This document shows, one piece after another, positions 1-64,000 of a stretch of DNA of 64,000 nucleotides (the stretch's first letter is position 1; each line of letters starts with the position of its first letter). The notes beneath the pieces were generated by a model that saw only the letters and a list, made by a program, of their open reading frames with translations, was not told the origin of the DNA and did no database searches. Origin of the DNA: [Clostridium] citroniae WAL-17108 (GTDB lineage: Bacteria; Bacillota; Clostridia; Lachnospirales; Lachnospiraceae); assembly GCF_000233455.1 (NCBI RefSeq), contig NZ_JH376420.1:98582-162581 (forward strand), written 5' to 3'. A program made the translations under genes and the position numbers.

Positions 1-8
1 CCTCTCCT

Positions 9-422
9 TTATTCTGCCGCCAGCAGGGCCCGGTCCATTCTCGTAACCCCGGTCTTCCCAACTTCACAGGCCAGATCACTTAACTCACTGTATGATAGTT
101 CTCCCCTCATCATCAAAACCTCGATCAACATAGGCAGATTTAACCCTGTAATAACTGAGATATCATAATCCTTCAGCATCCGTACCGCCTGTCCATACGC
201 GCTTCCGCCCAGGATGTCCACTAGTACCAGGGGTAGGGCATTGCTTTTTTCCATGGCTTCCCGTATTTTGTCGCAAAAGAAATGGTAAATATCATCTGCT
301 CCGACACCTGCCACAATTGACATGACATCCACATCCTCCTGCTTTCCCATCACCAGCTCACAGGCCTCCCTTACAGCCTCGCCCAGATGTCCATGTGTTG
401 CCAATATAATCGTTCTGGCCAT
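9..422 (-). CDS. PTS mannose-family EIIA component
   Basis: Cytoplasmic phosphocarrier domain of the mannose PTS family, 137 aa, the usual length for a lone EIIA-Man domain. The N-terminal strand ends in ATHGHLGEA, which puts the phospho-accepting histidine at residue 10 as in ManX, and a VDILGGSA motif follows near residue 68. A GGGAGGTGG site lies just before the ATG. It follows the LsrF-type aldolase by 13 bp and is the last gene of the Gat-type PTS operon visible here; the operon may continue past the window edge. The operon already has a galactitol-type EIIA, so this one could belong to a second PTS outside the window or be regulatory. The family call is firm; the partner is unknown. Confidence 0.88.
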   Translation of the reverse strand: MARTIILATHGHLGEAVREACELVMGKQEDVDVMSIVAGVGADDIYHFFCDKIREAMEKSNALPLVLVDILGGSAYGQAVRMLKDYDISVITGLNLPMLIEVLMMRGELSYSELSDLACEVGKTGVTRMDRALLAAE

Positions 423-435
423 ACGCCACCTCCCT

Positions 436-1290
436 CTATATCGTATAGCTTTGATCCGTAACCGCGCTGCCGCTCAGTTGATAATGCGCGGTTGCCTGGT
501 CCACTTCCCACCCTTGATGAACAATGGATCTTAATGCCGATACAACCTTTTCCATATCTGGATGTCCCCATACATTCCGTCCAAATACCACTGCCTTTGC
601 CCCGCAATCCATGATCTCCTTTGTGACGGACAGAACTGTCCTTATATCCTTTGGACTTCCACCCAGCACAGTGACCGGGATTCTGGAAACGCGGACCAAT
701 TCGGCAAACCTTTCCTTGTCATCCGTATAAGGGATTTTCAGCACATCCGCTCCCAGTTCAATGGCGATCCTGCAGGCGTTTGCCACAACATCATGGCTTT
801 TGGCATATTCTTCCGGGCATTTTCCCGAGGGAAAGGGTTCCACCATTACCGGTATATGGAAATGATCCGCCTCCCTTACCACCTGGGTCAGAATCTTCAC
901 ATGGCTTATGGTCACCTTCTCATCATCCCCATAGGGAATCATGACCTTGACCGCGGTACAGCCCACATCCATGGCCTGTTCCACACTCACGCTCTGAAAG
1001 CTGTCCAGAACGCCTTCATTGTGACCCGGTATCTTCCAATAATGCCGGTAGTCCATTGCTATAATCATGGCCGGCGGGTTTGCAAGAGCGTCAAACAATT
1101 TCTTGGTCTGCTTCGCCATTCCAAGCTGCATCAGGGTGCCATCGATTCCGGCTTTTAAAAGCAGTGAAATAACCTGCACAGGATCCTCAAGGCCCTTTTT
1201 GATCCCTCCGATTCCATGGTCAACAGGTACATATACCGCCTTCCCATCCGCTGCAAACATGGAGTTAATAAGCTGCTCTTTTAATTGCAT
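436..1290 (-). CDS. Class I aldolase of the DhnA/LsrF family
   Basis: Schiff-base TIM-barrel aldolase related to LsrF, DhnA-type fructose-bisphosphate aldolase and aminodideoxyheptulosonate synthase, 284 aa from the chosen start. The start is the ATG with AAAGGAGG about 8 nt upstream; an in-frame extension further upstream has no such site. A VPVDHGIGG motif lies near residue 21 and the likely Schiff-base lysine is K185 in ADVLKIPY; VLGGSPK supplies the phosphate-binding loop. It lies between a terminator-like hairpin and the mannose-type EIIA gene, so it may be expressed less than the upstream operon. It probably cleaves a phosphorylated ketose made by the PTS; the actual substrate cannot be read from sequence. 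Confidence 0.85.
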   Translation of the reverse strand: MQLKEQLINSMFAADGKAVYVPVDHGIGGIKKGLEDPVQVISLLLKAGIDGTLMQLGMAKQTKKLFDALANPPAMIIAMDYRHYWKIPGHNEGVLDSFQSVSVEQAMDVGCTAVKVMIPYGDDEKVTISHVKILTQVVREADHFHIPVMVEPFPSGKCPEEYAKSHDVVANACRIAIELGADVLKIPYTDDKERFAELVRVSRIPVTVLGGSPKDIRTVLSVTKEIMDCGAKAVVFGRNVWGHPDMEKVVSALRSIVHQGWEVDQATAHYQLSGSAVTDQSYTI

Positions 1291-1422
1291 GTTAATGCCT
1301 CCTTTACACTTTATTCTGTCAATATTAATAAGCAATCTTTGTGCCAATTTTTAATTTCTCCATGCAGGACCGGATCCCCTCTTTTTCCGTATAATTTCCG
1401 CCTGATCCGGACTTTTTCCAAC

Positions 1423-1452
1423 AAAAAAAGTGTTGGCTTCTTGTCCAACACT
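1423..1452 (-). terminator. Terminator or attenuator inside the PTS operon
   Basis: Read on the minus strand, AGTGTTGG and CCAACACT form an 8-bp perfect stem (1429-1436 with 1445-1452) with an 8-nt loop, followed directly by a run of T. It lies 47 bp past the stop of the FucA/AraD-like gene and before the LsrF-type gene, so it may set a ratio between the two halves of the operon. The sequence TCCAACACTTCTT is repeated at 1444-1456 and 1464-1476, so a second copy of the 3-prime arm could compete for pairing. Confidence 0.7.
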
Positions 1453-1498
1453 TCTTTCTGACATCCAACACTTCTTTTCTTAACAAGGTCACCCCTTG

Positions 1499-2167
1499 TC
1501 ACCAAAGGCTCTCCGGCAGATCGGAAGTCCCCTGTCCGTAATACCGGAATATCTCTACTGCCCTGTCCACCTGCTCTTTAGTGAGCAGGGGAACATGGTG
1601 GTTCATTCCGTACGCAATACTGTAGGTTTTTGCTGCCTCCTCCAGGTAAACACAGGCATACAGGGCCTGCTTCAGACTGTCGCCCACGCTGATCACCCCA
1701 TGGTGTTTCAGAATGACAGCCAGCCTGTCGCCGATATTTTCCACAACTTCAATCCCCATCTGCATGCTTGCAGCAGAGGAATAAGGGCATACCTTCACAG
1801 CGCCCCGGGTAGCGTTTGCCAGGGTCGTGAGATTACAGGGAAGTTCATCTGTCACCAGCCCCACGGCCGTGGCATAGGGCTGATGGGTGTGGATGACGGC
1901 GTTCACCTCAGGCTTATGGGTTAATATGTAAAGCAGGGCTCTCACATCCACTGATGGTTTCCGTTCCCCCTCAAGCACATTTCCCTCCAGATCCATGACC
2001 AGGATATCCCCGGGAACCATGTCCTCATACACCATGCCGGATGGGGTGACCAGAACGGTCCCGTCAGTCATGCGCAGGGTCACGTTTCCCCCGGACAGGG
2101 CAACCAGCCCATAGCGGTCCAGTTTGATCCCTGCATTAATCAGTTTCTTTTTTTCTTCTTCAAACAT
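1499..2167 (-). CDS. Class II aldolase/adducin-family aldolase or epimerase (FucA/AraD type)
   Basis: Zinc-dependent enzyme of the L-fuculose-phosphate aldolase / L-ribulose-5-phosphate 4-epimerase superfamily, 222 aa, the normal length. Metal ligands are visible as HTH (H93 and H95) and the later KHHGVISVG motif; SGGNVT near residue 25 and PSGM near residue 42 bind the phosphate. The position that holds the catalytic Glu in FucA (PSSE) reads PSVD here, with D74. An Asp at that place is typical of AraD-type epimerases, so aldolase versus epimerase is open. It lies in the Gat-type PTS operon between the small membrane protein and the LsrF-type aldolase, consistent with breakdown of a phosphorylated sugar. 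Confidence 0.85.
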   Translation of the reverse strand: MFEEEKKKLINAGIKLDRYGLVALSGGNVTLRMTDGTVLVTPSGMVYEDMVPGDILVMDLEGNVLEGERKPSVDVRALLYILTHKPEVNAVIHTHQPYATAVGLVTDELPCNLTTLANATRGAVKVCPYSSAASMQMGIEVVENIGDRLAVILKHHGVISVGDSLKQALYACVYLEEAAKTYSIAYGMNHHVPLLTKEQVDRAVEIFRYYGQGTSDLPESLW

Positions 2168-2197
2168 ATCCAGCTCTCTTTTCCTTTTTTTCCGTTG

Positions 2198-2704
2198 TCA
2201 GGAGACGGGTTTGCTTTTGCCTCTGGCCCAGGCCTTTATGGAATCCGGATGGATCAGGCACTCCCTGTCCACAATGGCGTTGTATAGTTCGTCCGTGTCA
2301 TTGAAGTAATAACAGTGCAGCCAGTACCTTCCTCGAAAGAATCCTGCCTGGTTTATGCGGATGAACAGTTTCCTGGCGCCCGTCAATTCCTTGACCCGGA
2401 ATTGACTGATCTCATTCCAGCCGTACCTGTGTTCCCTTCCATAAGCACTGAATATAATTTCATGTTCATCCATTCTCACCTGCCTGGGGTTGCTCAGGGA
2501 TATGAATGTCTCCCATACTGTATAGGCGGCCACAACCCCCACACCTGTCCACACAGGCAGGCTGCCTCCTGCCAGGATCCGGACTCCTGCATAAATAAGC
2601 ACCGCTGTGCAGAATATCCCGATCAACGTAATCTTTCTGGCGTAAATTGCCGAATCATATGTATACGTACGCAAACCTGAGTCATCTCCCTTTATATTGT
2701 ACAT
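2198..2704 (-). CDS. Small membrane protein, PH-like/YcxB-like
   Basis: 168 aa with two adjacent hydrophobic segments (about residues 26-44 and 48-65) followed by a soluble domain rich in beta strands, ending in a basic tail. This topology and the WNEISQFRV stretch resemble YcxB-like or bacterial PH-domain proteins, but I do not recognise a named family with certainty. Its ATG directly abuts the TAA of the upstream EIIC gene and there is no clear ribosome site, so its translation is probably coupled to EIIC. That linkage suggests a role tied to the permease, perhaps assembly or regulation, which is inference only. Confidence 0.7.
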   Translation of the reverse strand: MYNIKGDDSGLRTYTYDSAIYARKITLIGIFCTAVLIYAGVRILAGGSLPVWTGVGVVAAYTVWETFISLSNPRQVRMDEHEIIFSAYGREHRYGWNEISQFRVKELTGARKLFIRINQAGFFRGRYWLHCYYFNDTDELYNAIVDRECLIHPDSIKAWARGKSKPVS

Positions 2705-4102
2705 TTATTCTGCCGAACGCAGGGTAGCTGCTTCTTTCTTGATCTTTTTCCTGTTGACCAAAGCCATGGCCAGCGCCACCGCGCCCACAGATGCAATGCC
2801 CACAATGGGTGAAACCCCATGAAGGCGGACAATCAGCCATGTCAGCGGATTGGCTCCATCACAGATACTGGAAATTGCAGTGGCAGTACCCATATCGTAG
2901 TTTGCCAGCACGGCTGCCTGTGTGATAAGGGGGGCCAGGTTGGTTGCAATATACAGTCCGGATGTAACAGTTGCAAAGCCAATGACCAGGGCGCGGAATC
3001 CATTTCCCTTAACAACGGGTGTGATCAGCACAAACATCCATGGGAACACTGCCAGGTCCGCAAAGGGCATTACCTTGTTTCCGGGAAGCACCACTGCCAA
3101 AAATACTGCCAGGGGAACCAGGATCAGGGCCACTGACAGGGTCAGGGGATGGCCTACACCAACGGCGGAGTCAAGACCAATATAGATTTTGCCGCGGTTG
3201 GAAAACTTCTTCTCAATAAATTCCGATGCAGCGTCTGAGATGGGAAGAAGTCCCTCCATGAGAAGGGCTGCCATCTTAGGGATCAGCACCAGAACAGCGC
3301 CCAGGTTCACGCCCAGCCCCAGAATACCCATATCACCCGCATAGACTTCGCTGGCTGCCGTGGGAGCGATCCCGTATCCTGCCAGAACACCGATCACAAG
3401 ACCCAGCACCGTACCTACCAGGATGGGTTCGCCGAACACGCCAAACTTTTTCTGCATTTTTTCCAGGTCAAAATTAATCTTATTAATCCCCGGAATCATG
3501 TCAATGATCTTGTTCAGTGCCATGGCAATAGGGGCATAGGCTGCAGTAAAGCCGTGGGGAAGAGATACGCCCGGAAGTCCCAGAGTCTCCTCCACACCCT
3601 TGGCAGTCCAGTCACCCAGCACCATAACGATCACCATGTTGAGGATCGCAGCGATCACTCCGTAAATCTGATTGCCTGTCAGCACTGCCACAAGCGCCCC
3701 TGTAAAAGCAAAATGCCAGTAATCCCAGATGTCCACATCCACGGTCTGCGTTGTATTGGTGAGCAGCATCACTATGTTCACCACCAGGCACACAGGAATG
3801 ATCACCATTCCCACAGTGGATGCAAATGCAATGGCGGCCGCGGACGGCCAGCCCACATCGATCACGGAAAGTTCCAGACCGAACCTGCTGACCATCTCCT
3901 GCACCGCTGCTCCCAGGCTGCTTCCCATCAATCCGGTGACCAGATTCAGACCAATGAAACCAATCCCCACCGTAAGCCCTGCCCGGATGGATTTGCCGAA
4001 TCCTGCCCCCAGTGCAAGACCCATAATACAGATGATGATCGGCATCATGGTGGTTGCGCCTAAATCCTTAATATAATTAAAGATACCCAATATAAAATCC
4101 AT
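2705..4102 (-). CDS. gatC: PTS galactitol-type EIIC permease
   Basis: Integral membrane permease of the Gat PTS family, 465 aa, about the length of E. coli GatC (451 aa). It begins MDFILGIFNYIKDLGATTMMP and carries roughly ten or more hydrophobic helices; GLDSAVGVGHPLTLS and the late SSICDGANPLTWLIVRLHG segment look like conserved loops of the family. A GGAGGGAG site lies six nt before the ATG. It works with the EIIB and EIIA encoded just upstream in the same transcript and would move and phosphorylate a polyol or related sugar. Galactitol itself is not proven; family members also carry other polyols and sugars. Confidence 0.93.
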   Translation of the reverse strand: MDFILGIFNYIKDLGATTMMPIIICIMGLALGAGFGKSIRAGLTVGIGFIGLNLVTGLMGSSLGAAVQEMVSRFGLELSVIDVGWPSAAAIAFASTVGMVIIPVCLVVNIVMLLTNTTQTVDVDIWDYWHFAFTGALVAVLTGNQIYGVIAAILNMVIVMVLGDWTAKGVEETLGLPGVSLPHGFTAAYAPIAMALNKIIDMIPGINKINFDLEKMQKKFGVFGEPILVGTVLGLVIGVLAGYGIAPTAASEVYAGDMGILGLGVNLGAVLVLIPKMAALLMEGLLPISDAASEFIEKKFSNRGKIYIGLDSAVGVGHPLTLSVALILVPLAVFLAVVLPGNKVMPFADLAVFPWMFVLITPVVKGNGFRALVIGFATVTSGLYIATNLAPLITQAAVLANYDMGTATAISSICDGANPLTWLIVRLHGVSPIVGIASVGAVALAMALVNRKKIKKEAATLRSAE

Positions 4103-4125
4103 ACTTCTCCCTCCTCGTTGTAAGC

Positions 4126-4163
4126 CAGTATTTATCGTGACAGTATTTATCGTGACAGTATTT
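4126..4163. repeat. 15-bp tandem repeat over the gatB stop codon
   Basis: CAGTATTTATCGTGA occurs at 4126-4140 and 4141-4155, followed by a partial third copy (CAGTATTT, 4156-4163). Because the unit is 15 bp, each copy encodes in frame the last codons of EIIB plus its stop (Ile-Leu-Ser-Arg-stop). Duplication has therefore left the protein end unchanged and added a second in-frame TAA downstream. Confidence 0.85.
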
Positions 4164-4431
4164 CTACGATTTCATCCACCAGTTTTTCCGTATTCCGCCC
4201 CAAAAGGAACTGGGTTCCGATGATCAGCGGGCAGTGGCATTCCCCGCCCAGGACCGTGGTGGATATGCACAGGTCATAATTGGATGACTGGCCCGCCACC
4301 TCCGATGCCTTTCCCTGGGTGATCTTGTACTGCCCTTTTAATCCCCTTTCATCCAATGCCTTGCTTACCTTCTGATTCACTGCTGTGGATGTACAGATCC
4401 CGGAACCGCATACCAGTAATATTCTCTTCAT
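4147..4431 (-). CDS. gatB: PTS galactitol-type EIIB component
   Basis: Cytoplasmic phosphotransfer subunit, 94 aa, matching the size of GatB. It begins MKRILLVCGSGICTST: a beta strand then the active-site cysteine, C8 in VCGSGICTS, which takes phosphate from EIIA and passes it to sugar on EIIC. The ATG at 4431 is chosen because GGAG lies nine nt upstream; a longer in-frame reading has no supporting site. It sits 44 bp before gatC and 29 bp after gatA. The last codons and stop lie inside a 15-bp tandem duplication. Confidence 0.92.
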   Translation of the reverse strand: MKRILLVCGSGICTSTAVNQKVSKALDERGLKGQYKITQGKASEVAGQSSNYDLCISTTVLGGECHCPLIIGTQFLLGRNTEKLVDEIVEILSR

Positions 4432-4460
4432 TTCACCTATCTCCTTTTTATTGATTGTTA

Positions 4461-4943
4461 TCAAAAAAATTTCTTAAACCGTTCGGCCGCCTCTGTAGGG
4501 TCAGCCGCATGATAAATACCGGAAAGATTTCCCTCCTTTTGGCAGGAGTCGATCATATGGCTCAGGAAGTCAAGCTGTTTATCCGGTTTGTTGATGGCCA
4601 GCATGAACATAAGCTGCACATCCAAAGCTCCATCCAGTTCGCCCATGGTGCGGAACCTCACGGGCTTTTTCAGGATTCCGATCCCTATGGCCTGACGGTT
4701 CACATGGACCGCATCCGTATGGGGCATGGCTACCCCCATTTCCTCAAATCCAAGACCGGTAAAAAATTCCTTTTCACGTTCCTTTACCGCCTGTATATAG
4801 CTTTCTTTCACATATCCCTGATCATAGAGCATCCTGGCCATGATACCGATCGCCTCCTGGTCCGTCTCCGCTTCCAGCCCCATAATCACCAATTCAGGGG
4901 AAACCACTATATCATCTAAAACATTTACCGCAATGTCAGCCAT
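4461..4943 (-). CDS. gatA: PTS galactitol/fructose-type EIIA component
   Basis: EIIA domain of the fructose-mannitol/galactitol type, 160 aa. The phospho-accepting histidine is H75 in GVAMPHTDAVHV, the typical motif, and the domain fold covers the whole protein. It takes phosphate from HPr and passes it to the EIIB encoded next. The gene is 30 bp downstream of the PRD activator, whose own C-terminal domain is of the same EIIA family, so the two may share ancestry and compete for phosphate from HPr. Confidence 0.92.
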   Translation of the reverse strand: MADIAVNVLDDIVVSPELVIMGLEAETDQEAIGIMARMLYDQGYVKESYIQAVKEREKEFFTGLGFEEMGVAMPHTDAVHVNRQAIGIGILKKPVRFRTMGELDGALDVQLMFMLAINKPDKQLDFLSHMIDSCQKEGNLSGIYHAADPTEAAERFKKFF

Positions 4944-4973
4944 ACCACCTATTCCTTCCCATATCCTATATTT

Positions 4974-7046
4974 TTATAACGCATACTCAAATTCTCCAAT
5001 GATCCTGGCAGCCTGCGCAGCTGTTGACGCACGTGTCAGCGTTTTCTTAAACTCATCATTTTCCAACAGATTTACCAGATTGATAAATGCCTGGAGATGT
5101 GTCTCATTGTCCACTGCGCTGAGACAGCAGAAAAACCTTACCGGCTGCACGGAACCGAACTCCACAGGCTCCTTTAGGCGGATCAGGCTCATCCCCGCCT
5201 TTTTAGTCCCTTCATCCAGCCCGGCATGGGGCATGGCAAATCCCGGGCTTATAACAATGTACGCGCCATGCAGTTCAATATTATGGATCATCGCGTCCAC
5301 ATAACGCTCCTCGATGTATCCAAGCTCCAGCAGCTTTCCGGCCGACTTAACAACTGCTTCCCTCCAGTTCCTGCACTCCACATCCAGCTCGATGAACTCA
5401 GCTGTCAGCAGGTCTCTGAGTTTTAAGGCAGTCTTCTGTTCCCTGATCCCATCTTCTTTGTCCAGAAAGGATATGACCTCATTGCAGATTGCCTCCTGCA
5501 AATCCCCGGACTGGCGGACCCCATACCGCTCCAGCACATGTTCCACACACTCTGCCAGAGCTTCTTTGGGAAAGGCAGGTGACTTTTTGAATTCAACCGT
5601 AAAATTCCCCTGGGCCCGAAGCTTATCCTCTGCCTGTTTTATGATCTCACAATCTTCCGCTCCCAGCATGGCTGAGACCTCCACCACCGGCACAGGCAGA
5701 TCCTCCAGGGGCACCGTGGATACGACCATGTCTGCCTCAGACTGCCTCAGATACCTGGCTTCATGTGATGATATGACCTTGACGATCTGAAAATGAAACA
5801 GATTCTCCAGCTTCGCGGCCAGGAGCTGGGATGTTCCCACGCCCCCATTGCATGCCAGCACGACCCGGATGGGCCTGACGTGATTCTGTTTTCTCTCCAG
5901 CGCAGCGCAGATGTGGATGGTAATATAGACGCTCTCGATGTCGGTCAGCTTTCTGCCGATATATTCCTCCAGTATATTCTGGTTGTTGCACACAGTCTGG
6001 TACACATCCGGATTCTTCCTGGTGATCTCAAAAAACATGGAATTGGTGGAGAACATATTGGAATCCGCATCCAGGCTTGTGGCCAGATGGCTGGACAGGT
6101 TTTCAAACAGATAATAGTCCTTATTCAGATTGCTGTTCAGTTCCCTGGATACGGCCTCTATAAACTGCCTTGTAACGATCTGGATGCTCAGGATCTTTTT
6201 ATCCATTTTCCTCCGCTTCATGTAGCGCAGGCTCTTTAACACCGTTCCCAGATAAAGCTTTTCATGATCCGTAAAGACGAGCCGGCAATACTGGGAAATA
6301 TATTTTAGGATATCCCTGGCCATGCTGTCATACACCGTGCCTGAGTCCGCGCATTCTTCAATAAAATTGCCGTCATGCACCCGTTTCATCATGATCCACA
6401 GGTAACTCAGAAGGGACTCATAGGAATCATCCGTCAGGTACAAATCATGGGAATGTTCCTGTTCCTGTATGATCTTGCGGATCACATTGGTCTCCTGCTC
6501 CGGGTTTGTATAGGCGGCACTGACCACAATCTCCTCGTGCATAAACTCCTGGTTCTGGTTATACTCCTGCCACAGCAGCAGCCGTTTTGCGCTTTCAGGG
6601 CCTTTTACCTGGAATCCTTTGTTGGGGTGGGAAATAACGGTTATTTTATATTTCTCCAGATGGCGTTTTACGTCCTCCATATCATTTACAACCGTAGCCC
6701 TGCTGACGCATAATTTGTCCGCAACAGCCCCCAGAGTCACAAAGCTGGGTGCAAGCACCAGGATCATGGAGATCATGGACCTGCGCTCTTCCTTAGACAG
6801 TTTGTAATTATAAAAGTCGTTCTGCTTTAACAGATCCTTCATTTTGGAAAGCTCCACGCTGCAGCTGCAGAATCCATAACGGTCCATATCAATGATGGCA
6901 AAGCTGTTCTTTTCCAAAAACAGATTGATGGTATTGATATCGTTTCGTATGGTCCTCACAGAAACCCCATACTTTTCAGCCAGCTCATTGATAAGAATCC
7001 GATTGCCCATCAGGCTCTGTAAAATGTCAACACTTCTCCTGTTCAC
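4974..7046 (-). CDS. PRD-containing transcriptional regulator (BglG/MtlR type)
   Basis: Multidomain PTS-controlled activator, 690 aa, starting at GTG. In order: N-terminal helix-turn-helix (ELAEKYGVSVRTIRNDI, about residues 22-38), a second winged-helix region (DKLCVSRATVVNDM, about residues 110-125), two PRD domains (about 180-380), an EIIB-Gat-like domain with C399 in ACNGGVGTS, and an EIIA-like domain with H607 in FAMPHAGLD. This is the MtlR/LicR layout, so it is a DNA-binding activator rather than an RNA antiterminator. Phosphorylation of PRD histidines by HPr and by the EII proteins would report sugar supply. It lies inside the operon it probably controls. Confidence 0.9.
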   Translation of the reverse strand: MNRRSVDILQSLMGNRILINELAEKYGVSVRTIRNDINTINLFLEKNSFAIIDMDRYGFCSCSVELSKMKDLLKQNDFYNYKLSKEERRSMISMILVLAPSFVTLGAVADKLCVSRATVVNDMEDVKRHLEKYKITVISHPNKGFQVKGPESAKRLLLWQEYNQNQEFMHEEIVVSAAYTNPEQETNVIRKIIQEQEHSHDLYLTDDSYESLLSYLWIMMKRVHDGNFIEECADSGTVYDSMARDILKYISQYCRLVFTDHEKLYLGTVLKSLRYMKRRKMDKKILSIQIVTRQFIEAVSRELNSNLNKDYYLFENLSSHLATSLDADSNMFSTNSMFFEITRKNPDVYQTVCNNQNILEEYIGRKLTDIESVYITIHICAALERKQNHVRPIRVVLACNGGVGTSQLLAAKLENLFHFQIVKVISSHEARYLRQSEADMVVSTVPLEDLPVPVVEVSAMLGAEDCEIIKQAEDKLRAQGNFTVEFKKSPAFPKEALAECVEHVLERYGVRQSGDLQEAICNEVISFLDKEDGIREQKTALKLRDLLTAEFIELDVECRNWREAVVKSAGKLLELGYIEERYVDAMIHNIELHGAYIVISPGFAMPHAGLDEGTKKAGMSLIRLKEPVEFGSVQPVRFFCCLSAVDNETHLQAFINLVNLLENDEFKKTLTRASTAAQAARIIGEFEYAL

Positions 7047-7074
7047 TTTATCTTCTCTCTATCTGTATCATGGG

Positions 7075-7605
7075 TTATTCACCCATCACAACAATCTTGC
7101 ACTTCCTGGACCTGGCCCTCATTCTGTCAAAATCCACAAAGTATATGTAACCTGTAACCCCTACTCCCAGCTTACCTTCCTCCACCGGGAATACCTGGCT
7201 GGATCCCAATATGGTGGCCTTCAGATGGGCGTCCCCGTTTAAAAGCTGTGTCTTATCCCCTCCCGGAAGATAGAATTCCACATCCGGCCACTGGGCCACT
7301 GCGTCAAAATGTGCCTGGCCCGGATACATGTATTCCCCTTCAGGCGGAAGCTTGGTCTGGTTTGGAATGATCTTCTGGAGGACATGGTCCAGGTCTGCCT
7401 GGAGATATTCTGTTCCATCCTCCGTCACATCATGGACAAATTCCTCAAAGAAAACCGAGCAGGTGGTATGGGGTGATATAACGGTTACGATCCCTTCCTT
7501 GATCCCGCTTTTGGCAACAGCTTCCTTGACCTGAGGTGTTATATTGATATAAGAGGGGGTACGGCCGTGTGACATCAGCCCGATCGTTTCCCTGTATACT
7601 GCCAT
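7075..7605 (-). CDS. yjbQ: YjbQ/UPF0047 family protein
   Basis: Small soluble enzyme of the YjbQ (UPF0047) family, here 176 aa, longer than the usual 130-140 aa. It shows the family motifs: SHTTCSVFFEE-like segment (SPHTTCSVFFEEF near residue 46), a central HFDAVAQWP, and the GKLGVGVTGYIYFVDFD end. E. coli YjbQ has weak thiamine-phosphate synthase activity but its real role is unsettled. It has a good AAAGGAGG start and lies between the TIM-like isomerase and the PRD activator, so a role in the operon's triose/ketose phosphate metabolism is plausible but unproven. Confidence 0.88.
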   Translation of the reverse strand: MAVYRETIGLMSHGRTPSYINITPQVKEAVAKSGIKEGIVTVISPHTTCSVFFEEFVHDVTEDGTEYLQADLDHVLQKIIPNQTKLPPEGEYMYPGQAHFDAVAQWPDVEFYLPGGDKTQLLNGDAHLKATILGSSQVFPVEEGKLGVGVTGYIYFVDFDRMRARSRKCKIVVMGE

Positions 7606-7618
7606 TTTCTTCCTCCTT

Positions 7619-8317
7619 TTACTGTTCCTTTTTTTCTTGCTGCGCTCTCACGATCGCCTCTGCCATCTCCCTGACCCGAAGCTCCGGTGAGGGCGCTTTC
7701 AGAATGCCGGAGGTGGCGCCGGTTCCATCCGCTCCCAGCCTGATGACATTATAGCAGTCATCCGCCGTGCTGATACCGGAACCGATCATCACCAGGACAT
7801 GGGGATTCACTTCTTTGATGCCCTTTACGGTTTCCACCACATAGGAGTCATCAGCCGCGGTCCCTGTACCGATCAGGTCCGTGGGTTCCGCCAGAAGGAT
7901 ATCCGGATCCATACAGGCCAGTGCCTTTGCCTCTACCGTGGAATCCGCACACACAATGGTCGTCATCCCCAGCTCTTTGGCCCGTTTGATGGCAGCATAT
8001 AGGCCGCTTACTGTTTTCGGATTTTCCGCATGATTCAGGAATACGGCCGAGGCCCCCGCTGCTCTCAATGCATCGGGCAGCACATGCCCCATCCCTCTTC
8101 CGGGATACAGGGAATCCATGGACTGTGCCGTGATGATCAGATTCCTTGTATGTTCCTTTAAAAGGCGGAGATCTGCGTATGAGCAGGTAAAGTAGATGGG
8201 AAGCCCCGTATCCTCTGCCACCTCATCGGCCGCCCTGGCCAATTTCAGCAGTTCCTCATCATACAGATATGATTTGACATTAACAATTAAAAATGGACTG
8301 TTCACCTGTGTCATCAT
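7619..8317 (-). CDS. Triose-phosphate isomerase, archaeal-type
   Basis: Short TIM-barrel isomerase, 232 aa, resembling archaeal triose-phosphate isomerases (about 225 aa) more than bacterial ones (about 250 aa). Catalytic residues are visible: N13 and K15 in NVKSY, H96 in LNHAEN and E144 in LAEPTDLIGTG, with the phosphate loop GSGIST near residue 188. Two ATG codons are adjacent at the start; GGAG spacing slightly favours the second (8314). It probably interconverts DHAP and glyceraldehyde-3-phosphate, or a related C4 ketose/aldose phosphate, made by the aldolases of this operon. It is a specialised copy; the main glycolytic tpiA is expected elsewhere. Confidence 0.85.
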   Translation of the reverse strand: MMTQVNSPFLIVNVKSYLYDEELLKLARAADEVAEDTGLPIYFTCSYADLRLLKEHTRNLIITAQSMDSLYPGRGMGHVLPDALRAAGASAVFLNHAENPKTVSGLYAAIKRAKELGMTTIVCADSTVEAKALACMDPDILLAEPTDLIGTGTAADDSYVVETVKGIKEVNPHVLVMIGSGISTADDCYNVIRLGADGTGATSGILKAPSPELRVREMAEAIVRAQQEKKEQ

Positions 8318-8349
8318 GCTCTCCTTTTCTTTTCACTCCACTTTTCTTT

Positions 8350-9198
8350 TCATTTCAGTGCTTCCAGGTAACGCTCAGTGCCGAACACGTTGTAATAATG
8401 CTCCAGGCATTCCATCATTCCCTGGCGCTGTGCATCCCTGAGATCATAATATCCGTTTGCATGGCATTCTTTTGCACGGTTAAATGCGGCCACGATCAGA
8501 TCCGTATAGATATTGATTTTGCTGATCCCGCCCTCTGCGCACCGCCTCAGGTTCTCATCGCCGGAGGAGGAACCGCCGTGAAGCACCAGGGGGGTGCGGA
8601 CCGCGTTCCTGATCTCTGCCAGACGCTCAAAATCGATCACCGGCGTCCCCTTGTATGCCCCGTGGGCCGTTCCAATGGAGATTGCCAGGGAATCCACCTC
8701 TGTCAGGTCTGCAAATCGTTTTGCTTCCTCCACAGTGGTGTAGATGTTGTCGCAGTTTGCGGCATCCTTGTACTCATCCCCTCCGCCCACATGGCCGATC
8801 TCCGCCTCCACCACCGCTCCCCTTAAATGGGCATAGGCAACAATCTCCCTGGTCTGTCTCACATTCTCCTCAAAAGGCTGTGAGGATGCATCGATCATAA
8901 CGGAACGGAATCCCTGGTCAATGGCTCTAAAAATCGTCTCCTTTGTCTGTCCATGGTCCAGATGGAGGACCACCGGCACCTTGGCCTTTTCAGCATAAAA
9001 CCTGCCAATGGCCGCAGCCTCGTCAAAAGGCAGATAGGTCTGATGCGCTTCCGCAAAAGCCAGTATCACCGGAAGCCCCAGCTTTTCCGCCGCCGCAATG
9101 TGTGCTGATGCGGAAATCTGATCCACATAGTTTGGGGCCGGGAATGCAAAGTTATGCTTTCTCGCAGCCTTGAATAATTCTTTTGAAGTAACGATCAT
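8350..9198 (-). CDS. Class II ketose-bisphosphate aldolase (GatY/KbaY/FbaA family)
   Basis: Zinc-dependent TIM-barrel aldolase, 282 aa, of the fructose/tagatose-bisphosphate family. It shows HLDHG with catalytic D81 and zinc ligand H82, a further EAEIGHVGG segment, GTAHGAYKG and LHGGSSSG for zinc and DHAP phosphate binding, and SKINIYTDL. The ATG at 9198 has AGGGGAG nine nt upstream; the in-frame extension upstream lacks a site. It is the first gene of the Gat-type PTS operon and with the TIM-like isomerase 32 bp downstream would convert the PTS product to triose phosphates. The sugar isomer used is not decidable from sequence. Confidence 0.9.
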   Translation of the reverse strand: MIVTSKELFKAARKHNFAFPAPNYVDQISASAHIAAAEKLGLPVILAFAEAHQTYLPFDEAAAIGRFYAEKAKVPVVLHLDHGQTKETIFRAIDQGFRSVMIDASSQPFEENVRQTREIVAYAHLRGAVVEAEIGHVGGGDEYKDAANCDNIYTTVEEAKRFADLTEVDSLAISIGTAHGAYKGTPVIDFERLAEIRNAVRTPLVLHGGSSSGDENLRRCAEGGISKINIYTDLIVAAFNRAKECHANGYYDLRDAQRQGMMECLEHYYNVFGTERYLEALK

Positions 9199-9324
9199 AT
9201 ATTCAACTCCCCTTCTTATACTTTCGTTAACATATTTTCCAGGATCAGATCCGTGTTTGCTGCAGTCAACCACAGAATATATCTTTTATCGTGTTCTAAT
9301 CCTTAATAAAATTCTACCATAAGT

Positions 9325-9372
9325 AAACTTTACAAAAAAGATGAATGTTTTTCCGCTATTTTGGTAAAGTTT
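9325..9372. promoter_or_regulatory. Dyad operator candidate upstream of the PTS operon
   Basis: AAACTTTAC (9325-9333) and GTAAAGTTT (9364-9372) are perfect inverted copies 39 bp apart. The first is itself part of a palindrome, GTAAACTTTAC (9323-9333). They lie in the 261-bp AT-rich stretch between the mscS terminator and the first operon gene, where the promoter must be; TAGAAT (9312-9317 region, minus strand) is a possible -10. Binding by the PRD activator encoded in the operon is a guess. Confidence 0.4.
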
Positions 9373-9459
9373 TAATTTAATTTAATTCTTTTCCTGATGA
9401 AAGGTAAATAATTATACTTTTTGCCGTAAAATTCGGAAATCACTGAAAAATAGGGCAAA

Positions 9460-9497
9460 AAAAAGAGGAGCAGCACTAGCTCCCCACTCCTCTTTTT
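9460..9497 (-). terminator. Terminator of the mscS-type gene
   Basis: AAAGAGGAG and CTCCTCTTT arms (9462-9470 and 9487-9495) form a strong stem; on the minus strand the stem is followed by a run of eight T. It overlaps the stop codon of the MscS gene and isolates it from the PTS operon promoter. Confidence 0.85.
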
Positions 9498-10305
9498 ATA
9501 ATTCACCACTGGTACTTGTTACAACATGTACATGCCTGTATGGGATTGAAATCCCTTCCGCGTCAAAATTCATTTTGATCAGCCTTCGTATTTCGCTGCA
9601 CGCGGTAAAATTATCGTCAATATTCTCAGTCCACACCGTTGCCTTTAAAATGATCCCGTCCTGGGCAAGCTCCTTTACAGCCACATTCACCTTATTCCCC
9701 ACGGTCCTATCCTCACGGATATCCGCCACCAGAGGATGGGATGCAATGGTGTCCCGCATCACCTCAATGGCATGGTCCAGGTCGCTTTCATAGCTGACTG
9801 CTATCTCCATGTAATTGCCGATATAGTCATTGTTATAATTACTGTTTTCCACGATTGCCTTGTTGATCACACTGTTTGGAATAATCATACGGCTGTTGTG
9901 ATAAGTACGGATCACCGTGTGCCGGACCGTCAGGTCCTCCACAATGCCTGATATCCCCAGGCTGCTGATATTAACCTTTTCCCCAAGGTTAAAGGGTCTG
10001 GACCAGCTGAGCATAACGCCGCTGATCACATCTGCCAATACCTGCTGGGCCGCAAAACCCACGATCGCCACCAACAGGGAGGAACTGGTGAGCAGGGTGG
10101 CGCTTAACGCCTTTGTGGTGGTAAAAAGGCCGCTGATGCAGATACATGCCATGATGGACAAGAGTACCTTTGATATACTGCGCAGGAATTTGATATGAAT
10201 CTGTTCCTTACGCTTTAGGATCATACTGAATATTTTATTGAGGGCAAACATTCCTGCACTCCATAGAACAGCTATGACCGCTATTTTAATGAGCAATAGT
10301 TCCAT
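9496..10305 (-). CDS. MscS-family mechanosensitive channel
   Basis: Small-conductance mechanosensitive channel, 269 aa, close to E. coli MscS (286 aa). It has an N-terminal helix (about residues 6-24), a second helix (about 43-62) and the pore helix region around ATLLTSSSLLVAIVGFAAQQVLADVIS, with the usual Gly/Ala-rich TM3, then the beta domain (GEKVNI, VEDLTVRHTVIRTYHNSRMIIPNS) and a C-terminal alpha/beta domain. It releases solutes on hypo-osmotic shock. A single-gene unit: AAAGGA site before the ATG and its own strong terminator. Confidence 0.92.
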   Translation of the reverse strand: MELLLIKIAVIAVLWSAGMFALNKIFSMILKRKEQIHIKFLRSISKVLLSIMACICISGLFTTTKALSATLLTSSSLLVAIVGFAAQQVLADVISGVMLSWSRPFNLGEKVNISSLGISGIVEDLTVRHTVIRTYHNSRMIIPNSVINKAIVENSNYNNDYIGNYMEIAVSYESDLDHAIEVMRDTIASHPLVADIREDRTVGNKVNVAVKELAQDGIILKATVWTENIDDNFTACSEIRRLIKMNFDAEGISIPYRHVHVVTSTSGEL

Positions 10306-10350
10306 TTCAACATCCTTTCTTTTATCATTGCCGCTCTATCAGTCTAACAT

Positions 10351-10380
10351 AAAGACCGGTGATTGACAATCCCGGTCTTT
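10351..10380. terminator. Hairpin between ABC-F and MscS genes
   Basis: AAAGACCGG (10351-10359) and CCGGTCTTT (10372-10380) form a 9-bp perfect stem. On the minus strand, downstream of the ABC-F gene, the stem is followed by a short T-rich stretch; on the plus strand it is followed by TTTTTT but there is no plus gene upstream. It most likely ends ABC-F transcription. Confidence 0.6.
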
Positions 10381-10411
10381 TTTGCAATCCTTTTTGCCTG
10401 TTTGCAATTCT

Positions 10412-12319
10412 TTATGGCTGAGTCATCCATCCCTCATACACGCCTGTCTCTTCTGCTGCCTCCAGCCACTCCATACACGATCCATGCCACCTTTCCCAAC
10501 TCTCTTTATACCGGCGGCACAGGTTTTCATACTCCCCTTTCTCCGGCCATTTCCCGCCGTCCCAGAATACTTTGGAATCTGTCCATGCATCATGCATTCC
10601 TTCCATGGAAGCGGCTATGGCTGCCATCTCTTCCCCTGCCGCATAGAGACGGTCCAGGACCGGTCCCATTTTCCAGTCTCTGTACGCCGCATCTGTGGAA
10701 AATTCTTTCAGCTGATGGCGCTCCGCCTTTGGGACTGCCCGCATCCCCGCGATCAGAGCCTGCTCCTCCGCTTTGATCTGGGCCGCTATGGGCGCGCCAT
10801 CCCGCATCCTGTTCTTGCGCTCCAGGTAATGTTCATAGCCAAATGGGTAGTACATCACGGACTGGTTTTCAAATATCAGCACCGCGTCAGCCACCTGGCG
10901 GATAAAATACCGGTCATGGGATACAAACAGAATGGTCCCTGTGTATGCCCGGAAGGCTGATTCCAGGTTTTCTTTTGCCTGTATATCCATATGGTTGGTA
11001 GGTTCGTCCAGGATCAGGAAATTGGGACGGCTCTGAAGCAGTTCGGCCAAAACAAGACGTGATTTCTCACCTCCTGAAAGGGAGGCGACCCGCTTCTCGG
11101 CCTCCCGCCCGCCAAAGAGATATGAGCCCAGAATACTTCTGGCCTCTTTCTGGGTAAGGGAGGGAAATATCCCTGTAAAATGTTCAAATACAGAGCAGTC
11201 TGCCTGTATTGCTCCTGCCTGCTGGTCGAAATACCCAATAGTAGTATTATTTCCCAGTGAAAACTCTCCCTCCACAGGAGGAATAAAACCTGCAATGGTT
11301 TTTAAAAATGTAGTCTTACCCACGCCATTTGAGCCAAGTATGGCAATCTTTTGTCCCCGCCGGATCCGCATAGTGACCTCCAGCAAAGCTTTCCCGTAGC
11401 CGATCTTTAAATGTTCCGAAGTAAATATCCATTTGCTGCCGGGAATCTCCGGTGTGATCTCACCGGTAAATATATGGGTATCCTCCTCCAAGGGCTGTTC
11501 TACCCGCTCCATCCGGTCCATGGCTTTGCGTTTTGCCCTTGCAAACGCCGCTTTATTGGGTTTATGCTTAAAGCGCTCTACCAGGCCGCCCAGACGCTCC
11601 AGTTCCTCCTGCTGTTTCTCGTATGCCTTTTTCTGAAGACGGATCCGCTTTCCCTTTTCCTCTTTGTAGTGGGTGTAATTGCCCGGGTATCTGGTCAGAC
11701 TGCCGTGAGACAGCTCGTAGACCACCTCTGCCGTGCGGTCCAGAAAAAAGCGGTCATGGGATACCATCACCACTGCCTTCTCATATCGCTCCATATACCG
11801 TTCCAGCCATTCACATGTCTCCATGTCCAAATGGTTGGTGGGCTCATCTAACAGCAGGATATCCGGCCTTCCAAGAAGAAGCCGGATCAGTGCGATCTTT
11901 GTCTGTTCTCCCCCGGAAAAATGGGAAATAGGCTTTTTCTTGTCCTCCTTTGAGAATCCCAGACCGGTGAACAGGATATCATATTCCCGCTCGTATTCAA
12001 ACCGTTCCCTGTCAAAACTGTCCTTGCAGGGGCAGGAGCTGAGAAGCTCCTCCTGCACGGTCCTGTCCATGTCTGAAAAGACCTGCTGAGACAGCATGCC
12101 TATCGTCACCTGCCTGGAACAGGTGATCCCGGGCCCCTGGCGCCGGTCATCCCGGTCCAGGGAAAGCTCGCCTGCGATCAGCTTCAAAAGGGTGGTCTTA
12201 CCCGCGCCGTTCTTGCCAACCACCGCGATCTTCTCAGTTCCGTGTATCTGAAAATTTATATGGGACAGGATCACCTTCCCTCCCGCTGAAACAGTTCCAT
12301 CCGTAATCTGATATAACAT
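10412..12319 (-). CDS. ABC-F family ATPase
   Basis: Soluble twin-ATPase protein of the ABC-F family, 635 aa, without membrane segments. First ABC domain: Walker A GKNGAGKTT (about 35-43), signature HFSGGEQ, Walker B DILLLDEPTNHLD. A charged coiled-coil linker (about 215-275) follows, then the second domain with GSNGVGKTT, SLSGGEKSRL and FLILDEPTNHMD, and a 130-residue C-terminal extension with helical, Trp-rich sequence. ABC-F proteins act on the ribosome, either as translation factors or giving resistance to PTC-targeting antibiotics; which one applies here is not decidable. There is no clear ribosome site near the ATG. It follows an exported protein gene by 26 bp. Confidence 0.9.
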   Translation of the reverse strand: MLYQITDGTVSAGGKVILSHINFQIHGTEKIAVVGKNGAGKTTLLKLIAGELSLDRDDRRQGPGITCSRQVTIGMLSQQVFSDMDRTVQEELLSSCPCKDSFDRERFEYEREYDILFTGLGFSKEDKKKPISHFSGGEQTKIALIRLLLGRPDILLLDEPTNHLDMETCEWLERYMERYEKAVVMVSHDRFFLDRTAEVVYELSHGSLTRYPGNYTHYKEEKGKRIRLQKKAYEKQQEELERLGGLVERFKHKPNKAAFARAKRKAMDRMERVEQPLEEDTHIFTGEITPEIPGSKWIFTSEHLKIGYGKALLEVTMRIRRGQKIAILGSNGVGKTTFLKTIAGFIPPVEGEFSLGNNTTIGYFDQQAGAIQADCSVFEHFTGIFPSLTQKEARSILGSYLFGGREAEKRVASLSGGEKSRLVLAELLQSRPNFLILDEPTNHMDIQAKENLESAFRAYTGTILFVSHDRYFIRQVADAVLIFENQSVMYYPFGYEHYLERKNRMRDGAPIAAQIKAEEQALIAGMRAVPKAERHQLKEFSTDAAYRDWKMGPVLDRLYAAGEEMAAIAASMEGMHDAWTDSKVFWDGGKWPEKGEYENLCRRYKESWERWHGSCMEWLEAAEETGVYEGWMTQP

Positions 12320-12345
12320 ATTTGTATACTGGTACAGCTTGTGTA

Positions 12346-13206
12346 CTAGTTCCTTCCTCCCTGTATACTGTCAATAAAACGTTCTGTCATTTCCTCACAT
12401 TCAGGGTTGTCCGGATAAGAAAATGCCATTTCCATCACCATATCATCGATCTTTCGTGTGAAGTTCTGGTGCCCGTACCCCCATGCCTTATATTTGAAAC
12501 CGCTGAATCCATGCCCGCCGATCACGCGCTCAGTCTCCACAAACGGTCCCGGATAGCGGTATTCATGGATCAGGTCATAATTATGCTTTCTCATCTGGTC
12601 CCCTGCTGGGATCTGAGGGTCATTGTCCTTATGATACCAGATAAACAGGGAATATCCGCCGTATTCTGCGGTGGCCGCTGTTCCAATGTCATAATAATTC
12701 TGCCCCCTGGCTTCCTCATCCCTGTACTCACTTACAATGCTGATATCACTGTCCGGTGGGATCAGAAGTCGGTAATCGGACCATTTATTCACCAATGTGC
12801 TGTCGCTGAGCAGAGCCATCCCAAAAGGGATTCCGGTCAGTTCCCGGTCCATGGTTTTTGTCTGTGTCCCTTCTTCTGTCATCCACGCTCCCCATGGATC
12901 CACCTGGTACCCATCTGGAGTTGTGGTATTCTGGTACATATTCCCCTGGGAATCAAAACAATAGCACTCCGCCGTCCCGTCCATATCCCCATCGATCCAA
13001 TACCAGCCGTCTTTCAGCAGATCTCCGTCCGAGTACCTGTAGCTCCAGATCCCCAGGTGATCCTGCTCCCACTGCCCTGCCTGGGATACAATTCCGGATA
13101 CCAGCCCGGTCAGCACCAGTACATTGCCCGCTGCAAAGGCCATGGCAGCTTTTTTTACAAGTTTTATCATTCCTTTTATCTTTCTGTGATTTATAATAGG
13201 ATCCAT
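12346..13206 (-). CDS. Exported protein with cell-wall-binding-like repeat
   Basis: 286 aa of uncertain function. An N-terminal basic stretch and hydrophobic segment (about residues 13-42, ending SQAGQW) look like a signal peptide or anchor. Residues about 50-110 contain aromatic/Gly motifs (GIWSYRYSDG, GWYWIDGDMDG, AECYCFD) like the choline/glucan-binding repeats of clostridial surface proteins. The rest is a conserved-looking domain of unknown role. The ATG at 13206 is supported by GGGGAGGTG eight nt upstream. It may be co-transcribed with the ABC-F gene 26 bp downstream. I recognise the repeat, not the whole protein. Confidence 0.7.
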   Translation of the reverse strand: MDPIINHRKIKGMIKLVKKAAMAFAAGNVLVLTGLVSGIVSQAGQWEQDHLGIWSYRYSDGDLLKDGWYWIDGDMDGTAECYCFDSQGNMYQNTTTPDGYQVDPWGAWMTEEGTQTKTMDRELTGIPFGMALLSDSTLVNKWSDYRLLIPPDSDISIVSEYRDEEARGQNYYDIGTAATAEYGGYSLFIWYHKDNDPQIPAGDQMRKHNYDLIHEYRYPGPFVETERVIGGHGFSGFKYKAWGYGHQNFTRKIDDMVMEMAFSYPDNPECEEMTERFIDSIQGGRN

Positions 13207-13468
13207 TTTTCACACCTCCCCACTGGAAATTATACCACATTTTCCCTTCCTGCAATAACATATTTCATTTACAAACTTCTTACAATCTGTTCATATTTCA
13301 TCTATATTCTGCTCACATTTTATGGATATACTATATTTTGTAAAGAACATTGCTTATAAGACTTTTTTTCATAATACAGCCGGAGGGAGAAATCCCTGCC
13401 GGCTCCTCCCTATTTATAGGGGTATTTTATCCAATATTGCGTTTTACCGTTTATGGTGGTACAATAAA
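13207..13468. other. AT-rich intergenic stretch with hairpin
   Basis: No gene seen. Close to the exported-protein gene there is a weak minus-strand promoter match (TTGTAA, 17 bp, TATGTT). Further on, AGCCGG-AGGGA (13378-13388) and TCCCT-GCCGGCT (13393-13404) form a compact stem-loop with no T run on either strand, so it is not a typical terminator. Confidence 0.4.
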
Positions 13469-13569
13469 AAAATCACACCAGTTCCGGGAGGAGTGCGGTT
13501 TTTCCCGTATCGCAGGTGTCCGGTCTCACATTGATCATCCCGGGAACACGCTGCGGCTGGTGTGATTTT
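13469..13569 (-). terminator. Large nested hairpin terminator of the hyu/ABC operon
   Basis: A 101-bp imperfect palindrome. The outer arms AAAATCACACCAG (13469-13481) and CTGGTGTGATTTT (13557-13569) are 13-bp perfect inverted repeats; inside, GTTCCGGGA (13481-13489) pairs with TCCCGGGAAC (13538-13547) with one bulge. On the minus strand the outer stem is followed by seven T, so it probably ends the ABC importer operon. Its size and branched inside are more than a terminator needs; see findings. Confidence 0.65.
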
Positions 13570-13611
13570 GATGTTTATTTTGATGTTTTAGTATATAGAT
13601 TTATATGTCTG

Positions 13612-14736
13612 TCAGTGTTTCCAATCAGCAGCTTCGGATGCTCTTAATACCTCCGGCATAATGACCACCTGATCTGCAGCATCCTTTCTCTGGTATGTTC
13701 CTGCCCAGATCTCATTGAGTTTCTGAACACAAGTGCGGGCATAAACCTCTGGGAACATGGCAATACTGGCGTAGAAGGTACAGTCAGGTCCCTCGTTCCT
13801 CATAATTTCCAGATGGGAACTGGTTGCATCATAGCCGATCACATATACGTCTGTTGCGCTTGCCGACTGAAGGGCATACCACACGGAGGTGGCACAGTCT
13901 CCCCAATTACAAAAGAACAGATCCACATCAGAATACGCTGCATACATATCCAGCGCCCACTGGTAGCATCCATCATTGGTACGGTCAGTGGTGCGGTTCT
14001 GGACCAGTTCTACCTCAGGATGGTTTTCCTTGATGTAATCGATAAAGCCATTGTTTCGCAATCCGCTGGTCATAATGGAAGGTTCTGCCTCAAACATGAC
14101 AATGGTCGGTTTTTCCACTCCCTCCAAAGCTTTCATGGCTTCTTCTGCAGCCATCTGTCCTCCCAGATAATCATTATAAACAACATCCATGTCCGCATTT
14201 CCCTCAGATGCACAGCAGTCATAGTCCACAATCAGGATTCCGGCCTCATGTACCCTGTCTACCAGGGAAGACGCTGCAACGGTATCAATTGCTGTAAATA
14301 TGATCCCATCCACTCCCTGAATGATCAGGTCTTCAATATTCTGCTGCATTTTGGTCCAGTCCCCATCCGGGTCATAGACGGTAGCCTCCCAGCCCAGCTG
14401 TTCGCATAGCCTCTTGCTAGTTTCTGCACAGGTGGAATTAAACTCTTGAGCCATGGACCATGGAACAATTCCTATCTTCTTTTTTCCCACATCCGTATAA
14501 GTCCAGTCTTCATCAAAACCTTCCAGATTTACAGCCTCCTGGGACAACTGCTGCTCTGATTCCGTCTCTGCCTTCTGTTGCGCTGCGTCCGTCTTTGACG
14601 TATCCTTCTCCTGCTCGCCCTGGGCCGCGGTTTCTCCCGATATCCCTTGTGTGTTCCCCGCAGTATCCTTTCCCTGACATGCGGTTAAAGAAAATGTCAT
14701 GACTGCTGCTAAACATAATGCAATACCTCTCTTCAT
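13612..14736 (-). CDS. Sugar ABC transporter substrate-binding lipoprotein (RbsB-like)
   Basis: Periplasmic-binding-protein family 1 lipoprotein, 374 aa. The signal peptide ends in lipobox LTAC (C20), followed by a Gln/Glu/Thr-rich linker to about residue 85, then two Rossmann-type lobes (KKIGIVPWSMAQEFNS, DGIIFTAIDTVAAS, DVYVIGYDATSS). It captures the substrate outside the membrane and hands it to the permease encoded 59 bp upstream in coordinates of transcription. GAGGAGGGG precedes the ATG. It is the last gene of the operon with PfkB, SIS and HyuAB genes. Family members bind monosaccharides and also sugar conjugates and nucleosides, so the ligand is open. Confidence 0.92.
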   Translation of the reverse strand: MKRGIALCLAAVMTFSLTACQGKDTAGNTQGISGETAAQGEQEKDTSKTDAAQQKAETESEQQLSQEAVNLEGFDEDWTYTDVGKKKIGIVPWSMAQEFNSTCAETSKRLCEQLGWEATVYDPDGDWTKMQQNIEDLIIQGVDGIIFTAIDTVAASSLVDRVHEAGILIVDYDCCASEGNADMDVVYNDYLGGQMAAEEAMKALEGVEKPTIVMFEAEPSIMTSGLRNNGFIDYIKENHPEVELVQNRTTDRTNDGCYQWALDMYAAYSDVDLFFCNWGDCATSVWYALQSASATDVYVIGYDATSSHLEIMRNEGPDCTFYASIAMFPEVYARTCVQKLNEIWAGTYQRKDAADQVVIMPEVLRASEAADWKH

Positions 14737-14795
14737 ATAAAGTACCCCTCCTCTTTTGCTTGTGAAAGCAGCATCGCAACTGCTTTCCCTATTAA

Positions 14796-15812
14796 TTATT
14801 TGTTCTTTTTAGTCCTGGTTGCCAGTTGAGATATCCACATGGAATAGAATACCGCAACAATCATCAGGATCCCTCTTGTGATCATCTGCCAATTAGAGCC
14901 GATATGAAGCAGATTCATTCCATTGGTGATCATGCCCATCATGACTGCGCCCAGAAGCACCCCTATAATTGTCCCTGAACCTCCATCCAGGGAAACTCCT
15001 CCCATGGCGCACGCAGCAATGGCAATAGTGGAATAGCCATCTCCGGCACTTGGAGTTGCGGCACCAACACGCGATGTCATCAGGATTCCAGCTATTGCAG
15101 ACAAACCCGCACATATTATGTATACAATAAGCCTCACTGCTTTTACATTGATCCCCGACAGATAGGCCGCCTGGTAATTTCCTCCTGTGGCGTATATCTT
15201 TCTTCCGAAGGATGTTCTGGTCAGGACTAAAAAGGAAACTGCAAATATAAAGATCATTACCAATGTTGACAGGGGTATTCCTCCAACCTCTTTGTTACTG
15301 ATATCAGTAAATGTCTTCGGAAGTCCTGTCACCGATGTATTATTAGCAAAAATATATAAAATTCCCCGTAGGTATATATCAGCTCCCAATGTCACAATAA
15401 AAGAGGGAATTCTTGTCTTTGAGACAATAAATCCATTGACCGCTCCAAAAACACAGCAGACCGCTACTGTAAACAATACTGCTGGCATAAGGGACAGCTG
15501 AAGTCCAAAAAAACCGTCTGTAATCAATCTGGCACATATCACGCCGCCCAAGCCGGCCATGGCTCCATTGGACAGGTCAAAGGTCCCTCCGATCATAGGA
15601 AACGCCAGAGCACATGATAAAATACCGTACACAACAATCTGTTTTGAAACATTCTTTATATTAGCCACGGACAGGAAGGTGCTGTTCTGTGACTGCACGA
15701 TCAGACAGTATGTGACGATCAGGCATATAATACCTAATAACTCCACATAGCTGGAAGACCTGAACGTATCCCACAGGTTTGCAGGAAAGTTGGATTTTCT
15801 ATCTTTTTTCAT
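14796..15812 (-). CDS. Sugar ABC transporter permease (RbsC-like)
   Basis: Inner-membrane permease of the ribose/galactoside class (branched-chain permease fold), 338 aa, with about ten hydrophobic helices. The motif GVICARLITDG and the late GGVSLDGGSGTIIGVLLGA loop (EAA-like region for the ATPase) are typical. It forms the channel, probably as a homodimer, with the ATPase encoded 21 bp upstream in the transcript. A GAAGGT site lies eight nt before the ATG. Confidence 0.93.
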   Translation of the reverse strand: MKKDRKSNFPANLWDTFRSSSYVELLGIICLIVTYCLIVQSQNSTFLSVANIKNVSKQIVVYGILSCALAFPMIGGTFDLSNGAMAGLGGVICARLITDGFFGLQLSLMPAVLFTVAVCCVFGAVNGFIVSKTRIPSFIVTLGADIYLRGILYIFANNTSVTGLPKTFTDISNKEVGGIPLSTLVMIFIFAVSFLVLTRTSFGRKIYATGGNYQAAYLSGINVKAVRLIVYIICAGLSAIAGILMTSRVGAATPSAGDGYSTIAIAACAMGGVSLDGGSGTIIGVLLGAVMMGMITNGMNLLHIGSNWQMITRGILMIVAVFYSMWISQLATRTKKNK

Positions 15813-15833
15813 CAGTTGTACCTTCTTTCATTC

Positions 15834-17306
15834 CTAAATAGCCAATGTCATGACTTGTTCCTCAGTAACGACTTCCGTATTAATTTCCCCGGATATCCGG
15901 CCCTCCCGCATAACGATAATCCGGTCGCTTACAGCAATCAATTCCGGCAGTTCGGATGAAACCATGATAATTGCAAACCCTTTGCTGGCCAGGTCATTTA
16001 TGATCTTGTATATTTCAGTTTTTGCCCCCACATCCACTCCACGGGTGGGCTCATCCAGCAAAATGACACTGGGATCCGGCGCCATGCATTTGGCCAGAAC
16101 AACCTTTTGCTGATTACCTCCGCTGAGCATTCCTACTTTTTGCTGTGCCCCGGATGTCTTTATATTCAAATTTTCGATAAATGTGCCGACTGTCTGTTTT
16201 CCCTTTTTGCCGCTCAACAGCCCCATTTTTGAAATCCGGTCCAATATGGTCATCTGGATATTGTTCTGGACGGAATGGGAAAGTATAAGCCCTTTATCTT
16301 TCCGGTCTTCGGGAACCATGGAAAACCCTCTGTCAATCGCCGCCCTGGGAGACGTGTTTTTGATCAGCTTGCCTTTGTAGTAGATTTCTCCTTCATAGTT
16401 GTCCACACCATATATGGCCTGCAATAATTCTGTGCGGCCGGCTCCGATCAAACCGCCGAATCCAACCACTTCCCCGGACCGGACCTGGAAGGACACATCT
16501 TTTACCCGCTGGCTGGTCAAATTTCTTACTTCAAGGACAACCTCTCCCGGCTTGTTGGTTTTCTGTACAAACTGCTGCCCGATATCCCTTCCGATCATCA
16601 TTTTTATAATGTCCTCCACCGCCACATCCTTGACCATTGCTTCTCCGGAATAGCGTCCATCTTTCAGTACATATATCCGGTCCCCTACCGCATAGATATC
16701 CTCCATCCTGTGGGAAATAAATATAATGGAAACCCCTTCCTGCTTCAGTTTTCTGATGATGTCATAGAGCATCTTAGTTTCATCCAGTGTTAGTGCAGCC
16801 GTTGGCTCATCCAATACAATAATTGATGAATCATAGGACAATGCCTTCATGATTTCGATTAACTGTCTTTGAGCCACGGAATATTGACGGATCCTGGCAT
16901 CCGGATTATAATGGATGCCAAGGCGTTCCATCAACCGGTTTGTCTTTTCCGTCAATGCTTTATAGTCAATGAAACACCCCTTTTTATCATATCGGCCCAC
17001 AAATATATTTTCTGCAATTGTCATATCCGGAATCTGCACCAGTTCCTGGTGGACAATACTGATTCCCTGGCGGTACGCATCGATCGGCCTATTTATATGG
17101 GCAAGCCTTCCATGAAGATAAATTTCACCTTTCGATGGTTTTTCCACCCCTGTGAGAATTTTCATCAGGGTGGACTTTCCTGCACCATTCTCTCCGCAAA
17201 GACATAGGACTTCTCCCTTTTTCAGGTTAAAGTTCACATCCAGCAGTGCGTGTATCCCCCCATAATCCTTGGAGATATGCTTCATCTCAAGTATATGATC
17301 TTCCAT
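15834..17306 (-). CDS. Sugar ABC transporter ATPase (RbsA-like, twin domain)
   Basis: Twin-cassette ATPase, 490 aa, of the RbsA/MglA class. First domain: Walker A GENGAGKST (about 38-46), signature YSVAQRQ, Walker B IIVLDEPTAALT. Second domain: degenerate Walker A region GGLIGAGRTE, signature LSGGNQQKV and VILLDEPTRGVDVG. This asymmetry is normal for the class. CAGGAGGTG lies before the ATG. It lies directly after the PfkB kinase gene and powers import for the pathway encoded in the same operon. Confidence 0.95.
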   Translation of the reverse strand: MEDHILEMKHISKDYGGIHALLDVNFNLKKGEVLCLCGENGAGKSTLMKILTGVEKPSKGEIYLHGRLAHINRPIDAYRQGISIVHQELVQIPDMTIAENIFVGRYDKKGCFIDYKALTEKTNRLMERLGIHYNPDARIRQYSVAQRQLIEIMKALSYDSSIIVLDEPTAALTLDETKMLYDIIRKLKQEGVSIIFISHRMEDIYAVGDRIYVLKDGRYSGEAMVKDVAVEDIIKMMIGRDIGQQFVQKTNKPGEVVLEVRNLTSQRVKDVSFQVRSGEVVGFGGLIGAGRTELLQAIYGVDNYEGEIYYKGKLIKNTSPRAAIDRGFSMVPEDRKDKGLILSHSVQNNIQMTILDRISKMGLLSGKKGKQTVGTFIENLNIKTSGAQQKVGMLSGGNQQKVVLAKCMAPDPSVILLDEPTRGVDVGAKTEIYKIINDLASKGFAIIMVSSELPELIAVSDRIIVMREGRISGEINTEVVTEEQVMTLAI

Positions 17307-17325
17307 TTGCTCACCTCCTGCTCCC

Positions 17326-18276
17326 CTATGCCAATTGCTTCATCAAATCCATGATTTCGTTTTGTGTAGGCGGATTCCCGTAATACTTGGAAATAAATAC
17401 AGAGGCAAAGGTTGATGCAAATTCCAATGCGTTCCTGGAATCCATCCCGATCTGGAACATAGCATGGAGAAAACCTATATTAAACAGATCACCGGCTCCT
17501 ACTGTGTCCACAGGTGTCACCGGATATGCTCCTGCCCGGAACAGCTTATCGCCATCGATCAGCGCAGCCCCCTCCGCTCCCAGTTTTATGATACACAGCC
17601 GTCCATCACCCGAACCATGAATTCCCATCATTTTCTTTACCTGTATCACGGCCTTGTCAAAACCGGTTTCTCCTGTGAGGGCATGCAGCTCCGATTCATT
17701 CATAAAAAGAATATCAATTTTGTTTAAAAAGTTTGTAAGCTGATTTTTATGACTCCAGGTATCATCCGACCAGATCAGGTCGGTAGAAACAATCTTCTTT
17801 TCTCCCTTCCAATATTCAATGCACTTTATCAATCGTTCTTCCTCAACACGGGGCGGAAGGCACCAGCCGCCTAAGAAGACGATATCTGTTCCGACATTGC
17901 TCTTTATCATAGTACTCTCAATACATTCCAGAGTTCCCTTATAGGTAAGCATAAAACGTTCTCCGTCATTTCTCAGGCATGCGTACGTCTTGCATGTACT
18001 TTCCTGATCCGTAATTTCAATATTCCCGGCGTCCAGATTGAGTTCCTGGATTCGGTTCAGAATAAAACTTCCATCTTCATCTTTTCCAACAATGGAAAAA
18101 ATCCTGAAATCACTGTTCAGAGCGCTTGCCCCCACAGCCATATTGCCGATATTTCCTCCGAGACGTAATATGGGTTTTCCAATTTCCACTTCCTGACCCC
18201 ATTCCGGTATGCGGGATAAACCTGGTATAATAATATCGACTGTCAAATCACCGATCGCACCAATTGTCCGTGCCAT
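17326..18276 (-). CDS. PfkB-family carbohydrate kinase
   Basis: Ribokinase/PfkB-fold ATP-dependent kinase, 316 aa. The N-terminal GDLTVDIII and LRLGGNIGNMAVG motifs form the sugar site; the C-terminal PVDTVGAGDLFNIGF gives the catalytic Asp in GAGD and the anion hole. It would phosphorylate the imported substrate. In this operon it is followed in transcription by an importer and preceded by a SIS-domain protein; the same pair of families (FrlD kinase, FrlB deglycase) breaks down fructosamines elsewhere. A substrate of that kind is inference; ribose-like or nucleoside substrates are also possible. Confidence 0.9.
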   Translation of the reverse strand: MARTIGAIGDLTVDIIIPGLSRIPEWGQEVEIGKPILRLGGNIGNMAVGASALNSDFRIFSIVGKDEDGSFILNRIQELNLDAGNIEITDQESTCKTYACLRNDGERFMLTYKGTLECIESTMIKSNVGTDIVFLGGWCLPPRVEEERLIKCIEYWKGEKKIVSTDLIWSDDTWSHKNQLTNFLNKIDILFMNESELHALTGETGFDKAVIQVKKMMGIHGSGDGRLCIIKLGAEGAALIDGDKLFRAGAYPVTPVDTVGAGDLFNIGFLHAMFQIGMDSRNALEFASTFASVFISKYYGNPPTQNEIMDLMKQLA

Positions 18277-18280
18277 ATAG

Positions 18281-19306
18281 TCACTCCCTTCGTGTCACCT
18301 TTCCCACTAGGGAAGGCTGCAGGTCATCCATCCCCCGTGCCTTTGCAAATCCGGCAAATATCAGCTGCATTCCAAGTGTAAACAAAACACTGGATATCTC
18401 AATGGGGCTTCCAGGCAGTCTCATCACCGGTATGCCGCTCACAAACCTGTGCTTACTATTTGTTAAAACCGCCACCTGTTTCCCGCTCTGCCACAGTTCC
18501 TCCGCCAATACGGATTTTCGTTCCAGTGTGTGATCGTCCGGAATCAGAAAAAGTGTTATAATTCCTTTATTTTGTGTAAGTTCAATAGCACCATGGCGCA
18601 TGACTCCTCCAACCACCGGAATCCCCACTGTCTGTGTCTCGTGAAAGTCCTGGGCATATTGTTCAACAATTCCCGATAGATACCCCTGGCCCTCGATCAT
18701 AATTCCGCTGGATTTCGCGATAATCATACCTATCTTATCCGCCTGTCCTTCCAGCTCAATCACAGCTAATGCCAAATGACAAACCTGTTCTAACAATCCA
18801 TCCAACGAGACACTTGGCTCATAGCCCAATCCCACCGAGATTGCCAAGGTATAGAGTTGTGATATGGTAAAGGAAGCAGTGTTAGAAAATGCTTTCTCCC
18901 GGGCTTCAAATTCCAAAAGGCAGGAGGCTCTCCTTGCAAGCATACTCTCCCTATCCTCCGTCACCCCAATTACCGTTCGTTGGTCATTAATGTTTTCCAG
19001 AAGACGCCTTGTTTCCGCCGACTCTCCTGACCTGCTTACAACCACCAGCGGACGGTCATCCATCTTTTGAGGATACCAGTAATCCAGAAGGTCGCATGTA
19101 TTGATTAGCTGTACATGACTCTTTTTCTGCATGTTAAGGAGGTAATACGCACTTTTTAAAGCAGACAAGGAGGTGGCGATCCCTGTCATGAGAACGGAGT
19201 TATCCCGAACCTCAGACCGGACTTTTCCGGGAATGGATAATATTCTTGATCTGTGGAGGGCAAACAGTTTCGGCTGGCCCAGAATGTCATTTGTTAAATC
19301 TGCCAT
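18281..19306 (-). CDS. Twin-SIS-domain protein, GlmS-C/FrlB-like isomerase or deglycase
   Basis: Two SIS (sugar isomerase) domains in 341 aa, the layout of GlmS C-terminal half, AgaS and FrlB/FraB deglycases. The first domain has TGIATSLSALKSA and the phosphosugar loop VVSRSGESAETRRLL (about 95-110); the second carries VMRHGAIELT, in the place of the ELKHGPLAL active-site loop of GlmS. No glutaminase domain is present, so it is not GlmS. With a PfkB kinase next to it, removal of an amino group or amino acid from a 6-phosphosugar (Amadori deglycase) or a sugar-phosphate isomerisation are the best guesses. Confidence 0.85.
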   Translation of the reverse strand: MADLTNDILGQPKLFALHRSRILSIPGKVRSEVRDNSVLMTGIATSLSALKSAYYLLNMQKKSHVQLINTCDLLDYWYPQKMDDRPLVVVSRSGESAETRRLLENINDQRTVIGVTEDRESMLARRASCLLEFEAREKAFSNTASFTISQLYTLAISVGLGYEPSVSLDGLLEQVCHLALAVIELEGQADKIGMIIAKSSGIMIEGQGYLSGIVEQYAQDFHETQTVGIPVVGGVMRHGAIELTQNKGIITLFLIPDDHTLERKSVLAEELWQSGKQVAVLTNSKHRFVSGIPVMRLPGSPIEISSVLFTLGMQLIFAGFAKARGMDDLQPSLVGKVTRRE

Positions 19307-19314
19307 ATCTATAT

Positions 19315-20973
19315 TTACCCCTCATATCCGTATAATTCCTGTGCCTTTTCCCGGGTTACTTTCTTACAGGCGATATCCTGTTCCAACTTCTTCCTATCCC
19401 GCTCCAGAGGATTTCCATAGCCTGCCCCACCGCCAAGAGCCATCTCTACCCGATCTCCTGCCTTCAACACCGCATGGCCTTTTGCTCGCATATGTTCTAC
19501 TAAACCATCTGCACGCTGTATCTTCAAATATGCTGTCGCTCCATCCTGCCCTCCTTTTGCACCGCGTGCCGGATATTTGAAACGGTCGGAATAAAATGTC
19601 ATGTCCACATGGTCTTTAAGGAACTCATATTCCCTGATTGCTCCCAGACCTCCTCTCATCTTTCCCGCTCCTCCTGAATCGGGACGCAGATCATACCGAA
19701 GGATCCTGAAAAATTTCTGGGCAATTTCCAGGGATTCGACAGGGGAGTTCTTGCAGTTACCCAGGGGATCATCAATCAGATCCGCCCCGTCATTATACAT
19801 TCCGGCCCCATAGCCGCCTCCCAGTTCATCGCTGATGGCCACAAACGTATCCCCCTGCCACTGAAGATTGATCTCTGTACGCTGGTCATATCCTTGCGCA
19901 GGCACACGTTCCGGAAGCACATCCTCAAATGCCTTTAAAATCGACTGGAATACCCTCATGATTATAATATTTCTTCCCTCCACAGGAGCATATTCCCTGG
20001 GATTCAGGATGCAACCCTTGGGTGCAGTAACATGAATAGGTCGGTAAGCCCCATCATTAATGGGCACAGTGGGATCGGTCAGGATCATCTTTAAAGCTGA
20101 ATAAGTGGCTGACACCGTAGATGCAATGGGACAATTGATTGCAGTCACTACCTGGTCGGATGTGCCTTTATAATCAACCATCATAGAATCCCCCTGAACC
20201 GTTACCTTTACCTTGATAATAATCGGATCATCATGGATCCCGTCATCATCTGCCATACACTCCCCATAATAATCCCCGTCCGGAATCTGTTCAATGGCTA
20301 TTCGCATGGCCCGCTCCGCATAATCCAGCAGCTGTTCGGAAACTTCCATGAATTCATCATATCCGTACCGGTCCACAAATCCATGTATCCTTCTCCTTCC
20401 GGTCTCGTTCGCTACCAGTTGTGCATTAAAATCACCGATGGTATCTTTGGGAAGCCGAAGATTCGCCCGCAGGATCTGCTCTAAAATCCCTCCGTTCCAA
20501 TCCCGGGAAAGCGAAAATTTCATAGGGGTAAAACGAAACCTCTCCTCAAATATATCTCTGGCATACAGATTGAATCCCGCCGAATGACCAAGATCAGCGT
20601 GGTGGCCGGCACTGCCCGAGAAGGCAACCAGTTTACCCTCATGTACAACGGGGGAAAACATATAGACGTCTGATTGATGCTGCCCTCCGTTATATGGGTC
20701 GTTGAGAATGATCACATCATCCTCTGTCAAGGCGGACGTGTCTACCTTACTCAATGCCCCTGTCAGCGCTGAACTGACGGAATTCATATGAAGAGGGATA
20801 TTCTGGGACTGTGCCAGTACCCTTCCTTTCGCGTCCGCCAGAAAGGTAGAGGCATCTGCTGCTTCGCGTATAACAGTGGAATATGCACTTCTAAGCATAT
20901 CTGCACTCATTTCTCTGGCAACTGCAAGCAGGTTGTTCGTAAGAATATTAAATAACGCAATATCTTTTGCCAT
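19315..20973 (-). CDS. hyuB: Hydantoinase B/oxoprolinase-family subunit
   Basis: HyuB-type subunit, 552 aa, typical length. Visible family motifs: NDPYNGGQHQSDVYM (about 96-110), SGSAGHHADLGHSAG (about 125-140), ATAINCPIAST-like central segment, and the C-terminal GGLGAIREYEF and GGGAGYGNPLERD. With HyuA it forms an ATP-dependent complex that opens cyclic amides such as 5-oxoproline or N-methylhydantoin. AGGAG precedes the ATG, and only two bases separate it from hyuA. Its presence inside a sugar ABC operon is unusual and points to a substrate that carries a lactam or hydantoin group. Confidence 0.92.
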   Translation of the reverse strand: MAKDIALFNILTNNLLAVAREMSADMLRSAYSTVIREAADASTFLADAKGRVLAQSQNIPLHMNSVSSALTGALSKVDTSALTEDDVIILNDPYNGGQHQSDVYMFSPVVHEGKLVAFSGSAGHHADLGHSAGFNLYARDIFEERFRFTPMKFSLSRDWNGGILEQILRANLRLPKDTIGDFNAQLVANETGRRRIHGFVDRYGYDEFMEVSEQLLDYAERAMRIAIEQIPDGDYYGECMADDDGIHDDPIIIKVKVTVQGDSMMVDYKGTSDQVVTAINCPIASTVSATYSALKMILTDPTVPINDGAYRPIHVTAPKGCILNPREYAPVEGRNIIIMRVFQSILKAFEDVLPERVPAQGYDQRTEINLQWQGDTFVAISDELGGGYGAGMYNDGADLIDDPLGNCKNSPVESLEIAQKFFRILRYDLRPDSGGAGKMRGGLGAIREYEFLKDHVDMTFYSDRFKYPARGAKGGQDGATAYLKIQRADGLVEHMRAKGHAVLKAGDRVEMALGGGAGYGNPLERDRKKLEQDIACKKVTREKAQELYGYEG

Positions 20974-20975
20974 AA

Positions 20976-23018
20976 TTAATTCTCCTCCCTTTTCAGCAAC
21001 AAGCTCCCGTTATCCTGCAGTAATCCAATCCAGTTCTTCGGGATAAAGCAGGTAGTCGTATCATCCTCAACCACAGCCGGCCCCTGTATCCTGGCGTCCT
21101 GTGGCAAATTTGACCAGGTATAGAAATCACAGTCGATCCATTCCCCATCAACCAATACTTTAGAACATGTTGTATCGTAGCGGTCTGTCTTTGCATTATA
21201 TTTCATGCTTTCCAACAGTTGATTATCCTGGGGTATCACAGTTTTTAGACGATAGTTGACTATCTCCACATCATTGTCCGGTGAATTGCAGCCGTATCTT
21301 GCAAGATGCTTTTCATGAAACACCTCTGCTAACTTTCCAGCACTTTCAGGAATTTCATCGAAATCCAGCTGAAGTTCAAATGCTTGTCCCAGATATCTTG
21401 CGTCCACCGCATATTTAAAAATAATCTTTTCCCTGTCGAATCCGTAAGAAACCATATTGTCTGCCGCATGTTCTTGTATTTGTGAAAACTGTTCCCTGAG
21501 CATTTCCGGCGTTGTATCAGTGCATCGTGTAACATGTGTCTGTACATAATCCCTGATCACATCCGCCACCAACAGGCCAAAGGACGAAAGAATGCCTGCA
21601 TAACAGGGCACAAGCACATTTGTGATTCCCAGCTCTTGGGCGATATTGGCTGCATGAAGGCCTCCGCCGCCGCCAAAAGCAACCATTGTATACTGGCGGG
21701 CATCATACCCCCGTTCTGTCGAAACCAACCTCACCGCCTGCATGGTATTTGCCTCCATGATCCGGATCACAGCCTCTGCTACCTCGTCCGGTGACGCATG
21801 TACCTGATCTGCCAGCTCAGCCATGACATGCCTGGCATTCTCCACGTTCAGAGGATAATTGCCTCCTGCAAAATGCTCCGGACGTATGAATCCCCTGTAT
21901 GCCAGCGCATCACTCACCGTAGGCTGATCGCCACCCCGGTCATAGCAGGCCGGTCCCGGAATTGCCCCGGCACTTCTGGGGCCAACCTGGAGCATACCTC
22001 CATTATCCAACCATGCAATACTTCCCCCGCCTGCTCCTACTGTCACAATATCCAGCATTGGAACAGCAATTGCAGAACCGTCAATCTTATTCTCCGTTGA
22101 TACCAGAGGCTCCCCATTATTAACTAGGCACACGTCCGCACTCGTTCCCCCTATATCCAGGGTAATAATATTATGAATCCCCAGCTGACGCGCCATAAAC
22201 GCCGCTCCCGTCACACCCGCAGCAGGGCCGGATAACAGAGTCCTGGCAACTTCCTTCCGCAGTGCTCCCATGGGGATGATACCTCCATTGGATTGAGTGA
22301 TGAAAATCTCTCCCTTAAAATTCCTATGCTTTAAATCCTCGTATAATTTCTCAATATAATTCACCATAACAGGCGCTATATAAGAGGTGATTGCCACAGT
22401 GCTGGATCGTTCATATTCCCGGAACTGGGGAAGTATTTCATAGGATGCAGTTATGATGGCATTGGGAAGCTCTTTTTCAAGTATCTCCTTTGTCCTGGCC
22501 TCATGATCTGCAAACGCATAACTGTGGAGATAACATATTCCCACAGACTTGACATCCTCCCTTTTTAACTCCTGGGCAATGGACCGTATCTGATCTTCCT
22601 CCAAGGCCTTCAATACATCACCATCTGCAGTAACCCGCTCTGTTACAGGATACACCATATTGCGCGGTATGATCGGCTTACGCCTCTGGTAAAACAGATC
22701 GTAAACATTTTCCTTATCTCCCCGCTGTATTTCAAGGACATCTGCAAACCCTTCCGTCACCAGCAATGCTGATTTTACACCCTTTCGTTCCAGGACTGCA
22801 TTGGTGGCAACCGTTGAACCGTGAAGCATCTCTCCCATGTCACTCCATTCCGGTATCAGTTTATCCGCACCTTCAATCACTGCCTGCTCCGGCTGTGCCG
22901 GGGTGGATGCAACCTTTAATGTCTCCAGTACAGACCTTCCGTCTTTTTCCTGGAAATAGATAATGTCTGTAAAGGTGCCCCCTATTTCGGCTGCAAATTT
23001 CCTTTTTACATGTTCCAT
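20976..23018 (-). CDS. hyuA: Hydantoinase A/oxoprolinase-family subunit
   Basis: HyuA-type ATPase subunit, 680 aa, typical for the family. The actin-like N-terminal motif EIGGTFTDIIYF (about residues 11-22) and the later LDIGGTSADVCLV (about 292) form the nucleotide site; GPRSAGAIPGPACY and GDQPTVSDA are conserved. It phosphorylates the substrate amide so that HyuB can hydrolyse it. The gene follows the ROK regulator by 21 bp and has an AAAGGAG site. Related acetone/acetophenone carboxylases share the fold, but those normally need further subunits not seen here. Confidence 0.92.
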   Translation of the reverse strand: MEHVKRKFAAEIGGTFTDIIYFQEKDGRSVLETLKVASTPAQPEQAVIEGADKLIPEWSDMGEMLHGSTVATNAVLERKGVKSALLVTEGFADVLEIQRGDKENVYDLFYQRRKPIIPRNMVYPVTERVTADGDVLKALEEDQIRSIAQELKREDVKSVGICYLHSYAFADHEARTKEILEKELPNAIITASYEILPQFREYERSSTVAITSYIAPVMVNYIEKLYEDLKHRNFKGEIFITQSNGGIIPMGALRKEVARTLLSGPAAGVTGAAFMARQLGIHNIITLDIGGTSADVCLVNNGEPLVSTENKIDGSAIAVPMLDIVTVGAGGGSIAWLDNGGMLQVGPRSAGAIPGPACYDRGGDQPTVSDALAYRGFIRPEHFAGGNYPLNVENARHVMAELADQVHASPDEVAEAVIRIMEANTMQAVRLVSTERGYDARQYTMVAFGGGGGLHAANIAQELGITNVLVPCYAGILSSFGLLVADVIRDYVQTHVTRCTDTTPEMLREQFSQIQEHAADNMVSYGFDREKIIFKYAVDARYLGQAFELQLDFDEIPESAGKLAEVFHEKHLARYGCNSPDNDVEIVNYRLKTVIPQDNQLLESMKYNAKTDRYDTTCSKVLVDGEWIDCDFYTWSNLPQDARIQGPAVVEDDTTTCFIPKNWIGLLQDNGSLLLKREEN

Positions 23019-23039
23019 AATGTATCTCCTTTCATATAA

Positions 23040-24098
23040 TTATGCTTTAATTATCTGCACAGCTGCTTCAATTTTGTTTCTGCAAAGCGATATAATACCA
23101 TCCAGATTCTTTTCCGCGATCACATCATCAATGATGATTGCCGGGACATAATCGCTGTGGATATAGTTGGAGATTTCGGACTGTATCTTAGGTATGTCAT
23201 CCTTTGACAGATGAGGAGTTGCCACTACCATCAGGTCCGGATCCATGACACAGCAGATGTTAACAAGAAGACGCGCAACCAGAGTTATGATACCATCTTT
23301 ATTTCCCGTCTCAAGAGCCTGCGCAAGGATCGCATCCGCACACCCGCATTGATTAGGCTTTCGGTTATACTCTCCCAATGCCATATAAGCCAGCTCACCT
23401 GCAAAACTGTTACAGCTGTTATAAAGCTTTCTGTTAATGATAATGGCTGAGCCGATATGATCCAGAATACTTATATACGCCATATTCTGGTTGTTCTCAT
23501 GTAAAAACTGGCTGCATGCCCCCATGGTGGCTGATTTAATGTCATTTTCAATCCATACCCTGCATGGATATTTCCTGGATATCAGATCCTTTAAATCCAT
23601 CCCTTCCCATTCAGGAATGGCCGGAATATTATAGATCCTGTTGTTGGTAACAGTACCGGGAACCGCGATTCCAATTATCTCAATCCGTTCCGCATCGATT
23701 TTACGGGTCATGGTTTCCAGCACCTTAAGCAGATTCCCGGACCAGTCCAAGTCCTGATTTCTATGGTAAATCTGCGAAATGATCTCCTTTTCCATAATAT
23801 TGGTAATTTTACAGTGAAATTGGTCTCCCTGGATATAGATGCATACAATATATCCCTTGTTTTCATTCACTTCATAGACTCGTGCTCTGCGTCCTCCTGT
23901 GTATGTGCTGATGCCGGTACATATTACCGACCCTTTCTCTTCCAGACTTCGCACCACTTTATTCACGGTCTGCAGACTCAGTCCTGTGGAATCTGCAATC
24001 TGCACCTGTGACACTCCAGGGCTTGATGCAATTGCATTCAAAACAATATTCTCATTCACCTTCTTGATTGTCTGGGGTTTGCCAACATATGTATCCAT
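23040..24098 (-). CDS. ROK-family transcriptional regulator
   Basis: ROK (NagC/XylR type) regulator, 352 aa. N-terminal winged helix (VSQVQIADSTGLSLQTVNKVV, about 29-50) then a sugar-kinase-like sensor domain with IGIAVPGTV and IENDIKSATMG. The usual zinc motif GELGHM...CxCG reads GELAYM...CGC: the conserved His is a Tyr, so zinc binding is probably altered. No intact kinase function is expected. It is the first gene of the hyu/ABC operon, directly behind the consensus promoter at 24184-24211, and most likely represses that promoter until a pathway sugar binds. Confidence 0.9.
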   Translation of the reverse strand: MDTYVGKPQTIKKVNENIVLNAIASSPGVSQVQIADSTGLSLQTVNKVVRSLEEKGSVICTGISTYTGGRRARVYEVNENKGYIVCIYIQGDQFHCKITNIMEKEIISQIYHRNQDLDWSGNLLKVLETMTRKIDAERIEIIGIAVPGTVTNNRIYNIPAIPEWEGMDLKDLISRKYPCRVWIENDIKSATMGACSQFLHENNQNMAYISILDHIGSAIIINRKLYNSCNSFAGELAYMALGEYNRKPNQCGCADAILAQALETGNKDGIITLVARLLVNICCVMDPDLMVVATPHLSKDDIPKIQSEISNYIHSDYVPAIIIDDVIAEKNLDGIISLCRNKIEAAVQIIKA

Positions 24099-24183
24099 TC
24101 TTTATACACCTCATTTTTCTTTCACTTATAAGACCCATTCTTCTTCAATAAACTTTATATACTTTATTTATTAAGTTATTTTT

Positions 24184-24211
24184 ATTATAGCACACGCTAA
24201 AACCATGTCAA
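24184..24211 (-). promoter_or_regulatory. Near-consensus sigma-A promoter of the ROK/hyu/ABC operon
   Basis: On the minus strand TTGACA (24206-24211), a 16-bp spacer and TATAAT (24184-24189) are both perfect hexamers. Between here and the ROK start is an AT-rich stretch with AATAAACTT (24148-24156 region) and its inverted near-copy AAGTTATT (24173-24180 region), a plausible ROK operator. A promoter this strong ahead of a catabolic operon needs a repressor. Confidence 0.8.
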
Positions 24212-24329
24212 TATGATTTGTACAATATCGTGTTAATTCCCAATTATACACATATTTTTTAGTCAATTCGCCAGCTTCTTATCAATCTTCAAACTTTTTA
24301 AACCTACCAAAGTCTACAAATCTCCCCAC

Positions 24330-24368
24330 AAAAAAAGAAAACCTGGCGGCCAGTTCCACGCCGTCAGG
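24330..24368 (-). terminator. Terminator of the YARHG lipoprotein gene
   Basis: CCTGGCGGC (24342-24350) and GCCGTCAGG (24360-24368) form a stem with one mismatch on the minus strand, followed by a T-rich run (TTTTCTTTTTTT). It separates the lipoprotein gene from the ROK promoter downstream. Confidence 0.8.
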
Positions 24369-24380
24369 CCAATCTGATTC

Positions 24381-25898
24381 TCAATCCCCCAGATAATAAA
24401 CAGCTGTAAAATGTCCCCTGCTGTTATAATACAGGTGATTGCCAAAAACATCCGTTTCCCCCCCGCTTCTCTCTCCGGCCCCTTTGGACGCAAAGATGAG
24501 ACGCTGGTTCTCTGAGGCGCCCTCCAGGCTTACATCTCCCCCTGTGACCGCTCCTTTCAGCAGGTAAATATCTCCACGGTAAACGGTTTTCATCACCGTG
24601 TCCCCGCTGGTCTGCCACAACTGATACGTCCCGCTTTTATAATCCGCCCATAAGCCGGTCTCACATCCTTGGTCTTCAGCATACTCCCTAAGAATATATC
24701 CATAGACTGGAGCGGCCGCGTTTCCGCCGGGATCCAGAGTCAGGATCCCGGCCTCACCTGTCAGCTCATCCAGTACCACTTCCACCTCTTTTCCAGCCTT
24801 CACCCCTTCCAGCTGTTCCGGTGTAATAGATGCAGGAACGGAAATACTTCCCTGGACCACATAATATCCGCCCATATCTTTTGCCTGTGTCAGGGCCGCG
24901 CTTAAGCCGGTTTCATCATATTCACCCAAATAAGAAAGGTAGGGGGCAAAGGGCAGGTCCTCTATTCCATAATGGTTGCTGCCATCCAGCATGGCCCGGT
25001 TTGGATCATCTTCCATCTCCTTGATAAGGGCAACGTTCTTTTTTTCCACATCTGACAGGATATCCTCTGAAAATGCTCCCGGCTCCGTGGTTCCCCTGTA
25101 CCAGGAGTATGTTTCAAAATATTGCCGCAGCACCTCGTTCTGGAATATCCGCCCATGAAGGGCATAGATCTCATTTCTGAGCAGCCACAGATCCTCTGTG
25201 GGATACATGCAGAGATCCGCCTTGGTCAAGTACCGGAACATCAGACCGGAGCCCTGGAAAACACTTGAGGGGTAATAATCCCCATCCAGTTCGCGCAACC
25301 CTTTCACAGAGATATACGGGCCTGCAGGATCATCCAGGCAAAAGCGGATCTCACCGGATTCTGCCTGCATGTAACTGCTCCCATCCGGAAATACAGGCTC
25401 TATCTCATAGGAACGCCTGCCCTTTTCCGTGGAGATCTCAACCGATGCAATACTGTCATAATAAGAGGAATGATCTGCATTGCGCATGGAAAAGGCGCAC
25501 TGTAAACGGTCTGATTCCATCCCCTCCCGTGTCAGGTCAAAGGATACCTGGTAACGGATATCCCCTGCTTTTAAAAAGGCAGCGGACAACAGTTCATTTC
25601 CGGTTTCCAGGTTCTGTACCGCCTTGATGTGAAAACCGCCATCTCCTTGATCCCTTTCTTCCCCTTGTTTCAGGGGATTCCGGGCAACTTCCTCCTGGCT
25701 TTTCCCCCTTTCCTCTGCATCGGATACATCACCGCTTTCCTGTGCCGCGGTCTCTTTTTCCCAGCTCCCCTGTTCCCGGTTCTCCTGTTCCAGACGCTCC
25801 TGTGCCAATCTTTCATTGCCAGCGCCGGACTGACAGGAACACAGTGCCAGACTAAATACAGCCGCATATAGTGCCATAGTTCCCTGTTTTTTTCTCAT
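24381..25898 (-). CDS. Lipoprotein with YARHG domain
   Basis: 505 aa from the chosen ATG (MRKKQGTM). The signal peptide ends at the lipobox LCSC, followed by a long Glu/Gln-rich charged linker to about residue 80. Around residues 225-290 the sequence LLRNEIYALHGRIF ... YFETYSWYRG is a YARHG domain, a short helical module of extracellular clostridial proteins. The C-terminal part is beta-rich and unknown. It stands alone with its own terminator. Function unknown; an envelope-associated role is all that can be said. Confidence 0.8.
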   Translation of the reverse strand: MRKKQGTMALYAAVFSLALCSCQSGAGNERLAQERLEQENREQGSWEKETAAQESGDVSDAEERGKSQEEVARNPLKQGEERDQGDGGFHIKAVQNLETGNELLSAAFLKAGDIRYQVSFDLTREGMESDRLQCAFSMRNADHSSYYDSIASVEISTEKGRRSYEIEPVFPDGSSYMQAESGEIRFCLDDPAGPYISVKGLRELDGDYYPSSVFQGSGLMFRYLTKADLCMYPTEDLWLLRNEIYALHGRIFQNEVLRQYFETYSWYRGTTEPGAFSEDILSDVEKKNVALIKEMEDDPNRAMLDGSNHYGIEDLPFAPYLSYLGEYDETGLSAALTQAKDMGGYYVVQGSISVPASITPEQLEGVKAGKEVEVVLDELTGEAGILTLDPGGNAAAPVYGYILREYAEDQGCETGLWADYKSGTYQLWQTSGDTVMKTVYRGDIYLLKGAVTGGDVSLEGASENQRLIFASKGAGERSGGETDVFGNHLYYNSRGHFTAVYYLGD

Positions 25899-26027
25899 AC
25901 TCCCATCTTCCTCCCGCAAGAAAAACAATTTGTGACCCTTATCTCAAGTATACACCTCTCCGGTATGGCGGTGTATTAATTTTTCTTTGCGATTTTGCAA
26001 ATATTGCTTACTGAAAATCCCATGCTC

Positions 26028-26100
26028 TTAGATGATCCTACATGGCCCCGCAGAACCCTACATAATCCTACATGGCCTTAGATGGCCTTAGCTAATCTTA
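26028..26100. repeat. Degenerate short direct repeats after the CarD-like gene
   Basis: The stretch holds imperfect copies of CCTACATGGCC (twice), CCTACATAATC-type and TTAGATGGCC/TTAGATGATC words, giving a patchwork of about 10-12-bp units that includes the stop codon of the CarD-like gene. No spacers of constant length, so not a CRISPR array. Probably slippage-born. Confidence 0.6.
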
Positions 26101-26415
26101 CATAGTCCGGCGGATATGATCCTCAATAAATGAGTCCATCTCATATTCCGGAACCTGCAGCGCTTCTGACAACATGCCGTAAAGTTTGCCCCTGGCTTCC
26201 CCGGCCATGGCATCTTCCTCAGGTGAGGGGTGTCTTCTGGCCGACTTGTCGTTTCGCCTTATATAATGTGTCTTTATAACCTTAACCCACTCAACCGGAT
26301 CATCAGAATGCAGCGCCTCCTGGTAAAATTCAGACCGGACCTTATCGGCGGCCACCTGAATGGTCCTGATATACGGCATTCGCTCAACTAACTCCAATGC
26401 ATCTTCTCTTGTCAT
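26098..26415 (-). CDS. CarD/CdnL C-terminal-domain-only protein
   Basis: 105 aa, all helical. From about residue 3 the text LELVERMPYIRTIQVAADKVRSEFYQEAL and WVKVIKTHYIRR follows the pattern I know from the C-terminal helical domain of CarD/CdnL-type RNA-polymerase regulators of clostridia (PYI-x-T-I-x-V, EWVKIIKT-x-YLR). The N-terminal Tudor-like RNA-polymerase-binding domain is missing and there is no room for it: GGAGG lies seven nt before the ATG. So it is either a natural single-domain form or a trimmed remnant. It lies alone between the YARHG lipoprotein gene and yeiH. Confidence 0.65.
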   Translation of the reverse strand: MTREDALELVERMPYIRTIQVAADKVRSEFYQEALHSDDPVEWVKVIKTHYIRRNDKSARRHPSPEEDAMAGEARGKLYGMLSEALQVPEYEMDSFIEDHIRRTM

Positions 26416-26465
26416 GTGTTTCCTCCATTCTCTGTTTCAAATTTATGTTACAGAAGCTTTTATAA

Positions 26466-26511
26466 TAAAAAGGAGCAGCCTGACAACTGGACTTACACCG
26501 TCAGGCTACTC
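26466..26511 (-). terminator. Terminator of yeiH
   Basis: GAG-AGCCTGAC (26473-26484) pairs with GTCAGGCT-CTC (26500-26511) with one mismatch; on the minus strand it is followed by CCTTTTTATT. It ends the transcript of the exporter gene. Confidence 0.8.
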
Positions 26512-26575
26512 GCTGTACTTATATTATACTAAAAATAATCCTATTTTTCCAGACATTGATCCGGATCATACCGCA

Positions 26576-27613
26576 TCAGATAATGCCCATAAAATACTCC
26601 ACACCAATGGCCACAATCACCACCAGAGCCGAGATAATAAATCCATGGAGCATGGGTGCTGCGCCTGACTGGTACATTTCCTTAAAACTCGTATTCAGGC
26701 CAATGGCACCAAGGGATGCCACCATCAGGAATTTACTCATCTCCTTTAGGGCCAAAGACAAGGACGGTGAAATGAATCCCAGGCTGTTTATAAACGCCAG
26801 GGCCAGAAATCCTAAGATAAACCATGGAAACAGGGATGAGAATTTTATATTTGCCCTTATATCCCCATTTAAACCTGTTGCCGCCGCTTCTTTGCGCTTG
26901 AGGCGAACCTCAATCAATGCAAAGATGATCACCGTGGGTATGATGGACAATGTGCGCGTCAGCTTTACCATGGTGGCAAAATCACCTGCCGCCTCAGAAA
27001 AAGCATATCCTGCCGCCACAACACTGGAGGTGTCATTGACTGCTGTTCCCGACCACAATCCATAGGCCATATCGCTCAGTCCCATTGCCCTGCCCATAAT
27101 GGGAAACAACAGAATCATTGCCATATCAAACAGGAAGGTGGCAGACATGGCATAGGCAATGTCCCTGTCCCTGGCATTTACCGCCGGTGCAATGGCGGCT
27201 ATGGCCGAACCTCCGCAGATACCTGTTCCGGCCGAGATCAGATTTGATAACTTCCAGTTTAATCCCAATGCCTTTCCCACAAAGTAACCGCCTCCAAAGC
27301 AGGTGAGCAGCGTAAAACACATCACAACCAGAGAATACCGGCCCACATGCAGGATGGTCTGTATGCTCAGGGATGCTCCCAGCAGTATGATGGCAAGCTT
27401 CAGGATCTTTTTCGATGTAAATCTGACTCCCGCTTGTGCGGCAGGTACCGGCCTCCAGAAATAATTCAGAAGCATTCCCAGAAATAAAGCAATGACCGAT
27501 GCGCCAATGAGATGGACAGGCAAAAGGGACTCCAGAACCACTGCTGCTGCGGCAATGGTCAGGGAGAGTAAAAACCCGGGTCCGATCTCATATATTTTTT
27601 TCAAACAGTCCAT
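26576..27613 (-). CDS. yeiH: YeiH-family putative sulfate/sulfite exporter
   Basis: Membrane protein of the YeiH family (conserved hypothetical 698), about 345 aa with some ten helices. Family marks are GTGICGGSAIAAIAPAV (about residue 130-150), the Gly-rich GGGYFVGKALGLNW and WFILGFLALAF. Start: an in-frame GTG at 27622 lies too close to the AAAGG site; the ATG at 27613 has an 11-nt gap and is preferred. The divergent LysR-type gene is the expected partner (YeiE with YeiH), and in other bacteria that pair is linked to sulfite stress. Substrate here is inferred. Confidence 0.85.
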   Translation of the reverse strand: MDCLKKIYEIGPGFLLSLTIAAAAVVLESLLPVHLIGASVIALFLGMLLNYFWRPVPAAQAGVRFTSKKILKLAIILLGASLSIQTILHVGRYSLVVMCFTLLTCFGGGYFVGKALGLNWKLSNLISAGTGICGGSAIAAIAPAVNARDRDIAYAMSATFLFDMAMILLFPIMGRAMGLSDMAYGLWSGTAVNDTSSVVAAGYAFSEAAGDFATMVKLTRTLSIIPTVIIFALIEVRLKRKEAAATGLNGDIRANIKFSSLFPWFILGFLALAFINSLGFISPSLSLALKEMSKFLMVASLGAIGLNTSFKEMYQSGAAPMLHGFIISALVVIVAIGVEYFMGII

Positions 27614-27664
27614 ACTATACACTACCTTTCTTTTTTTGTCCTCATTACTATAACAGCCCTTTTC

Positions 27665-27712
27665 GATAATGTCTAATTATCATTTTTTTATCTTCGATAA
27701 ATTAATCTTATC
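27665..27712. promoter_or_regulatory. Two LysR-type operator dyads between yeiH and the regulator
   Basis: GATAATgtctaATTATC (27665-27681) and GATAAattaatcTTATC (27696-27712) are two 17-bp dyads of the same form, GATAA-N7-TTATC, with starts 31 bp apart, about three helical turns. They fill the short region between the divergent genes, the normal place for recognition and activation sites of a LysR regulator. Confidence 0.65.
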
Positions 27713-27731
27713 ACAAACAGGAGGAGTCTTT

Positions 27732-28589
27732 ATGCTTGATTATCGAATGGAAACATTTCTGACCTTATGCCAAACCCTGAATTACCGCGCCACTGCCCAG
27801 ATGCTGCATATTACGCAGCCGGCTGTAACCCAGCAGATCCACTGTCTGGAGGATTACTACGGGTGCCGCCTGTTCTCCTACGACAAACGTCATCTGTCCA
27901 TGACCCCGGAAGCTGAACTCATACGCCGGCATCTGAATTCCATGAATTATCAGGAAAAACACTTACTGCGCACCTTAAAAACACCAAAGGGTCATGAATT
28001 GAAGATCGGTGTCACAAAAACCATTGGGGAATATGTGATCACAGCCCAGGTGGAAGGTTTTCTGAAGGAAGAAAACAACCGCATCAGCGTGGAAACGGAC
28101 AACACTAAGCGGATCCTGGAATATCTGGATCACGGGGAAATTGATTTTGCACTGGTGGAAGGCTTTTTCAGCCGTTCCAAATACCAATGCAGGCAGTATC
28201 TGAGGGAACCCTTTGTGGGATTCTGCAGTTTGGGACATCCCTTTGCCGGAGAGATCATCCCCATGGAACGGCTGTTTCAGGAAAATATCATTGTTCGTGA
28301 AAAAGGATCCGGTACCAGGAGCATATTAAAAAGGATGCTGGAAGAAAACAACCATACCCTGTCTGACTTTTCCCGTGTCACCCACATAGGAAACTTCAGG
28401 CTGCTGCAGCACCTTGTGGCCTCCGGGTGCGGCATTACCTTTGCCTACCAGGCGTTTGAAAACAGTCATTTCCCCATCTCCCCGTTCCAGGTGGATGGGT
28501 GGAACATATCCAGGGATTTCTATTATGTGTATCTTCCCAATACCAGCGCACTGCAATCGGTGGAGTTGTTTGAGGCTTACCGGGTATGA
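27732..28589 (+). CDS. LysR-family transcriptional regulator (YeiE-like)
   Basis: 285-aa LysR-type regulator. N-terminal winged helix: RMETFLTLCQTLNYRATAQMLHITQPAVTQQI (first 40 residues) with the classic TQPAVT recognition region; the rest is a periplasmic-binding-like co-inducer domain. The ATG at 27732 has GGAGG eight nt upstream. It is divergent from yeiH, and the pair shares a 118-bp intergenic region with two matching dyads. It probably controls yeiH in response to a sulfur compound, by analogy to YeiE, and its own expression. Confidence 0.9.
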   Translation: MLDYRMETFLTLCQTLNYRATAQMLHITQPAVTQQIHCLEDYYGCRLFSYDKRHLSMTPEAELIRRHLNSMNYQEKHLLRTLKTPKGHELKIGVTKTIGEYVITAQVEGFLKEENNRISVETDNTKRILEYLDHGEIDFALVEGFFSRSKYQCRQYLREPFVGFCSLGHPFAGEIIPMERLFQENIIVREKGSGTRSILKRMLEENNHTLSDFSRVTHIGNFRLLQHLVASGCGITFAYQAFENSHFPISPFQVDGWNISRDFYYVYLPNTSALQSVELFEAYRV

Positions 28590-28651
28590 TCCTTGGGTGA
28601 TTCTGTACTAACTATACGAGGGAATTCCAGAGAAATTTCCTATGATATCAT

Positions 28652-28696
28652 AAAAAGGTTCCAAGACACGTTAAATCGTATCTTGGAACCTTTTTT
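28652..28696. terminator. Bidirectional terminator between lysR gene and tsf
   Basis: AAAAAGGTTCCAAGA (28652-28666) and TCTTGGAACCTTTTT (28681-28695) form a 15-bp perfect stem with A and T runs on both sides, so it can end transcripts from both converging genes. Confidence 0.9.
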
Positions 28697-28744
28697 ATTT
28701 TTATCCGTTTGGACATGATTATCAGTTTGGACATTAACAGGAAA

Positions 28745-29680
28745 TTACATCCCCATCTGCTTAGCTACCTCAGCTGCAAAATCCTCGTTCTTCTTCTCAA
28801 GACCTTCGCCAGTCTCAAAACGAACAAACTTCTTGATCTTGATGTTGGCGCCGTTTTCCTTAGCTACGGCTGCAACATACTGGGATACGCTCTGCTTGCC
28901 GTCCTCAGCCTTAACGTAAACCTGATCCAACAGACAGGTTTCCTTCAGCTCCTTGTTTACACGGCCCTTTACCATACCCTCGATAATCTTATCGTTGGCA
29001 TCCGGCTTCTCATTCTTAGCAGCTGCTGTGAGGATCTCAGTTTCTTTGGCAATATATTCAGCGCTTACTTCATCCCTGCTGGTGAACATTGGCTTTAATG
29101 CAGCTGCCTGCATTGCCACGTTCTTCGCCATCTCAGTAATAGCATCGTTTACAACATCTGTCTCAACATCAATCAGAACGCCGATCTTACCGCCTGCATG
29201 GATATAGGAAGCAACAAAACCATTGGCCTCTTCTACCTGCTCAAAACGGCGGATGTTCATGTTCTCGCCAATAATGGCAATCTGGGAAGCCAGTGCTTCC
29301 TTCACGGTCAGGGACTCATCCTTGGCCCACTTCTCTTCCAGGAATGCGTCTAAATCCTTAGCGCTTGTGTTCAGAGCCTGTGCTGCCACATCAGCAACAT
29401 AAGTCTGGAACTTCTCATTCTTAGCAACGAAGTCAGTCTCTGCGTTTACTTCAACTACAACTGCCTTCTTATGATCATCGGTTAATGCGGTAGCCACGAT
29501 ACCTTCAGCCGCGATACGGCCGGCCTTCTTAGCTGCTCCGGCAAGTCCTTTTTCCCTCAGGAATTCAACGGCCTTATCCATATCGCCATCAGTTGCTGCA
29601 AGAGCTTTCTTGCAGTCCATCATTCCGGCACCGGTTACTTCTCTTAACTCTTTTACCATTGCTGCGGTTACTGCTGCCAT
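28745..29680 (-). CDS. tsf: Elongation factor Ts
   Basis: Nucleotide exchange factor for EF-Tu, 311 aa. The N-terminal UBA-like domain starts MAAVTAAMVKELREVTGAGMMDCKKAL-type (read in pieces: VKELREVTGAGMMD and KKALAATDGD), followed by the core motif VEVNAETDFVAKN that contacts EF-Tu. The ATG at 29680 lies eight nt after GGAGG; a TTG five codons upstream overlaps that site and is rejected. It follows rpsB by 36 bp as in most bacteria and ends at a strong terminator. Confidence 0.98.
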   Translation of the reverse strand: MAAVTAAMVKELREVTGAGMMDCKKALAATDGDMDKAVEFLREKGLAGAAKKAGRIAAEGIVATALTDDHKKAVVVEVNAETDFVAKNEKFQTYVADVAAQALNTSAKDLDAFLEEKWAKDESLTVKEALASQIAIIGENMNIRRFEQVEEANGFVASYIHAGGKIGVLIDVETDVVNDAITEMAKNVAMQAAALKPMFTSRDEVSAEYIAKETEILTAAAKNEKPDANDKIIEGMVKGRVNKELKETCLLDQVYVKAEDGKQSVSQYVAAVAKENGANIKIKKFVRFETGEGLEKKNEDFAAEVAKQMGM

Positions 29681-29716
29681 TTCATTTTCCTCCAATTTAA
29701 AAGTTTTAAAGTTTAA

Positions 29717-30463
29717 TTAAGCCTCTGCTGCCTCAAATGTCTGGGCAGGAATCTCCAGCTCCATTGCACCTTCTAAAACTTCACCCTGCTTAGCTTCGAT
29801 CACTGCATCAGCCATCTTGGAAACGATCAGCTTAACAGCTCTGATAGCGTCATCGTTGCCAGGGATAACGTAATCAAGTTCCTCAGGATCACAGTTGGTA
29901 TCAACAATACCAATTAACGGAATACCCAGTGTGTGAGCTTCCTGTACACAGATATGCTCTTTCTTAGGATCTACGATAAAGATTGCATCCGGAAGCTTCT
30001 TCATATCCTTGATTCCGCCCAGGTTCTTCTCTAACTTATCCCATTCCTTCTTTAACTCAATAACTTCCTTCTTAGGAAGAACATCAAATGTTCCGTCTGT
30101 GGACATGGTCTCAATCTGTTTCAGCCTTGCAATACGGCTCTGGATGGTCTTGAAGTTGGTCAGCATACCGCCCAGCCATCTCTCATTAACAAAGTACATA
30201 CCGCAGCGCTCAGCTTCAGCCTTGATTGCTTCCTGTGCCTGCTTCTTTGTACCTACAAACAGGATGGTGCCTCCCTCAGCAGCAATATCGGATACTGCCT
30301 TGTAAGCCTCATCAACCTTGCCTACAGACTTCTGTAAGTCGATGATGTAGATACCGTTTCTCTCGGTATAGATGTATGGAGCCATCTTAGGGTTCCATCT
30401 TCTTGTCTGGTGACCAAAGTGTACGCCAGCTTCCAGTAACTGCTTCATTGAAATAACGCTCAT
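29717..30463 (-). CDS. rpsB: 30S ribosomal protein S2
   Basis: Ribosomal protein S2, 248 aa. Typical marks: [23 protein letters not shown] at the N terminus (residues 5-27, given here in pieces [11 protein letters not shown] and TRRWNPKM), [35 protein letters not shown] and the late [10 protein letters not shown]. The ATG at 30463 lies after a GGAGG. A compact leader hairpin lies about 25 nt upstream, where S2 or another product could feed back. It is co-transcribed with tsf. Confidence 0.98.
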
Positions 30464-30487
30464 GTTCTTTACCTCCATGTGGTTTTA

Positions 30488-30515
30488 GCCTGCTACGCTT
30501 CACGTAGGTTCAGGC
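30488..30515 (-). promoter_or_regulatory. Leader hairpin of rpsB
   Basis: On the minus strand GCCTG-AAC-CTACG-TGAAG-CGTAG-CAGGC folds into two stacked 5-bp stems with a 3-nt bulge on one side, about 25 nt upstream of the rpsB start. A structured leader in front of rpsB is a common place for autogenous control by S2; that it works this way here is inferred. Confidence 0.5.
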
Positions 30516-30645
30516 ACTTCCGTCTGCTTCTCATGTTTCCCGGAAGACCTGTCCGAATATTAGTTTCCAGTTAAATGTTGGTTTCCAATATACATCCAGG
30601 CACCGTCCCGTAGAATCCACAGACGTGTTTTTTGTCAGCCTTACA

Positions 30646-30674
30646 AATATAACATAAAAACAGACAGCTTGCAA
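30646..30674 (-). promoter_or_regulatory. rpsB-tsf promoter inside the codY terminator
   Basis: On the minus strand TTGCAA (30669-30674), a 17-bp spacer and TATATT (30646-30651). The -35 hexamer is part of the downstream arm of the codY terminator, so terminator and promoter share bases. Confidence 0.55.
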
Positions 30675-30705
30675 GCACTTTTACGTGTTTTTGCAAACTG
30701 TCTGT
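30655..30705 (-). terminator. Terminator of codY
   Basis: ACAGACAGcTTGCAA (30660-30674) pairs with TTGCAAaCTGTCTGT (30691-30705), a stem of 14 pairs with one mismatch, then TTTTTATG on the minus strand. It directly follows the codY stop codon. Confidence 0.85.
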
Positions 30706-30717
30706 CATCTTTGTCAT

Positions 30718-31506
30718 CTACTTCAGGTTTGAGTTGGATGCCTTAATCGCTTTCAATTCATCAAACACCACATCATTGAGCACCTTGATGTAGGTTCCCT
30801 TCATTCCGGAAGAACGGGACTCGATCACGCCGGCGCTCTCAAACTTGCGCAGGGCATTGACGATCACGGAACGGGTGATTCCCACACGGTCTGCGATCTT
30901 GCTTGCCACCAGGATTCCCTCATTCCCATCCAGTTCCTCAAAAATATGGATGATGGCCTCCAGTTCTGAAAATGAAAGGGTGCTGATGGCTGATTTGACA
31001 ATCTGCACCTTTCTTGTCTCCTCTGCATTCTCCTCATTCACGGAGCGCATCATCTCAAGTCCCACCACGGTGGTGCCGTACTCGCTCAATATGATATCAT
31101 CAATATCAAAATGGTCGTCAGACTTATAAATAAACAGTGTTCCCAGCCGCTCCCCCGCAATGTCAATGGGAGTAATGATGGCCTGGTACTTTCTTACATT
31201 TTCCTCTGCAAATCCCAAGGTTGCCAGGTTCACATTCTCCTTGGTAGACAAAACGCTGAGGAGACGCTCATTCAGCATCTTATCGATGTAACCGCCTACC
31301 TGGTCCTCAATCAGCTCCTCAATCTCATCCACTCCGGGACAAATACTTACACCAAGCACTTTTCCCTTCTTGCTGATCACAAGAATATTAGATAACAATA
31401 TCTCGCTCAATACCTTGCAGATGTCATTGAATACCACTTTATGCGAATTGTTGTTATGCAATAGCTTGTTAATTTTCCTCGTTTTGTCCAACAATTGAAC
31501 GCTCAT
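30718..31506 (-). CDS. codY: Global regulator CodY
   Basis: GTP- and branched-chain-amino-acid-sensing repressor, 262 aa, normal size. N-terminal GAF domain (MSVQLLDKTRKINKLL, GERLGTLFIYKSDDHFD) and a C-terminal winged helix with ASKIADRVGITRSVIVNALRKFE-type recognition helix (about residues 200-222; key words ADRVGITRSVIVNAL and SAGVIESRS). The ATG at 31506 follows AGGAGG by nine nt. CodY represses amino-acid and peptide uptake and other stationary-phase genes while nutrients are rich. It lies after topA, as in related clostridia. Confidence 0.97.
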   Translation of the reverse strand: MSVQLLDKTRKINKLLHNNNSHKVVFNDICKVLSEILLSNILVISKKGKVLGVSICPGVDEIEELIEDQVGGYIDKMLNERLLSVLSTKENVNLATLGFAEENVRKYQAIITPIDIAGERLGTLFIYKSDDHFDIDDIILSEYGTTVVGLEMMRSVNEENAEETRKVQIVKSAISTLSFSELEAIIHIFEELDGNEGILVASKIADRVGITRSVIVNALRKFESAGVIESRSSGMKGTYIKVLNDVVFDELKAIKASNSNLK

Positions 31507-31565
31507 AATCGAAAACCTCCTTATCCAATTTGTATAACGCCCCAAAATGCCCTACTAATAATTGA

Positions 31566-31594
31566 ATTTTAGCACAATTTTTAAGCAATAACAA
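31566..31594 (-). promoter_or_regulatory. codY promoter with CodY-box-like sequence
   Basis: TTGTTA (31589-31594), 17 bp, TAAAAT (31566-31571) on the minus strand. AATTGTGCTAAAATT (31565-31579, minus strand) covers the -10 and matches 11 of 15 positions of the CodY motif AATTTTCWGAAAATT, so self-repression is possible. Confidence 0.5.
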
Positions 31595-31662
31595 GAGTTT
31601 TTTGAAGTTTTCGATTATTTTAAGATTTATATATATTTCCTTATTTACATTTACATTTTTTT

Positions 31663-33750
31663 CTATTTTTCCTTTATGTCCATGCGGTATCCGCAGGTTT
31701 CATTGGAGCAGAGAAGCTTGTTGCCCTTTTCCACCATGTAAGAACCACAGTTAGGGCACTTCTGGTTGGAAGGTTTCTGCCATGACATGAAATCACAATC
31801 CGGATTGGCCTCGCACCCGTAGTACAGCCGGCCCTTCTTTGTCTTCTTGCGGACCACTTCCTTTCCGCACTTAGGACAGGGCACACCGATCTTCTCAAAA
31901 TACGGCTTTGTATTCTTGCAGTCCGGGAAACCGGGGCATGCAAGGAATTTTCCGTGAGGGCCGTACTTGATCACCATCTGACGGCCGCAGAGGTCACAGA
32001 CCTCATCAGAAACCTCATCAGCGATCTTCACTGATTCCAACTCCTGCTCAGCGATCTGAACAGCCTCGTCCAGATCCGGATAGAAATTGCTCACAACAGT
32101 CTTCCACGCAACGGTTCCGTCCGCCACCTTATCCAGCAATGATTCCATGTTGGCCGTAAAGTTGGGATCCACAATGCTGGGGAATGAGTTTTTCATAATG
32201 CGGTTTACCACATCTCCCAGTTCCGTCACATAAAGGTTCTTGCTCTCCTTTACCACATACCTTCTGGCAATAATGGTGGTAATAGTGGGCGCATAAGTAC
32301 TTGGACGGCCAATGCCCTGCTCTTCCAGCGCTTTTACAAGGGAAGCTTCCGTGTAATGTGCCGGCGGCTGGGTGAAATGCTGGCTTGGATCCAGATGGTC
32401 CAGCTTTAATTTTGTTCCCTTTTCCAGGTTGCCCAGCACCTGGTTCTTTTCCTCCTCGTCATCTGACTCCACATAGACGGACATAAAGCCCTCAAAGGTC
32501 AGCCTTGAAGCGGATGTGGTGAAAATATGGCTGCCTGCCCCGATCCTCACGGAAGTGGTCTCATAAACAGCGGAAGCCATACGGCTGGCTGTAAAGCGCT
32601 TCCAGATCAGCTGGTACAGGCGGAACAGATCCCTTTGAAGGGATTCTTTTACAATGGTAGGAGTCAATGTAATATCAGTGGGACGGATGGCCTCATGGGC
32701 ATCCTGGATCTTCCCGTTCTCTTTTTTAGTCTGGGTGCCCTGGGTCACATAGTCCGCGCCGTAATGTTCTTTTACAAACTCTCTTGCTGCTGCGTCCGCC
32801 TCGTCTGCGATACGTGTGGAATCCGTACGCAGGTAGGTGATAAGGCCCAGGGTTCCATGGCCCTTAACCTCTACGCCTTCATACAGCTGCTGAGCCAGAC
32901 GCATGGTTTTTTGTGTGGAGAAATTCAGCGCCTTGGAAGCTTCCTGCTGAAGGGTACTGGTGGTAAACGGAATGGGTGCCTTCTTGACACGCTCCCCCTT
33001 CTTCACTTCCTCCACCTCATAGCTGCAGCCTTCCAGTTCCTTTAAGATCTGATCCAGTTCTTCCTTGTTGCGAATCGTGGACTTGCCGCCTTTAGAATCC
33101 CTGGTACCGTAGTACTTGCCCATTAACGCCTTTTTACTTCCCTTCATCAAAAGGTCGGCATCCAGATTCCAGTATTCCTCCGGAATAAAAGCGTTGATCT
33201 CGTCCTCCCTGTCGCAGATCATCCTCAGGGCAACCGACTGCACACGTCCTGCACTTAAGCCCCTCTTGACCTTTGCCCAGAGAAGGGGGCTGATGCGGTA
33301 ACCAACCATACGGTCCAGCATCCTTCTTGTCTGCTGTGCGTTCACCAGGTTCATGTCCAAGTCCCTGGGAGATTTAAAGGAAGCTTTTACAGCATTCTTG
33401 GTAATCTCATTAAAGCTGATCCGGTATACATCCTTGCCCTTTTGCTCATCCAGCTTTAACGCCTTCATCAGATGCCAGGATATGGCCTCCCCTTCACGGT
33501 CAGGGTCTGTTGCCAGATAGATCTTATCCGCTTTTTTCACTTCCTTGCGAAGCTTTGCCAGCACATCGCCTTTTCCTCTGATCGTAATGTACTTTGGTTC
33601 ATAGTCATGCTCCGCATCAAAACCCAGCTGGCTTTTGGGAAGGTCTCTCACGTGGCCCCCTGAGGCATCCACCTCATAGTTGTTTCCCAGAAACTTCTTG
33701 ATGGTTTTTACTTTTGCTGGTGACTCCACAATTACCAGATAATTTGCCAT
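31663..33750 (-). CDS. topA: DNA topoisomerase I
   Basis: Type IA topoisomerase, 695 aa, relaxing negative supercoils. TOPRIM domain at the start (YLVIVESPAKVKTIKKFLG, then DPDREGEAISWH), and the active-site tyrosine is Y306 in ITYLRTDSTR. The C-terminal part has three Cys4 zinc ribbons (CDLCGRQ..C..C from about residue 578, CPKCGKE..C..C, CPNCGSY..C..C), usual for Firmicute TopA. AAGGAG precedes the ATG. It follows dprA by 50 bp in the yifB-dprA-topA-codY block. Confidence 0.98.
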   Translation of the reverse strand: MANYLVIVESPAKVKTIKKFLGNNYEVDASGGHVRDLPKSQLGFDAEHDYEPKYITIRGKGDVLAKLRKEVKKADKIYLATDPDREGEAISWHLMKALKLDEQKGKDVYRISFNEITKNAVKASFKSPRDLDMNLVNAQQTRRMLDRMVGYRISPLLWAKVKRGLSAGRVQSVALRMICDREDEINAFIPEEYWNLDADLLMKGSKKALMGKYYGTRDSKGGKSTIRNKEELDQILKELEGCSYEVEEVKKGERVKKAPIPFTTSTLQQEASKALNFSTQKTMRLAQQLYEGVEVKGHGTLGLITYLRTDSTRIADEADAAAREFVKEHYGADYVTQGTQTKKENGKIQDAHEAIRPTDITLTPTIVKESLQRDLFRLYQLIWKRFTASRMASAVYETTSVRIGAGSHIFTTSASRLTFEGFMSVYVESDDEEEKNQVLGNLEKGTKLKLDHLDPSQHFTQPPAHYTEASLVKALEEQGIGRPSTYAPTITTIIARRYVVKESKNLYVTELGDVVNRIMKNSFPSIVDPNFTANMESLLDKVADGTVAWKTVVSNFYPDLDEAVQIAEQELESVKIADEVSDEVCDLCGRQMVIKYGPHGKFLACPGFPDCKNTKPYFEKIGVPCPKCGKEVVRKKTKKGRLYYGCEANPDCDFMSWQKPSNQKCPNCGSYMVEKGNKLLCSNETCGYRMDIKEK

Positions 33751-33800
33751 TGTAAAACTCCTTATTCCCTGTTCTTATATTGATAAATACACATAAATTA

Positions 33801-34964
33801 CTATTCGTTTGTCATTCCTTGTACATAGTACTGGCCTCTCGCCCGCACTGCATATCCTCCCAGTTCCAGTTCCAGCAGAGCGCTCATACAAAGGCTCACA
33901 GAAAGTCCTGTAAGCACTGCGATCTGTTCCGGGTTTCTGGGTTCGGAATCCAGGCAACTATACACCATTTTTTCAATCTTGGCAAGTCCCTTATTGTCTT
34001 TTTTGTTAGAAATCCTTTGTTTTTCGTAAAAAATGCCCATATCTTCCAGGACATCCAAAGGGGATGTCAGGATCCCTGCTCCGGCTCTGATCAGATAATT
34101 GCACCCCTGGCTTAGGGGATCTGTAATCCTGCCGGGAAGGGCATATATATCCTTTCCCTGTTCCAGTCCCAGCTGCGCCGTGATCAGGGAACCGCTCTTT
34201 TGCCTGGCCTCAATCACCAGGATCGCGTCAGATAATCCGCTTATGATCCGGTTGCGCACAGGAAAATTCCGGGCGCAGGGCTCTTCCTGGGGCGCATACT
34301 CAGATATGATACCGCCCTTTTCAAGAATCTGTTCAAACAGTCTGTAATTTGTTTTGGGATAACAGATATTTACCCCACAGCCCAGCACTGCGAAAGTCCT
34401 TCCTCCGCCTTTTACAGCTCCCGCGTGGCCGGCCCCATCGATTCCCAAGGCAAGGCCGCTGATAACCTGTACCCCTTGTCCGGCCAGTTCCCTGCTTATA
34501 TACTCCGCAGACTGTTTTCCATAGAATGTACAGTTTCTGGCCCCGATCACCGCTGCTGTGGGAATCTCCTCCTTTGGAAGTTCCCCTTTTACATAGAGTC
34601 CCATGGGATAGTCATAAATATGCCCCAGACGTTTTGGATATTCCGGATCAAGGGGTGTTACAAAACGGATTCCCTTTTCCGGCAGGCTGTGGTACTCCTG
34701 GCGCATGGGTTCCAGTTCCTTCTTCCATCTGTCAAATTGAAGGCATTGTTTTTCGCTGCGCAGGATTCCCATTCGGCGCAATTCTGTTCCTTCTATATAA
34801 TATACATTCTCGAATCCTCCTGCCCGCTCACCGGCCTTTTTAACAGTCACGGCGCCAACACCCGGACACCTGGTGAGCCAATAGATGAACTCCTTTTCCC
34901 TGTTTAATTTAAGGACCGGGCCTTCCTGCTCCAACTGTCCTAACCTGTCCTTTATCATCCCCAT
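33801..34964 (-). CDS. dprA: DNA-processing protein DprA
   Basis: Single-strand-DNA-binding RecA loader used in transformation, 387 aa. An N-terminal HhH/SAM-like domain (about 25-70) is followed by the Rossmann fold with VIGARNCTFYG, VISGLALGIDGAGH, GCGVNICYP, NRIISGLSDAILVIEA and SGSLITAQLGLEQG, and a C-terminal winged helix (PEQIAVLTGLSVSLCMSALLELELGG, key LTGLSVSLCMSALLEL). It overlaps the end of yifB by ten bases and has GGAGG nine nt before its ATG, so the two are translated together. Both neighbours have links to competence. Confidence 0.96.
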   Translation of the reverse strand: MGMIKDRLGQLEQEGPVLKLNREKEFIYWLTRCPGVGAVTVKKAGERAGGFENVYYIEGTELRRMGILRSEKQCLQFDRWKKELEPMRQEYHSLPEKGIRFVTPLDPEYPKRLGHIYDYPMGLYVKGELPKEEIPTAAVIGARNCTFYGKQSAEYISRELAGQGVQVISGLALGIDGAGHAGAVKGGGRTFAVLGCGVNICYPKTNYRLFEQILEKGGIISEYAPQEEPCARNFPVRNRIISGLSDAILVIEARQKSGSLITAQLGLEQGKDIYALPGRITDPLSQGCNYLIRAGAGILTSPLDVLEDMGIFYEKQRISNKKDNKGLAKIEKMVYSCLDSEPRNPEQIAVLTGLSVSLCMSALLELELGGYAVRARGQYYVQGMTNE

Positions 34965-36496
34965 AATTTATCCTCCAGCATTCCATAGCCCAACGCTTCC
35001 GCCAGGTGCTCCCGTCTGATGGAGCCGCATCCCGCAAGGTCGGCTATGGTCCGCGCTACTTTTAATGCTTTGTGATACCGCCTGGCGCTGAGTCCTCGTG
35101 TTTCATATGCTGATTTTATCAGGCGCTTTTCCTTTTGTCCTAGTACGCAGTACTGGGCTACCTCCCTGGGCCCCATATGGCTGTTGAACCGTATCCCGGT
35201 TCCCTCATAACGATTTCTCTGAATCTGTACGGCAGCCTCCACCCGTTCCCGGATGGATGCGGAATCCTCATTGTCCTGGTTTTTGCCGCTTAACTCCTCA
35301 AATGAGATCATGCTGGCCTCTGCGCAGAGATCGAACCGGTTTAGTACAGGCCGTGATATGTGTTCCAGATATCTTTGGATCTGTGTCTCGGAGCAGTTAC
35401 ACCTGGTCCTGTCCGGATAAAATCCGCATGGGCACGGGTTAATGGCTGCTACGATGAGAAAATCGGCCGGGAACTCATAGTTTCCATGTACCCTGGTAAC
35501 CGTAACCCGGCGCTCTTCAAGTGGCTGTCTCAGTATGTCTATGGCTTTTCGTCCAAAGTGGGGCAGCTCATCCAGAAAAAGTATCCCCCCTGATGCTAGG
35601 GATAGTTCGCCCGGCTTTGCCATTCCACCACCTCCCGTCAGGGCAAGAGGCGTGACGGTGTGGTGGGGATTTCTGAATGGACGGTGCGACAAAAGAGGCT
35701 GCCCCTGGGGCAGCATACCGCAGATGCTGTATATCTTTGATATCTCGATGTCCTCCTCCCTGGATAAAACCGGCATAATGGTGGGAATCCGTTTGGCCAC
35801 CATGGTTTTTCCGGTTCCGGCACTGCCGCTCATGAGAAGGCCGTGCATTCCGGAAGCCGCGATCTCAGCAGCCCGTCTCAGGACCAGCTGCCCGTTTACA
35901 TCCCGAAAATCCACATCATACCCTTTCCCTGTCTCACCCCCGGCATTTTCCTTCAGGCTGCCCGGCTTCAGCACTTCTATGGATCCAGGCGTTCTCAGCA
36001 TGCGGACCATTTGTTCCAGGGACTCTACCCCCACTATATCTATATTTCGGATCACCAACCCTTCCCTGGCATTTTCCACCGGCAGAAAGCATCGCCTTAA
36101 TCCGTGTTCCCTGGCAGCATCCACCATGGAAAGCACACCGTTCACAGGCTTTACCCTCCCATCCAGCCCCAACTCTCCAATGACAAAACAGTCCTGTAGC
36201 GCGCATAGATCCACCTGCTCAAATGCCCCCAATACAGCCACAGCTATGGCCAGGTCGTAAGCGGTTCCCCCTTTTCGTATCCCTGCCGGGGATAAATTCA
36301 CCGTGATCTTCCGGGCCGGCAGCCTGAATCCGGAGTTTCTAAGAGCCGTGCGTACCCGCTCCTGAGATTCCCTGACCTCGGAAGCCAGATGGCCGGAAAT
36401 AGAAAAAGCAGGCAGCCCCCCTGATACATCTGCCTCCACTGACACAAGAAAGCCGTCCACAGCCCGTATACCTCCGCTGTTGATTTTTGTAAACAT
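34955..36496 (-). CDS. yifB: YifB/ComM family Mg-chelatase-like AAA ATPase
   Basis: AAA+ protein of the ComM/YifB family, 513 aa. An N-terminal Lon-protease-like domain (about 1-170, key LPARKITVNLSPAGIRK), Walker A SGSAGTGKTMVAKR (about 219-232), Walker B GGILFLDELPHF, the sensor region and a C-terminal Mg-chelatase domain (SARRYHKALKVARTIADL). ComM is a hexameric helicase that drives branch migration when donor DNA is taken into the chromosome. First gene of the block, with an AAAGGA site; a promoter lies about 145 bp upstream. Confidence 0.95.
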   Translation of the reverse strand: MFTKINSGGIRAVDGFLVSVEADVSGGLPAFSISGHLASEVRESQERVRTALRNSGFRLPARKITVNLSPAGIRKGGTAYDLAIAVAVLGAFEQVDLCALQDCFVIGELGLDGRVKPVNGVLSMVDAAREHGLRRCFLPVENAREGLVIRNIDIVGVESLEQMVRMLRTPGSIEVLKPGSLKENAGGETGKGYDVDFRDVNGQLVLRRAAEIAASGMHGLLMSGSAGTGKTMVAKRIPTIMPVLSREEDIEISKIYSICGMLPQGQPLLSHRPFRNPHHTVTPLALTGGGGMAKPGELSLASGGILFLDELPHFGRKAIDILRQPLEERRVTVTRVHGNYEFPADFLIVAAINPCPCGFYPDRTRCNCSETQIQRYLEHISRPVLNRFDLCAEASMISFEELSGKNQDNEDSASIRERVEAAVQIQRNRYEGTGIRFNSHMGPREVAQYCVLGQKEKRLIKSAYETRGLSARRYHKALKVARTIADLAGCGSIRREHLAEALGYGMLEDKLWG

Positions 36497-36639
36497 TCAT
36501 ATTTCCTTTCTTTTGTGTGTTTGATTCATAGTACCCCTGTCAAATGAGGGTATCGTGTGTTATAAAATTGGGATATAGCACAAACCGTGCCTGATCGTAG
36601 CAAGACAGAGCAGGAAGATACCTGCTCCTCTGAATTAAG

Positions 36640-36668
36640 ATAGTATTACTATACTAAAATACTGTAAA
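36640..36668 (-). promoter_or_regulatory. Candidate promoter of the yifB-dprA-topA block
   Basis: TTTACA (36663-36668), 17 bp, TACTAT (36640-36645) on the minus strand. The transcript would carry a leader of about 135 nt with a GAGCAGG/CCTGCTC stem-loop (36608-36614 and 36621-36627) near its start; no T run follows, so it is not a terminator. Confidence 0.5.
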
Positions 36669-36734
36669 AAAAACAAGAGTATCTTATAATTACATTCTGT
36701 GATGTATCTCAAGGCAGCCTGGAGCAGCACGGGC

Positions 36735-37514
36735 TCACTTGCGGAATTCCGTCATGTAGGGCCTGAAACGCAAAGGTAAATGGTTTCTCTGGCAGACAGG
36801 ATTCTTCCTTTCCTTAATGGCAATGGTATTAAAAAAGGCAATCCACAGGTCCTCATACTCCTGTTCATCTGTGTCCTGTTCAAGGCACAGCTGCCAAATT
36901 CCACCATTCCCTGACTGCTCCATGGGATGATTGACGATCATCCAGTCCCTTCCCCTTGGGTGGACCGCTGCCTTCTCCCTGTTCTCATCATAAATCACCC
37001 AGTTTTCCTCAGGAAGCCTGTCGGCAAAATGGGGTGCCAGGAGCGTCATCACATCGTTCTTTGGCCCGATCCTGGATACCAACATGCCTCCCGGAGCCTG
37101 GGAAAAACGAAGGAACTCCACCAGCAGATGGTTTTCATTATATACATTACGGCACATCTGAAAGAGTTCATAGCTCTCCGGAATCTGGAGCTGATCCAAT
37201 ATCTCCGGCCCCATGGCAAAGGCCCGTACCAAAAAGCGGTAGATCTTATCCGCCCTGTCACCGTCCTGGCTCAGGGATGCCACATAAATCTTCTCATAAA
37301 CACTTTGTGACAGCTTTTTACACACGGACCGTGTTACCTTTCCCACCTTTTCAGGTGACGTCCCCACATCCACATATTCACTGAAAAGCTCCATCTCCTG
37401 ATAGGTTCCCTTAAGTTCCAGGCGCACGTTATCATGCCCTTTAAGCCCCATCCAGGCATCATAGATGCCGCACAGGATCCCCTCAAAATCCGGATTACAC
37501 AGATAAATGGTCAT
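36735..37514 (-). CDS. TIGR03915-type putative DNA repair protein
   Basis: 259 aa, soluble. The N terminus MTIYLCNPDFEGILCGIYDAW, the RFLVRAFAMGPEILDQL region and the C-terminal EYEDLWIAFFNTIAIKERKNP..QRNHLPLRFRPYMTEF are the pattern of the family that always stands beside the radical SAM repair protein encoded just upstream in the transcript. The fold is thought to relate to uracil-DNA-glycosylase-like proteins in part of the family, but the reaction is unknown. Thirteen bases separate it from its partner, so the pair is an operon. Confidence 0.8.
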   Translation of the reverse strand: MTIYLCNPDFEGILCGIYDAWMGLKGHDNVRLELKGTYQEMELFSEYVDVGTSPEKVGKVTRSVCKKLSQSVYEKIYVASLSQDGDRADKIYRFLVRAFAMGPEILDQLQIPESYELFQMCRNVYNENHLLVEFLRFSQAPGGMLVSRIGPKNDVMTLLAPHFADRLPEENWVIYDENREKAAVHPRGRDWMIVNHPMEQSGNGGIWQLCLEQDTDEQEYEDLWIAFFNTIAIKERKNPVCQRNHLPLRFRPYMTEFRK

Positions 37515-37527
37515 GATCCCTTACCTC

Positions 37528-39156
37528 CTAAAGATTCCCCAGCACGGCTGTATATTGGTCCTCATCTGTAACCGGCATCTCCATATGCATATCATCAAAC
37601 AGCGACAGCTGCCTGAAACAGTCCTTGTGTTCTATATCCCAGGCAGCCCTTCTCTCATCCCCTATGAGACAGTTGGTGATATAGTCCTGGTCCAATCTTG
37701 CCCCTTCCATCATGCGGCCTGAACAGGTGATAAAATATCTAGCCCGCTTCAGCACCACTCCCAGCTTCTTCAGGTCCTCAAAGCCCAGCTTTCCTGCACT
37801 TCTGGCAGACACGATCCTCACGGCGGACTTCACCCCCATTCCCGGGACACGAAGCAGTTCATCATAAGAAGCCCTGTTCACCTCCACGGGAAATCCCTCC
37901 AGATGGCGAAGGGCCCAGTCACACTTGGGATCCAGAAACACGTTAAAATTCGGCTTATCCTCTGACAGCAGTTCCTCTGCCTTAAAGCCATAGAACCGCA
38001 GCAGCCAGTCCGCCTGATACAGCCTGTGCTCCCTGAGCAGGGGCGGCCCCCCGGGCAGGCTGGGAAGGCTGCTGTCCTCATTCACCGGAATATATGCGGA
38101 ATAAAATACCCGCTTCAACCCAAAGTTCCGGTAAAGGGCCTGGGTCACGGACATCATCTGATAATCATTCTCCGGAGTTGCCCCCACGATCATCTGGGTA
38201 CTCTGCCCCGCGGGCACAAAGGCTGACTTCTTATACCTGGAGGCGGGAAGAACCAGATGACTCTTATGGGCATCCCAGGATGCAGCGCCGGCTGTGGTGC
38301 CGGCTGTGGTGCCGGCTGCTATACCGGTTGTTATACCGGTTGATGGATCGGATGGTTGAAGATCCGGTACTCTTCCCACGGACCGGTCTGAATCATCTCT
38401 TTCCTCCAGCACCCCCAAGGGTGCCTGGGCCAGCTTCGGATCGATCAGGGCCGCGCCCCCGGCAAAGCCTGCATGCTTTGTGCTGTAGGGCTTCTTATAC
38501 TCCCTGTCATACCCCAGCAGATGGCTGGATACAGAGATCCCCTGCTGGATCTGGCGCATGGGGCTTAGGATCTTATCCCGGGTCTTTCCAGGCGCCAGGT
38601 TCTTAAGCCCCTCTGCTGTGGGCAGTTCCAGATTAACGCTCATCCTGTCGGCCAGGAACCCTACGCGCTCCACCAGCTCAGGATCAGCGCCCGGTATAGC
38701 CTTCACGTGGATATAGCCGTTAAAATTCCACTGGTTCCTGAGCTTGTACATGGTCTCGTATATCTGCTCCATGGTGTATGTGGCATTATACAGAATGCCG
38801 GAGCTCAGGAAAAGACCTTCAATATAATTCCTCCGATAGAATTCAATGGTCAGTTTACAGACCTCGTCCGGTGTAAAAGCAGTCCTCACCACATCATTGG
38901 TACACCGGTTCACACAGTACTTACAGTCGTAAATGCACTGGTTGGTGAACAGGATCTTAAGCAGGGATATGCACCGCCCGTCCGCCGCAAAGCTGTGACA
39001 GATTCCCGCCTCCGATGTATTCCCAATACTTCCGGCCTTACCCCTGCGCTTCACACCGCTGGATGTACAGGCCACATCATACTTTGCCGCATCTGTCAAT
39101 ATCTTAAGTTTTTCCTGTATGGTTAAATTCTCCTGAATCAGCATGGCATCGCCCAT
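37528..39156 (-). CDS. Putative DNA modification/repair radical SAM protein
   Basis: 542 aa. The radical SAM cluster is CIYDCKYC (C-x3-C-x2-C, near residue 75), followed by a TIM-barrel with LFLSSGI and HVKAIPGAD; near the C terminus LLRVPGMGVKSAVRIVSARS is a helix-hairpin-helix DNA-binding motif. This is the TIGR03916-type partner of the next gene. Related proteins are near 420 aa; here about 100 extra residues lie in the middle, including a Thr/Ala/Gly-rich repeat stretch (GITTG, AGTTAGTTAGAA, about 262-284). The stretch is in frame. Start could also be the ATG four codons downstream. Confidence 0.85.
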   Translation of the reverse strand: MGDAMLIQENLTIQEKLKILTDAAKYDVACTSSGVKRRGKAGSIGNTSEAGICHSFAADGRCISLLKILFTNQCIYDCKYCVNRCTNDVVRTAFTPDEVCKLTIEFYRRNYIEGLFLSSGILYNATYTMEQIYETMYKLRNQWNFNGYIHVKAIPGADPELVERVGFLADRMSVNLELPTAEGLKNLAPGKTRDKILSPMRQIQQGISVSSHLLGYDREYKKPYSTKHAGFAGGAALIDPKLAQAPLGVLEERDDSDRSVGRVPDLQPSDPSTGITTGIAAGTTAGTTAGAASWDAHKSHLVLPASRYKKSAFVPAGQSTQMIVGATPENDYQMMSVTQALYRNFGLKRVFYSAYIPVNEDSSLPSLPGGPPLLREHRLYQADWLLRFYGFKAEELLSEDKPNFNVFLDPKCDWALRHLEGFPVEVNRASYDELLRVPGMGVKSAVRIVSARSAGKLGFEDLKKLGVVLKRARYFITCSGRMMEGARLDQDYITNCLIGDERRAAWDIEHKDCFRQLSLFDDMHMEMPVTDEDQYTAVLGNL

Positions 39157-39254
39157 CCTCGAACATATGTTTGTTTTAACAGTTTACCATAAGGCCGCGG
39201 TAAAATCAACCCCTGATGCAAACATTTGTTCTTTTATATTTAAAACCGTATATT

Positions 39255-39294
39255 AAAAAAGCCCGGAGCCAGACAGATACTTCCAGCTCCGGGC
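39255..39294 (-). terminator. Terminator of galE
   Basis: GCCCGGAGC (39261-39269) and GCTCCGGGC (39286-39294) form a perfect 9-bp GC-rich stem, followed by six T on the minus strand just past the galE stop. Confidence 0.92.
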
Positions 39295-39315
39295 CTGCAA
39301 AAGCCTGTATTTTAT

Positions 39316-40332
39316 TTAATCCCTGTAGCCATTTGGGTTCATGGACTGCCATTTCCATGAATCAGCGCACATTTCCTCAATTCCCTTTTCAGCCCTCCAG
39401 CCCAATTCCCTGCCGGCTTTTGCGGAGTCGGAATAGCACACTGCCACATCTCCGTCCCTACGGGGCCGGATCTCATACTTTAATGTCTGGCCGCAGGCCT
39501 TTTCATAGGCATGGAGCACATCCAGCACACTGTAACCAACGCCCGTACCCAGGTTGTAGATGCTGACTCCCTCCCTGTCTTCCAGCTTTTTAACAGCCTT
39601 CACATGGCCTTTTGCCAGGTCCACCACATGGATGTAGTCGCGCACTCCGGTCCCATCAGGCGTGTCATAATCATTGCCAAATACATTGAGATGTTCCAGC
39701 TTGCCCACTGCCACCTGGGCAATATAAGGAACCAGGTTGTTGGGGATCCCCTTTGGATCCTCGCCGATCAGGCCGCTCTCATGGGCTCCGATGGGATTAA
39801 AGTAGCGCAGAAGGACTACATTCCACTGATCATCCGCGGTATGCAGGTCAGTGAGGATCTGCTCCAGCATTCCCTTGGTGCGTCCGTAAGGATTGGTGAT
39901 CTCCCCCTTAGGGCAGTTCTCGGTAATGGGAATCTCGGCAGGATCCCCGTACACGGTTGCAGATGAACTGAATACAATATTCTTAACCCCATGGTTCCTC
40001 ATCTCATCACAGAGGATCAGGGTTCCTGTTATATTATTGTGATAGTATTCAAGAGGCTTGTGAACAGACTCACCCACTGCCTTCAGGCCTGCAAAATGGA
40101 TGACAGACTCAATGTTCTCCTTATCAAATACGTTCTTTAGTGCGGGCTGGTCAAGCAAGTCCACCTCATAGAATGTAACCTTCCTGCCGGTAATCTGCTC
40201 CACTCTCTGAAGCGCCTTCTCACTGGAATTGTAAAGGTTGTCTACTACTACTACATCATAACCTGCATTTAAAAGTTCCACGCAGGTGTGGCTTCCGATA
40301 TAACCGGCGCCTCCAGTCACTAAAATCGCCAT
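39316..40332 (-). CDS. galE: UDP-glucose 4-epimerase
   Basis: Short-chain dehydrogenase-type epimerase, 338 aa, interconverting UDP-glucose and UDP-galactose. NAD site [10 protein letters not shown] at residues 7-16, [10 protein letters not shown] for the catalytic Ser, and YGRTKGMLE for the YxxxK pair; the C-terminal substrate domain includes [22 protein letters not shown] precedes the ATG. A single-gene unit with its own terminator; the product feeds cell-surface sugar synthesis or galactose use. Confidence 0.97.
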
Positions 40333-40482
40333 TGCTTTTCCTCCTTATGAACACTTGGTTGCCGCAAAAAGACGGAACAGGTTCCAAATTCACCGGTCCC
40401 GCCTGCTATGACTAGTATAAAGGCAAACACATCATAAGACAATGCACAATTCTTTTATCTTTTTATAATATTTTTTGAATTT

Positions 40483-41823
40483 TTATGAAAATGATCCTGA
40501 CAGCCCGGCTTTCACCTTCAAAATGCGCAGTACGGATCCATCCAGACGCTCCACGGAAATCTCCCCGTCCCGGACTGCCCGGACCACCTCCTCATAGGCC
40601 GCATGGAAATCCGCGGGCATCAGCAGCATATCCGCACCGGCCTTAAAGGCCATCACTGCCGCTTGCCCTGACGGGTAATGCTCCTGTATAGCCCCCATAT
40701 TCAGCGCATCCGTAATGATGATCCCCTCATATCCCATTTTCTCCCGCAAATACCCCTGCAGCGCCTCCCCTGAAAGGGAACAGGGAACATCTTCCCCCGT
40801 AATCCTTGGCAGGGATATGTGTCCTGCCATGATAAAGGGCACCTGCCGCTCTGCCATGGCATAAAAAGGCACCAGATCCGTTTTCTCAAGTTCTTCCCAT
40901 GTCTTATCCGCATAGGCATATCCCTGGTGGCTGTCCCCTTTTGTGGCCCCATGGCCCGGGAAATGCTTTGGTACTCCATAGACTCCCTGACCTGTAAGCC
41001 CGTCCAGATAGGCCAATGACATTTTTGTCACCAATTCCGGGTCCGTCCCAAAGGAACGCGTCTTTACCACCGTATTATCCGGATTGGTGAGCACATCCGC
41101 ATCCGGGGCAATATCCACATTGATGCCGTACTCTCTCAGATATGTCCCAATGGTATTACCCGCATCGTAAGCCATTGCCCAGTCACCGGATGCTCCGATC
41201 TCAGCCATTGCAGACACCTGCTCCACCTGAAATCCCTCATGAGTACCGATCCTGGCAATATCCCCTCCCTCCTCGTCAATGGAAAGAAACAGAGGGATCC
41301 CGCTGTGTTCCATGGCATATGCCTGGGTATGTGAAGTCATCTCCTTTAGCTGGGCTGGGTCCACCAGGTTTCCGGAAAAATAGATAAGTCCGCCCACCGG
41401 GTATTGCTTTAGCGCTTCCCTAATGGTTTCATCCGCCACAGTGACCTGGGAACCGCCTGTCAGCTGCTCCGGAGTGATAATGAACAGCTGGGCTGCCTTT
41501 TCCTCCATGGTCATCTGGTCCAGGATCTCACGGGCCCACTCCGTCTGTCTGCCCGCATCCTGCTCCTCTGCCATCCGGTCACGGCTCTCCTGCCCCTCTG
41601 CCCCATTCGTATCCTTCCCGCCCTGAAGCCCGTTCTCGGAATCGTTTCCCCGTTCCCTGCTCCAAAGCCGTTCCGAGGAAAGATGCTCCTTTCCCCTGCT
41701 CCGCACCAGACCAATAAGGCAGACACACACAATTCCGGCTGTCAGGACCACGGTCCCGCCTATCATATATTTTGACCATGCCTTTGGCTCACGCTTTTTT
41801 CTTGATTGTCCTTTTTTGATCAA
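40483..41823 (-). CDS. nagZ: Exported beta-N-acetylhexosaminidase, GH3 (NagZ-like)
   Basis: Glycoside hydrolase family 3 N-terminal domain enzyme, 446 aa. An N-terminal anchor helix (about 19-42) and a charged linker precede the barrel (from about 93). NagZ marks: LFLSIDEEGGDIARIG, VDIAPDADVLTNP, and KHFPGHGATKGDSHQG, whose DSH part gives the His/Asp of the catalytic dyad; the nucleophile Asp lies in ITDALNMGAI. It would cut GlcNAc from cell-wall fragments outside the membrane. Translation starts at TTG with AGGAG eight nt upstream. A 260-nt leader with small ORFs precedes it. Confidence 0.9.
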   Translation of the reverse strand: MIKKGQSRKKREPKAWSKYMIGGTVVLTAGIVCVCLIGLVRSRGKEHLSSERLWSRERGNDSENGLQGGKDTNGAEGQESRDRMAEEQDAGRQTEWAREILDQMTMEEKAAQLFIITPEQLTGGSQVTVADETIREALKQYPVGGLIYFSGNLVDPAQLKEMTSHTQAYAMEHSGIPLFLSIDEEGGDIARIGTHEGFQVEQVSAMAEIGASGDWAMAYDAGNTIGTYLREYGINVDIAPDADVLTNPDNTVVKTRSFGTDPELVTKMSLAYLDGLTGQGVYGVPKHFPGHGATKGDSHQGYAYADKTWEELEKTDLVPFYAMAERQVPFIMAGHISLPRITGEDVPCSLSGEALQGYLREKMGYEGIIITDALNMGAIQEHYPSGQAAVMAFKAGADMLLMPADFHAAYEEVVRAVRDGEISVERLDGSVLRILKVKAGLSGSFS

Positions 41824-41949
41824 CCTTGTCTCTCCTTCTGTCTATCATGTTTCCGTCAGTTATATTCAAATTCCTGTAAAAGCAGTGATCCGTTTAAATA
41901 TCCCCTGTACTCTTATCTATATTCTGTGCATACGTTTTAACTTTCATCC

Positions 41950-42009
41950 TTATTGGGAACATCTCACCCGTGTCTTCGGTTTTTCAGCGTTGGGAGCGCA
42001 CATGGACAT
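41950..42009 (-). CDS. Candidate 19-codon leader ORF
   Basis: In the leader of nagZ, the minus strand reads MSMCAPNAEKPKTRVRCSQ and stops at TAA (41950-41952). Its ATG overlaps the TGA of a three-codon ORF (Met-Asn-Ile-stop, 42009-42020) in a TGATG junction; that mini-ORF has GGAG six nt upstream. So a ribosome loaded at GGAG could be passed to the 19-codon ORF. The peptide has two Cys and many Lys/Arg. No known family recognised. It may be a regulatory upstream ORF, or chance; only conservation would tell. Confidence 0.35.
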   Translation of the reverse strand: MSMCAPNAEKPKTRVRCSQ

Positions 42010-42099
42010 CAGATATTCATAGGCATCTCCAATCCGGGCAAATCTTCCATCATTTCTATAACTGCAAAGGTTCTTTTGATAAATAATATTGCTTTTTCG

Positions 42100-42108
42100 A
42101 TTATATCA
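42100..42108 (-). promoter_or_regulatory. Extended -10 promoter for nagZ leader
   Basis: TGATATAAT on the minus strand is an extended -10 (TGn-TATAAT) with only weak -35 candidates. It lies directly past the sigK terminator, so nagZ has its own transcript with a leader of about 265 nt (41824-42090). Apart from the small ORF above, I recognise no riboswitch in that leader. Confidence 0.55.
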
Positions 42109-42120
42109 TATCTCCCCCTA

Positions 42121-42165
42121 AAACAAAACACCGGAACCTTGAGTTTCCCCCTCAAGTTCCGGTGT
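42121..42165 (-). terminator. Terminator of sigK
   Basis: ACACCGGAAC-TTGAG (42128-42143) and CTCAAGTTCCGGTGT (42151-42165) form a 15-bp stem with one bulge, followed on the minus strand by TTTGTTTT. It lies 60 bp past the sigK stop. Confidence 0.9.
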
Positions 42166-42224
42166 CTGTTCAGATTCATTTCTTAATTTATCCGCCAAGG
42201 CGCCGTGTTTCACTGACTTTATTT

Positions 42225-42857
42225 TCAGCCGCCGTGTTTAGAAAACTCCGCCCGTATCTTCTCAATCGCCTTTTTCTCAATGCGGCTCACATAAGAACGT
42301 GAGATCCCGAGGTTCCCCGCAATCTCACGCTGGGTATGTTCTTTGCCCCTGTACAGTCCATAACGCATTCCCAATACCGTCTTTTCAGTTTCCGTCAGAC
42401 AGGATTCAAATGCCTCGTACAGTTCCTTTACGTCCTGTTTCAATATCATGGTATCCAATGTTTCTTTATTGTCCATCTCGATGACGTCTACCAAGCTTAC
42501 TGTTTCCCCGTCCTTGTCTACCCCTATAGGTTCAAAAAGAGACACTTCTTTGGAAAATTTCTTGCTGGCACGAAGGAGCATCAGTATTTCATTTTCCACG
42601 CATCTGGCTGCATAGGTGGCCAGTCGTGAGCCTTTATCTGCATTAAATGTATTCACAGCCTTGATCAGGCCGATAGTCCCAACGGATAGCAGGTCCTCCA
42701 TATCGTAATCAGAGCCCTGGTACTTTTTTACCACATGGGCCACCAGACGCATATTATGCTCAATCAGCATATCCCTGGCTGACTGGTCGCCCTCTTTGCA
42801 GCGTTCCAGATACTCTTTTTCCTCTCCTGCTGTTAATGGTTTCGGAAAAGTCTTCAA
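42225..42857 (-). CDS. sigK: Sporulation sigma factor SigK
   Basis: Late mother-cell sigma factor, 210 aa. FPKPLTAGEEKEYL at the N terminus, LIEHNMRLVAHVVKKY (region 2), DLLSVGTIGLIKAVNTF, KGSRLATYAARCVENEILM and the region 4 HTH EHTQREIAGNLGISRSYVSRIEKKA (key LGISRSYVSRIEKK) match sigma-K closely. Translation starts at TTG after GGGTGG. An in-frame TAA lies seven codons upstream, so there is no room for the roughly 20-residue inhibitory pro-sequence of Bacillus SigK. The gene is whole, with no skin-type insertion. CATAGAAT about 40 nt upstream could be a sigma-E -10. Confidence 0.95.
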   Translation of the reverse strand: MKTFPKPLTAGEEKEYLERCKEGDQSARDMLIEHNMRLVAHVVKKYQGSDYDMEDLLSVGTIGLIKAVNTFNADKGSRLATYAARCVENEILMLLRASKKFSKEVSLFEPIGVDKDGETVSLVDVIEMDNKETLDTMILKQDVKELYEAFESCLTETEKTVLGMRYGLYRGKEHTQREIAGNLGISRSYVSRIEKKAIEKIRAEFSKHGG

Positions 42858-42940
42858 AGAAAGCCACCCTGCATATTCTTAATCTTATTCTATGCGGGGG
42901 CAGCTTGCCAAGTGCTTTTACAATTTTTTCTAAGCTTATA

Positions 42941-44809
42941 CTATTTTATAACAAACATGTCCTTGTACTTTTTCCTGTCCAGACTGTGGTTGTAAACCAG
43001 GGCCTCATAGTCCAGGACCATGTCCTGATAGGGACAGCGCTCCGACTCGGCCTTGGCCCAGTAATAGTAATTGCCCTCCCTGTCATAACAGCCCAGGAAA
43101 TGGACCACGGGCAGCACTTCCTCCATCTGGAGAAGGAAACGGTTATAGGGTGTCAGTTCCAGATTGGCCATTCTCAGGACCTCTGATGAGAGGTAGACCG
43201 CTCCCAGCTTTCCCATGTCCCGGGAAGGCATGTCATAGTTGGTCCAAATAATAAAGGGTGTCTCATACCACATAAGATGATCCTGTACCGGTACCTCACT
43301 GCTTGGCATGCCGGCTATGGCGTCAAAAAATTCGTCCTCCACGCTGGGCTGGTGATCCCCAAACATCACGATCATGGTGGGTTCATCCACCTTGGAAAAA
43401 TACTCCAGCAGGTACTGAAACGCCTCGTCTGACTTTTTCATCAGGGAAAGGTATTGGTCCGTCTTGGGATACAGGCCTTCATATTCCCCTGTCAGCCATA
43501 CTTCCTGCTCAAAATTGTCATACTCCTCCTCATATCCCCCATGGTTCTGCATGGTCACATTGAAAATAAAAAGCTTATCCTCAGGCGCCCTCTTGCTCTC
43601 CACCACACTGATCAGCTTGTCGTAATCAGCCGCATCGCTCACATAATTGCGAAGCTGTTCACTGTCTTCATAAAATTCCTCGTCCAGAAACGCGTCAAAG
43701 CCCATATTATTGTAACACTCCACCCGGTTCCAGTTTTCACCGGGATACGGATGCATGGCCACGGCATCATACCCCTGGTCCTTCAGCGTACTAACCATGG
43801 AATATGTATCCGGCTTTACATTAAACTGGTAGGCAATGGAATTGGAGGGCAGCAGGGCCATGGAATCCCCTGTGAGAAACTCAAATTCCGAATTGCTGGT
43901 AAGGGAACCGAACACGGGGACGCAAAGGCTTCCCTTGACCGTGTTCTCCTCAAGGCTGCTGATAAACGGAAAATACTCCGTATTGGTTGTAAAATCCCCT
44001 GCAGTCCTGAGATCCGACAGGCTTTCGTTCATAATGCAGATCAGATTCACCGGAGTGATACTGTCATCCTCCAGGGACACGCTTCCCAGGGATGCCAGCC
44101 GTACCTGCTCCTCCTCTTCCAGCCTGTCATGTATCTCCTTCAGCTTTGCCGTACTGTAGCCCTGAGGCGGTTTTTTTACCATGTACTGAAGGGACACTGC
44201 AGTGGAAAGCACATACCCGTATTCCTTATACGTGTCATTGACAGCCCACATATTGATCCCCAGCCCCCAGCCGGGCACCAGGGAGGTAAAAAACCAGGCT
44301 GCAAACCCTCCGATGGCTACTGCGGTGCCTGCCCCGGCAGCCAGGCGGAGCTTCCACCCCCTGATGCGAAACGGCATAAACCAAAGGGCAATATTCATCA
44401 AAATCACACATACACAGGCGATCTTCATCTCCTGGGTAATGACAAATGTATAATTTCCCGAAACGGTCATGGCTGTCTTAAATGCCATGGCATCCCACAG
44501 CAGGATGGGACGGTCCCTGAAGGCCACCACAAACGCCTCTGCCAGGGACAGCACCAGCAGGAAAACAGACACCACAGGCACTGCCGCGCGGGTGGTTCCG
44601 CTCACCGCAAACAGCATGAGGTACAGCACATACATCCAGGCTATATTGAGAACAGCCATACTCACGGAAACCGTTGCCAGGTTGCCGGTCACATATTCAA
44701 AAAGCAGATACGAGATACAAGGCACCAGCAAAAGGCATACGATCTTACATACAGCCTTGCTCACGTTCCATCGTTGTTTTAAGTATTTATCCCTGTTTTC
44801 CTTTGTCAC
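42941..44809 (-). CDS. LTA-synthase-family membrane sulfatase
   Basis: 622 aa with five N-terminal helices (to about residue 190) and an extracellular alkaline-phosphatase-fold domain. The catalytic threonine is in [14 protein letters not shown] (about residue 300), the metal site in MFGDHQPS, and IMNESLSDL begins the domain. LtaS-type enzymes move glycerol-phosphate from phosphatidylglycerol to a glycolipid or other surface polymer. GTG start, with AAGGA nine nt before it. It might equally be a phosphoglycerol transferase for another glycan. Stand-alone gene. Confidence 0.88.
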
Positions 44810-44946
44810 TGATTCCGTCCTTCTGAAACATTTTCAATCACGAGTTAGAGAGCATTTTTCAAACACACTATAGCACAAACATATTTTCCGTACAAGGTCC
44901 AAATGCTTCCATCCGCCTGATTTCACAAAAGGTTCACAATTTCCGA

Positions 44947-46284
44947 TTACAAGCGGATCCGGTACTTTCCGGTGACGATCCGGCGGTAAAAGATAATGGT
45001 CAGGACCGTGGCTGCGACCCACCCGAAAGGCCATGCCATCCAGATTCCCGTACTTCCAAAACGGCCGGCAAGGAGATTGGCCACAATGATGCGCAGGATC
45101 AGATCCGGCACGGTTGCCAGCACAAAATAACCCATGGCCCCGGAACCGCGTATGATCCCGTCCGTGGTCAGCTTAATGGATATCATAAAATACATGGGGC
45201 TGACAATGCGCAGGAATTCCATGCCCGAGGCGATGGCCTCCCCGCTGTCCCCATTGAGGAACAGGCCCATCATCTGGCGGCTGAATCCGAAATACAGCGC
45301 AAAAAAAGGGATAGCCGCGCACAGGGACAGCCTGATGCCTGTCCTGAATCCCAGAGGGATCCGCTCCATCTTCCCGGCCCCCAGGTTCTGGGCCGTATAG
45401 CTGGACAGGCAGCCTCCCAGGGACATAAAGGCGTTGATGGCAAATGTATTCAGCTTGATGGCTCCTGAATATCCGGCGATCACCGCTGATCCGTACCGGT
45501 TCACGATCTCCTGCACAAACATGTTTCCAACGGAGAGAACGCTCTGCTGCATAATGCTGGGCACTGCTATGGCCGCGATCTGGGACAGAAGGATAATGTC
45601 AAAGAGCACCACCCTCTTATCTGTCCTGATTCCCCGCAGACGCAGGGCCAGGGCGGCAAGGGCCAGCACGGCCGACACGCCCTGGGCGATAAAGGTTGCC
45701 CAGGCCACGCCCGCCACCCCCATGCCCAGACCGGCCACAAACCAGTAATCCAGCACAACATTGCCCACCGAAGAACCGATCAGGAAATACAGCGGTGTTC
45801 TTGAATCCCCAAGAGCGGTAAAAATCCCTGTGCACACATTGTAGAGGAACAGGAAGGTGAGGCCCAGCACGTAAATCTTCAGATAAAGCTCACCGTCCCC
45901 AAAGATATTGGCCGGGGTGTGGATGGCTTCCATCATGGCACCGCAGAACACATATCCCAGCCCGGTCAGCACCAGGCTCATGGCGCCGCAGGCAATAAAG
46001 GCCGTGTAGACCGCGGATTTCATTCTCCCCAGGTCCTTTGCTCCAAAGAGCCTGGAGATCACTACGGAGGCCCCCAGGTTGCTCCCCACCGCAAAGGCCA
46101 TGAATATCACCGTAATGGGATAAGAGGCCCCCACGGCAGCCAGGGCATCCTCCCCCGCAAACCTGCCTGCAATAGCGCTGTCCGCAATATTATACATCTG
46201 CTGGAACATGACACTCATAAACATGGGCAGGGCAAACCTCCACAATGTCTTTTTAGGATGCTCCGCTGTCAGATCCGTTATCAT
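44947..46284 (-). CDS. MATE-family efflux transporter
   Basis: Multidrug and toxin extrusion family exporter, 445 aa with twelve expected helices in two pseudo-repeats. Typical segments: FALPMFMSVMFQQMYNIADSAIAGRF near the start (key MYNIADSAIAGRF), DALAAVGASYPI, and the second-half QEIVNRYGSAVIAGYSGA. It would export organic cations or drugs with Na+ or H+ entry. No neighbouring regulator; the ATG is preceded by GAGGGGAG. Confidence 0.92.
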   Translation of the reverse strand: MITDLTAEHPKKTLWRFALPMFMSVMFQQMYNIADSAIAGRFAGEDALAAVGASYPITVIFMAFAVGSNLGASVVISRLFGAKDLGRMKSAVYTAFIACGAMSLVLTGLGYVFCGAMMEAIHTPANIFGDGELYLKIYVLGLTFLFLYNVCTGIFTALGDSRTPLYFLIGSSVGNVVLDYWFVAGLGMGVAGVAWATFIAQGVSAVLALAALALRLRGIRTDKRVVLFDIILLSQIAAIAVPSIMQQSVLSVGNMFVQEIVNRYGSAVIAGYSGAIKLNTFAINAFMSLGGCLSSYTAQNLGAGKMERIPLGFRTGIRLSLCAAIPFFALYFGFSRQMMGLFLNGDSGEAIASGMEFLRIVSPMYFMISIKLTTDGIIRGSGAMGYFVLATVPDLILRIIVANLLAGRFGSTGIWMAWPFGWVAATVLTIIFYRRIVTGKYRIRL

Positions 46285-46390
46285 ACTTAAACTCCCCTCA
46301 TTTAATTGCTCGCTCCATTATACTCCGACACTTCCGTTCTATCAACTGTGAAAATATATTATGGGCCGATACAGAGCCGGCGCCATACAG

Positions 46391-46419
46391 AAAAAGAACC
46401 GAAGCCGCCGCCCCGGTCC
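46391..46419 (-). terminator. Terminator of the purine pair
   Basis: GGACCG and CGGTTC (46414-46419 and 46396-46401 read on the minus strand) form a 6-bp stem with one G-U pair around a GC-rich loop, followed by TTTTT. It lies 16 bp past the AICAR formyltransferase stop. Confidence 0.65.
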
Positions 46420-46434
46420 CTTTCCTGTATACTA

Positions 46435-47613
46435 TTAATGATGAAACAGTCTGATTCCTGTAAATGCCATAACCATATGATACTGGTTGCAGGTTTCGAT
46501 CACCTGATCATCCCGCACCGATCCTCCCGGCTGCGCCACATACTTGACTCCGCTCTTATAGGCCCGGTCAATGTTGTCTCCAAATGGGAAAAAGGCATCT
46601 GATCCAAGGGCCACGTCTGTCATGGTATCCAGCCAGGCCCTTTTCTCCTCCTTTGTAAACACAGGCGGTTTGACTTTAAATGTTTTCTCCCATCTGCCGT
46701 CAGCCAGTACGTCCATATAATCCTCGCCCATATACACGTCAATGGCATTATCCCTGTCAGCCCGCTTGATGCTGTCCACAAAGGGCAGGTTTAATACCTG
46801 GGGAGCCTGGCGCAGATACCAGTTGTCAGCCTTGCTGCCTGCCAGGCGTGTACAGTGGACCCTGGACTGCTGCCCTGCCCCGATACCAATGGCCTGTCCT
46901 CCCTTTACATAGCAGACGGAATTGGACTGTGTATATTTTAAGGTGATCAGGGAGATCAAAAGATCCATTTTGGCTGATTCCGGAAGTTCCCTGTTCTTTG
47001 TCACAATATCCCGAAGCATGTCGTTGTTGATCTCCAGGTTATTATGGCCCTGTTCAAAGGTGACGCCGTAAATCTGCTTGCGCTCAATGGCTGCCGGCTC
47101 ATAATCCGGATCGATCTGGATCACATTGTAGTTTCCGTTCTTTTTGGACTTCAGTATCTCCAGCGCCTCAGGTTCATATCCCGGAGCAATGACGCCGTCC
47201 GACACTTCCCTCTTGATCATCCTGGCCGTGTCCACATCACACACATCTGACAGGGAAATGAAATCGCCGAAGGAGGACATCCTGTCCGCGCCCCTGGCCC
47301 TTGCATAAGCGCTGGCCAGCGGTGACAGGTCACCCATGTCATCCACCCAGTATATCTTTTTCAGTGTATCATCCAGAGGCAGGCCCACTGCGGCACCTGC
47401 AGGCGACACATGCTTAAAGGAAGCGGCGGCCGCAAGCCCGGTGGCTTTTTTTAGCTCCTTTACAAGCTGCCAGCCATTGAGGGCATCCATGAAATTGATG
47501 TACCCCGGTCTGCCGCTTAGAACAGTAATGGGAAGCTCCCTGTCCCCCTCCATGAATATTCTGGATGGTTTCTGATTAGGATTGCAGCCATACTTCAGTT
47601 CCAGTTCTTTCAT
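46435..47613 (-). CDS. purH: AICAR formyltransferase (stand-alone PurH C-terminal domain)
   Basis: Phosphoribosylaminoimidazole-carboxamide formyltransferase, 392 aa: it adds a formyl group from 10-formyl-THF to AICAR (ZMP), the ninth step of IMP synthesis. It begins MKELELKYGCNPNQKPSRI, with LKYGCNPNQ the hallmark of the transferase domain, then AAASFKHVSPAGAAVG with the catalytic Lys-His, and a late PGGSVRDDQVI. The IMP cyclohydrolase domain fused at the N terminus of normal PurH is absent; that activity comes from the PurO-type gene 19 bp upstream in the transcript. Controlled by the ZTP riboswitch before that gene. Confidence 0.93.
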   Translation of the reverse strand: MKELELKYGCNPNQKPSRIFMEGDRELPITVLSGRPGYINFMDALNGWQLVKELKKATGLAAAASFKHVSPAGAAVGLPLDDTLKKIYWVDDMGDLSPLASAYARARGADRMSSFGDFISLSDVCDVDTARMIKREVSDGVIAPGYEPEALEILKSKKNGNYNVIQIDPDYEPAAIERKQIYGVTFEQGHNNLEINNDMLRDIVTKNRELPESAKMDLLISLITLKYTQSNSVCYVKGGQAIGIGAGQQSRVHCTRLAGSKADNWYLRQAPQVLNLPFVDSIKRADRDNAIDVYMGEDYMDVLADGRWEKTFKVKPPVFTKEEKRAWLDTMTDVALGSDAFFPFGDNIDRAYKSGVKYVAQPGGSVRDDQVIETCNQYHMVMAFTGIRLFHH

Positions 47614-47632
47614 AACAGTACCTCTCTCCTAT

Positions 47633-48346
47633 TTATTTGTTTTTATTCACGATCCTTGTCTCATAGGCGCCTGATGCGATATCAATGAAGCGGACAAAGA
47701 GGGAAACCTTATTGTCCTGGTCCAGGCTGTTCCAGATCATGTCCGTAAACTGGTCAATGTTCCCGCTGATCCCCACTGCCTTGGGCTCTCCCTCAAAGCT
47801 TGGCAGAGGATCTCCGTCATGCATGTAGGTGTGGATAAAACGTCCCTCTCCTGCCGCCGGAGCCTCATAGGCATAGGTAAAACGCAGGCAGGAATCAGGA
47901 TTGCCGTTATTGCTCTTTAAAATGGACATGGCATAATTGTAGCCGCCATTTTCAATGTGCATGATACCGGAAATCCTTGGGGTATAGTTGGGGGCATCGG
48001 GCTCAAACTCCCTGGAGCGCAGGGACTGTTCAAATGTCATCTGATGGTCCATTCCCTCATAAATGGTGTCTGTCTGGTCACCGTTGGTCACAATGGTCTT
48101 GTTGCCCAGAACCCTGACCGGGGCATAAATGATCAGGCTGGGATCCTCCAGCCTGGCCGGATCAAAGGCCTGGGTCCTGATCCCTTCCCCATCCTCTGTG
48201 AACACACGGTTACGGCTGTTGGCGCTCCTTCCCATGATAAAGTAGGCGGTTACGGCCTTGCTTCCGTCCTCAGAACGTCCGATGACGATTCCCCGGCCCG
48301 GGTAAGCATTGCTTCTCAGTTCCTGTTCCAGCGACATCTGTTTCAT
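47633..48346 (-). CDS. purO: IMP cyclohydrolase, PurO-like
   Basis: Archaeal-type IMP cyclohydrolase family protein, 237 aa, closing FAICAR to IMP. MSLEQELRSNAYPGRGIVIGRSEDG at the start (key YPGRGIVIG), GRSANSRNRVF near residue 45, DPSLIIYAPVR, SLRSREFEPDAPNYTPRISG (key EPDAPNYTPRI) all fit the family. The ATG at 48346 has GGAGG eight nt upstream; the open frame further upstream runs through the riboswitch and is not coding. Together with the formyltransferase gene it replaces bifunctional PurH. Confidence 0.92.
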   Translation of the reverse strand: MKQMSLEQELRSNAYPGRGIVIGRSEDGSKAVTAYFIMGRSANSRNRVFTEDGEGIRTQAFDPARLEDPSLIIYAPVRVLGNKTIVTNGDQTDTIYEGMDHQMTFEQSLRSREFEPDAPNYTPRISGIMHIENGGYNYAMSILKSNNGNPDSCLRFTYAYEAPAAGEGRFIHTYMHDGDPLPSFEGEPKAVGISGNIDQFTDMIWNSLDQDNKVSLFVRFIDIASGAYETRIVNKNK

Positions 48347-48415
48347 AGTAATTCCTCCGTTTGCTTGTGGGTGTACTCTCGGAATTTCCCGGTACACTGT
48401 CATTCTTTCTTGTAC

Positions 48416-48543
48416 AATTAAATAAGAGCCGAAACCCTGAGCACGCAAAATACACACGTGCCCAGGCGGTCGGCTCAATCCAACAAAATCCATACTGCGT
48501 GCTCCCTGTGGTTCATCCACTTATCCGCCAGTCACACGCCATA
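48416..48543 (-). ncRNA. ZTP (pfl) riboswitch with terminator
   Basis: On the minus strand the aptamer begins GGCGTGTGACTGGCGG (48525-48540), has the GTGGATGAACCAC hairpin (48508-48520), GGGAGC, and ends with the diagnostic CCGACCGCCTGGGCAC (48458-48473). These are the conserved words of the ZTP riboswitch, including the long-range CUGGCGG/CCGCC pairing. The 3-prime half, GAGCCGA (48470-48476), can instead pair with TCGGCTC (48426-48432), making a terminator before TTATTTAATT. Ligand ZMP/ZTP, the AICAR nucleotides, should favour the aptamer and let the purO-purH transcript through, just when AICAR formylation lags. Confidence 0.93.
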
Positions 48544-48596
48544 TTATTACTATATATCTTTTTTGCTAATATTGCAATAGTTTTTTAGAAGTTTTA

Positions 48597-50000
48597 CTAA
48601 TCATTCCTGATGGCTGCCAGGGGACTCAGCTTCATGGCCCTCATGGCCGGCATAAACCCTGCCGCCATGCCCACGAAAATGGCAAATCCCACTGCTGCAA
48701 GAGACAGCCAGGGCGGTATTCTGGAAAGGTTGCCGGTGAGGCCGTTCATCTCCTCCATATTCACAAAGCGGTTGATCACGCCCGATATTCCATAGCTCAG
48801 GCCAATGCCGATCACTCCTCCCATAAAACCGATAAAGCCGGATTCAATCAGGAACATGTTCCGTATATTCCCCATATCACATCCCAGCACCTTCATGACG
48901 CCGATTTCCTTGGTCCTCTCATAGATAGACATCATCATGGTATTGGCAATGCCGATGGCGGCCACAAACAGGGATACTGCGCCGATTCCTCCCAGCACTG
49001 CCTGTATCATCTGGGACTGCTGCTTGGAACTCTCCATCCAATCCATCTGGCTGTTTACCTGAAAGCCCATATCAGCCACTTTGGACTGGACCTCCTTTAC
49101 ATTCTCCATGTCGTCCACATAGATCTGCGCCCTGCTGTACACCAGATAATTCAGGGGTTTTCCCTTTTTGTTGGTAGGCTGTCCCGGGATAGCGGTGCCT
49201 TTTTTGAATGCTTTTTTCAGCTGTGCCTTTAAGCCATCTATATCCGTGTACACGCCGTAGGAATAGGAATTCCAATCCTCCGGCCCGCCTTCCACCTTTC
49301 CAATGCCGTTCATCATATATTTCTTGGGAGGTTTTACCTGCGGCTGGCTGTCATCGGAAGAACTCCCAAAACTGCTGGAGGTATTCTTTGACTGGAAGTA
49401 GGCATCCATATCAAATATGACAAACAGAGGTTTGTTAAGAAAATCCACATCCGGCAGTTCCCCTGTATCCCAGTATCCTCTTCCTGTCTTGGAATTGTAA
49501 AAATCCTGCTGTACCGTATTGCCAAACACCAGCCCCATTTCCCCGGGTTCAGGCATGCGCCCTTCGCCCAAGGGAATCTGCTCCAGAAACTTCTGTCCCA
49601 CTCCCCGCAGGGTCATGTACTGTGCCTCGTAGGCCCCCTGGCGGATCACCACATTCATATCCAATATGGGGGACACTCCGGTCACATGGCCGATGCGCTG
49701 GAATTTGTCGATCACCTCGTCCGTAATATAGGTTGGATCGGAGGATTTGCTTCCGCCGCCGCCCACCATGACAGCGCCTCCGTAATAGCTGCTCCCGGAA
49801 CCGCCGTACACATCTACGGTGGTCAGGCTGCCCCAGGAGGAAAGCTGTTCCATAAACATCTGGTCAAGACCGATTCCCAGGGATACCATGACCACAATGG
49901 AAGCCGTACCAATGATGACCCCCAGCACTGTGAGGACGGTCCTAAGCTTCCTGCGTCTTAAATTGTTAATGCTCATGATCAGAAGATCAGGAAATCTCAT
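48597..50000 (-). CDS. MacB/FtsX-type ABC transporter permease
   Basis: 467 aa. MSINNLRRRKLRTVLTVLGVIIGTASIVVMVSLG (TM1, key RRRKLRTVLTVLGVIIG) starts the MacB_PCD type, a large extracytoplasmic domain spans about 45-330 with a Gly/Ser-rich loop, and three C-terminal helices (VSLFVAAIGIANTMMMSIYERTKEIGVMKVLG, key YERTKEIGVMKVLG) form the FtsX core. It pairs with the ATPase two genes upstream in the transcript. The ATG overlaps the end of the secreted-protein gene by 14 bases. Such transporters act on exported peptides, lipoproteins or envelope stress. Confidence 0.9.
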   Translation of the reverse strand: MRFPDLLIMSINNLRRRKLRTVLTVLGVIIGTASIVVMVSLGIGLDQMFMEQLSSWGSLTTVDVYGGSGSSYYGGAVMVGGGGSKSSDPTYITDEVIDKFQRIGHVTGVSPILDMNVVIRQGAYEAQYMTLRGVGQKFLEQIPLGEGRMPEPGEMGLVFGNTVQQDFYNSKTGRGYWDTGELPDVDFLNKPLFVIFDMDAYFQSKNTSSSFGSSSDDSQPQVKPPKKYMMNGIGKVEGGPEDWNSYSYGVYTDIDGLKAQLKKAFKKGTAIPGQPTNKKGKPLNYLVYSRAQIYVDDMENVKEVQSKVADMGFQVNSQMDWMESSKQQSQMIQAVLGGIGAVSLFVAAIGIANTMMMSIYERTKEIGVMKVLGCDMGNIRNMFLIESGFIGFMGGVIGIGLSYGISGVINRFVNMEEMNGLTGNLSRIPPWLSLAAVGFAIFVGMAAGFMPAMRAMKLSPLAAIRND

Positions 50001-51822
50001 CGTCTACATCCTCTTCCTTAGCTGCCCTGCGTTTCTTTCTGATAACCACAACCGCGGTCACACCTGCACCTGCCGCCGCCACTGCGCCTGCAATGATCAG
50101 CACCTTATACTTACTCCAGAAGGACGGACTGGCCTGCGCGTCCATGGCTCCTGCCTCCATGTCCATATTCATGTCAAAGGATTCATCCACTTCCTCTGTG
50201 ATGAACAGGGTCAGCTCCTTTACCACAGGGTCCGCAGCCACACCGTTTTCATCTTCATAGGAAATGGAGATCTTCACCGTGCCGTCATCCATGGTGGGAT
50301 TGATGCCTGTAAGCATCACGTCCACGTTCCCTGTCTCACCCGGCTTTATGTTGCCCACATATGCGTCCGTGGTTTTGATGGAATCACTTTCAAAGGTGGC
50401 CGTCACATTATAGAGGATCACCTTGCCCGTGTTGTTGATCCCAAACATGACATTGGACTCGGAGCCAACGGTCATGCTGTCCGGCATCACGTCAATGGTG
50501 CTGGTGCTGAGCTTTGCGTACTGCTTCACAGGTATGTCCACCACAATGCTCTCTTCCGCGTTCTTAAATTCAGGGCTGTCGTACTTTTCCTTGATGGTGA
50601 TTGCGTAGGAACGCTGGTCCACCCCTGCCCTGGCCGTGAATTTGGCACGTACTTCTGTACTCTGCCCCGCGCCCAGGTCATTGACCACCATGGATGAGGA
50701 ACCGGATTCCGTTGTGAACACCGCGCTGTCCGATACCTTCTCTGATTCCAGGTTAAAAAGGATATTGCTGGCCGGCACTGAGGTGGATGCGTTCTTCATG
50801 TTCAGCACCAGTTCAAACTCATCCCCTGCAAAGATCTGCTCCGGAACCGTATAATAGCTGTCCACAATAAGCCTTGCCTTGGTCCTGTCATTGGCGTCAA
50901 AATCCCTCAGGTCATCCTCCTTGTCCTTGGATATGATATGTACATAAAATGTTCCTTCCTCCTTGTGCAGGTCCCCCTCGGAACTGAGGCGGAAGGTAAT
51001 GGTATATTTGATGGGATAATACCCGCTGTAGGAATCCTTGCGTATGGCCATGCTGTATGAGGCCGACACGGTCTCACCTGACTGTACCCGCTCAAAGGTT
51101 CTGTCATAGTTTCCGTCATTGATCTCAAAGGGGAACTTGGTATCATCCTCGGACAGCTGCATGCTGACAGTCACATCCTGGGCCGTGGTGTTGCGCTTGT
51201 TGCGGAAATTTACCGTATAGTCCATTACATTGGGGTAGATGCCCCGGGGAGTGGACTGGTTTTCCCCGATCACAAAGTAATTGCCCTCTTTTGTATCCTC
51301 CTCGTCATCTGCGCCCGAGGATGTGTCCGTTGAGATCCAGACATTGATATAGTCCGTATCCGAACCGCCGTCCCACTCCAGATAGATGGGAATGCTGTAA
51401 TATCCCTGCTGGGCATCCCGGCGGACATTGGCTGAAAGGGATACGCTTTTAATATTGCCCTTCTTGATATTTCCCACACTCTTTGCCAGGAACGTGGTTT
51501 CCATTATCTCAAACGGGTAATAGTCCACCGTGTAATCGCCGTTGCCCCGCTCCTCAATCTGCTGGAAATCATTGGTCTGCTGAAGGCTTACCTTCAGGTT
51601 ATTCATATCCTCATCCGTGGCCCTTATGCGGAAGGAAATGGACATGGATTTTCCAATCCTTCCCCTGGGCGCCTTGGTAGTGGAAATATAGTCATTGTCG
51701 CTGGCATTGGTGTTATATCCCAGCTGGTAGCTGCTGGCCATTGCATTGGCCGGCAGGGCTGCCGCCATCAGGGCTGTCATCCACAGGATTATCAAGCCTT
51801 TACGCATTTTCATCGGTCTCAT
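49987..51822 (-). CDS. Secreted, membrane-anchored COG1361-like protein
   Basis: 611 aa. Signal peptide (MRKGLIILWMTALMAAALP, ending NAMA), several immunoglobulin-like or CARDB/NEW3-like beta domains (about 30-550), and a C-terminal helix (VLIIAGAVAAAGAGVTAVVVI) with a basic then acidic tail inside. Proteins of this type often stand between an ABC ATPase and an FtsX-like permease in clostridia. The ATG at 51822 is favoured: GGGAG lies nine nt upstream, whereas the GTG at 51828 is only three nt away from it. It overlaps both neighbours, so all three are coupled. Role: probably an accessory or substrate-binding surface part. Confidence 0.8.
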   Translation of the reverse strand: MRPMKMRKGLIILWMTALMAAALPANAMASSYQLGYNTNASDNDYISTTKAPRGRIGKSMSISFRIRATDEDMNNLKVSLQQTNDFQQIEERGNGDYTVDYYPFEIMETTFLAKSVGNIKKGNIKSVSLSANVRRDAQQGYYSIPIYLEWDGGSDTDYINVWISTDTSSGADDEEDTKEGNYFVIGENQSTPRGIYPNVMDYTVNFRNKRNTTAQDVTVSMQLSEDDTKFPFEINDGNYDRTFERVQSGETVSASYSMAIRKDSYSGYYPIKYTITFRLSSEGDLHKEEGTFYVHIISKDKEDDLRDFDANDRTKARLIVDSYYTVPEQIFAGDEFELVLNMKNASTSVPASNILFNLESEKVSDSAVFTTESGSSSMVVNDLGAGQSTEVRAKFTARAGVDQRSYAITIKEKYDSPEFKNAEESIVVDIPVKQYAKLSTSTIDVMPDSMTVGSESNVMFGINNTGKVILYNVTATFESDSIKTTDAYVGNIKPGETGNVDVMLTGINPTMDDGTVKISISYEDENGVAADPVVKELTLFITEEVDESFDMNMDMEAGAMDAQASPSFWSKYKVLIIAGAVAAAGAGVTAVVVIRKKRRAAKEEDVDDEIS

Positions 51823-52714
51823 TGTCACATACTCCCTTTTCTATATGGTTCTCCTCTGCCGGCCTGCCGCCGGTCTCTATGGCCACGATCTTTCCATCCA
51901 CGATCCTGATCCTTCTGTCCGCATAGGAAGCCAGATTATTATCATGGGTGACCATGACCAGGGTCTGTCCCTGCTCCCTCACAATGGTCTGCATCAGGCG
52001 CAGAACCTCCATGGTGGTCCTGGAATCCAGATTACCGGTGGGCTCGTCCGCGAATATGATCTCCGGGCTGACCACCAGCGCCCTGGCTATGCCCACCCTC
52101 TGCTGCTGTCCTCCCGACATCTGGTTGGGCATATGTTTTGCCTGGTCCCCCACGCCCACCAGGTCCATGAACTTCTTGGCCCTCTTAAGTCTCTCCCTTT
52201 TGGACATGCCGCGGAAGGAGAGCGGAAGGGCCACATTCTCAACCGCATTCATTGTATTCAGCAGGTTGTAAGCCTGGAAAATAAATCCCACCCGCTCACG
52301 GCGGAATGTAACCAGCTGTTTTTCCGTCATCTTTTCTATATGTACCCTGCCGATCTCTATCTCACCCTTGGTGGGCTTCTCAAGGCCGGCCAGCATGTTT
52401 AAGAGTGTGGATTTGCCAGAACCCGAGGTGCCCACGATTGCTACAAACTCCCCTTTATATATCTCAAAGTCCACGCCGTCCAGCGCCCGGACCTTTGTCT
52501 CTCCCACACGGTATATCTTGTACAGGTTCCTCACGCATATGGCGGGTTTCCGGCCGGGAGGCGCCTCACATGCCTGATCTGCCAAAGCAATCTGTTCTGC
52601 CTGATCCGCTGCGACAATCTGTTCTGCCTGATCCGCCGCGACAATCTGTTCTGCCTGATCTGCCAAAGCAATGCTCCTTTCCCTGTCCTTAAGCGCGAAT
52701 GAGTGTTCAAACAC
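51800..52714 (-). CDS. ABC transporter ATPase, MacB/LolD type, with repeat N terminus
   Basis: 304 aa. The ATPase covers about residues 57-290: Walker A GTSGSGKST, Q-loop FQAYNLL, signature MSGGQQQRV, Walker B IIFADEPTGNLD and switch MVTHDNN, the usual MacB/LolD words. In front are about 55 extra residues with a ninefold-residue repeat, ADQAEQIVA, three times plus a partial copy (18-48). The GTG start has only a weak AAGAG site, so the repeat region may be untranslated leader; no other good start is visible before the ATPase. It works with the permease and secreted protein encoded after it. Confidence 0.85.
   Translation of the reverse strand: MFEHSFALKDRERSIALADQAEQIVAADQAEQIVAADQAEQIALADQACEAPPGRKPAICVRNLYKIYRVGETKVRALDGVDFEIYKGEFVAIVGTSGSGKSTLLNMLAGLEKPTKGEIEIGRVHIEKMTEKQLVTFRRERVGFIFQAYNLLNTMNAVENVALPLSFRGMSKRERLKRAKKFMDLVGVGDQAKHMPNQMSGGQQQRVGIARALVVSPEIIFADEPTGNLDSRTTMEVLRLMQTIVREQGQTLVMVTHDNNLASYADRRIRIVDGKIVAIETGGRPAEENHIEKGVCDNETDENA
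52571..52663. repeat. 27-bp in-frame tandem repeat in the ABC ATPase gene
   Basis: Three full 27-bp units and part of a fourth encode ADQAEQIVA, ADQAEQIVA, ADQAEQIAL and ADQA. Copies differ at only a few bases (CTGATCCGCTGCGACAATC versus CTGATCCGCCGCGACAATC), so the expansion is recent. Confidence 0.9.
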
Positions 52715-52773
52715 GCTCTTACGTTCTGTTTTGTAAAGTATATCACAGGCCCAAGTTCCTGTTCTTTTGGTTT

Positions 52774-52801
52774 TTCCTTAAAGTTCCTTAATAATTCCTT
52801 A
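52774..52801 (-). promoter_or_regulatory. Phased TAAGGAA repeats upstream of the MacB-type operon
   Basis: TAAGGAA is present three times on the minus strand (52774-52780, 52784-52790, 52795-52801), at steps of 10 and 11 bp, on one face of the helix. A TATACT -10 lies at 52737-52742, so the repeats sit about 35-60 bp upstream of it. Head-to-tail repeats at this step are typical of OmpR/PhoB-type response-regulator sites. No such regulator is next to the operon. Confidence 0.5.
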
Positions 52802-52853
52802 CTTTAGGTATTGTAAACTGATATGCCTGGAATTGCAAATAAAAATAAACACC

Positions 52854-52893
52854 AAAAAGGGAGCTGTACACTTTTTATACGTGCAACAGCTCC
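52854..52893 (-). terminator. Terminator of the lpl-type operon
   Basis: GGAGCTGT (52860-52867) and ACAGCTCC (52886-52893) form a perfect 8-bp stem, followed on the minus strand by CTTTTTGG, 20 bp past the GH4 gene. Confidence 0.82.
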
Positions 52894-52913
52894 AAAGCAT
52901 GCCTCTTATCTGT

Positions 52914-54314
52914 TTAATTCCAATCCCCGGGAAGGTATTTACGGGTATTTTTTATCATTTCATCCACCAGATTCCCCACATCCTCCTCATTGCACCCTTT
53001 CCCCTTTACCAGAGGATCGTTCATAAATGCCTGCACTACCTTTTCCCGGTCAGGCTTCAAAGCCGCTTCCATAATCAGCTCATGGTTTTTTAAATGAGGC
53101 ATGATCAGCGCCCTGACAGGATCCGGCACCTCTCCCGCCACCAGGGGGTATATATGGTCCTTTTCAAACACGGCGTTTGTCTCAACCAGCGCACTGGCTG
53201 GAAGATTGGTAATCTGGCATGCTGTGTTGGGGATGTTCACATTGCTGACCACCCTTGTGAGACCGCATAATGCCTTGATCAAAAGGATCCCTTCCTCACC
53301 TGTGGGCTCCAGCTTGACCTCTTCCTCTCCGGCTGCCAGCCTGCGTCCCTTATCCAGCCGTTCCTGAAGGTCCTTTTTTCTCCACTCCACGGTGGTAAGG
53401 CCGAATTTCCATGAGGCTGCGGTTTCAGGATCCTTCAGGTATTCATCCCCGGGCATGAATTCAGCCAGATGCCTGTCACCTGCTGCCGCGATCAGCCCAT
53501 AGCGGTTAAACAGATCCATCTTGACCCGATTGGCGCATTTAAACGAGGAATTCATCCAGTTCTCACCTTCCACCTGGTAACCCTCTTCAAAGTGAGCGCT
53601 GATATAATCCCTGTAAACCGGGAACAGGTCAATGCCCTTATAGGAGGCGCTGGAAAACCATGTAAAATGGTTGATTCCCAGCACATTGACAAATATATCA
53701 TGCCAGTCGATCCCCCTTTCCCCACAGTACTCCTCGCAGATGCCTTTTAACACCTTCTGGGTACCGAACACCTCATGGCAGCATCCAAACGCCTTGATCT
53801 GCGGAAATACATGATAAAGGGTCTTCACACATAAAGACATGGGGTTGGTATAATTGATGACCCATGCCCCGGGCGCATACGCTTTGACCGCCTCTGCGAT
53901 CTCCACAAACATGGGAATGGTGCGCAGGGCACGAATCATTCCCCCGGGGCCTGCCGTATCCCCCACGGACTGGTAGATGCCAAGTCGTTCAGGAAGATGC
54001 ACATCTGATTCCATCTCGTCAAATGTCCCCGGCAATATGGATATAACAACAAAATCGCAGCCTGTGAGCGCGTCCTGAAGGGACGTCCTGGTCTCAAACC
54101 TCCAGTCCCCCCTTGCATCCTCCCTCTGCATCAGACGGTTTCCGATCACCTCATTGTTCCCGGCCGCCGTCTCATCAATATCATACAGCCGGATGGTGCC
54201 GCTGATCTGTTCCTCCAGGGCAAGGTCTGTCATAAACGTCCATGCCCATCCTCTGGAACCTCCGCCAATATATGCGATCTGGATATCCGTTACCTTATTA
54301 TCTCTATATTTCAT
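52914..54314 (-). CDS. lplD: GH4 alpha-galacturonidase (LplD-like)
   Basis: NAD- and Mn-dependent glycosidase of family GH4, 466 aa. The dinucleotide fold IQIAYIGGGSRGWAW opens the protein, then VVISILPGTFDEME, HLPERLGIYQSVGDTAGPGG, NYTNPMSLC, FGCCHEVFGTQ (metal-binding Cys-His) and VLGINHFTW. These words follow Bacillus subtilis LplD closely, which releases galacturonate. The ATG at 54314 has GGAGGAG and overlaps the amidohydrolase gene by 11 bases. With the ABC importer of the same operon it should break down imported galacturonides from pectin. Alpha-glucosidase-type GH4 is a less likely alternative. Confidence 0.9.
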   Translation of the reverse strand: MKYRDNKVTDIQIAYIGGGSRGWAWTFMTDLALEEQISGTIRLYDIDETAAGNNEVIGNRLMQREDARGDWRFETRTSLQDALTGCDFVVISILPGTFDEMESDVHLPERLGIYQSVGDTAGPGGMIRALRTIPMFVEIAEAVKAYAPGAWVINYTNPMSLCVKTLYHVFPQIKAFGCCHEVFGTQKVLKGICEEYCGERGIDWHDIFVNVLGINHFTWFSSASYKGIDLFPVYRDYISAHFEEGYQVEGENWMNSSFKCANRVKMDLFNRYGLIAAAGDRHLAEFMPGDEYLKDPETAASWKFGLTTVEWRKKDLQERLDKGRRLAAGEEEVKLEPTGEEGILLIKALCGLTRVVSNVNIPNTACQITNLPASALVETNAVFEKDHIYPLVAGEVPDPVRALIMPHLKNHELIMEAALKPDREKVVQAFMNDPLVKGKGCNEEDVGNLVDEMIKNTRKYLPGDWN

Positions 54315-55236
54315 ATTCTCCTCCTGTCTGCCGGAAATACACATGCTCTGCATTCCGGTACATGATCATTTCTTTCTCCTCCCTGGTCAGTCCATGGCTG
54401 TCTGTAATATAGCGGATCAAGTTGGAATAACTGTCCTCCTTCAGCACAGAAGGGATATCTGAACCAAATATGAGCTTGTGGGCGCCTGCGATCTCAATCC
54501 CATGTCTCAGGTACCGCAGCGCATTGGGGTATGGATAAGCATCCGGCCCGCAGTTGTGGGGAAGGGCCGCAAGGTCAAACCATACGTTGGGCAGGGCCAG
54601 CTTCCTAAGCCCCTCCAGCAGCTTATCCTCATCTTTCATGGATACGGCCAGCAGATGGCAGACCACAAACTTCATGCCCGGGTGCCCCGTGATGGCATTC
54701 CTCAGCCGGTCCACCTGCCAGCTCTCACTTTGACATTTGCCTATGTCAATGACAAACACCAGATCGTGCTCATCCGCATAATCATACTCCGCTCTCATGA
54801 CCTCCCCATCCAGAGGAAGGGTAAAATGGTTGCTCATAAGCCCTGAGCCGGTGCTCACCTCAAACTTCACGATATTGCACCCCAGCTTCTCAAACAGGTG
54901 TTCTCGTATCTGTTCCTTGTTCCGGCAGAACGGGTCATAGGAAGCGGCGGCCCTAAAACGCTTTGGATACCGCGCCGCGGCCTGCAGGGAATAAAGGTTC
55001 TGGAATCCAAAGTAGTTGCCCTGGAGCAGTACCGCCTTCTCCACTCCGTTCTCATCCATTTTCCCCAAAATGTCCTCGGGCGTCACCACCCCCTGTGAAA
55101 ATTCCTCAGGCAGCATCTGAAACCGCTCCCCCGAAGCATATTCCGCCATGCCGTTTCCCGAGTACCTGAGTTCACCCCCGGCTCCCGTGCCTGCGATATA
55201 CTGTACCAGATGTACGTGTGCGTCAATTATCTTCAT
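54304..55236 (-). CDS. Amidohydrolase-superfamily protein (TIM-barrel, Amidohydro_2)
   Basis: 310 aa. The first strand reads MKIIDAHVHLVQY, the DxHxH metal motif, and later HLLAVSMKDE, WFDLAALPHNCG and LIFGSDIPSV, with the last Asp as expected for amidohydrolase-2 hydrolases, lactonases and decarboxylases. A lactonase or hydrolase acting on a uronic-acid derivative would fit the operon, but the substrate is not visible. It lies between the importer permease and the GH4 gene, four bases after the former. Confidence 0.85.
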   Translation of the reverse strand: MKIIDAHVHLVQYIAGTGAGGELRYSGNGMAEYASGERFQMLPEEFSQGVVTPEDILGKMDENGVEKAVLLQGNYFGFQNLYSLQAAARYPKRFRAAASYDPFCRNKEQIREHLFEKLGCNIVKFEVSTGSGLMSNHFTLPLDGEVMRAEYDYADEHDLVFVIDIGKCQSESWQVDRLRNAITGHPGMKFVVCHLLAVSMKDEDKLLEGLRKLALPNVWFDLAALPHNCGPDAYPYPNALRYLRHGIEIAGAHKLIFGSDIPSVLKEDSYSNLIRYITDSHGLTREEKEMIMYRNAEHVYFRQTGGEYEI

Positions 55237-55240
55237 ATCA

Positions 55241-56086
55241 TCACCCCTTTAATCCGGAGGTACTGATGCCCTCCACCAGGTACTTTTGAAAGAACAGGAA
55301 GATGAGGATGGACGGCAGGATGGACAGGGTCGCCATCGCAAACATTGCTCCATAATCCGATGAGGAACCCGGATCACAGAAAAGCTTCAGCGCCAGACTG
55401 ACCGGATACATGCCGGACTTGCTTACATATAAAAGGGCGGAAAGGAAATCGTCCCACCTCCACATAAAGGAGAAAATACAGGCTGTGACCAGGGCCGGCT
55501 TGATCAGCGGCAGCATGATGCGCCCAAAGATGCCTGCATAGGAACATCCGTCGATTTTGGCCGCCTCATCCAGTTCTGTGGGGATCCCGCTGATAAAGTT
55601 GGAGATCAGGTATACAAAAAAGCCCTGGATCGCAAAAAAGTAGGGAATGGTCAGAGGCAGATAGGAACCGACCCATCCAAGCTTCTGATACCACAGGTAC
55701 TGGGGAATCATGAGCACCTGGGCCGGGAGCATCATGGACAGCAGCATGGCTGCAAACAGGATACCCCTGCCCCGGAACTTAAACCTTGCAAACCCATAGG
55801 CAACCAGGGCGGAGCTTGCCACCGTACCCGCTGTTGCCACAATGGAGATAAAAAGGGAGTTCTTAAAAAATACAGCAAAGGAAATCTTTCCAAACCCTTT
55901 CCAGCCCGTGGAATAATTCTTTAGTATGAAGTTTTCCGGGATCAGGCTTCCGGCCGTGGAGAAAATCGTGCTGTTTTCCTTGAAGGAGCTCATGATCATC
56001 CAAATCAAAGGGTAGATCATGATAATGCCGATCAGGAATACGATGACATGGTATACTATTTTCCTGGCAACTCTCTTCTCTTTCAC
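55241..56086 (-). CDS. Carbohydrate ABC permease, MalG-type
   Basis: Inner-membrane permease, 281 aa, six helices. The cytoplasmic EAA loop reads ELDEAAKIDGCSYAGIFGRIMLPL (key DEAAKIDGCSYAGIF). GTG start; its GGAGG site lies in the end of the preceding gene, which ends two bases before. Partner of the MalF-type permease upstream in transcription, corresponding to LplC of the Bacillus lpl system. The ATPase of the importer is not encoded here; such importers often share a multitask ATPase (MsmK-type) from elsewhere. Confidence 0.93.
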   Translation of the reverse strand: MKEKRVARKIVYHVIVFLIGIIMIYPLIWMIMSSFKENSTIFSTAGSLIPENFILKNYSTGWKGFGKISFAVFFKNSLFISIVATAGTVASSALVAYGFARFKFRGRGILFAAMLLSMMLPAQVLMIPQYLWYQKLGWVGSYLPLTIPYFFAIQGFFVYLISNFISGIPTELDEAAKIDGCSYAGIFGRIMLPLIKPALVTACIFSFMWRWDDFLSALLYVSKSGMYPVSLALKLFCDPGSSSDYGAMFAMATLSILPSILIFLFFQKYLVEGISTSGLKG

Positions 56087-56088
56087 AA

Positions 56089-56982
56089 TCAGAGCCCTCC
56101 TTCATATACCCAGAAACGTTTGGTGGCAAACAGGAACAGGGTGATCAGCCCGATCACCGCCAGCATCACCCATGCAAGCGCTGCACCGTATCCCGTATTG
56201 TAGAATTCAAAGGACTGCTTATACATATACACCGTGTATAGCAGGGTGGAGTTCATGGGTTTTCCCTGGGTGATGATGTAGCACTGGGTAAATGCCAGAA
56301 ATCCGTTGATCATCTGCATCACCAGATTAAAGAATATGGTGGGTGTCAGCAGGGGGAGGGTGATCTTGAAGAATTTCGCCGGACCGCTGGCCCCGTCCAC
56401 GTCAGCCGCCTCATACAGTGACTGGGGAACCTGTTTCAGGGAGGACAGGAAGATCAGCATGGAGGAGCCAAACTGCCATACCACCAGCAGGATCAGGACC
56501 CATATGGCCGTCCTTGTATCGCCCAGCCAGGAAAAATTAGTCTCTATTCCCACCAGTCCCAACAGCTTGTTCACAACCCCATCCATGGCAAACATCCTCT
56601 TCCAAAGAATGGAAACAGCCACAGAGCCGCCGATAATGGAGGGAAGGTAATAGGCCGCCCTGTAGAATCCGGACATTTTTGAGTTCTCCAGCAAAAGCAT
56701 TGCAACGATCAAAGCAAACAAAAGCTTGAGCGGCACGGAGACAAAGGCAAAGAAAAACGTCACTTTCAGCGTTTTAAAAAACGTTTCGTCCCGGAACATG
56801 GAGATAAAATTCTTCATGCCTGTAAAAACAGGCGGTGACAGGATATTGTAGTCACAGAACGAATAGTACAATGAGATTCCCATGGGAACGATCATAAACA
56901 GCAGGAATCCGATGGTAAAAGGCAGTGTAAACAGTACACCGGCCACGCTTTCCCTGCTGAGCTGCTGTTTTAAAGCTTTCAT
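56089..56982 (-). CDS. Carbohydrate ABC permease, MalF-type
   Basis: 297 aa, six helices, with the EAA loop SLYEAADVDGASGPAKFFKITLPLL (key YEAADVDGASGPAKF). The ATG at 56982 has GAGGAG six nt upstream; the in-frame extension does not. Corresponds to LplB. It lies downstream of the binding-protein gene, separated by a hairpin and a repeat array, so the two permeases are likely made at lower level than the binding protein. Confidence 0.93.
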   Translation of the reverse strand: MKALKQQLSRESVAGVLFTLPFTIGFLLFMIVPMGISLYYSFCDYNILSPPVFTGMKNFISMFRDETFFKTLKVTFFFAFVSVPLKLLFALIVAMLLLENSKMSGFYRAAYYLPSIIGGSVAVSILWKRMFAMDGVVNKLLGLVGIETNFSWLGDTRTAIWVLILLVVWQFGSSMLIFLSSLKQVPQSLYEAADVDGASGPAKFFKITLPLLTPTIFFNLVMQMINGFLAFTQCYIITQGKPMNSTLLYTVYMYKQSFEFYNTGYGAALAWVMLAVIGLITLFLFATKRFWVYEGGL

Positions 56983-57040
56983 AGCTACTCCTCTCGTTAT
57001 GGGCACTTAGCGTCCGTACCTTGGGCGCTTGCCGGGTATA

Positions 57041-57070
57041 AAAAGAGCGACCGGTTACAGCCGCTCTTTT
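57041..57070 (-). terminator. Partial terminator between binding-protein and permease genes
   Basis: AAAAGAGCG (57041-57049) and CGCTCTTTT (57062-57070) form a perfect 9-bp stem, with TTTTTATA after it on the minus strand. In its place after the binding-protein gene it would leave part of transcription to reach the permeases. Confidence 0.7.
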
Positions 57071-57072
57071 CA

Positions 57073-57128
57073 ATTGCAGATACTTATTTGCAGATACTTA
57101 TTTGCATATACTTATTTGCAGATCCTTA
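57073..57128. repeat. 14-bp tandem repeat, four copies, over the binding-protein stop
   Basis: TTTGCAGATACTTA occurs at 57087-57100, with near-copies at 57073-57086, 57101-57114 and 57115-57128; the last includes the TAA stop of the binding-protein gene. Copies differ by one or two bases. Likely slippage. Confidence 0.9.
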
Positions 57129-58487
57129 ATTTTTCTTGGACTCCATGATCTTTGAACCCTCTGTAAACAGCTGCTGTCCGGCGTCCTCAGCGGTCATCTG
57201 GCCGTAGCACACTGATTCCTCCAGTTTGTTGAGAAGATCATTTACCTCGCTGGAACCGTCAGCGGAAGGCGGATTGATCTGTGAGGAATTCTCAGACACC
57301 ACTTCGTTGATGAACTTGATCACTTCCTGGCTGGTCTCATCCATATTGGGGGAAATGGCATCGGCCACGGAAGCTGACAGCGGGATTCCCCTCTCTCCCA
57401 GCAGGATGTTGTTGCACTCAACGGAATTGGTGATAAAATCAAGGACCTTAGCCGCCTCATCCGGGTTTGCACTGTCCTTTGTAATGGCAAAGAACTGGCT
57501 TGGCTTTAAGTAATCGGATCTTACCGGATCCGGCGAAGGCCATGTGGTCATACCGATTTCAACGCCTTCAGGTGCAGCGCTTCTGACCGCGGTAAGCTGG
57601 TTGGTATAATTGAAGGCACACCAGGACATGGTCTCCGGGCTTGAGCCGTAAACCATGGGGTCCTGTTCCACGGAACCGATGGTCCTTTCAGCAAAGATGG
57701 AGGGATCCACTACCCAGCCGTCCCTGATCCCTTCCTCGTAAAGTTTGAAGTAGGATATGTAATCCTCCGCTGTTCCGCCCAGCTTCCCTTCCCCGAACAT
57801 CACCACATCATTGGCCCGAAGGAAGTATTCGATAAAGTTCTCACCGTTGTTGTAGGCGATATTTGTCTTATAACCAGTCTTTTCCCGGATCTCCCTGCAC
57901 AGGGTGATGAATTCATCCATGGTCATATTATCCTTTACCGTGATCCCCGCTTCATCCAGGACTGTCTTGTTATAGAGCAGGGCCGGGGCATTGATGCCGT
58001 TGCAGATCGCATACAGCCCATCTCCCACCTTGCCTGAATTCAGTACATCCTCATTGCAGTTTGACACGTCAATGGTGCCGTTTTCAATATAGGGGGCCAG
58101 ATCCACCAACAGGTCATTGTTCACATACTGGGAAATGTATTTATAATCCATCTGTACAATATCCGGCATGGAATGTCCGGCAGCCGCGGTGGCTAACTTA
58201 TTCCAGTAATCCGCCCACTCGGAAAACTGTCCGTCAAAGGTCACCCCAGGATTCTGCTCGGAATACAGATCCAGGATCGCCTGGGTGCGCTCATTCCTTA
58301 CCTGATTTCCCCACCAGGCCATAACCAGCTCACCGCCCTCCGAAGACGGCGCCTGGGCTTCTGTGGAAGCTCCTTCCGCCTTGCTGCCTGCGGCCTGGGT
58401 GCCGGAAGTTCCTGAGGAACCGCTGCATGCAGACAGGCCGGCTGCTGCCAGGGTCAACGTGAGCAGGATTGCGATTTTCTTTTTCAT
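57126..58487 (-). CDS. Extracellular solute-binding lipoprotein, sugar family 1
   Basis: 453 aa. Signal peptide MKKKIAILLTLTLAAAGLSAC with lipobox LSAC (C21), a Ser/Gly/Ala linker, then the binding fold (GELVMAWWGNQVRNERTQAI, key AWWGNQVRNERT; PDIVQMDYKYISQY; NGINAPALLYNK; LDFITNSVECNN). Corresponds to LplA/YesO-type binders of pectin oligogalacturonides. First gene of the operon, behind a good promoter, divergent from the two-component genes that probably control it. Confidence 0.93.
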   Translation of the reverse strand: MKKKIAILLTLTLAAAGLSACSGSSGTSGTQAAGSKAEGASTEAQAPSSEGGELVMAWWGNQVRNERTQAILDLYSEQNPGVTFDGQFSEWADYWNKLATAAAGHSMPDIVQMDYKYISQYVNNDLLVDLAPYIENGTIDVSNCNEDVLNSGKVGDGLYAICNGINAPALLYNKTVLDEAGITVKDNMTMDEFITLCREIREKTGYKTNIAYNNGENFIEYFLRANDVVMFGEGKLGGTAEDYISYFKLYEEGIRDGWVVDPSIFAERTIGSVEQDPMVYGSSPETMSWCAFNYTNQLTAVRSAAPEGVEIGMTTWPSPDPVRSDYLKPSQFFAITKDSANPDEAAKVLDFITNSVECNNILLGERGIPLSASVADAISPNMDETSQEVIKFINEVVSENSSQINPPSADGSSEVNDLLNKLEESVCYGQMTAEDAGQQLFTEGSKIMESKKN

Positions 58488-58528
58488 GATGTAATACCTC
58501 CCTCTTTCTCTGTTGCTTTGATGAACTG

Positions 58529-58557
58529 ATTATAACTTTTTTTCTCAGGCAAACCAA
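58529..58557 (-). promoter_or_regulatory. Promoter of the lpl-type operon
   Basis: TTGGTT (58552-58557), 17 bp, TATAAT (58529-58534) on the minus strand, 42 bp before the binding-protein ATG. Confidence 0.65.
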
Positions 58558-58625
58558 TCAAAAAAACCGATATCCATGGTTAAAATTCCGACTTTTTGTG
58601 CACTTTAGACGAATACAAGTTCCCC

Positions 58626-58654
58626 TTGTCCCGTGCCAAAATATGGTATATATT
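58626..58654 (+). promoter_or_regulatory. Promoter of the two-component genes
   Basis: TTGTCC (58626-58631), 17 bp, TATATT (58649-58654), 37 bp before the sensor ATG. The roughly 200-bp shared region with the divergent operon is the natural target of the response regulator. Confidence 0.5.
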
Positions 58655-58690
58655 TATTTATGACAAGAATCTGCACCACAGGAGGCGCAC

Positions 58691-60499
58691 ATGAACTATC
58701 TGAAACGGATCAAAGGAAAATTTGAAGACCTTTCCCTGAAGAATAAACTTCTGGCAATGATCTGCTCCAATGTGCTGCTGATCCTCCTCATTGCCCTGAT
58801 AGGACTTAAGATTTCCTCCCATGCCTACAACGAGCAGCTGTACAAGGCCATTTCCGGAAACCTATCCTTTTCTTCCCAGACCATAGCCAGCAATCTGAAC
58901 AGCATCGAGACACTCTCCTCCGTCACCATCTCGGCCTCCGTTATCCAGGATGCCCTGAACCGGATCGACAGCATTGACGATACCATTGTGTGGTCCAACG
59001 CCAACCGGGAAATCAGCCAGGTCATCAACAATTACCAGCAGGCTTATAAAAAAGACGGGGTTTTGGCCATCGCACTGTACAACAGGCGGTTTAAAAATGC
59101 CACAAATTTTGTGGTGGCCAACAATGCGGACCAGGACCTTGTGAATGGAGCCCTAAAAAAGGCAAGGGAGCGGGAAGGCGCCATTACCTGGACCATTGAT
59201 CATGAACATAACCTGTACATACTTGGCCGGAGCGTGCGAAAGGCCAACAACCTGGAGCTGAACCATCTGGGCGACCTGCTGGTATTTGTTGACATGGACC
59301 GGATCGTCAGTGAAGCCAACCGGGCGGTCACCACCTATGACGATACCAGCTACATCCTGTTTGACCGGGATCAGCTGATCTATGCCTCCTCAGGAATTGA
59401 CCGGGAAACCGCCTGTCTGCTGAAGGAACAGACCGGTCAGCCCTACAGCATTGTGCGCAGCCACGGACACAGCTACTTTGCGGTAAAGAATACCATTCCC
59501 TATTACGGCTGGACCTATATAAACCTTGTCCCCTATGACCAGATCGCCAGCTCCACCACCATGGCCTACCGCCTGATCCTTGGAATGCTTATCATCGGGC
59601 TTTTGATCGCCATCGCGTATTCCAGGCGGCTGACCCGCTATATACTAAAAGATTTTGACCTGTTGATCCAGAAAATGGAATTCTTCAGCAGCACAGAGTT
59701 GGAAATGCCCAAAGTACAGGTGGATTACAGTCAGCGGACCGATGAGATCAGCCGGCTCCACCAGCATTTTGACACCATGGCCGGGCGGATCCAATACCTG
59801 GTCCACAACAATTATGTCAACCAGATTCTCAGCAGGGATGCAAAGCTGAAAGCGCTGGAGGCCCAGATAAACCCACATTTTCTTTACAATACGCTGGAGA
59901 CCATCAACTGGCGCGCCAAGGCTCTTAAGGATCAGCAGATATCTTCCATGGTGGAATCCCTCGGGACACTGTTGCGCGCCACCTTAAGCAGCAAAAATCC
60001 CCTGGTCACCTTAGACTATGAGATCAGCCTGGCCCGCAGTTACATGACCATCCAGAAAATACGTTTTGAGGAACGCCTTGTGTTCCAGACCGACTGCGGC
60101 CGGGAACTGGGCGGCGCCCTCATCCTTCCCCTTACCATCCAGCCCCTTCTTGAGAATGCGATCCGCTACGGCATGGAGGAAATGATGGAAACCTGTGAGA
60201 TCTCAATCAGCGCCCGCAGGAAAGAGATTCCTGAAAGCGGGGAATATGTGCTGATCGTGGAGGTATCCAACGAGGGGTCTGTATTTGAAGAGGGCCTGCT
60301 TGAAAAACTCCTGGACGGTACCAGGAATGCCCACGGCTTTGGCATCGGCCTGGTAAACATCCATCAGCGTATCCAGATGCTGTTTGGGGAGGGATACGGC
60401 CTGTCCTTTAAGAACCGGGATGAAACAGCGGTTGCAGTCATCACCATACCATACAGAACAGAGGAAAAAGACTATGCTGAAATTAATTATTGCGGATGA
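58691..60499 (+). CDS. Sensor histidine kinase, YesM type
   Basis: 602 aa. Two helices (about 18-40 and 295-315) flank an extracellular sensor domain of about 250 residues; a HAMP region follows (about 316-375). The kinase core is the LytS/YesM class: LKALEAQINPHFLYNTLETINW with phospho-accepting H396, N-box LLENAIRYG (N489) and GFGIGLVNI. GGAGG precedes the ATG. It overlaps the response-regulator gene by 26 bases. Likely senses a sugar or the binding protein outside and switches on the divergent lpl-type operon. Confidence 0.95.
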   Translation: MNYLKRIKGKFEDLSLKNKLLAMICSNVLLILLIALIGLKISSHAYNEQLYKAISGNLSFSSQTIASNLNSIETLSSVTISASVIQDALNRIDSIDDTIVWSNANREISQVINNYQQAYKKDGVLAIALYNRRFKNATNFVVANNADQDLVNGALKKAREREGAITWTIDHEHNLYILGRSVRKANNLELNHLGDLLVFVDMDRIVSEANRAVTTYDDTSYILFDRDQLIYASSGIDRETACLLKEQTGQPYSIVRSHGHSYFAVKNTIPYYGWTYINLVPYDQIASSTTMAYRLILGMLIIGLLIAIAYSRRLTRYILKDFDLLIQKMEFFSSTELEMPKVQVDYSQRTDEISRLHQHFDTMAGRIQYLVHNNYVNQILSRDAKLKALEAQINPHFLYNTLETINWRAKALKDQQISSMVESLGTLLRATLSSKNPLVTLDYEISLARSYMTIQKIRFEERLVFQTDCGRELGGALILPLTIQPLLENAIRYGMEEMMETCEISISARRKEIPESGEYVLIVEVSNEGSVFEEGLLEKLLDGTRNAHGFGIGLVNIHQRIQMLFGEGYGLSFKNRDETAVAVITIPYRTEEKDYAEINYCG

Positions 60500-61991
60500 T
60501 GAGCGCATTATCCGGGAGACTATTTCCACCATCATCCACTGGGAAAACTATGATATCGAAGTTGTGGGGCTGTGCAAAAACGGTATGGAAACCTATGACA
60601 TGATCATGGACGAAAGCCCGGACATTGTGCTCACTGACATCAAAATGCCGGGCATGGACGGATTGGAACTGATCAACAGGGTTTCACGCACAGACCTGAA
60701 TGTACAGTTCATCATTCTCTCAGGCTACGGTGAATTTGAATATGCCAAGGAGGCCATGAAAAACGGGGTAAAGTATTACCTCTTAAAGCCATGTAACGAA
60801 GCCCAGATCATAGAATGCATCGAGCAGTGCAAGCAGGACTGTTACCAGCAAAAGATCATGGAGCGGATCGTGTCTGAGCGGTTCACCGCAGTCAACCGCA
60901 TGAACCACAATGTGATATTCAGCATCATCAACGACAGCATCTGCCAGAACCGCAGTTTTCCCGAGATCATAAGAGCCTATGAATCCTACATCGACTTCCG
61001 GTTTACGGTATACCGGCTGTACTACGTATATTTCCTGCCCTTTAAACACCTGGAGGAGTTCCTGGACGACCTGAGGCTGTTTTGTTGTGAGAACATTTCC
61101 TCTGTCATCATCCACGGCATCTATGTCAACAATACCCTGCTGCTGTTTTTCCGGGATTTTGCCGCTAATTATCAGGATTTGGAGCGTTTCATCCGCCAGA
61201 GGCACTATCCGGACCAGGCAGTGACCCTGGAAACAGAATCCGTCCTCTACTCCAGCCTGAAACAGCTTCTGGTGGTTGTCTTAAAAAAGATCCGCCGCTT
61301 TGGAATGATCTATTACATCAACGACTTCCACCTGCTCTACACCTGCAATTACAATACCCATATCAATGAGCTGGAGCTATTATGCCAGTCCATCCTCGGC
61401 CGACAGGAGGGGGCCCTTGGAAAGCTGACCGAACTGATCAAGGATATAAACGATATCACCTTTTTAAAGCAGATCGCCAGCAACCTGTTTATGAAGCTGA
61501 CCCTGAACAACCCTAAGCGCTCCTCCATTGAGCTCACGGAATGGCTGATGCTGATTGAAAACAGTCAAAGCCTTACAGATCTTAAAAATCTGGTCATTGA
61601 TAAGGTGAGGGAGATCCTGTGCGAACCCGACACCGGTCAGACGGTCAGCGCCATGACCCGGCAGATCTTTGACTATGTCAGCCAAAATCTTCAGGATGAC
61701 AACCTGACGTTAAAATATATTTCAGAAAATTATCTCTTTATGAATGTGGACTATGTGAGCAAAAAATTCCTGAAGGAAACAGGAGTCAGATTCTCCAACT
61801 ATCTGGCTGACATCCGAATCAAAAAAGCCAAACAGCTTCTGGCATCCAGGGGTCTGGATAAGATCCAGACAGTCGCAGAGGAGGTGGGGCTGGGCAACAA
61901 TCCCCAGTATTTCTCCCAGCTGTTTAAGAAAAAGACAGGAATGACGCCCAGCTCCTACATTGACCGGGTCTGCGGCAGGGCAAACAGATAA
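60474..61991 (+). CDS. Response regulator, AraC type (YesN-like)
   Basis: 505 aa. Receiver domain: LIIADDERIIRETI with the acidic pair D8-D9, phosphorylated D55 in DIVLTDIKMPGMDG, and K105 in YYLLKPCNE. A long middle region (about 125-395) has no known motif, and the C-terminal twin HTH is AraC type (YVSKKFLKETGVRFSNYL and LGNNPQYFSQLFKKKTGMTPS, keys VSKKFLKETG and PQYFSQLFKKKTG). The ATG at 60474 lies inside the sensor gene. Should bind the divergent region and activate galacturonide uptake. Confidence 0.95.
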   Translation: MLKLIIADDERIIRETISTIIHWENYDIEVVGLCKNGMETYDMIMDESPDIVLTDIKMPGMDGLELINRVSRTDLNVQFIILSGYGEFEYAKEAMKNGVKYYLLKPCNEAQIIECIEQCKQDCYQQKIMERIVSERFTAVNRMNHNVIFSIINDSICQNRSFPEIIRAYESYIDFRFTVYRLYYVYFLPFKHLEEFLDDLRLFCCENISSVIIHGIYVNNTLLLFFRDFAANYQDLERFIRQRHYPDQAVTLETESVLYSSLKQLLVVVLKKIRRFGMIYYINDFHLLYTCNYNTHINELELLCQSILGRQEGALGKLTELIKDINDITFLKQIASNLFMKLTLNNPKRSSIELTEWLMLIENSQSLTDLKNLVIDKVREILCEPDTGQTVSAMTRQIFDYVSQNLQDDNLTLKYISENYLFMNVDYVSKKFLKETGVRFSNYLADIRIKKAKQLLASRGLDKIQTVAEEVGLGNNPQYFSQLFKKKTGMTPSSYIDRVCGRANR

Positions 61992-62044
61992 ATCACGGAA
62001 TAGGGACTATACTATAAAATTTTTAAAAAGCCATAAATTTTCGC

Positions 62045-62073
62045 TTGACTTATATCGTATTCTATGTAAGAAT
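62045..62073 (+). promoter_or_regulatory. pyrB promoter
   Basis: TTGACT (62045-62050), 16 bp, TAAGAA (62067-62072). The transcript would have a leader of about 110 nt. Confidence 0.55.
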
Positions 62074-62080
62074 ATGACGA

Positions 62081-62135
62081 GGCACAAATCAGTGCCATAT
62101 CTGGCAGGTTCCGGCTATCGCACTGGTAGAGTGCG
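62081..62135 (+). promoter_or_regulatory. Structured leader of pyrBI
   Basis: Two hairpins: GGCAC-AAATCA-GTGCC (62081-62096) and CGCACT-GGTAG-AGTGCG (62119-62135). Neither ends in a T run, so they are not terminators; they may be structural or take part in translational control. I recognise no PyrR-binding anti-antiterminator. Confidence 0.4.
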
Positions 62136-62191
62136 AAGTATTTCCCAAAACCAATTTTATTCATAAATTCATAAAGGCAAAGGAGAATCCC

Positions 62192-63115
62192 ATGAGACAT
62201 TTATTGAATCCCTTAGACTTCTCTGTGGAAGAAATCGATGACCTTCTGGCTCTTGCAAGGGACATTGAGCAGAATCTTCCCCAGTACGCCCACGTATGCG
62301 ATGGAAAAAAGCTGGCAACTCTTTTCTATGAGCCAAGTACAAGAACGCGTTTAAGTTTTGAAGCCGCTATGCTTTCACTTGGCGGTAATGTATTAGGTTT
62401 TTCATCTGCTGATTCCAGTTCTGCTGCCAAGGGTGAAAGTGTTGCCGATACCATCCGCATGATTTCATGTTACGCTGATATCTGTGCGATGCGCCATCCC
62501 AAAGAAGGTTCCGCATTCGTTGCAGCCCAGAAGGCCGAGATTCCGGTCATCAATGCGGGTGACGGCGGGCATCAGCATCCCACACAGACCTTAACAGATC
62601 TTATGACCATCCGTTCCATGAAGGGACGCCTTGACAACCTGACCATTGGCCTTTGCGGCGATTTAAAGTTCGGCCGTACGGTACACTCTCTCATCCATGC
62701 CATGGTCCGTTACCCCAACATCAAATTCATATTGATATCCCCTCCTGAACTCCGGGTTCCTGACAACATCCGCGAAGATGTTCTGATTGCAAACAATGTG
62801 GAGTTTGAGGAAGTGGGCAATCTGGACGAGGCCATCGGCTGCCTGGACATCCTTTACATGACGCGTGTTCAGAAGGAGCGTTTCTTCAACGAGGAGGATT
62901 ATATAAGATTAAAGGACTGCTATATCCTGGACAAGAAGAAAATGAAGCTGGCCAAGGAAGACATGTATGTACTCCATCCCCTTCCCAGGGTAAATGAAAT
63001 TTCCGTGGAAGTGGATGACGACCCAAGAGCTGCTTACTTTAAGCAGGCCCGGTACGGCGTATATGTGCGTATGGCCCTGATCATGAGATTACTGGAGGTG
63101 GAAAAGCCATGTTAA
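62192..63115 (+). CDS. pyrB: Aspartate carbamoyltransferase, catalytic chain
   Basis: 307 aa, the first committed step of pyrimidine synthesis. The carbamoyl-phosphate motif is [15 protein letters not shown] (about 48-62), the aspartate domain has [11 protein letters not shown] and [11 protein letters not shown], and HPLPRVNEI lies near the end. An AAAGGAG site precedes the ATG. It overlaps the regulatory-chain gene by seven bases, as in ATCase complexes of the E. coli type (c6r6). Confidence 0.98.
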
Positions 63116-63537
63116 ATATCAGCGGATTAAAAGAAGGCATTGTCCTGGACCACATTGAGGCCGGAAAGAGCCTGGACATCTACTATCACCTGGGGCTGGA
63201 CAAGCTGGAGTGTCAGGTGGCGATCATCAAGAATGCCCGCAGCAACAAGATGGGCCGCAAGGACATCATCAAGATCGAAGGCGGACTGGACACCGTGGAC
63301 TTAAAGGTGCTGGGCTATATCGACCACACGATCACAGTGAACATTATCAAGAATGATAAGATCGTGGAGAAAAGAGCATTAAGGCTTCCCCACAAGATCA
63401 CCAATGTGGTCCAGTGCAAGAATCCAAGATGCATCACATCCATTGAGCAGGAACTTCCCCATATCTTCTATCTGGCCGATGAAAAGACAGAGACATACCG
63501 GTGCCAGTACTGCGAGGAGAAATACAGCGGGAATTAA
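63109..63537 (+). CDS. pyrI: Aspartate carbamoyltransferase, regulatory chain
   Basis: 142 aa. The allosteric domain ([22 protein letters not shown], key [12 protein letters not shown]) binds nucleotides; the zinc domain has CKNPRCI near residue 104 and CQYCEEKY near the end, the C-x4-C and C-x2-C ligands. It allows CTP/ATP control of PyrB. GGAGG precedes the ATG within pyrB. Confidence 0.97.
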
Positions 63538-63560
63538 TTTTTGCCCTGACATACCGGGCA

Positions 63561-63589
63561 AAAAAGAGGGGGGCAAAAGCCTCCCTCTT
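63561..63589 (-). terminator. Terminator between pyrI and the last gene
   Basis: AGAGGGgGGC (63565-63574) pairs with GCCTCCCTCT (63579-63588), with TTTTTT on the minus strand after the stem; it serves the converging membrane-protein gene. A second stem, TTTTTGCCC with GGGCAAAAA (63538-63564 region), lies directly after pyrI and overlaps it; together they could stop both transcripts. Confidence 0.75.
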
Positions 63590-63605
63590 CTATTGTCTGA
63601 AGCAG

Positions 63606-64000
63606 CTAAATCACCGTTCTTCTTCCCTCTGGTCCGATATACTCTGAACCGTCAAAGGCAAGCACAAGGAGAAAGATGAAGTTAAGGAATACCAGCCCCA
63701 CACCAAACCAGGCGCCGTGCCCAAAGGAAACCGACAGTTTGATACAGGCAATGACCCGCATGACGACCATGCCTACGCTTGTAGCCAAAAAGACTATGAT
63801 CCCCAGTCCTCCTACATGCTGAAAAGCCACTGCTATGATGGCAAATACCGCCAGCAGGCCGAACATCTTCCCGCTCCATGTCAGCTTATATTCTATATAG
63901 GTGCTGTAAACAGGGATCAATGCCTTCCAGCCGGCTTCCCCTGCCTTTTTAAATATCATCCAGTACGCAAGGATACAGAGTAAAACCACGACCGTGGCCA
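63606..64000 (-). CDS. DUF5684-like membrane protein, partial
   Basis: The frame is open to the window edge, so the 5-prime end is missing; 131 codons are visible. FKKAGEAGWKALIPVYSTYIEYKLTW (key KAGEAGWKALIPVYSTY) is the mark of small membrane proteins of the DUF5684 group, followed by three or four helices. The internal GTG at 63989 is probably not the start because the motif is normally preceded by a further helix. Function unknown. Confidence 0.7.
   Translation of the reverse strand, partial: ATVVVLLCILAYWMIFKKAGEAGWKALIPVYSTYIEYKLTWSGKMFGLLAVFAIIAVAFQHVGGLGIIVFLATSVGMVVMRVIACIKLSVSFGHGAWFGVGLVFLNFIFLLVLAFDGSEYIGPEGRRTVI

Follow-up and report, generated by a model that had tools for sequence, protein, structure and literature searches.

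Fructosamine operons (frlBONMD of Bacillus subtilis, frlABCD of Escherichia coli, and fra and gfr of Salmonella) combine uptake with a kinase (or a PTS) and a SIS-fold enzyme that cleaves a C-N bond. Enzymes of the GlmD and AgaS types act on 2-amino sugars. Cyclic amides are opened by members of the ATP-dependent hydantoinase/5-oxoprolinase superfamily, among them the caprolactamase CapAB of Pseudomonas jessenii. A third group consists of cassettes encoding a ROK or RpiR-type regulator, an importer, a SIS protein and a PfkB kinase in rhizobial plasmids and Bacillota, for which our literature search found no description or substrate.

Here we analyzed a 64,000-nucleotide stretch of DNA (the window) from [Clostridium] citroniae in which elements of all three systems occur together. 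As in the fructosamine operons, uptake is combined with a kinase and a SIS-fold protein; however, the SIS protein falls outside the FrlB/FraB clade, the importer is RbsABC-like, and the HyuAB subunits are added. We tentatively favor, at somewhat less than even confidence, a catabolic operon for import of a nitrogen-ring sugar derivative, ring opening, phosphorylation and C-N cleavage.

Results

Eight genes on the minus strand (positions 13612-24098 of the window) encode, in order of transcription, a ROK regulator, HyuA, HyuB, a SIS protein, a PfkB kinase, and RbsA-, RbsC- and RbsB-like importer components. A preliminary description of the locus had named this set as one operon, and all eight open reading frames and their Pfam families were borne out. 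Each gene starts with ATG and is preceded by a purine-rich stretch; the intergenic gaps along transcription are 21, 2, 8 (between HyuB and SIS), 4, 19, 21 and 59 bp, and prediction of a single operon is supported. The near-consensus promoter reported ahead of it was also confirmed as a sigma-70-like match (24184..24211, minus strand; TTGACA-16-TATAAT, with TG before the -10 element) located 85 bp upstream of the ROK start. Of the 36 promoter-like sites returned over 12.25 kb, it alone matched consensus at 12 of 12 positions, and we consider it a putative promoter from this match. Because shuffled sequence yielded a mean of 23.2 sites (sd 4.8) at the same loose threshold, the lesser sites mean little.

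The ROK-family transcriptional regulator (23040..24098; Pfam ROK, 4.3e-17; HTH_24, 2e-8) scored 66.6 bits against the NagC model (cut-off 650) and is probably a local repressor of the operon. The importer comprises an RbsA-like ATPase with two ABC domains (15834..17306; ABC_tran, two stretches, 1.4e-54), an RbsC-like permease (14796..15812; BPD_transp_2, 2.5e-34) and an RbsB-like substrate-binding lipoprotein (13612..14736; Peripla_BP_4, 1.6e-37). All three fell below the NCBIfam cut-offs for the ribose importer RbsABC: the ATPase reached 533 of 745 bits for RbsA and was also under the AraG and XylG cut-offs, the permease scored 202 bits (cut-off 398) and the binding protein 69.4 bits (cut-off 337). 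When the binding protein was aligned with E. coli RbsB, 7 of the 11 positions that we take to be ribose contacts were changed and 4 were conserved, so plain ribose is an unlikely substrate.

HyuA (20976..23018), predicted to supply the ATP site of a cyclic-amide hydrolase driven by ATP, carries Hydantoinase_A (Pfam, 2e-94) plus the N- and C-terminal domains, and HyuB (19315..20973), the predicted metal-site subunit, matches Hydantoinase_B (1.8e-146). Both aligned over nearly their full length with CapAB (6YRA; chains 6yra_A and 6yra_B). Asp295 of CapA is conserved in HyuA, whereas Glu11 occupies the column of CapA Asp11. Replacement of Asp11 by Ala cripples CapA. Glu at this column was found in 4 of 25 HyuA sequences, namely those of the window, an orthologous locus in another genus (G151) and two plasmid loci (L008 and L009). 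In HyuB, Asp40, His99, Asp102 and His124 align with all four CapB zinc ligands, Asp41, His99, Asp102 and His124, which are reported to be essential in caprolactamase (PMC8453981). HyuA scored 532.8 bits with the CapA model (cut-off 1000) and HyuB 264 bits with the caprolactamase model, both below the CapAB cut-offs, and a chain named N-methylhydantoinase (7hk5) outscored CapAB for both subunits. The near-full-length alignment, the zinc ligands and Asp295 are consistent with a predicted ATP-dependent cyclic-amide hydrolase of the CapAB/HyuAB/OplAB kind, differing from CapAB itself in Glu11 and in the model scores.

Distribution of the gene set

The top-ranked HyuB proteins of the plasmid search were those of Agrobacterium pAt2 (L008, 40.5%) and Aminobacter p1 (L009, 39.3%). 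The window proteins joined both in the HyuA (88/92) and HyuB (94/94) trees, in each case unstarred; in an enlarged HyuA tree the union had an SH-aLRT of 91, again unstarred, and other HyuA rows were equally near by path length. The L008 and L009 HyuAB genes, which share the Glu variant in HyuA, adjoin genes for an Asp/Glu/hydantoin racemase and an M20 hydrolase, and no sugar kinase or SIS gene was present in their annotated stretches. Assignment of HyuAB to a hydantoin type from a carbamoylase neighbor at these loci was weakened, as the M20 proteins fell below the cut-off of 204 of the carbamoylase model TIGR01879 (34.5 bits for L008; no listed match at 1e-5 for L009) and PF01177 also takes in Asp/Glu racemases. 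In the stretches fetched for thirteen further HyuAB loci (the best 10 of the phylum search and 3 of the class search), neither SIS nor PfkB was matched at E<=1e-6.

G151 (L004/L010), from another genus of the same family, was the sole orthologous locus found, with ROK, HyuA, HyuB and SIS genes in identical order. A search of genome contigs with the HyuB alignment returned one locus among 139, the same one, and a search with the SIS query found no relative among 223 pattern stretches; the eight-gene set is rare in the genomes sampled. Identity between the window and G151 was 90% for HyuB, 83% for HyuA and 73-74% for ROK. Because this identity is high although synonymous sites are saturated (dS beyond computing for these three genes and 4.4 for SIS), the three genes are taken to be under purifying selection. 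The dN values were 0.12 and 0.07 for HyuAB and 0.41 for SIS. The G151 SIS gene is truncated, stopping after about 197 matched residues, upstream of the catalytic Glu and His; the kinase and importer are missing from the locus, while the ROK, HyuA and HyuB frames are open. The whole G151 genome had a single PfkB match at E<=1e-10, 28% identical. The preliminary description had named absence of HyuAB from orthologous operons as an outcome that would count against it, and HyuAB was present in this only ortholog. Judged from these two loci, HyuAB travels with ROK and SIS, yet outlives the sugar genes.

The nearest SIS/kinase pairs were found in importer operons of rhizobial plasmids (L005-L007, each with ROK) and Bacillota (L021, with an RpiR-type regulator, and L022 and L024, with ROK). 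These cassettes have the importer and mostly the ROK regulator in common with the window, but their importers differ in class (SBP_bac_1 and BPD_transp_1 in Bacillota; a UgpC-type annotation in the plasmids), their SIS proteins are only 23-26% identical to that of the window, and HyuAB was missing from all eight distant SIS loci examined (3 of 16 plasmid matches and 5 of 5 Bacillota matches).

It may be that the operon holds two separable functions under one regulator, an (amino) sugar cassette of importer, kinase and SIS protein and a HyuAB acting on an unrelated cyclic amide. The HyuAB-free cassettes and the very unequal divergence from G151 agree with this, and because G151 retains HyuAB and ROK beside a truncated SIS gene after loss of the kinase and importer, HyuAB may serve a separate purpose. 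Against it, the HyuB and SIS genes lie so close together in the window, and ROK, HyuA, HyuB and SIS stay together across two genera while the flanking ORFs on either side look different, as judged from ORF lists. We regard this explanation as rather unlikely, though far from negligible.

Placement of the SIS protein and kinase

The GlmS-type SIS protein (18281..19306; Pfam SIS, 4.2e-7) had been described as a twin-SIS protein. Homology agrees, as the GlmS model covers residues 37-332, but Pfam finds a single SIS stretch (48-154). Scores were far under the cut-offs of both GlmS (48.1 bits; cut-off 418) and GlmD (19.5 bits; cut-off 580). The protein has Glu, His and Lys at the columns of what we take to be GlmS E488, H504 and K603, a likeness to the GlmS isomerase domain, which we group with the GlmD and NagB-II glucosamine-6-phosphate deaminases (NagB-II was not in the alignment). 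Glu and His occur in 33 of 33 aligned rows and are not FrlB-specific. Lys at the K603 column was dropped as a mark against FrlB: among the 16 FrlB-clade rows that are complete at the C-terminus, 9 have Lys there too. A structure prediction from two sequences had a mean pLDDT of 37.4, and we drew no pocket evidence from it.

The SIS tree included 15 of 30 fetched FrlB-like loci and excluded the G151 fragment. Nineteen FrlB/FraB rows formed a starred branch (100/99) that excluded the window SIS; weak support (71/63) placed it with AgaS and GlmD, and it grouped with the cassette SIS proteins (90/96). When the tree was rebuilt without L005-L007 and AgaS, the SIS proteins of the window, of L002 and of five cassettes formed a starred set of seven (100/99). 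AU tests rejected union with GlmS (p 0.024) and gave p 0.027 for union with FrlB/FraB, whereas a clade uniting it with all eight cassette SIS proteins was not rejected (p 0.326), on long branches. Membership in the Amadori deglycase family was rejected on the tree, the AU test and the NCBIfam FrlB model NF008481, which did not match the SIS protein at E<=1 and gave 812 bits for E. coli FrlB in the same search.

The kinase (17326..18276; Pfam PfkB, 4.7e-44) exceeded the cut-off of none of the named subfamilies listed. The ribokinase model gave 97.1 bits (cut-off 299.65), and the AU test for union with RbsK (p 0.0185) argues against ribokinase membership. It was weakly nearest to the cassette kinases (80/86, unstarred) in a second tree from which the L024 kinase, with an end branch of 4.86, had been removed; with L024 included (17 rows) it stood in an open fork. 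Union with FrlD was not rejected (p 0.198). In both trees the window proteins were nearest by path to cassette members, at 23-28% identity and on long branches. The pairing of PfkB kinase and SIS protein noted in the preliminary description recurs beside importers elsewhere, but its assignment to FrlD and FrlB does not hold for the SIS protein.

These placements bear on the route suggested in the preliminary description, in which fructosyl-pyroglutamate, the ring-closed Amadori product of glutamine, is used and the SIS protein is a FrlB/FraB-type deglycase. As an opine, fructosyl-pyroglutamate is called DFOP. The window genome lacked a FrlB-family match at E<=1e-15, unlike 14 of 16 genus mates, and the fetched FrlB loci of the genus yielded no more than two FrlD-like kinases. 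The B. subtilis frl operon uses a deglycase, a kinase and an ABC importer (PMC12632257). N-fructosyl-pyroglutamate is found in a food, buckwheat honey (PMC12114437), so glycated compounds with a lactam do occur among nutrients. However, in addition to its position outside the FrlB/FraB clade, the window SIS lacks the EMQW stretch found in 17 of 19 FrlB/FraB rows (all but E. coli FrlB and L050), and FrlD is not the nearest relative of the kinase. We consider this route unlikely.

The weak association with AgaS and GlmD, outside FrlB/FraB, would instead suit salvage of muramic-delta-lactam, a spore-cortex sugar, in which HyuAB would act on the delta-lactam formed with the C2 nitrogen, the kinase would phosphorylate C6, and the C2 amine would be taken off by the SIS protein as a GlmS/GlmD-like enzyme. 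Muramic-delta-lactam is a natural lactam-bearing sugar (PMC12444981, PMC10116595), and an ATP-dependent enzyme system is reported to hydrolyze valerolactams (PMC11033972). The operon has no glycosidase or lactyl-ether enzyme, and we regard this salvage as quite improbable. A carboxylase of the acetone/acetophenone type, although from the same superfamily and matched by acetophenone carboxylase subunit models (HyuA at 267 and 217 bits, HyuB at 84), was rejected as a very slight prospect on the two to three times higher caprolactamase scores, and the operon encodes no additional carboxylase subunit.

Discussion

In the catabolic reading that we favor, with ROK probably repressing the operon, the RbsABC-type importer would take up a monosaccharide-sized sugar derivative with nitrogen within a ring (a lactam, hydantoin or similar cyclic amide). 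HyuAB, using ATP, would open the ring and turn its nitrogen into a free amine. Phosphorylation of the sugar by the PfkB kinase would follow, after which the GlmS-type SIS protein would isomerize the sugar phosphate and break the C-N bond; the expected products are a hexose phosphate (fructose-6-phosphate or glucose-6-phosphate) together with an amine or amino acid. We placed the HyuAB step first because, on chemical reasoning, the imine needed for SIS cleavage does not form readily from an amide nitrogen; opening of the lactam last, as in the preliminary description, seems less likely. A lactam, hydantoin or Amadori compound is our guess at the substrate class; the presence of N-fructosyl-pyroglutamate in buckwheat honey speaks for this reading as well. 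Of the lactam- or hydantoin-sugar pathway originally proposed, the operon, the recurring kinase/SIS pair and the conserved HyuB metal site stand, while the Amadori specifics are not supported, and the HyuAB-free distant SIS loci speak against the whole. A single pathway is likewise weakened by the gene loss in G151, the 13 HyuAB loci with neither SIS nor PfkB match in the stretches fetched, Glu11 of HyuA and the weak kinase placement.

It is possible, though doubtful, that the operon represents a new pathway, in which the cyclic amide of an imported sugar derivative is opened by a HyuAB with an unusual ATP-site Glu, letting a GlmS-type SIS protein of an uncharacterized family and its own PfkB kinase split the sugar from the nitrogen. 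If so, the known bacterial use of sugar-amine conjugates would extend to cyclic amides; among the conjugates already known, fructosamines have been linked to gut colonization in Salmonella (PMC12675984). The ecological weight is probably small because the operon is rare in the genomes sampled. The pathway would also give a first handle on the SIS/kinase pairs of rhizobial plasmids and Bacillota. Candidate substrates for it include a glycated hydantoin, fructosyl- or glucosyl-pyroglutamate, and muramic-delta-lactam.

Organization and rarity of the operon

The minus-strand operon of eight ORFs that had been described at 13612-24098 was confirmed, with exact coordinates and Pfam support for all eight identities. 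In the direction of transcription, it encodes a ROK regulator (23040-24098), HyuA (20976-23018), HyuB (19315-20973), a SIS protein (18281-19306), a PfkB kinase (17326-18276), and the ATPase (15834-17306), permease (14796-15812) and substrate-binding protein (SBP, 13612-14736) of an importer. The successive intergenic gaps are 21, 2, 8, 4, 19, 21 and 59 bp, and a promoter match (TTGACA-16-TATAAT, 12/12; minus strand, 24211-24184) lies 85 bp upstream of the ROK start. Promoter-like matches on the opposite strand at 23204-23231 (10/12, inside the ROK gene) and 16884-16912 (11/12, inside the ATPase gene) are probably due to chance. None of the eight proteins exceeded any NCBIfam cut-off among the matches listed (for the ATPase, the best 25 of 192); judged by sequence, the importer belongs to the ribose/arabinose/xylose type, though not as any named member.

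With the SIS protein as query, we obtained matches in 1/61 genomes in the relatives search (E≤1e-30) and 1/391 of the class (E≤1e-18), in each case the window's own genome, in 2/397 of the family (E≤1e-25; own and G151, from another genus) and in 6/348 of the phylum (E≤1e-13; own plus five whose matches are 24-30% identical); the own genome is included in every count, and the samples overlap in part and are not a census. HyuB-family proteins occurred in 3/17 genomes of the genus (E≤1e-40). HyuA matches at E≤1e-110 were found in 8/371 class and 41/378 phylum genomes (own included), with no other protein above 42% identity among those listed, and the window's own genome holds no second HyuA copy at E≤1e-20. 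A contig scan with the HyuB alignment retrieved a single locus, CAMNRM010000035.1 (MAG of an uncultured Clostridium sp.), which is the G151 locus on contig 35. The operon is real and rare.

Related importer, kinase and SIS loci

A tblastn search of plasmids returned 16 records with a SIS protein at 27-29% identity. The three examined, all from rhizobial plasmids (L005-L007), each carry by annotation a ROK regulator, an extracellular solute-binding protein, two permeases, SIS, PfkB and a UgpC-type ATPase. Among five Bacillota loci found through the SIS protein, L021 encodes an RpiR-type regulator, SIS, PfkB, an SBP_bac_1 binding protein and two permeases; L022, ROK, a binding protein, two permeases, SIS and PfkB; and L024, a binding protein, two permeases, ROK, a ketohexokinase-like PfkB (PF25270) and SIS. 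L023 combines SIS with a ROK-like protein (23% identical to the window's ROK) and ORFs of transporter size, and in L020 SIS is the last gene before the contig end. HyuAB was present in none of these eight loci. The eight-gene operon is a variant of this importer-kinase-SIS type to which, unusually, HyuAB has been added.

The SIS protein, kinase and binding protein

The SIS protein had been proposed to be an Amadori deglycase of the FrlB type, an assignment that our analyses did not support. We built a tree of 33 rows, 19 of them FrlB/FraB (E. coli FrlB, 15 FrlB-like proteins of the genus, and the solved chains 3eua, 3fkj and 9otr, which entered as aligned fragments; 3eua is B. subtilis FrlB and 9otr is FraB). 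These 19 formed one starred clade (100/99) that excluded the window's protein, and an AU test rejected their union with it (p 0.027), as it did union with GlmS (p 0.024). The FrlB model gave no match to the protein at E≤1. Instead, the protein grouped with the SIS proteins of other importer operons and with L002, a second SIS protein of its genome (90/96), a placement made unsure by long branches. Union with the eight cassette SIS proteins was not rejected (p 0.326), and in a tree without rhizobial and AgaS rows the window protein, L002 and five Bacillota SIS proteins were starred (100/99). In the alignment, Glu, His and Lys occupy the columns of GlmS E488, H504 and K603. Glu and His are conserved in 33/33 rows; the Lys was dropped as a diagnostic, being also present in 9/16 FrlB-clade rows with a complete C-terminus. 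By sequence, then, the protein is not an FrlB, and it probably performs the same kind of chemistry, isomerization of an amino-sugar phosphate with C-N cleavage.

L002 (G000:C14:115140-116030) is GlmS-type, 27% identical to the window protein, and adjoins a DctM (TRAP) permease and what by eye resemble genes for a GntR-type regulator and a DapA-like protein. FrlB-family matches (E≤1e-15) are absent from the window's genome and present in 14/16 genus mates, five of which (G001, G003, G009, G015 and G016) have two such genes adjacent, as gfrE/gfrF might be.

The kinase had its shortest path to the cassette kinases in trees with and without the very long L024 row; leaving that row out, they grouped (80/86, unstarred), while with it the position was an open fork. 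Union with ribokinase (RbsK) was rejected (p 0.0185) and union with fructosamine kinase (FrlD) was not (p 0.198). The binding protein aligned with solved ribose-binding proteins (2fn9, 1.2e-24). Of the 11 positions that contact ribose in E. coli RbsB, 7 differ in it, whereas the solved homologues 2fn9 and 2ioy keep 10/11 and 11/11. An additional Arg where RbsB has F164 would, speculatively, suit an acidic ligand.

HyuAB and the second copy in G151

We compared HyuAB with CapAB, the caprolactamase of Pseudomonas jessenii. In the alignments, HyuB D40, H99, D102 and H124 fall at the columns of the CapB zinc ligands, mutation of which leads to loss of activity (PMC8453981). HyuA retains CapA Asp295 and has Glu at the column of Asp11, whose change to Ala strongly reduced product formation (same paper). 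This Glu occurs in 4/25 HyuA proteins: those of the window, G151, Agrobacterium pAt2 (L008) and Aminobacter p1 (L009). The proteins of the two plasmid loci joined those of the window and G151 in both trees (HyuA, 88/92; HyuB, 94/94; unstarred) and in a 27-row HyuA tree (SH-aLRT 91, unstarred); by path length, several Bacillota HyuA proteins are as close. Both plasmid loci adjoin PF01177 (Asp/Glu/hydantoin racemase) and M20 genes. Because their M20 proteins did not reach the carbamoylase model cut-off, hydantoin is a lead rather than a finding. One protein elsewhere in the window's genome exceeded the hydantoinase/carbamoylase amidase family cut-off and could finish a hydantoin product. In the stretches fetched around another 13 HyuAB loci, namely the ten top-ranked ones of the phylum search and 3/9 non-own places of the class search, blastp at 1e-6 detected neither SIS nor PfkB; contig ends shorten the stretches of L095 and L113. 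Two genus-mate HyuAB loci, L059 (G015) and L060 (G010), lie beside ORFs resembling TRAP-transporter genes by eye. In L060 each of the two hyu genes is split into multiple ORFs; about 300 bp away, the opposite strand encodes a GlmS/AgaS-like SIS protein.

The G151 locus (L004) has ROK-HyuA-HyuB-SIS in the same order as the window. Identity is 90% for HyuB, 83% for HyuA and 74% for ROK despite saturated synonymous sites, so all three have evolved under purifying selection. Its SIS gene matches only window residues 4-197 (54% identity) and then stops; tblastn at E≤1e-3 over a 19.9 kb stretch found no match to the remaining SIS, PfkB, permease or binding protein, and the sole kinase match in the whole genome at E≤1e-10 is 28% identical. 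The evidence of this locus points in two directions: SIS belonged to the operon in the common ancestor, yet HyuAB seems to have been worth retaining without it.

A possible pathway

The preliminary description had read the operon as a sugar-conjugate pathway. A ring-bearing sugar derivative is still the best single reading, although the Amadori assignment of SIS is unsupported; an explanation by two separate functions follows close behind. For a ring-bearing derivative, the compound would be imported, its cyclic amide opened by HyuAB at the expense of ATP, and the product phosphorylated by PfkB; SIS would then release the amine and leave a hexose phosphate, and ROK would sense the imported compound or its phosphate. 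On chemical reasoning, the lactam is best opened before SIS acts, since the imine needs a nitrogen lone pair that an amide nitrogen does not offer. Fructosyl- or glucosyl-pyroglutamate is a candidate substrate; PMC12114437 reports N-fructosyl-pyroglutamate in buckwheat honey, identified by mass spectrometry. A C2-type conjugate is also possible because, according to PMC12675984, enzymes cleaving fructoselysine- and glucoselysine-phosphate coexist in Salmonella gfr. In the open-licence PMC literature on the gene set, lactam-bearing Amadori compounds, Amadori/Heyns deglycases (among the matches listed), ATP-dependent lactamases and muramic lactam (10 of 53 papers), no title or abstract opening described HyuAB in combination with SIS and PfkB.

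Neighboring genes

Downstream of the operon, 12346-13206 encodes a small protein whose choline-binding-repeat match falls just short of the cut-off, and 10412-12319 an ABC-F-like protein with two ABC domains and a PF12848 linker. Further on, a GAT-type PTS permease, a PRD/EIIA regulator and a class II fructose-bisphosphate-type aldolase (2705-9273) possibly form one PTS sugar operon. On its other side, the accessory eight-gene operon is neighbored by core genes, with EF-Ts, CodY, DNA topoisomerase I, DprA and a Mg-chelatase (ComM-like) protein encoded in a row at 28745-36496.
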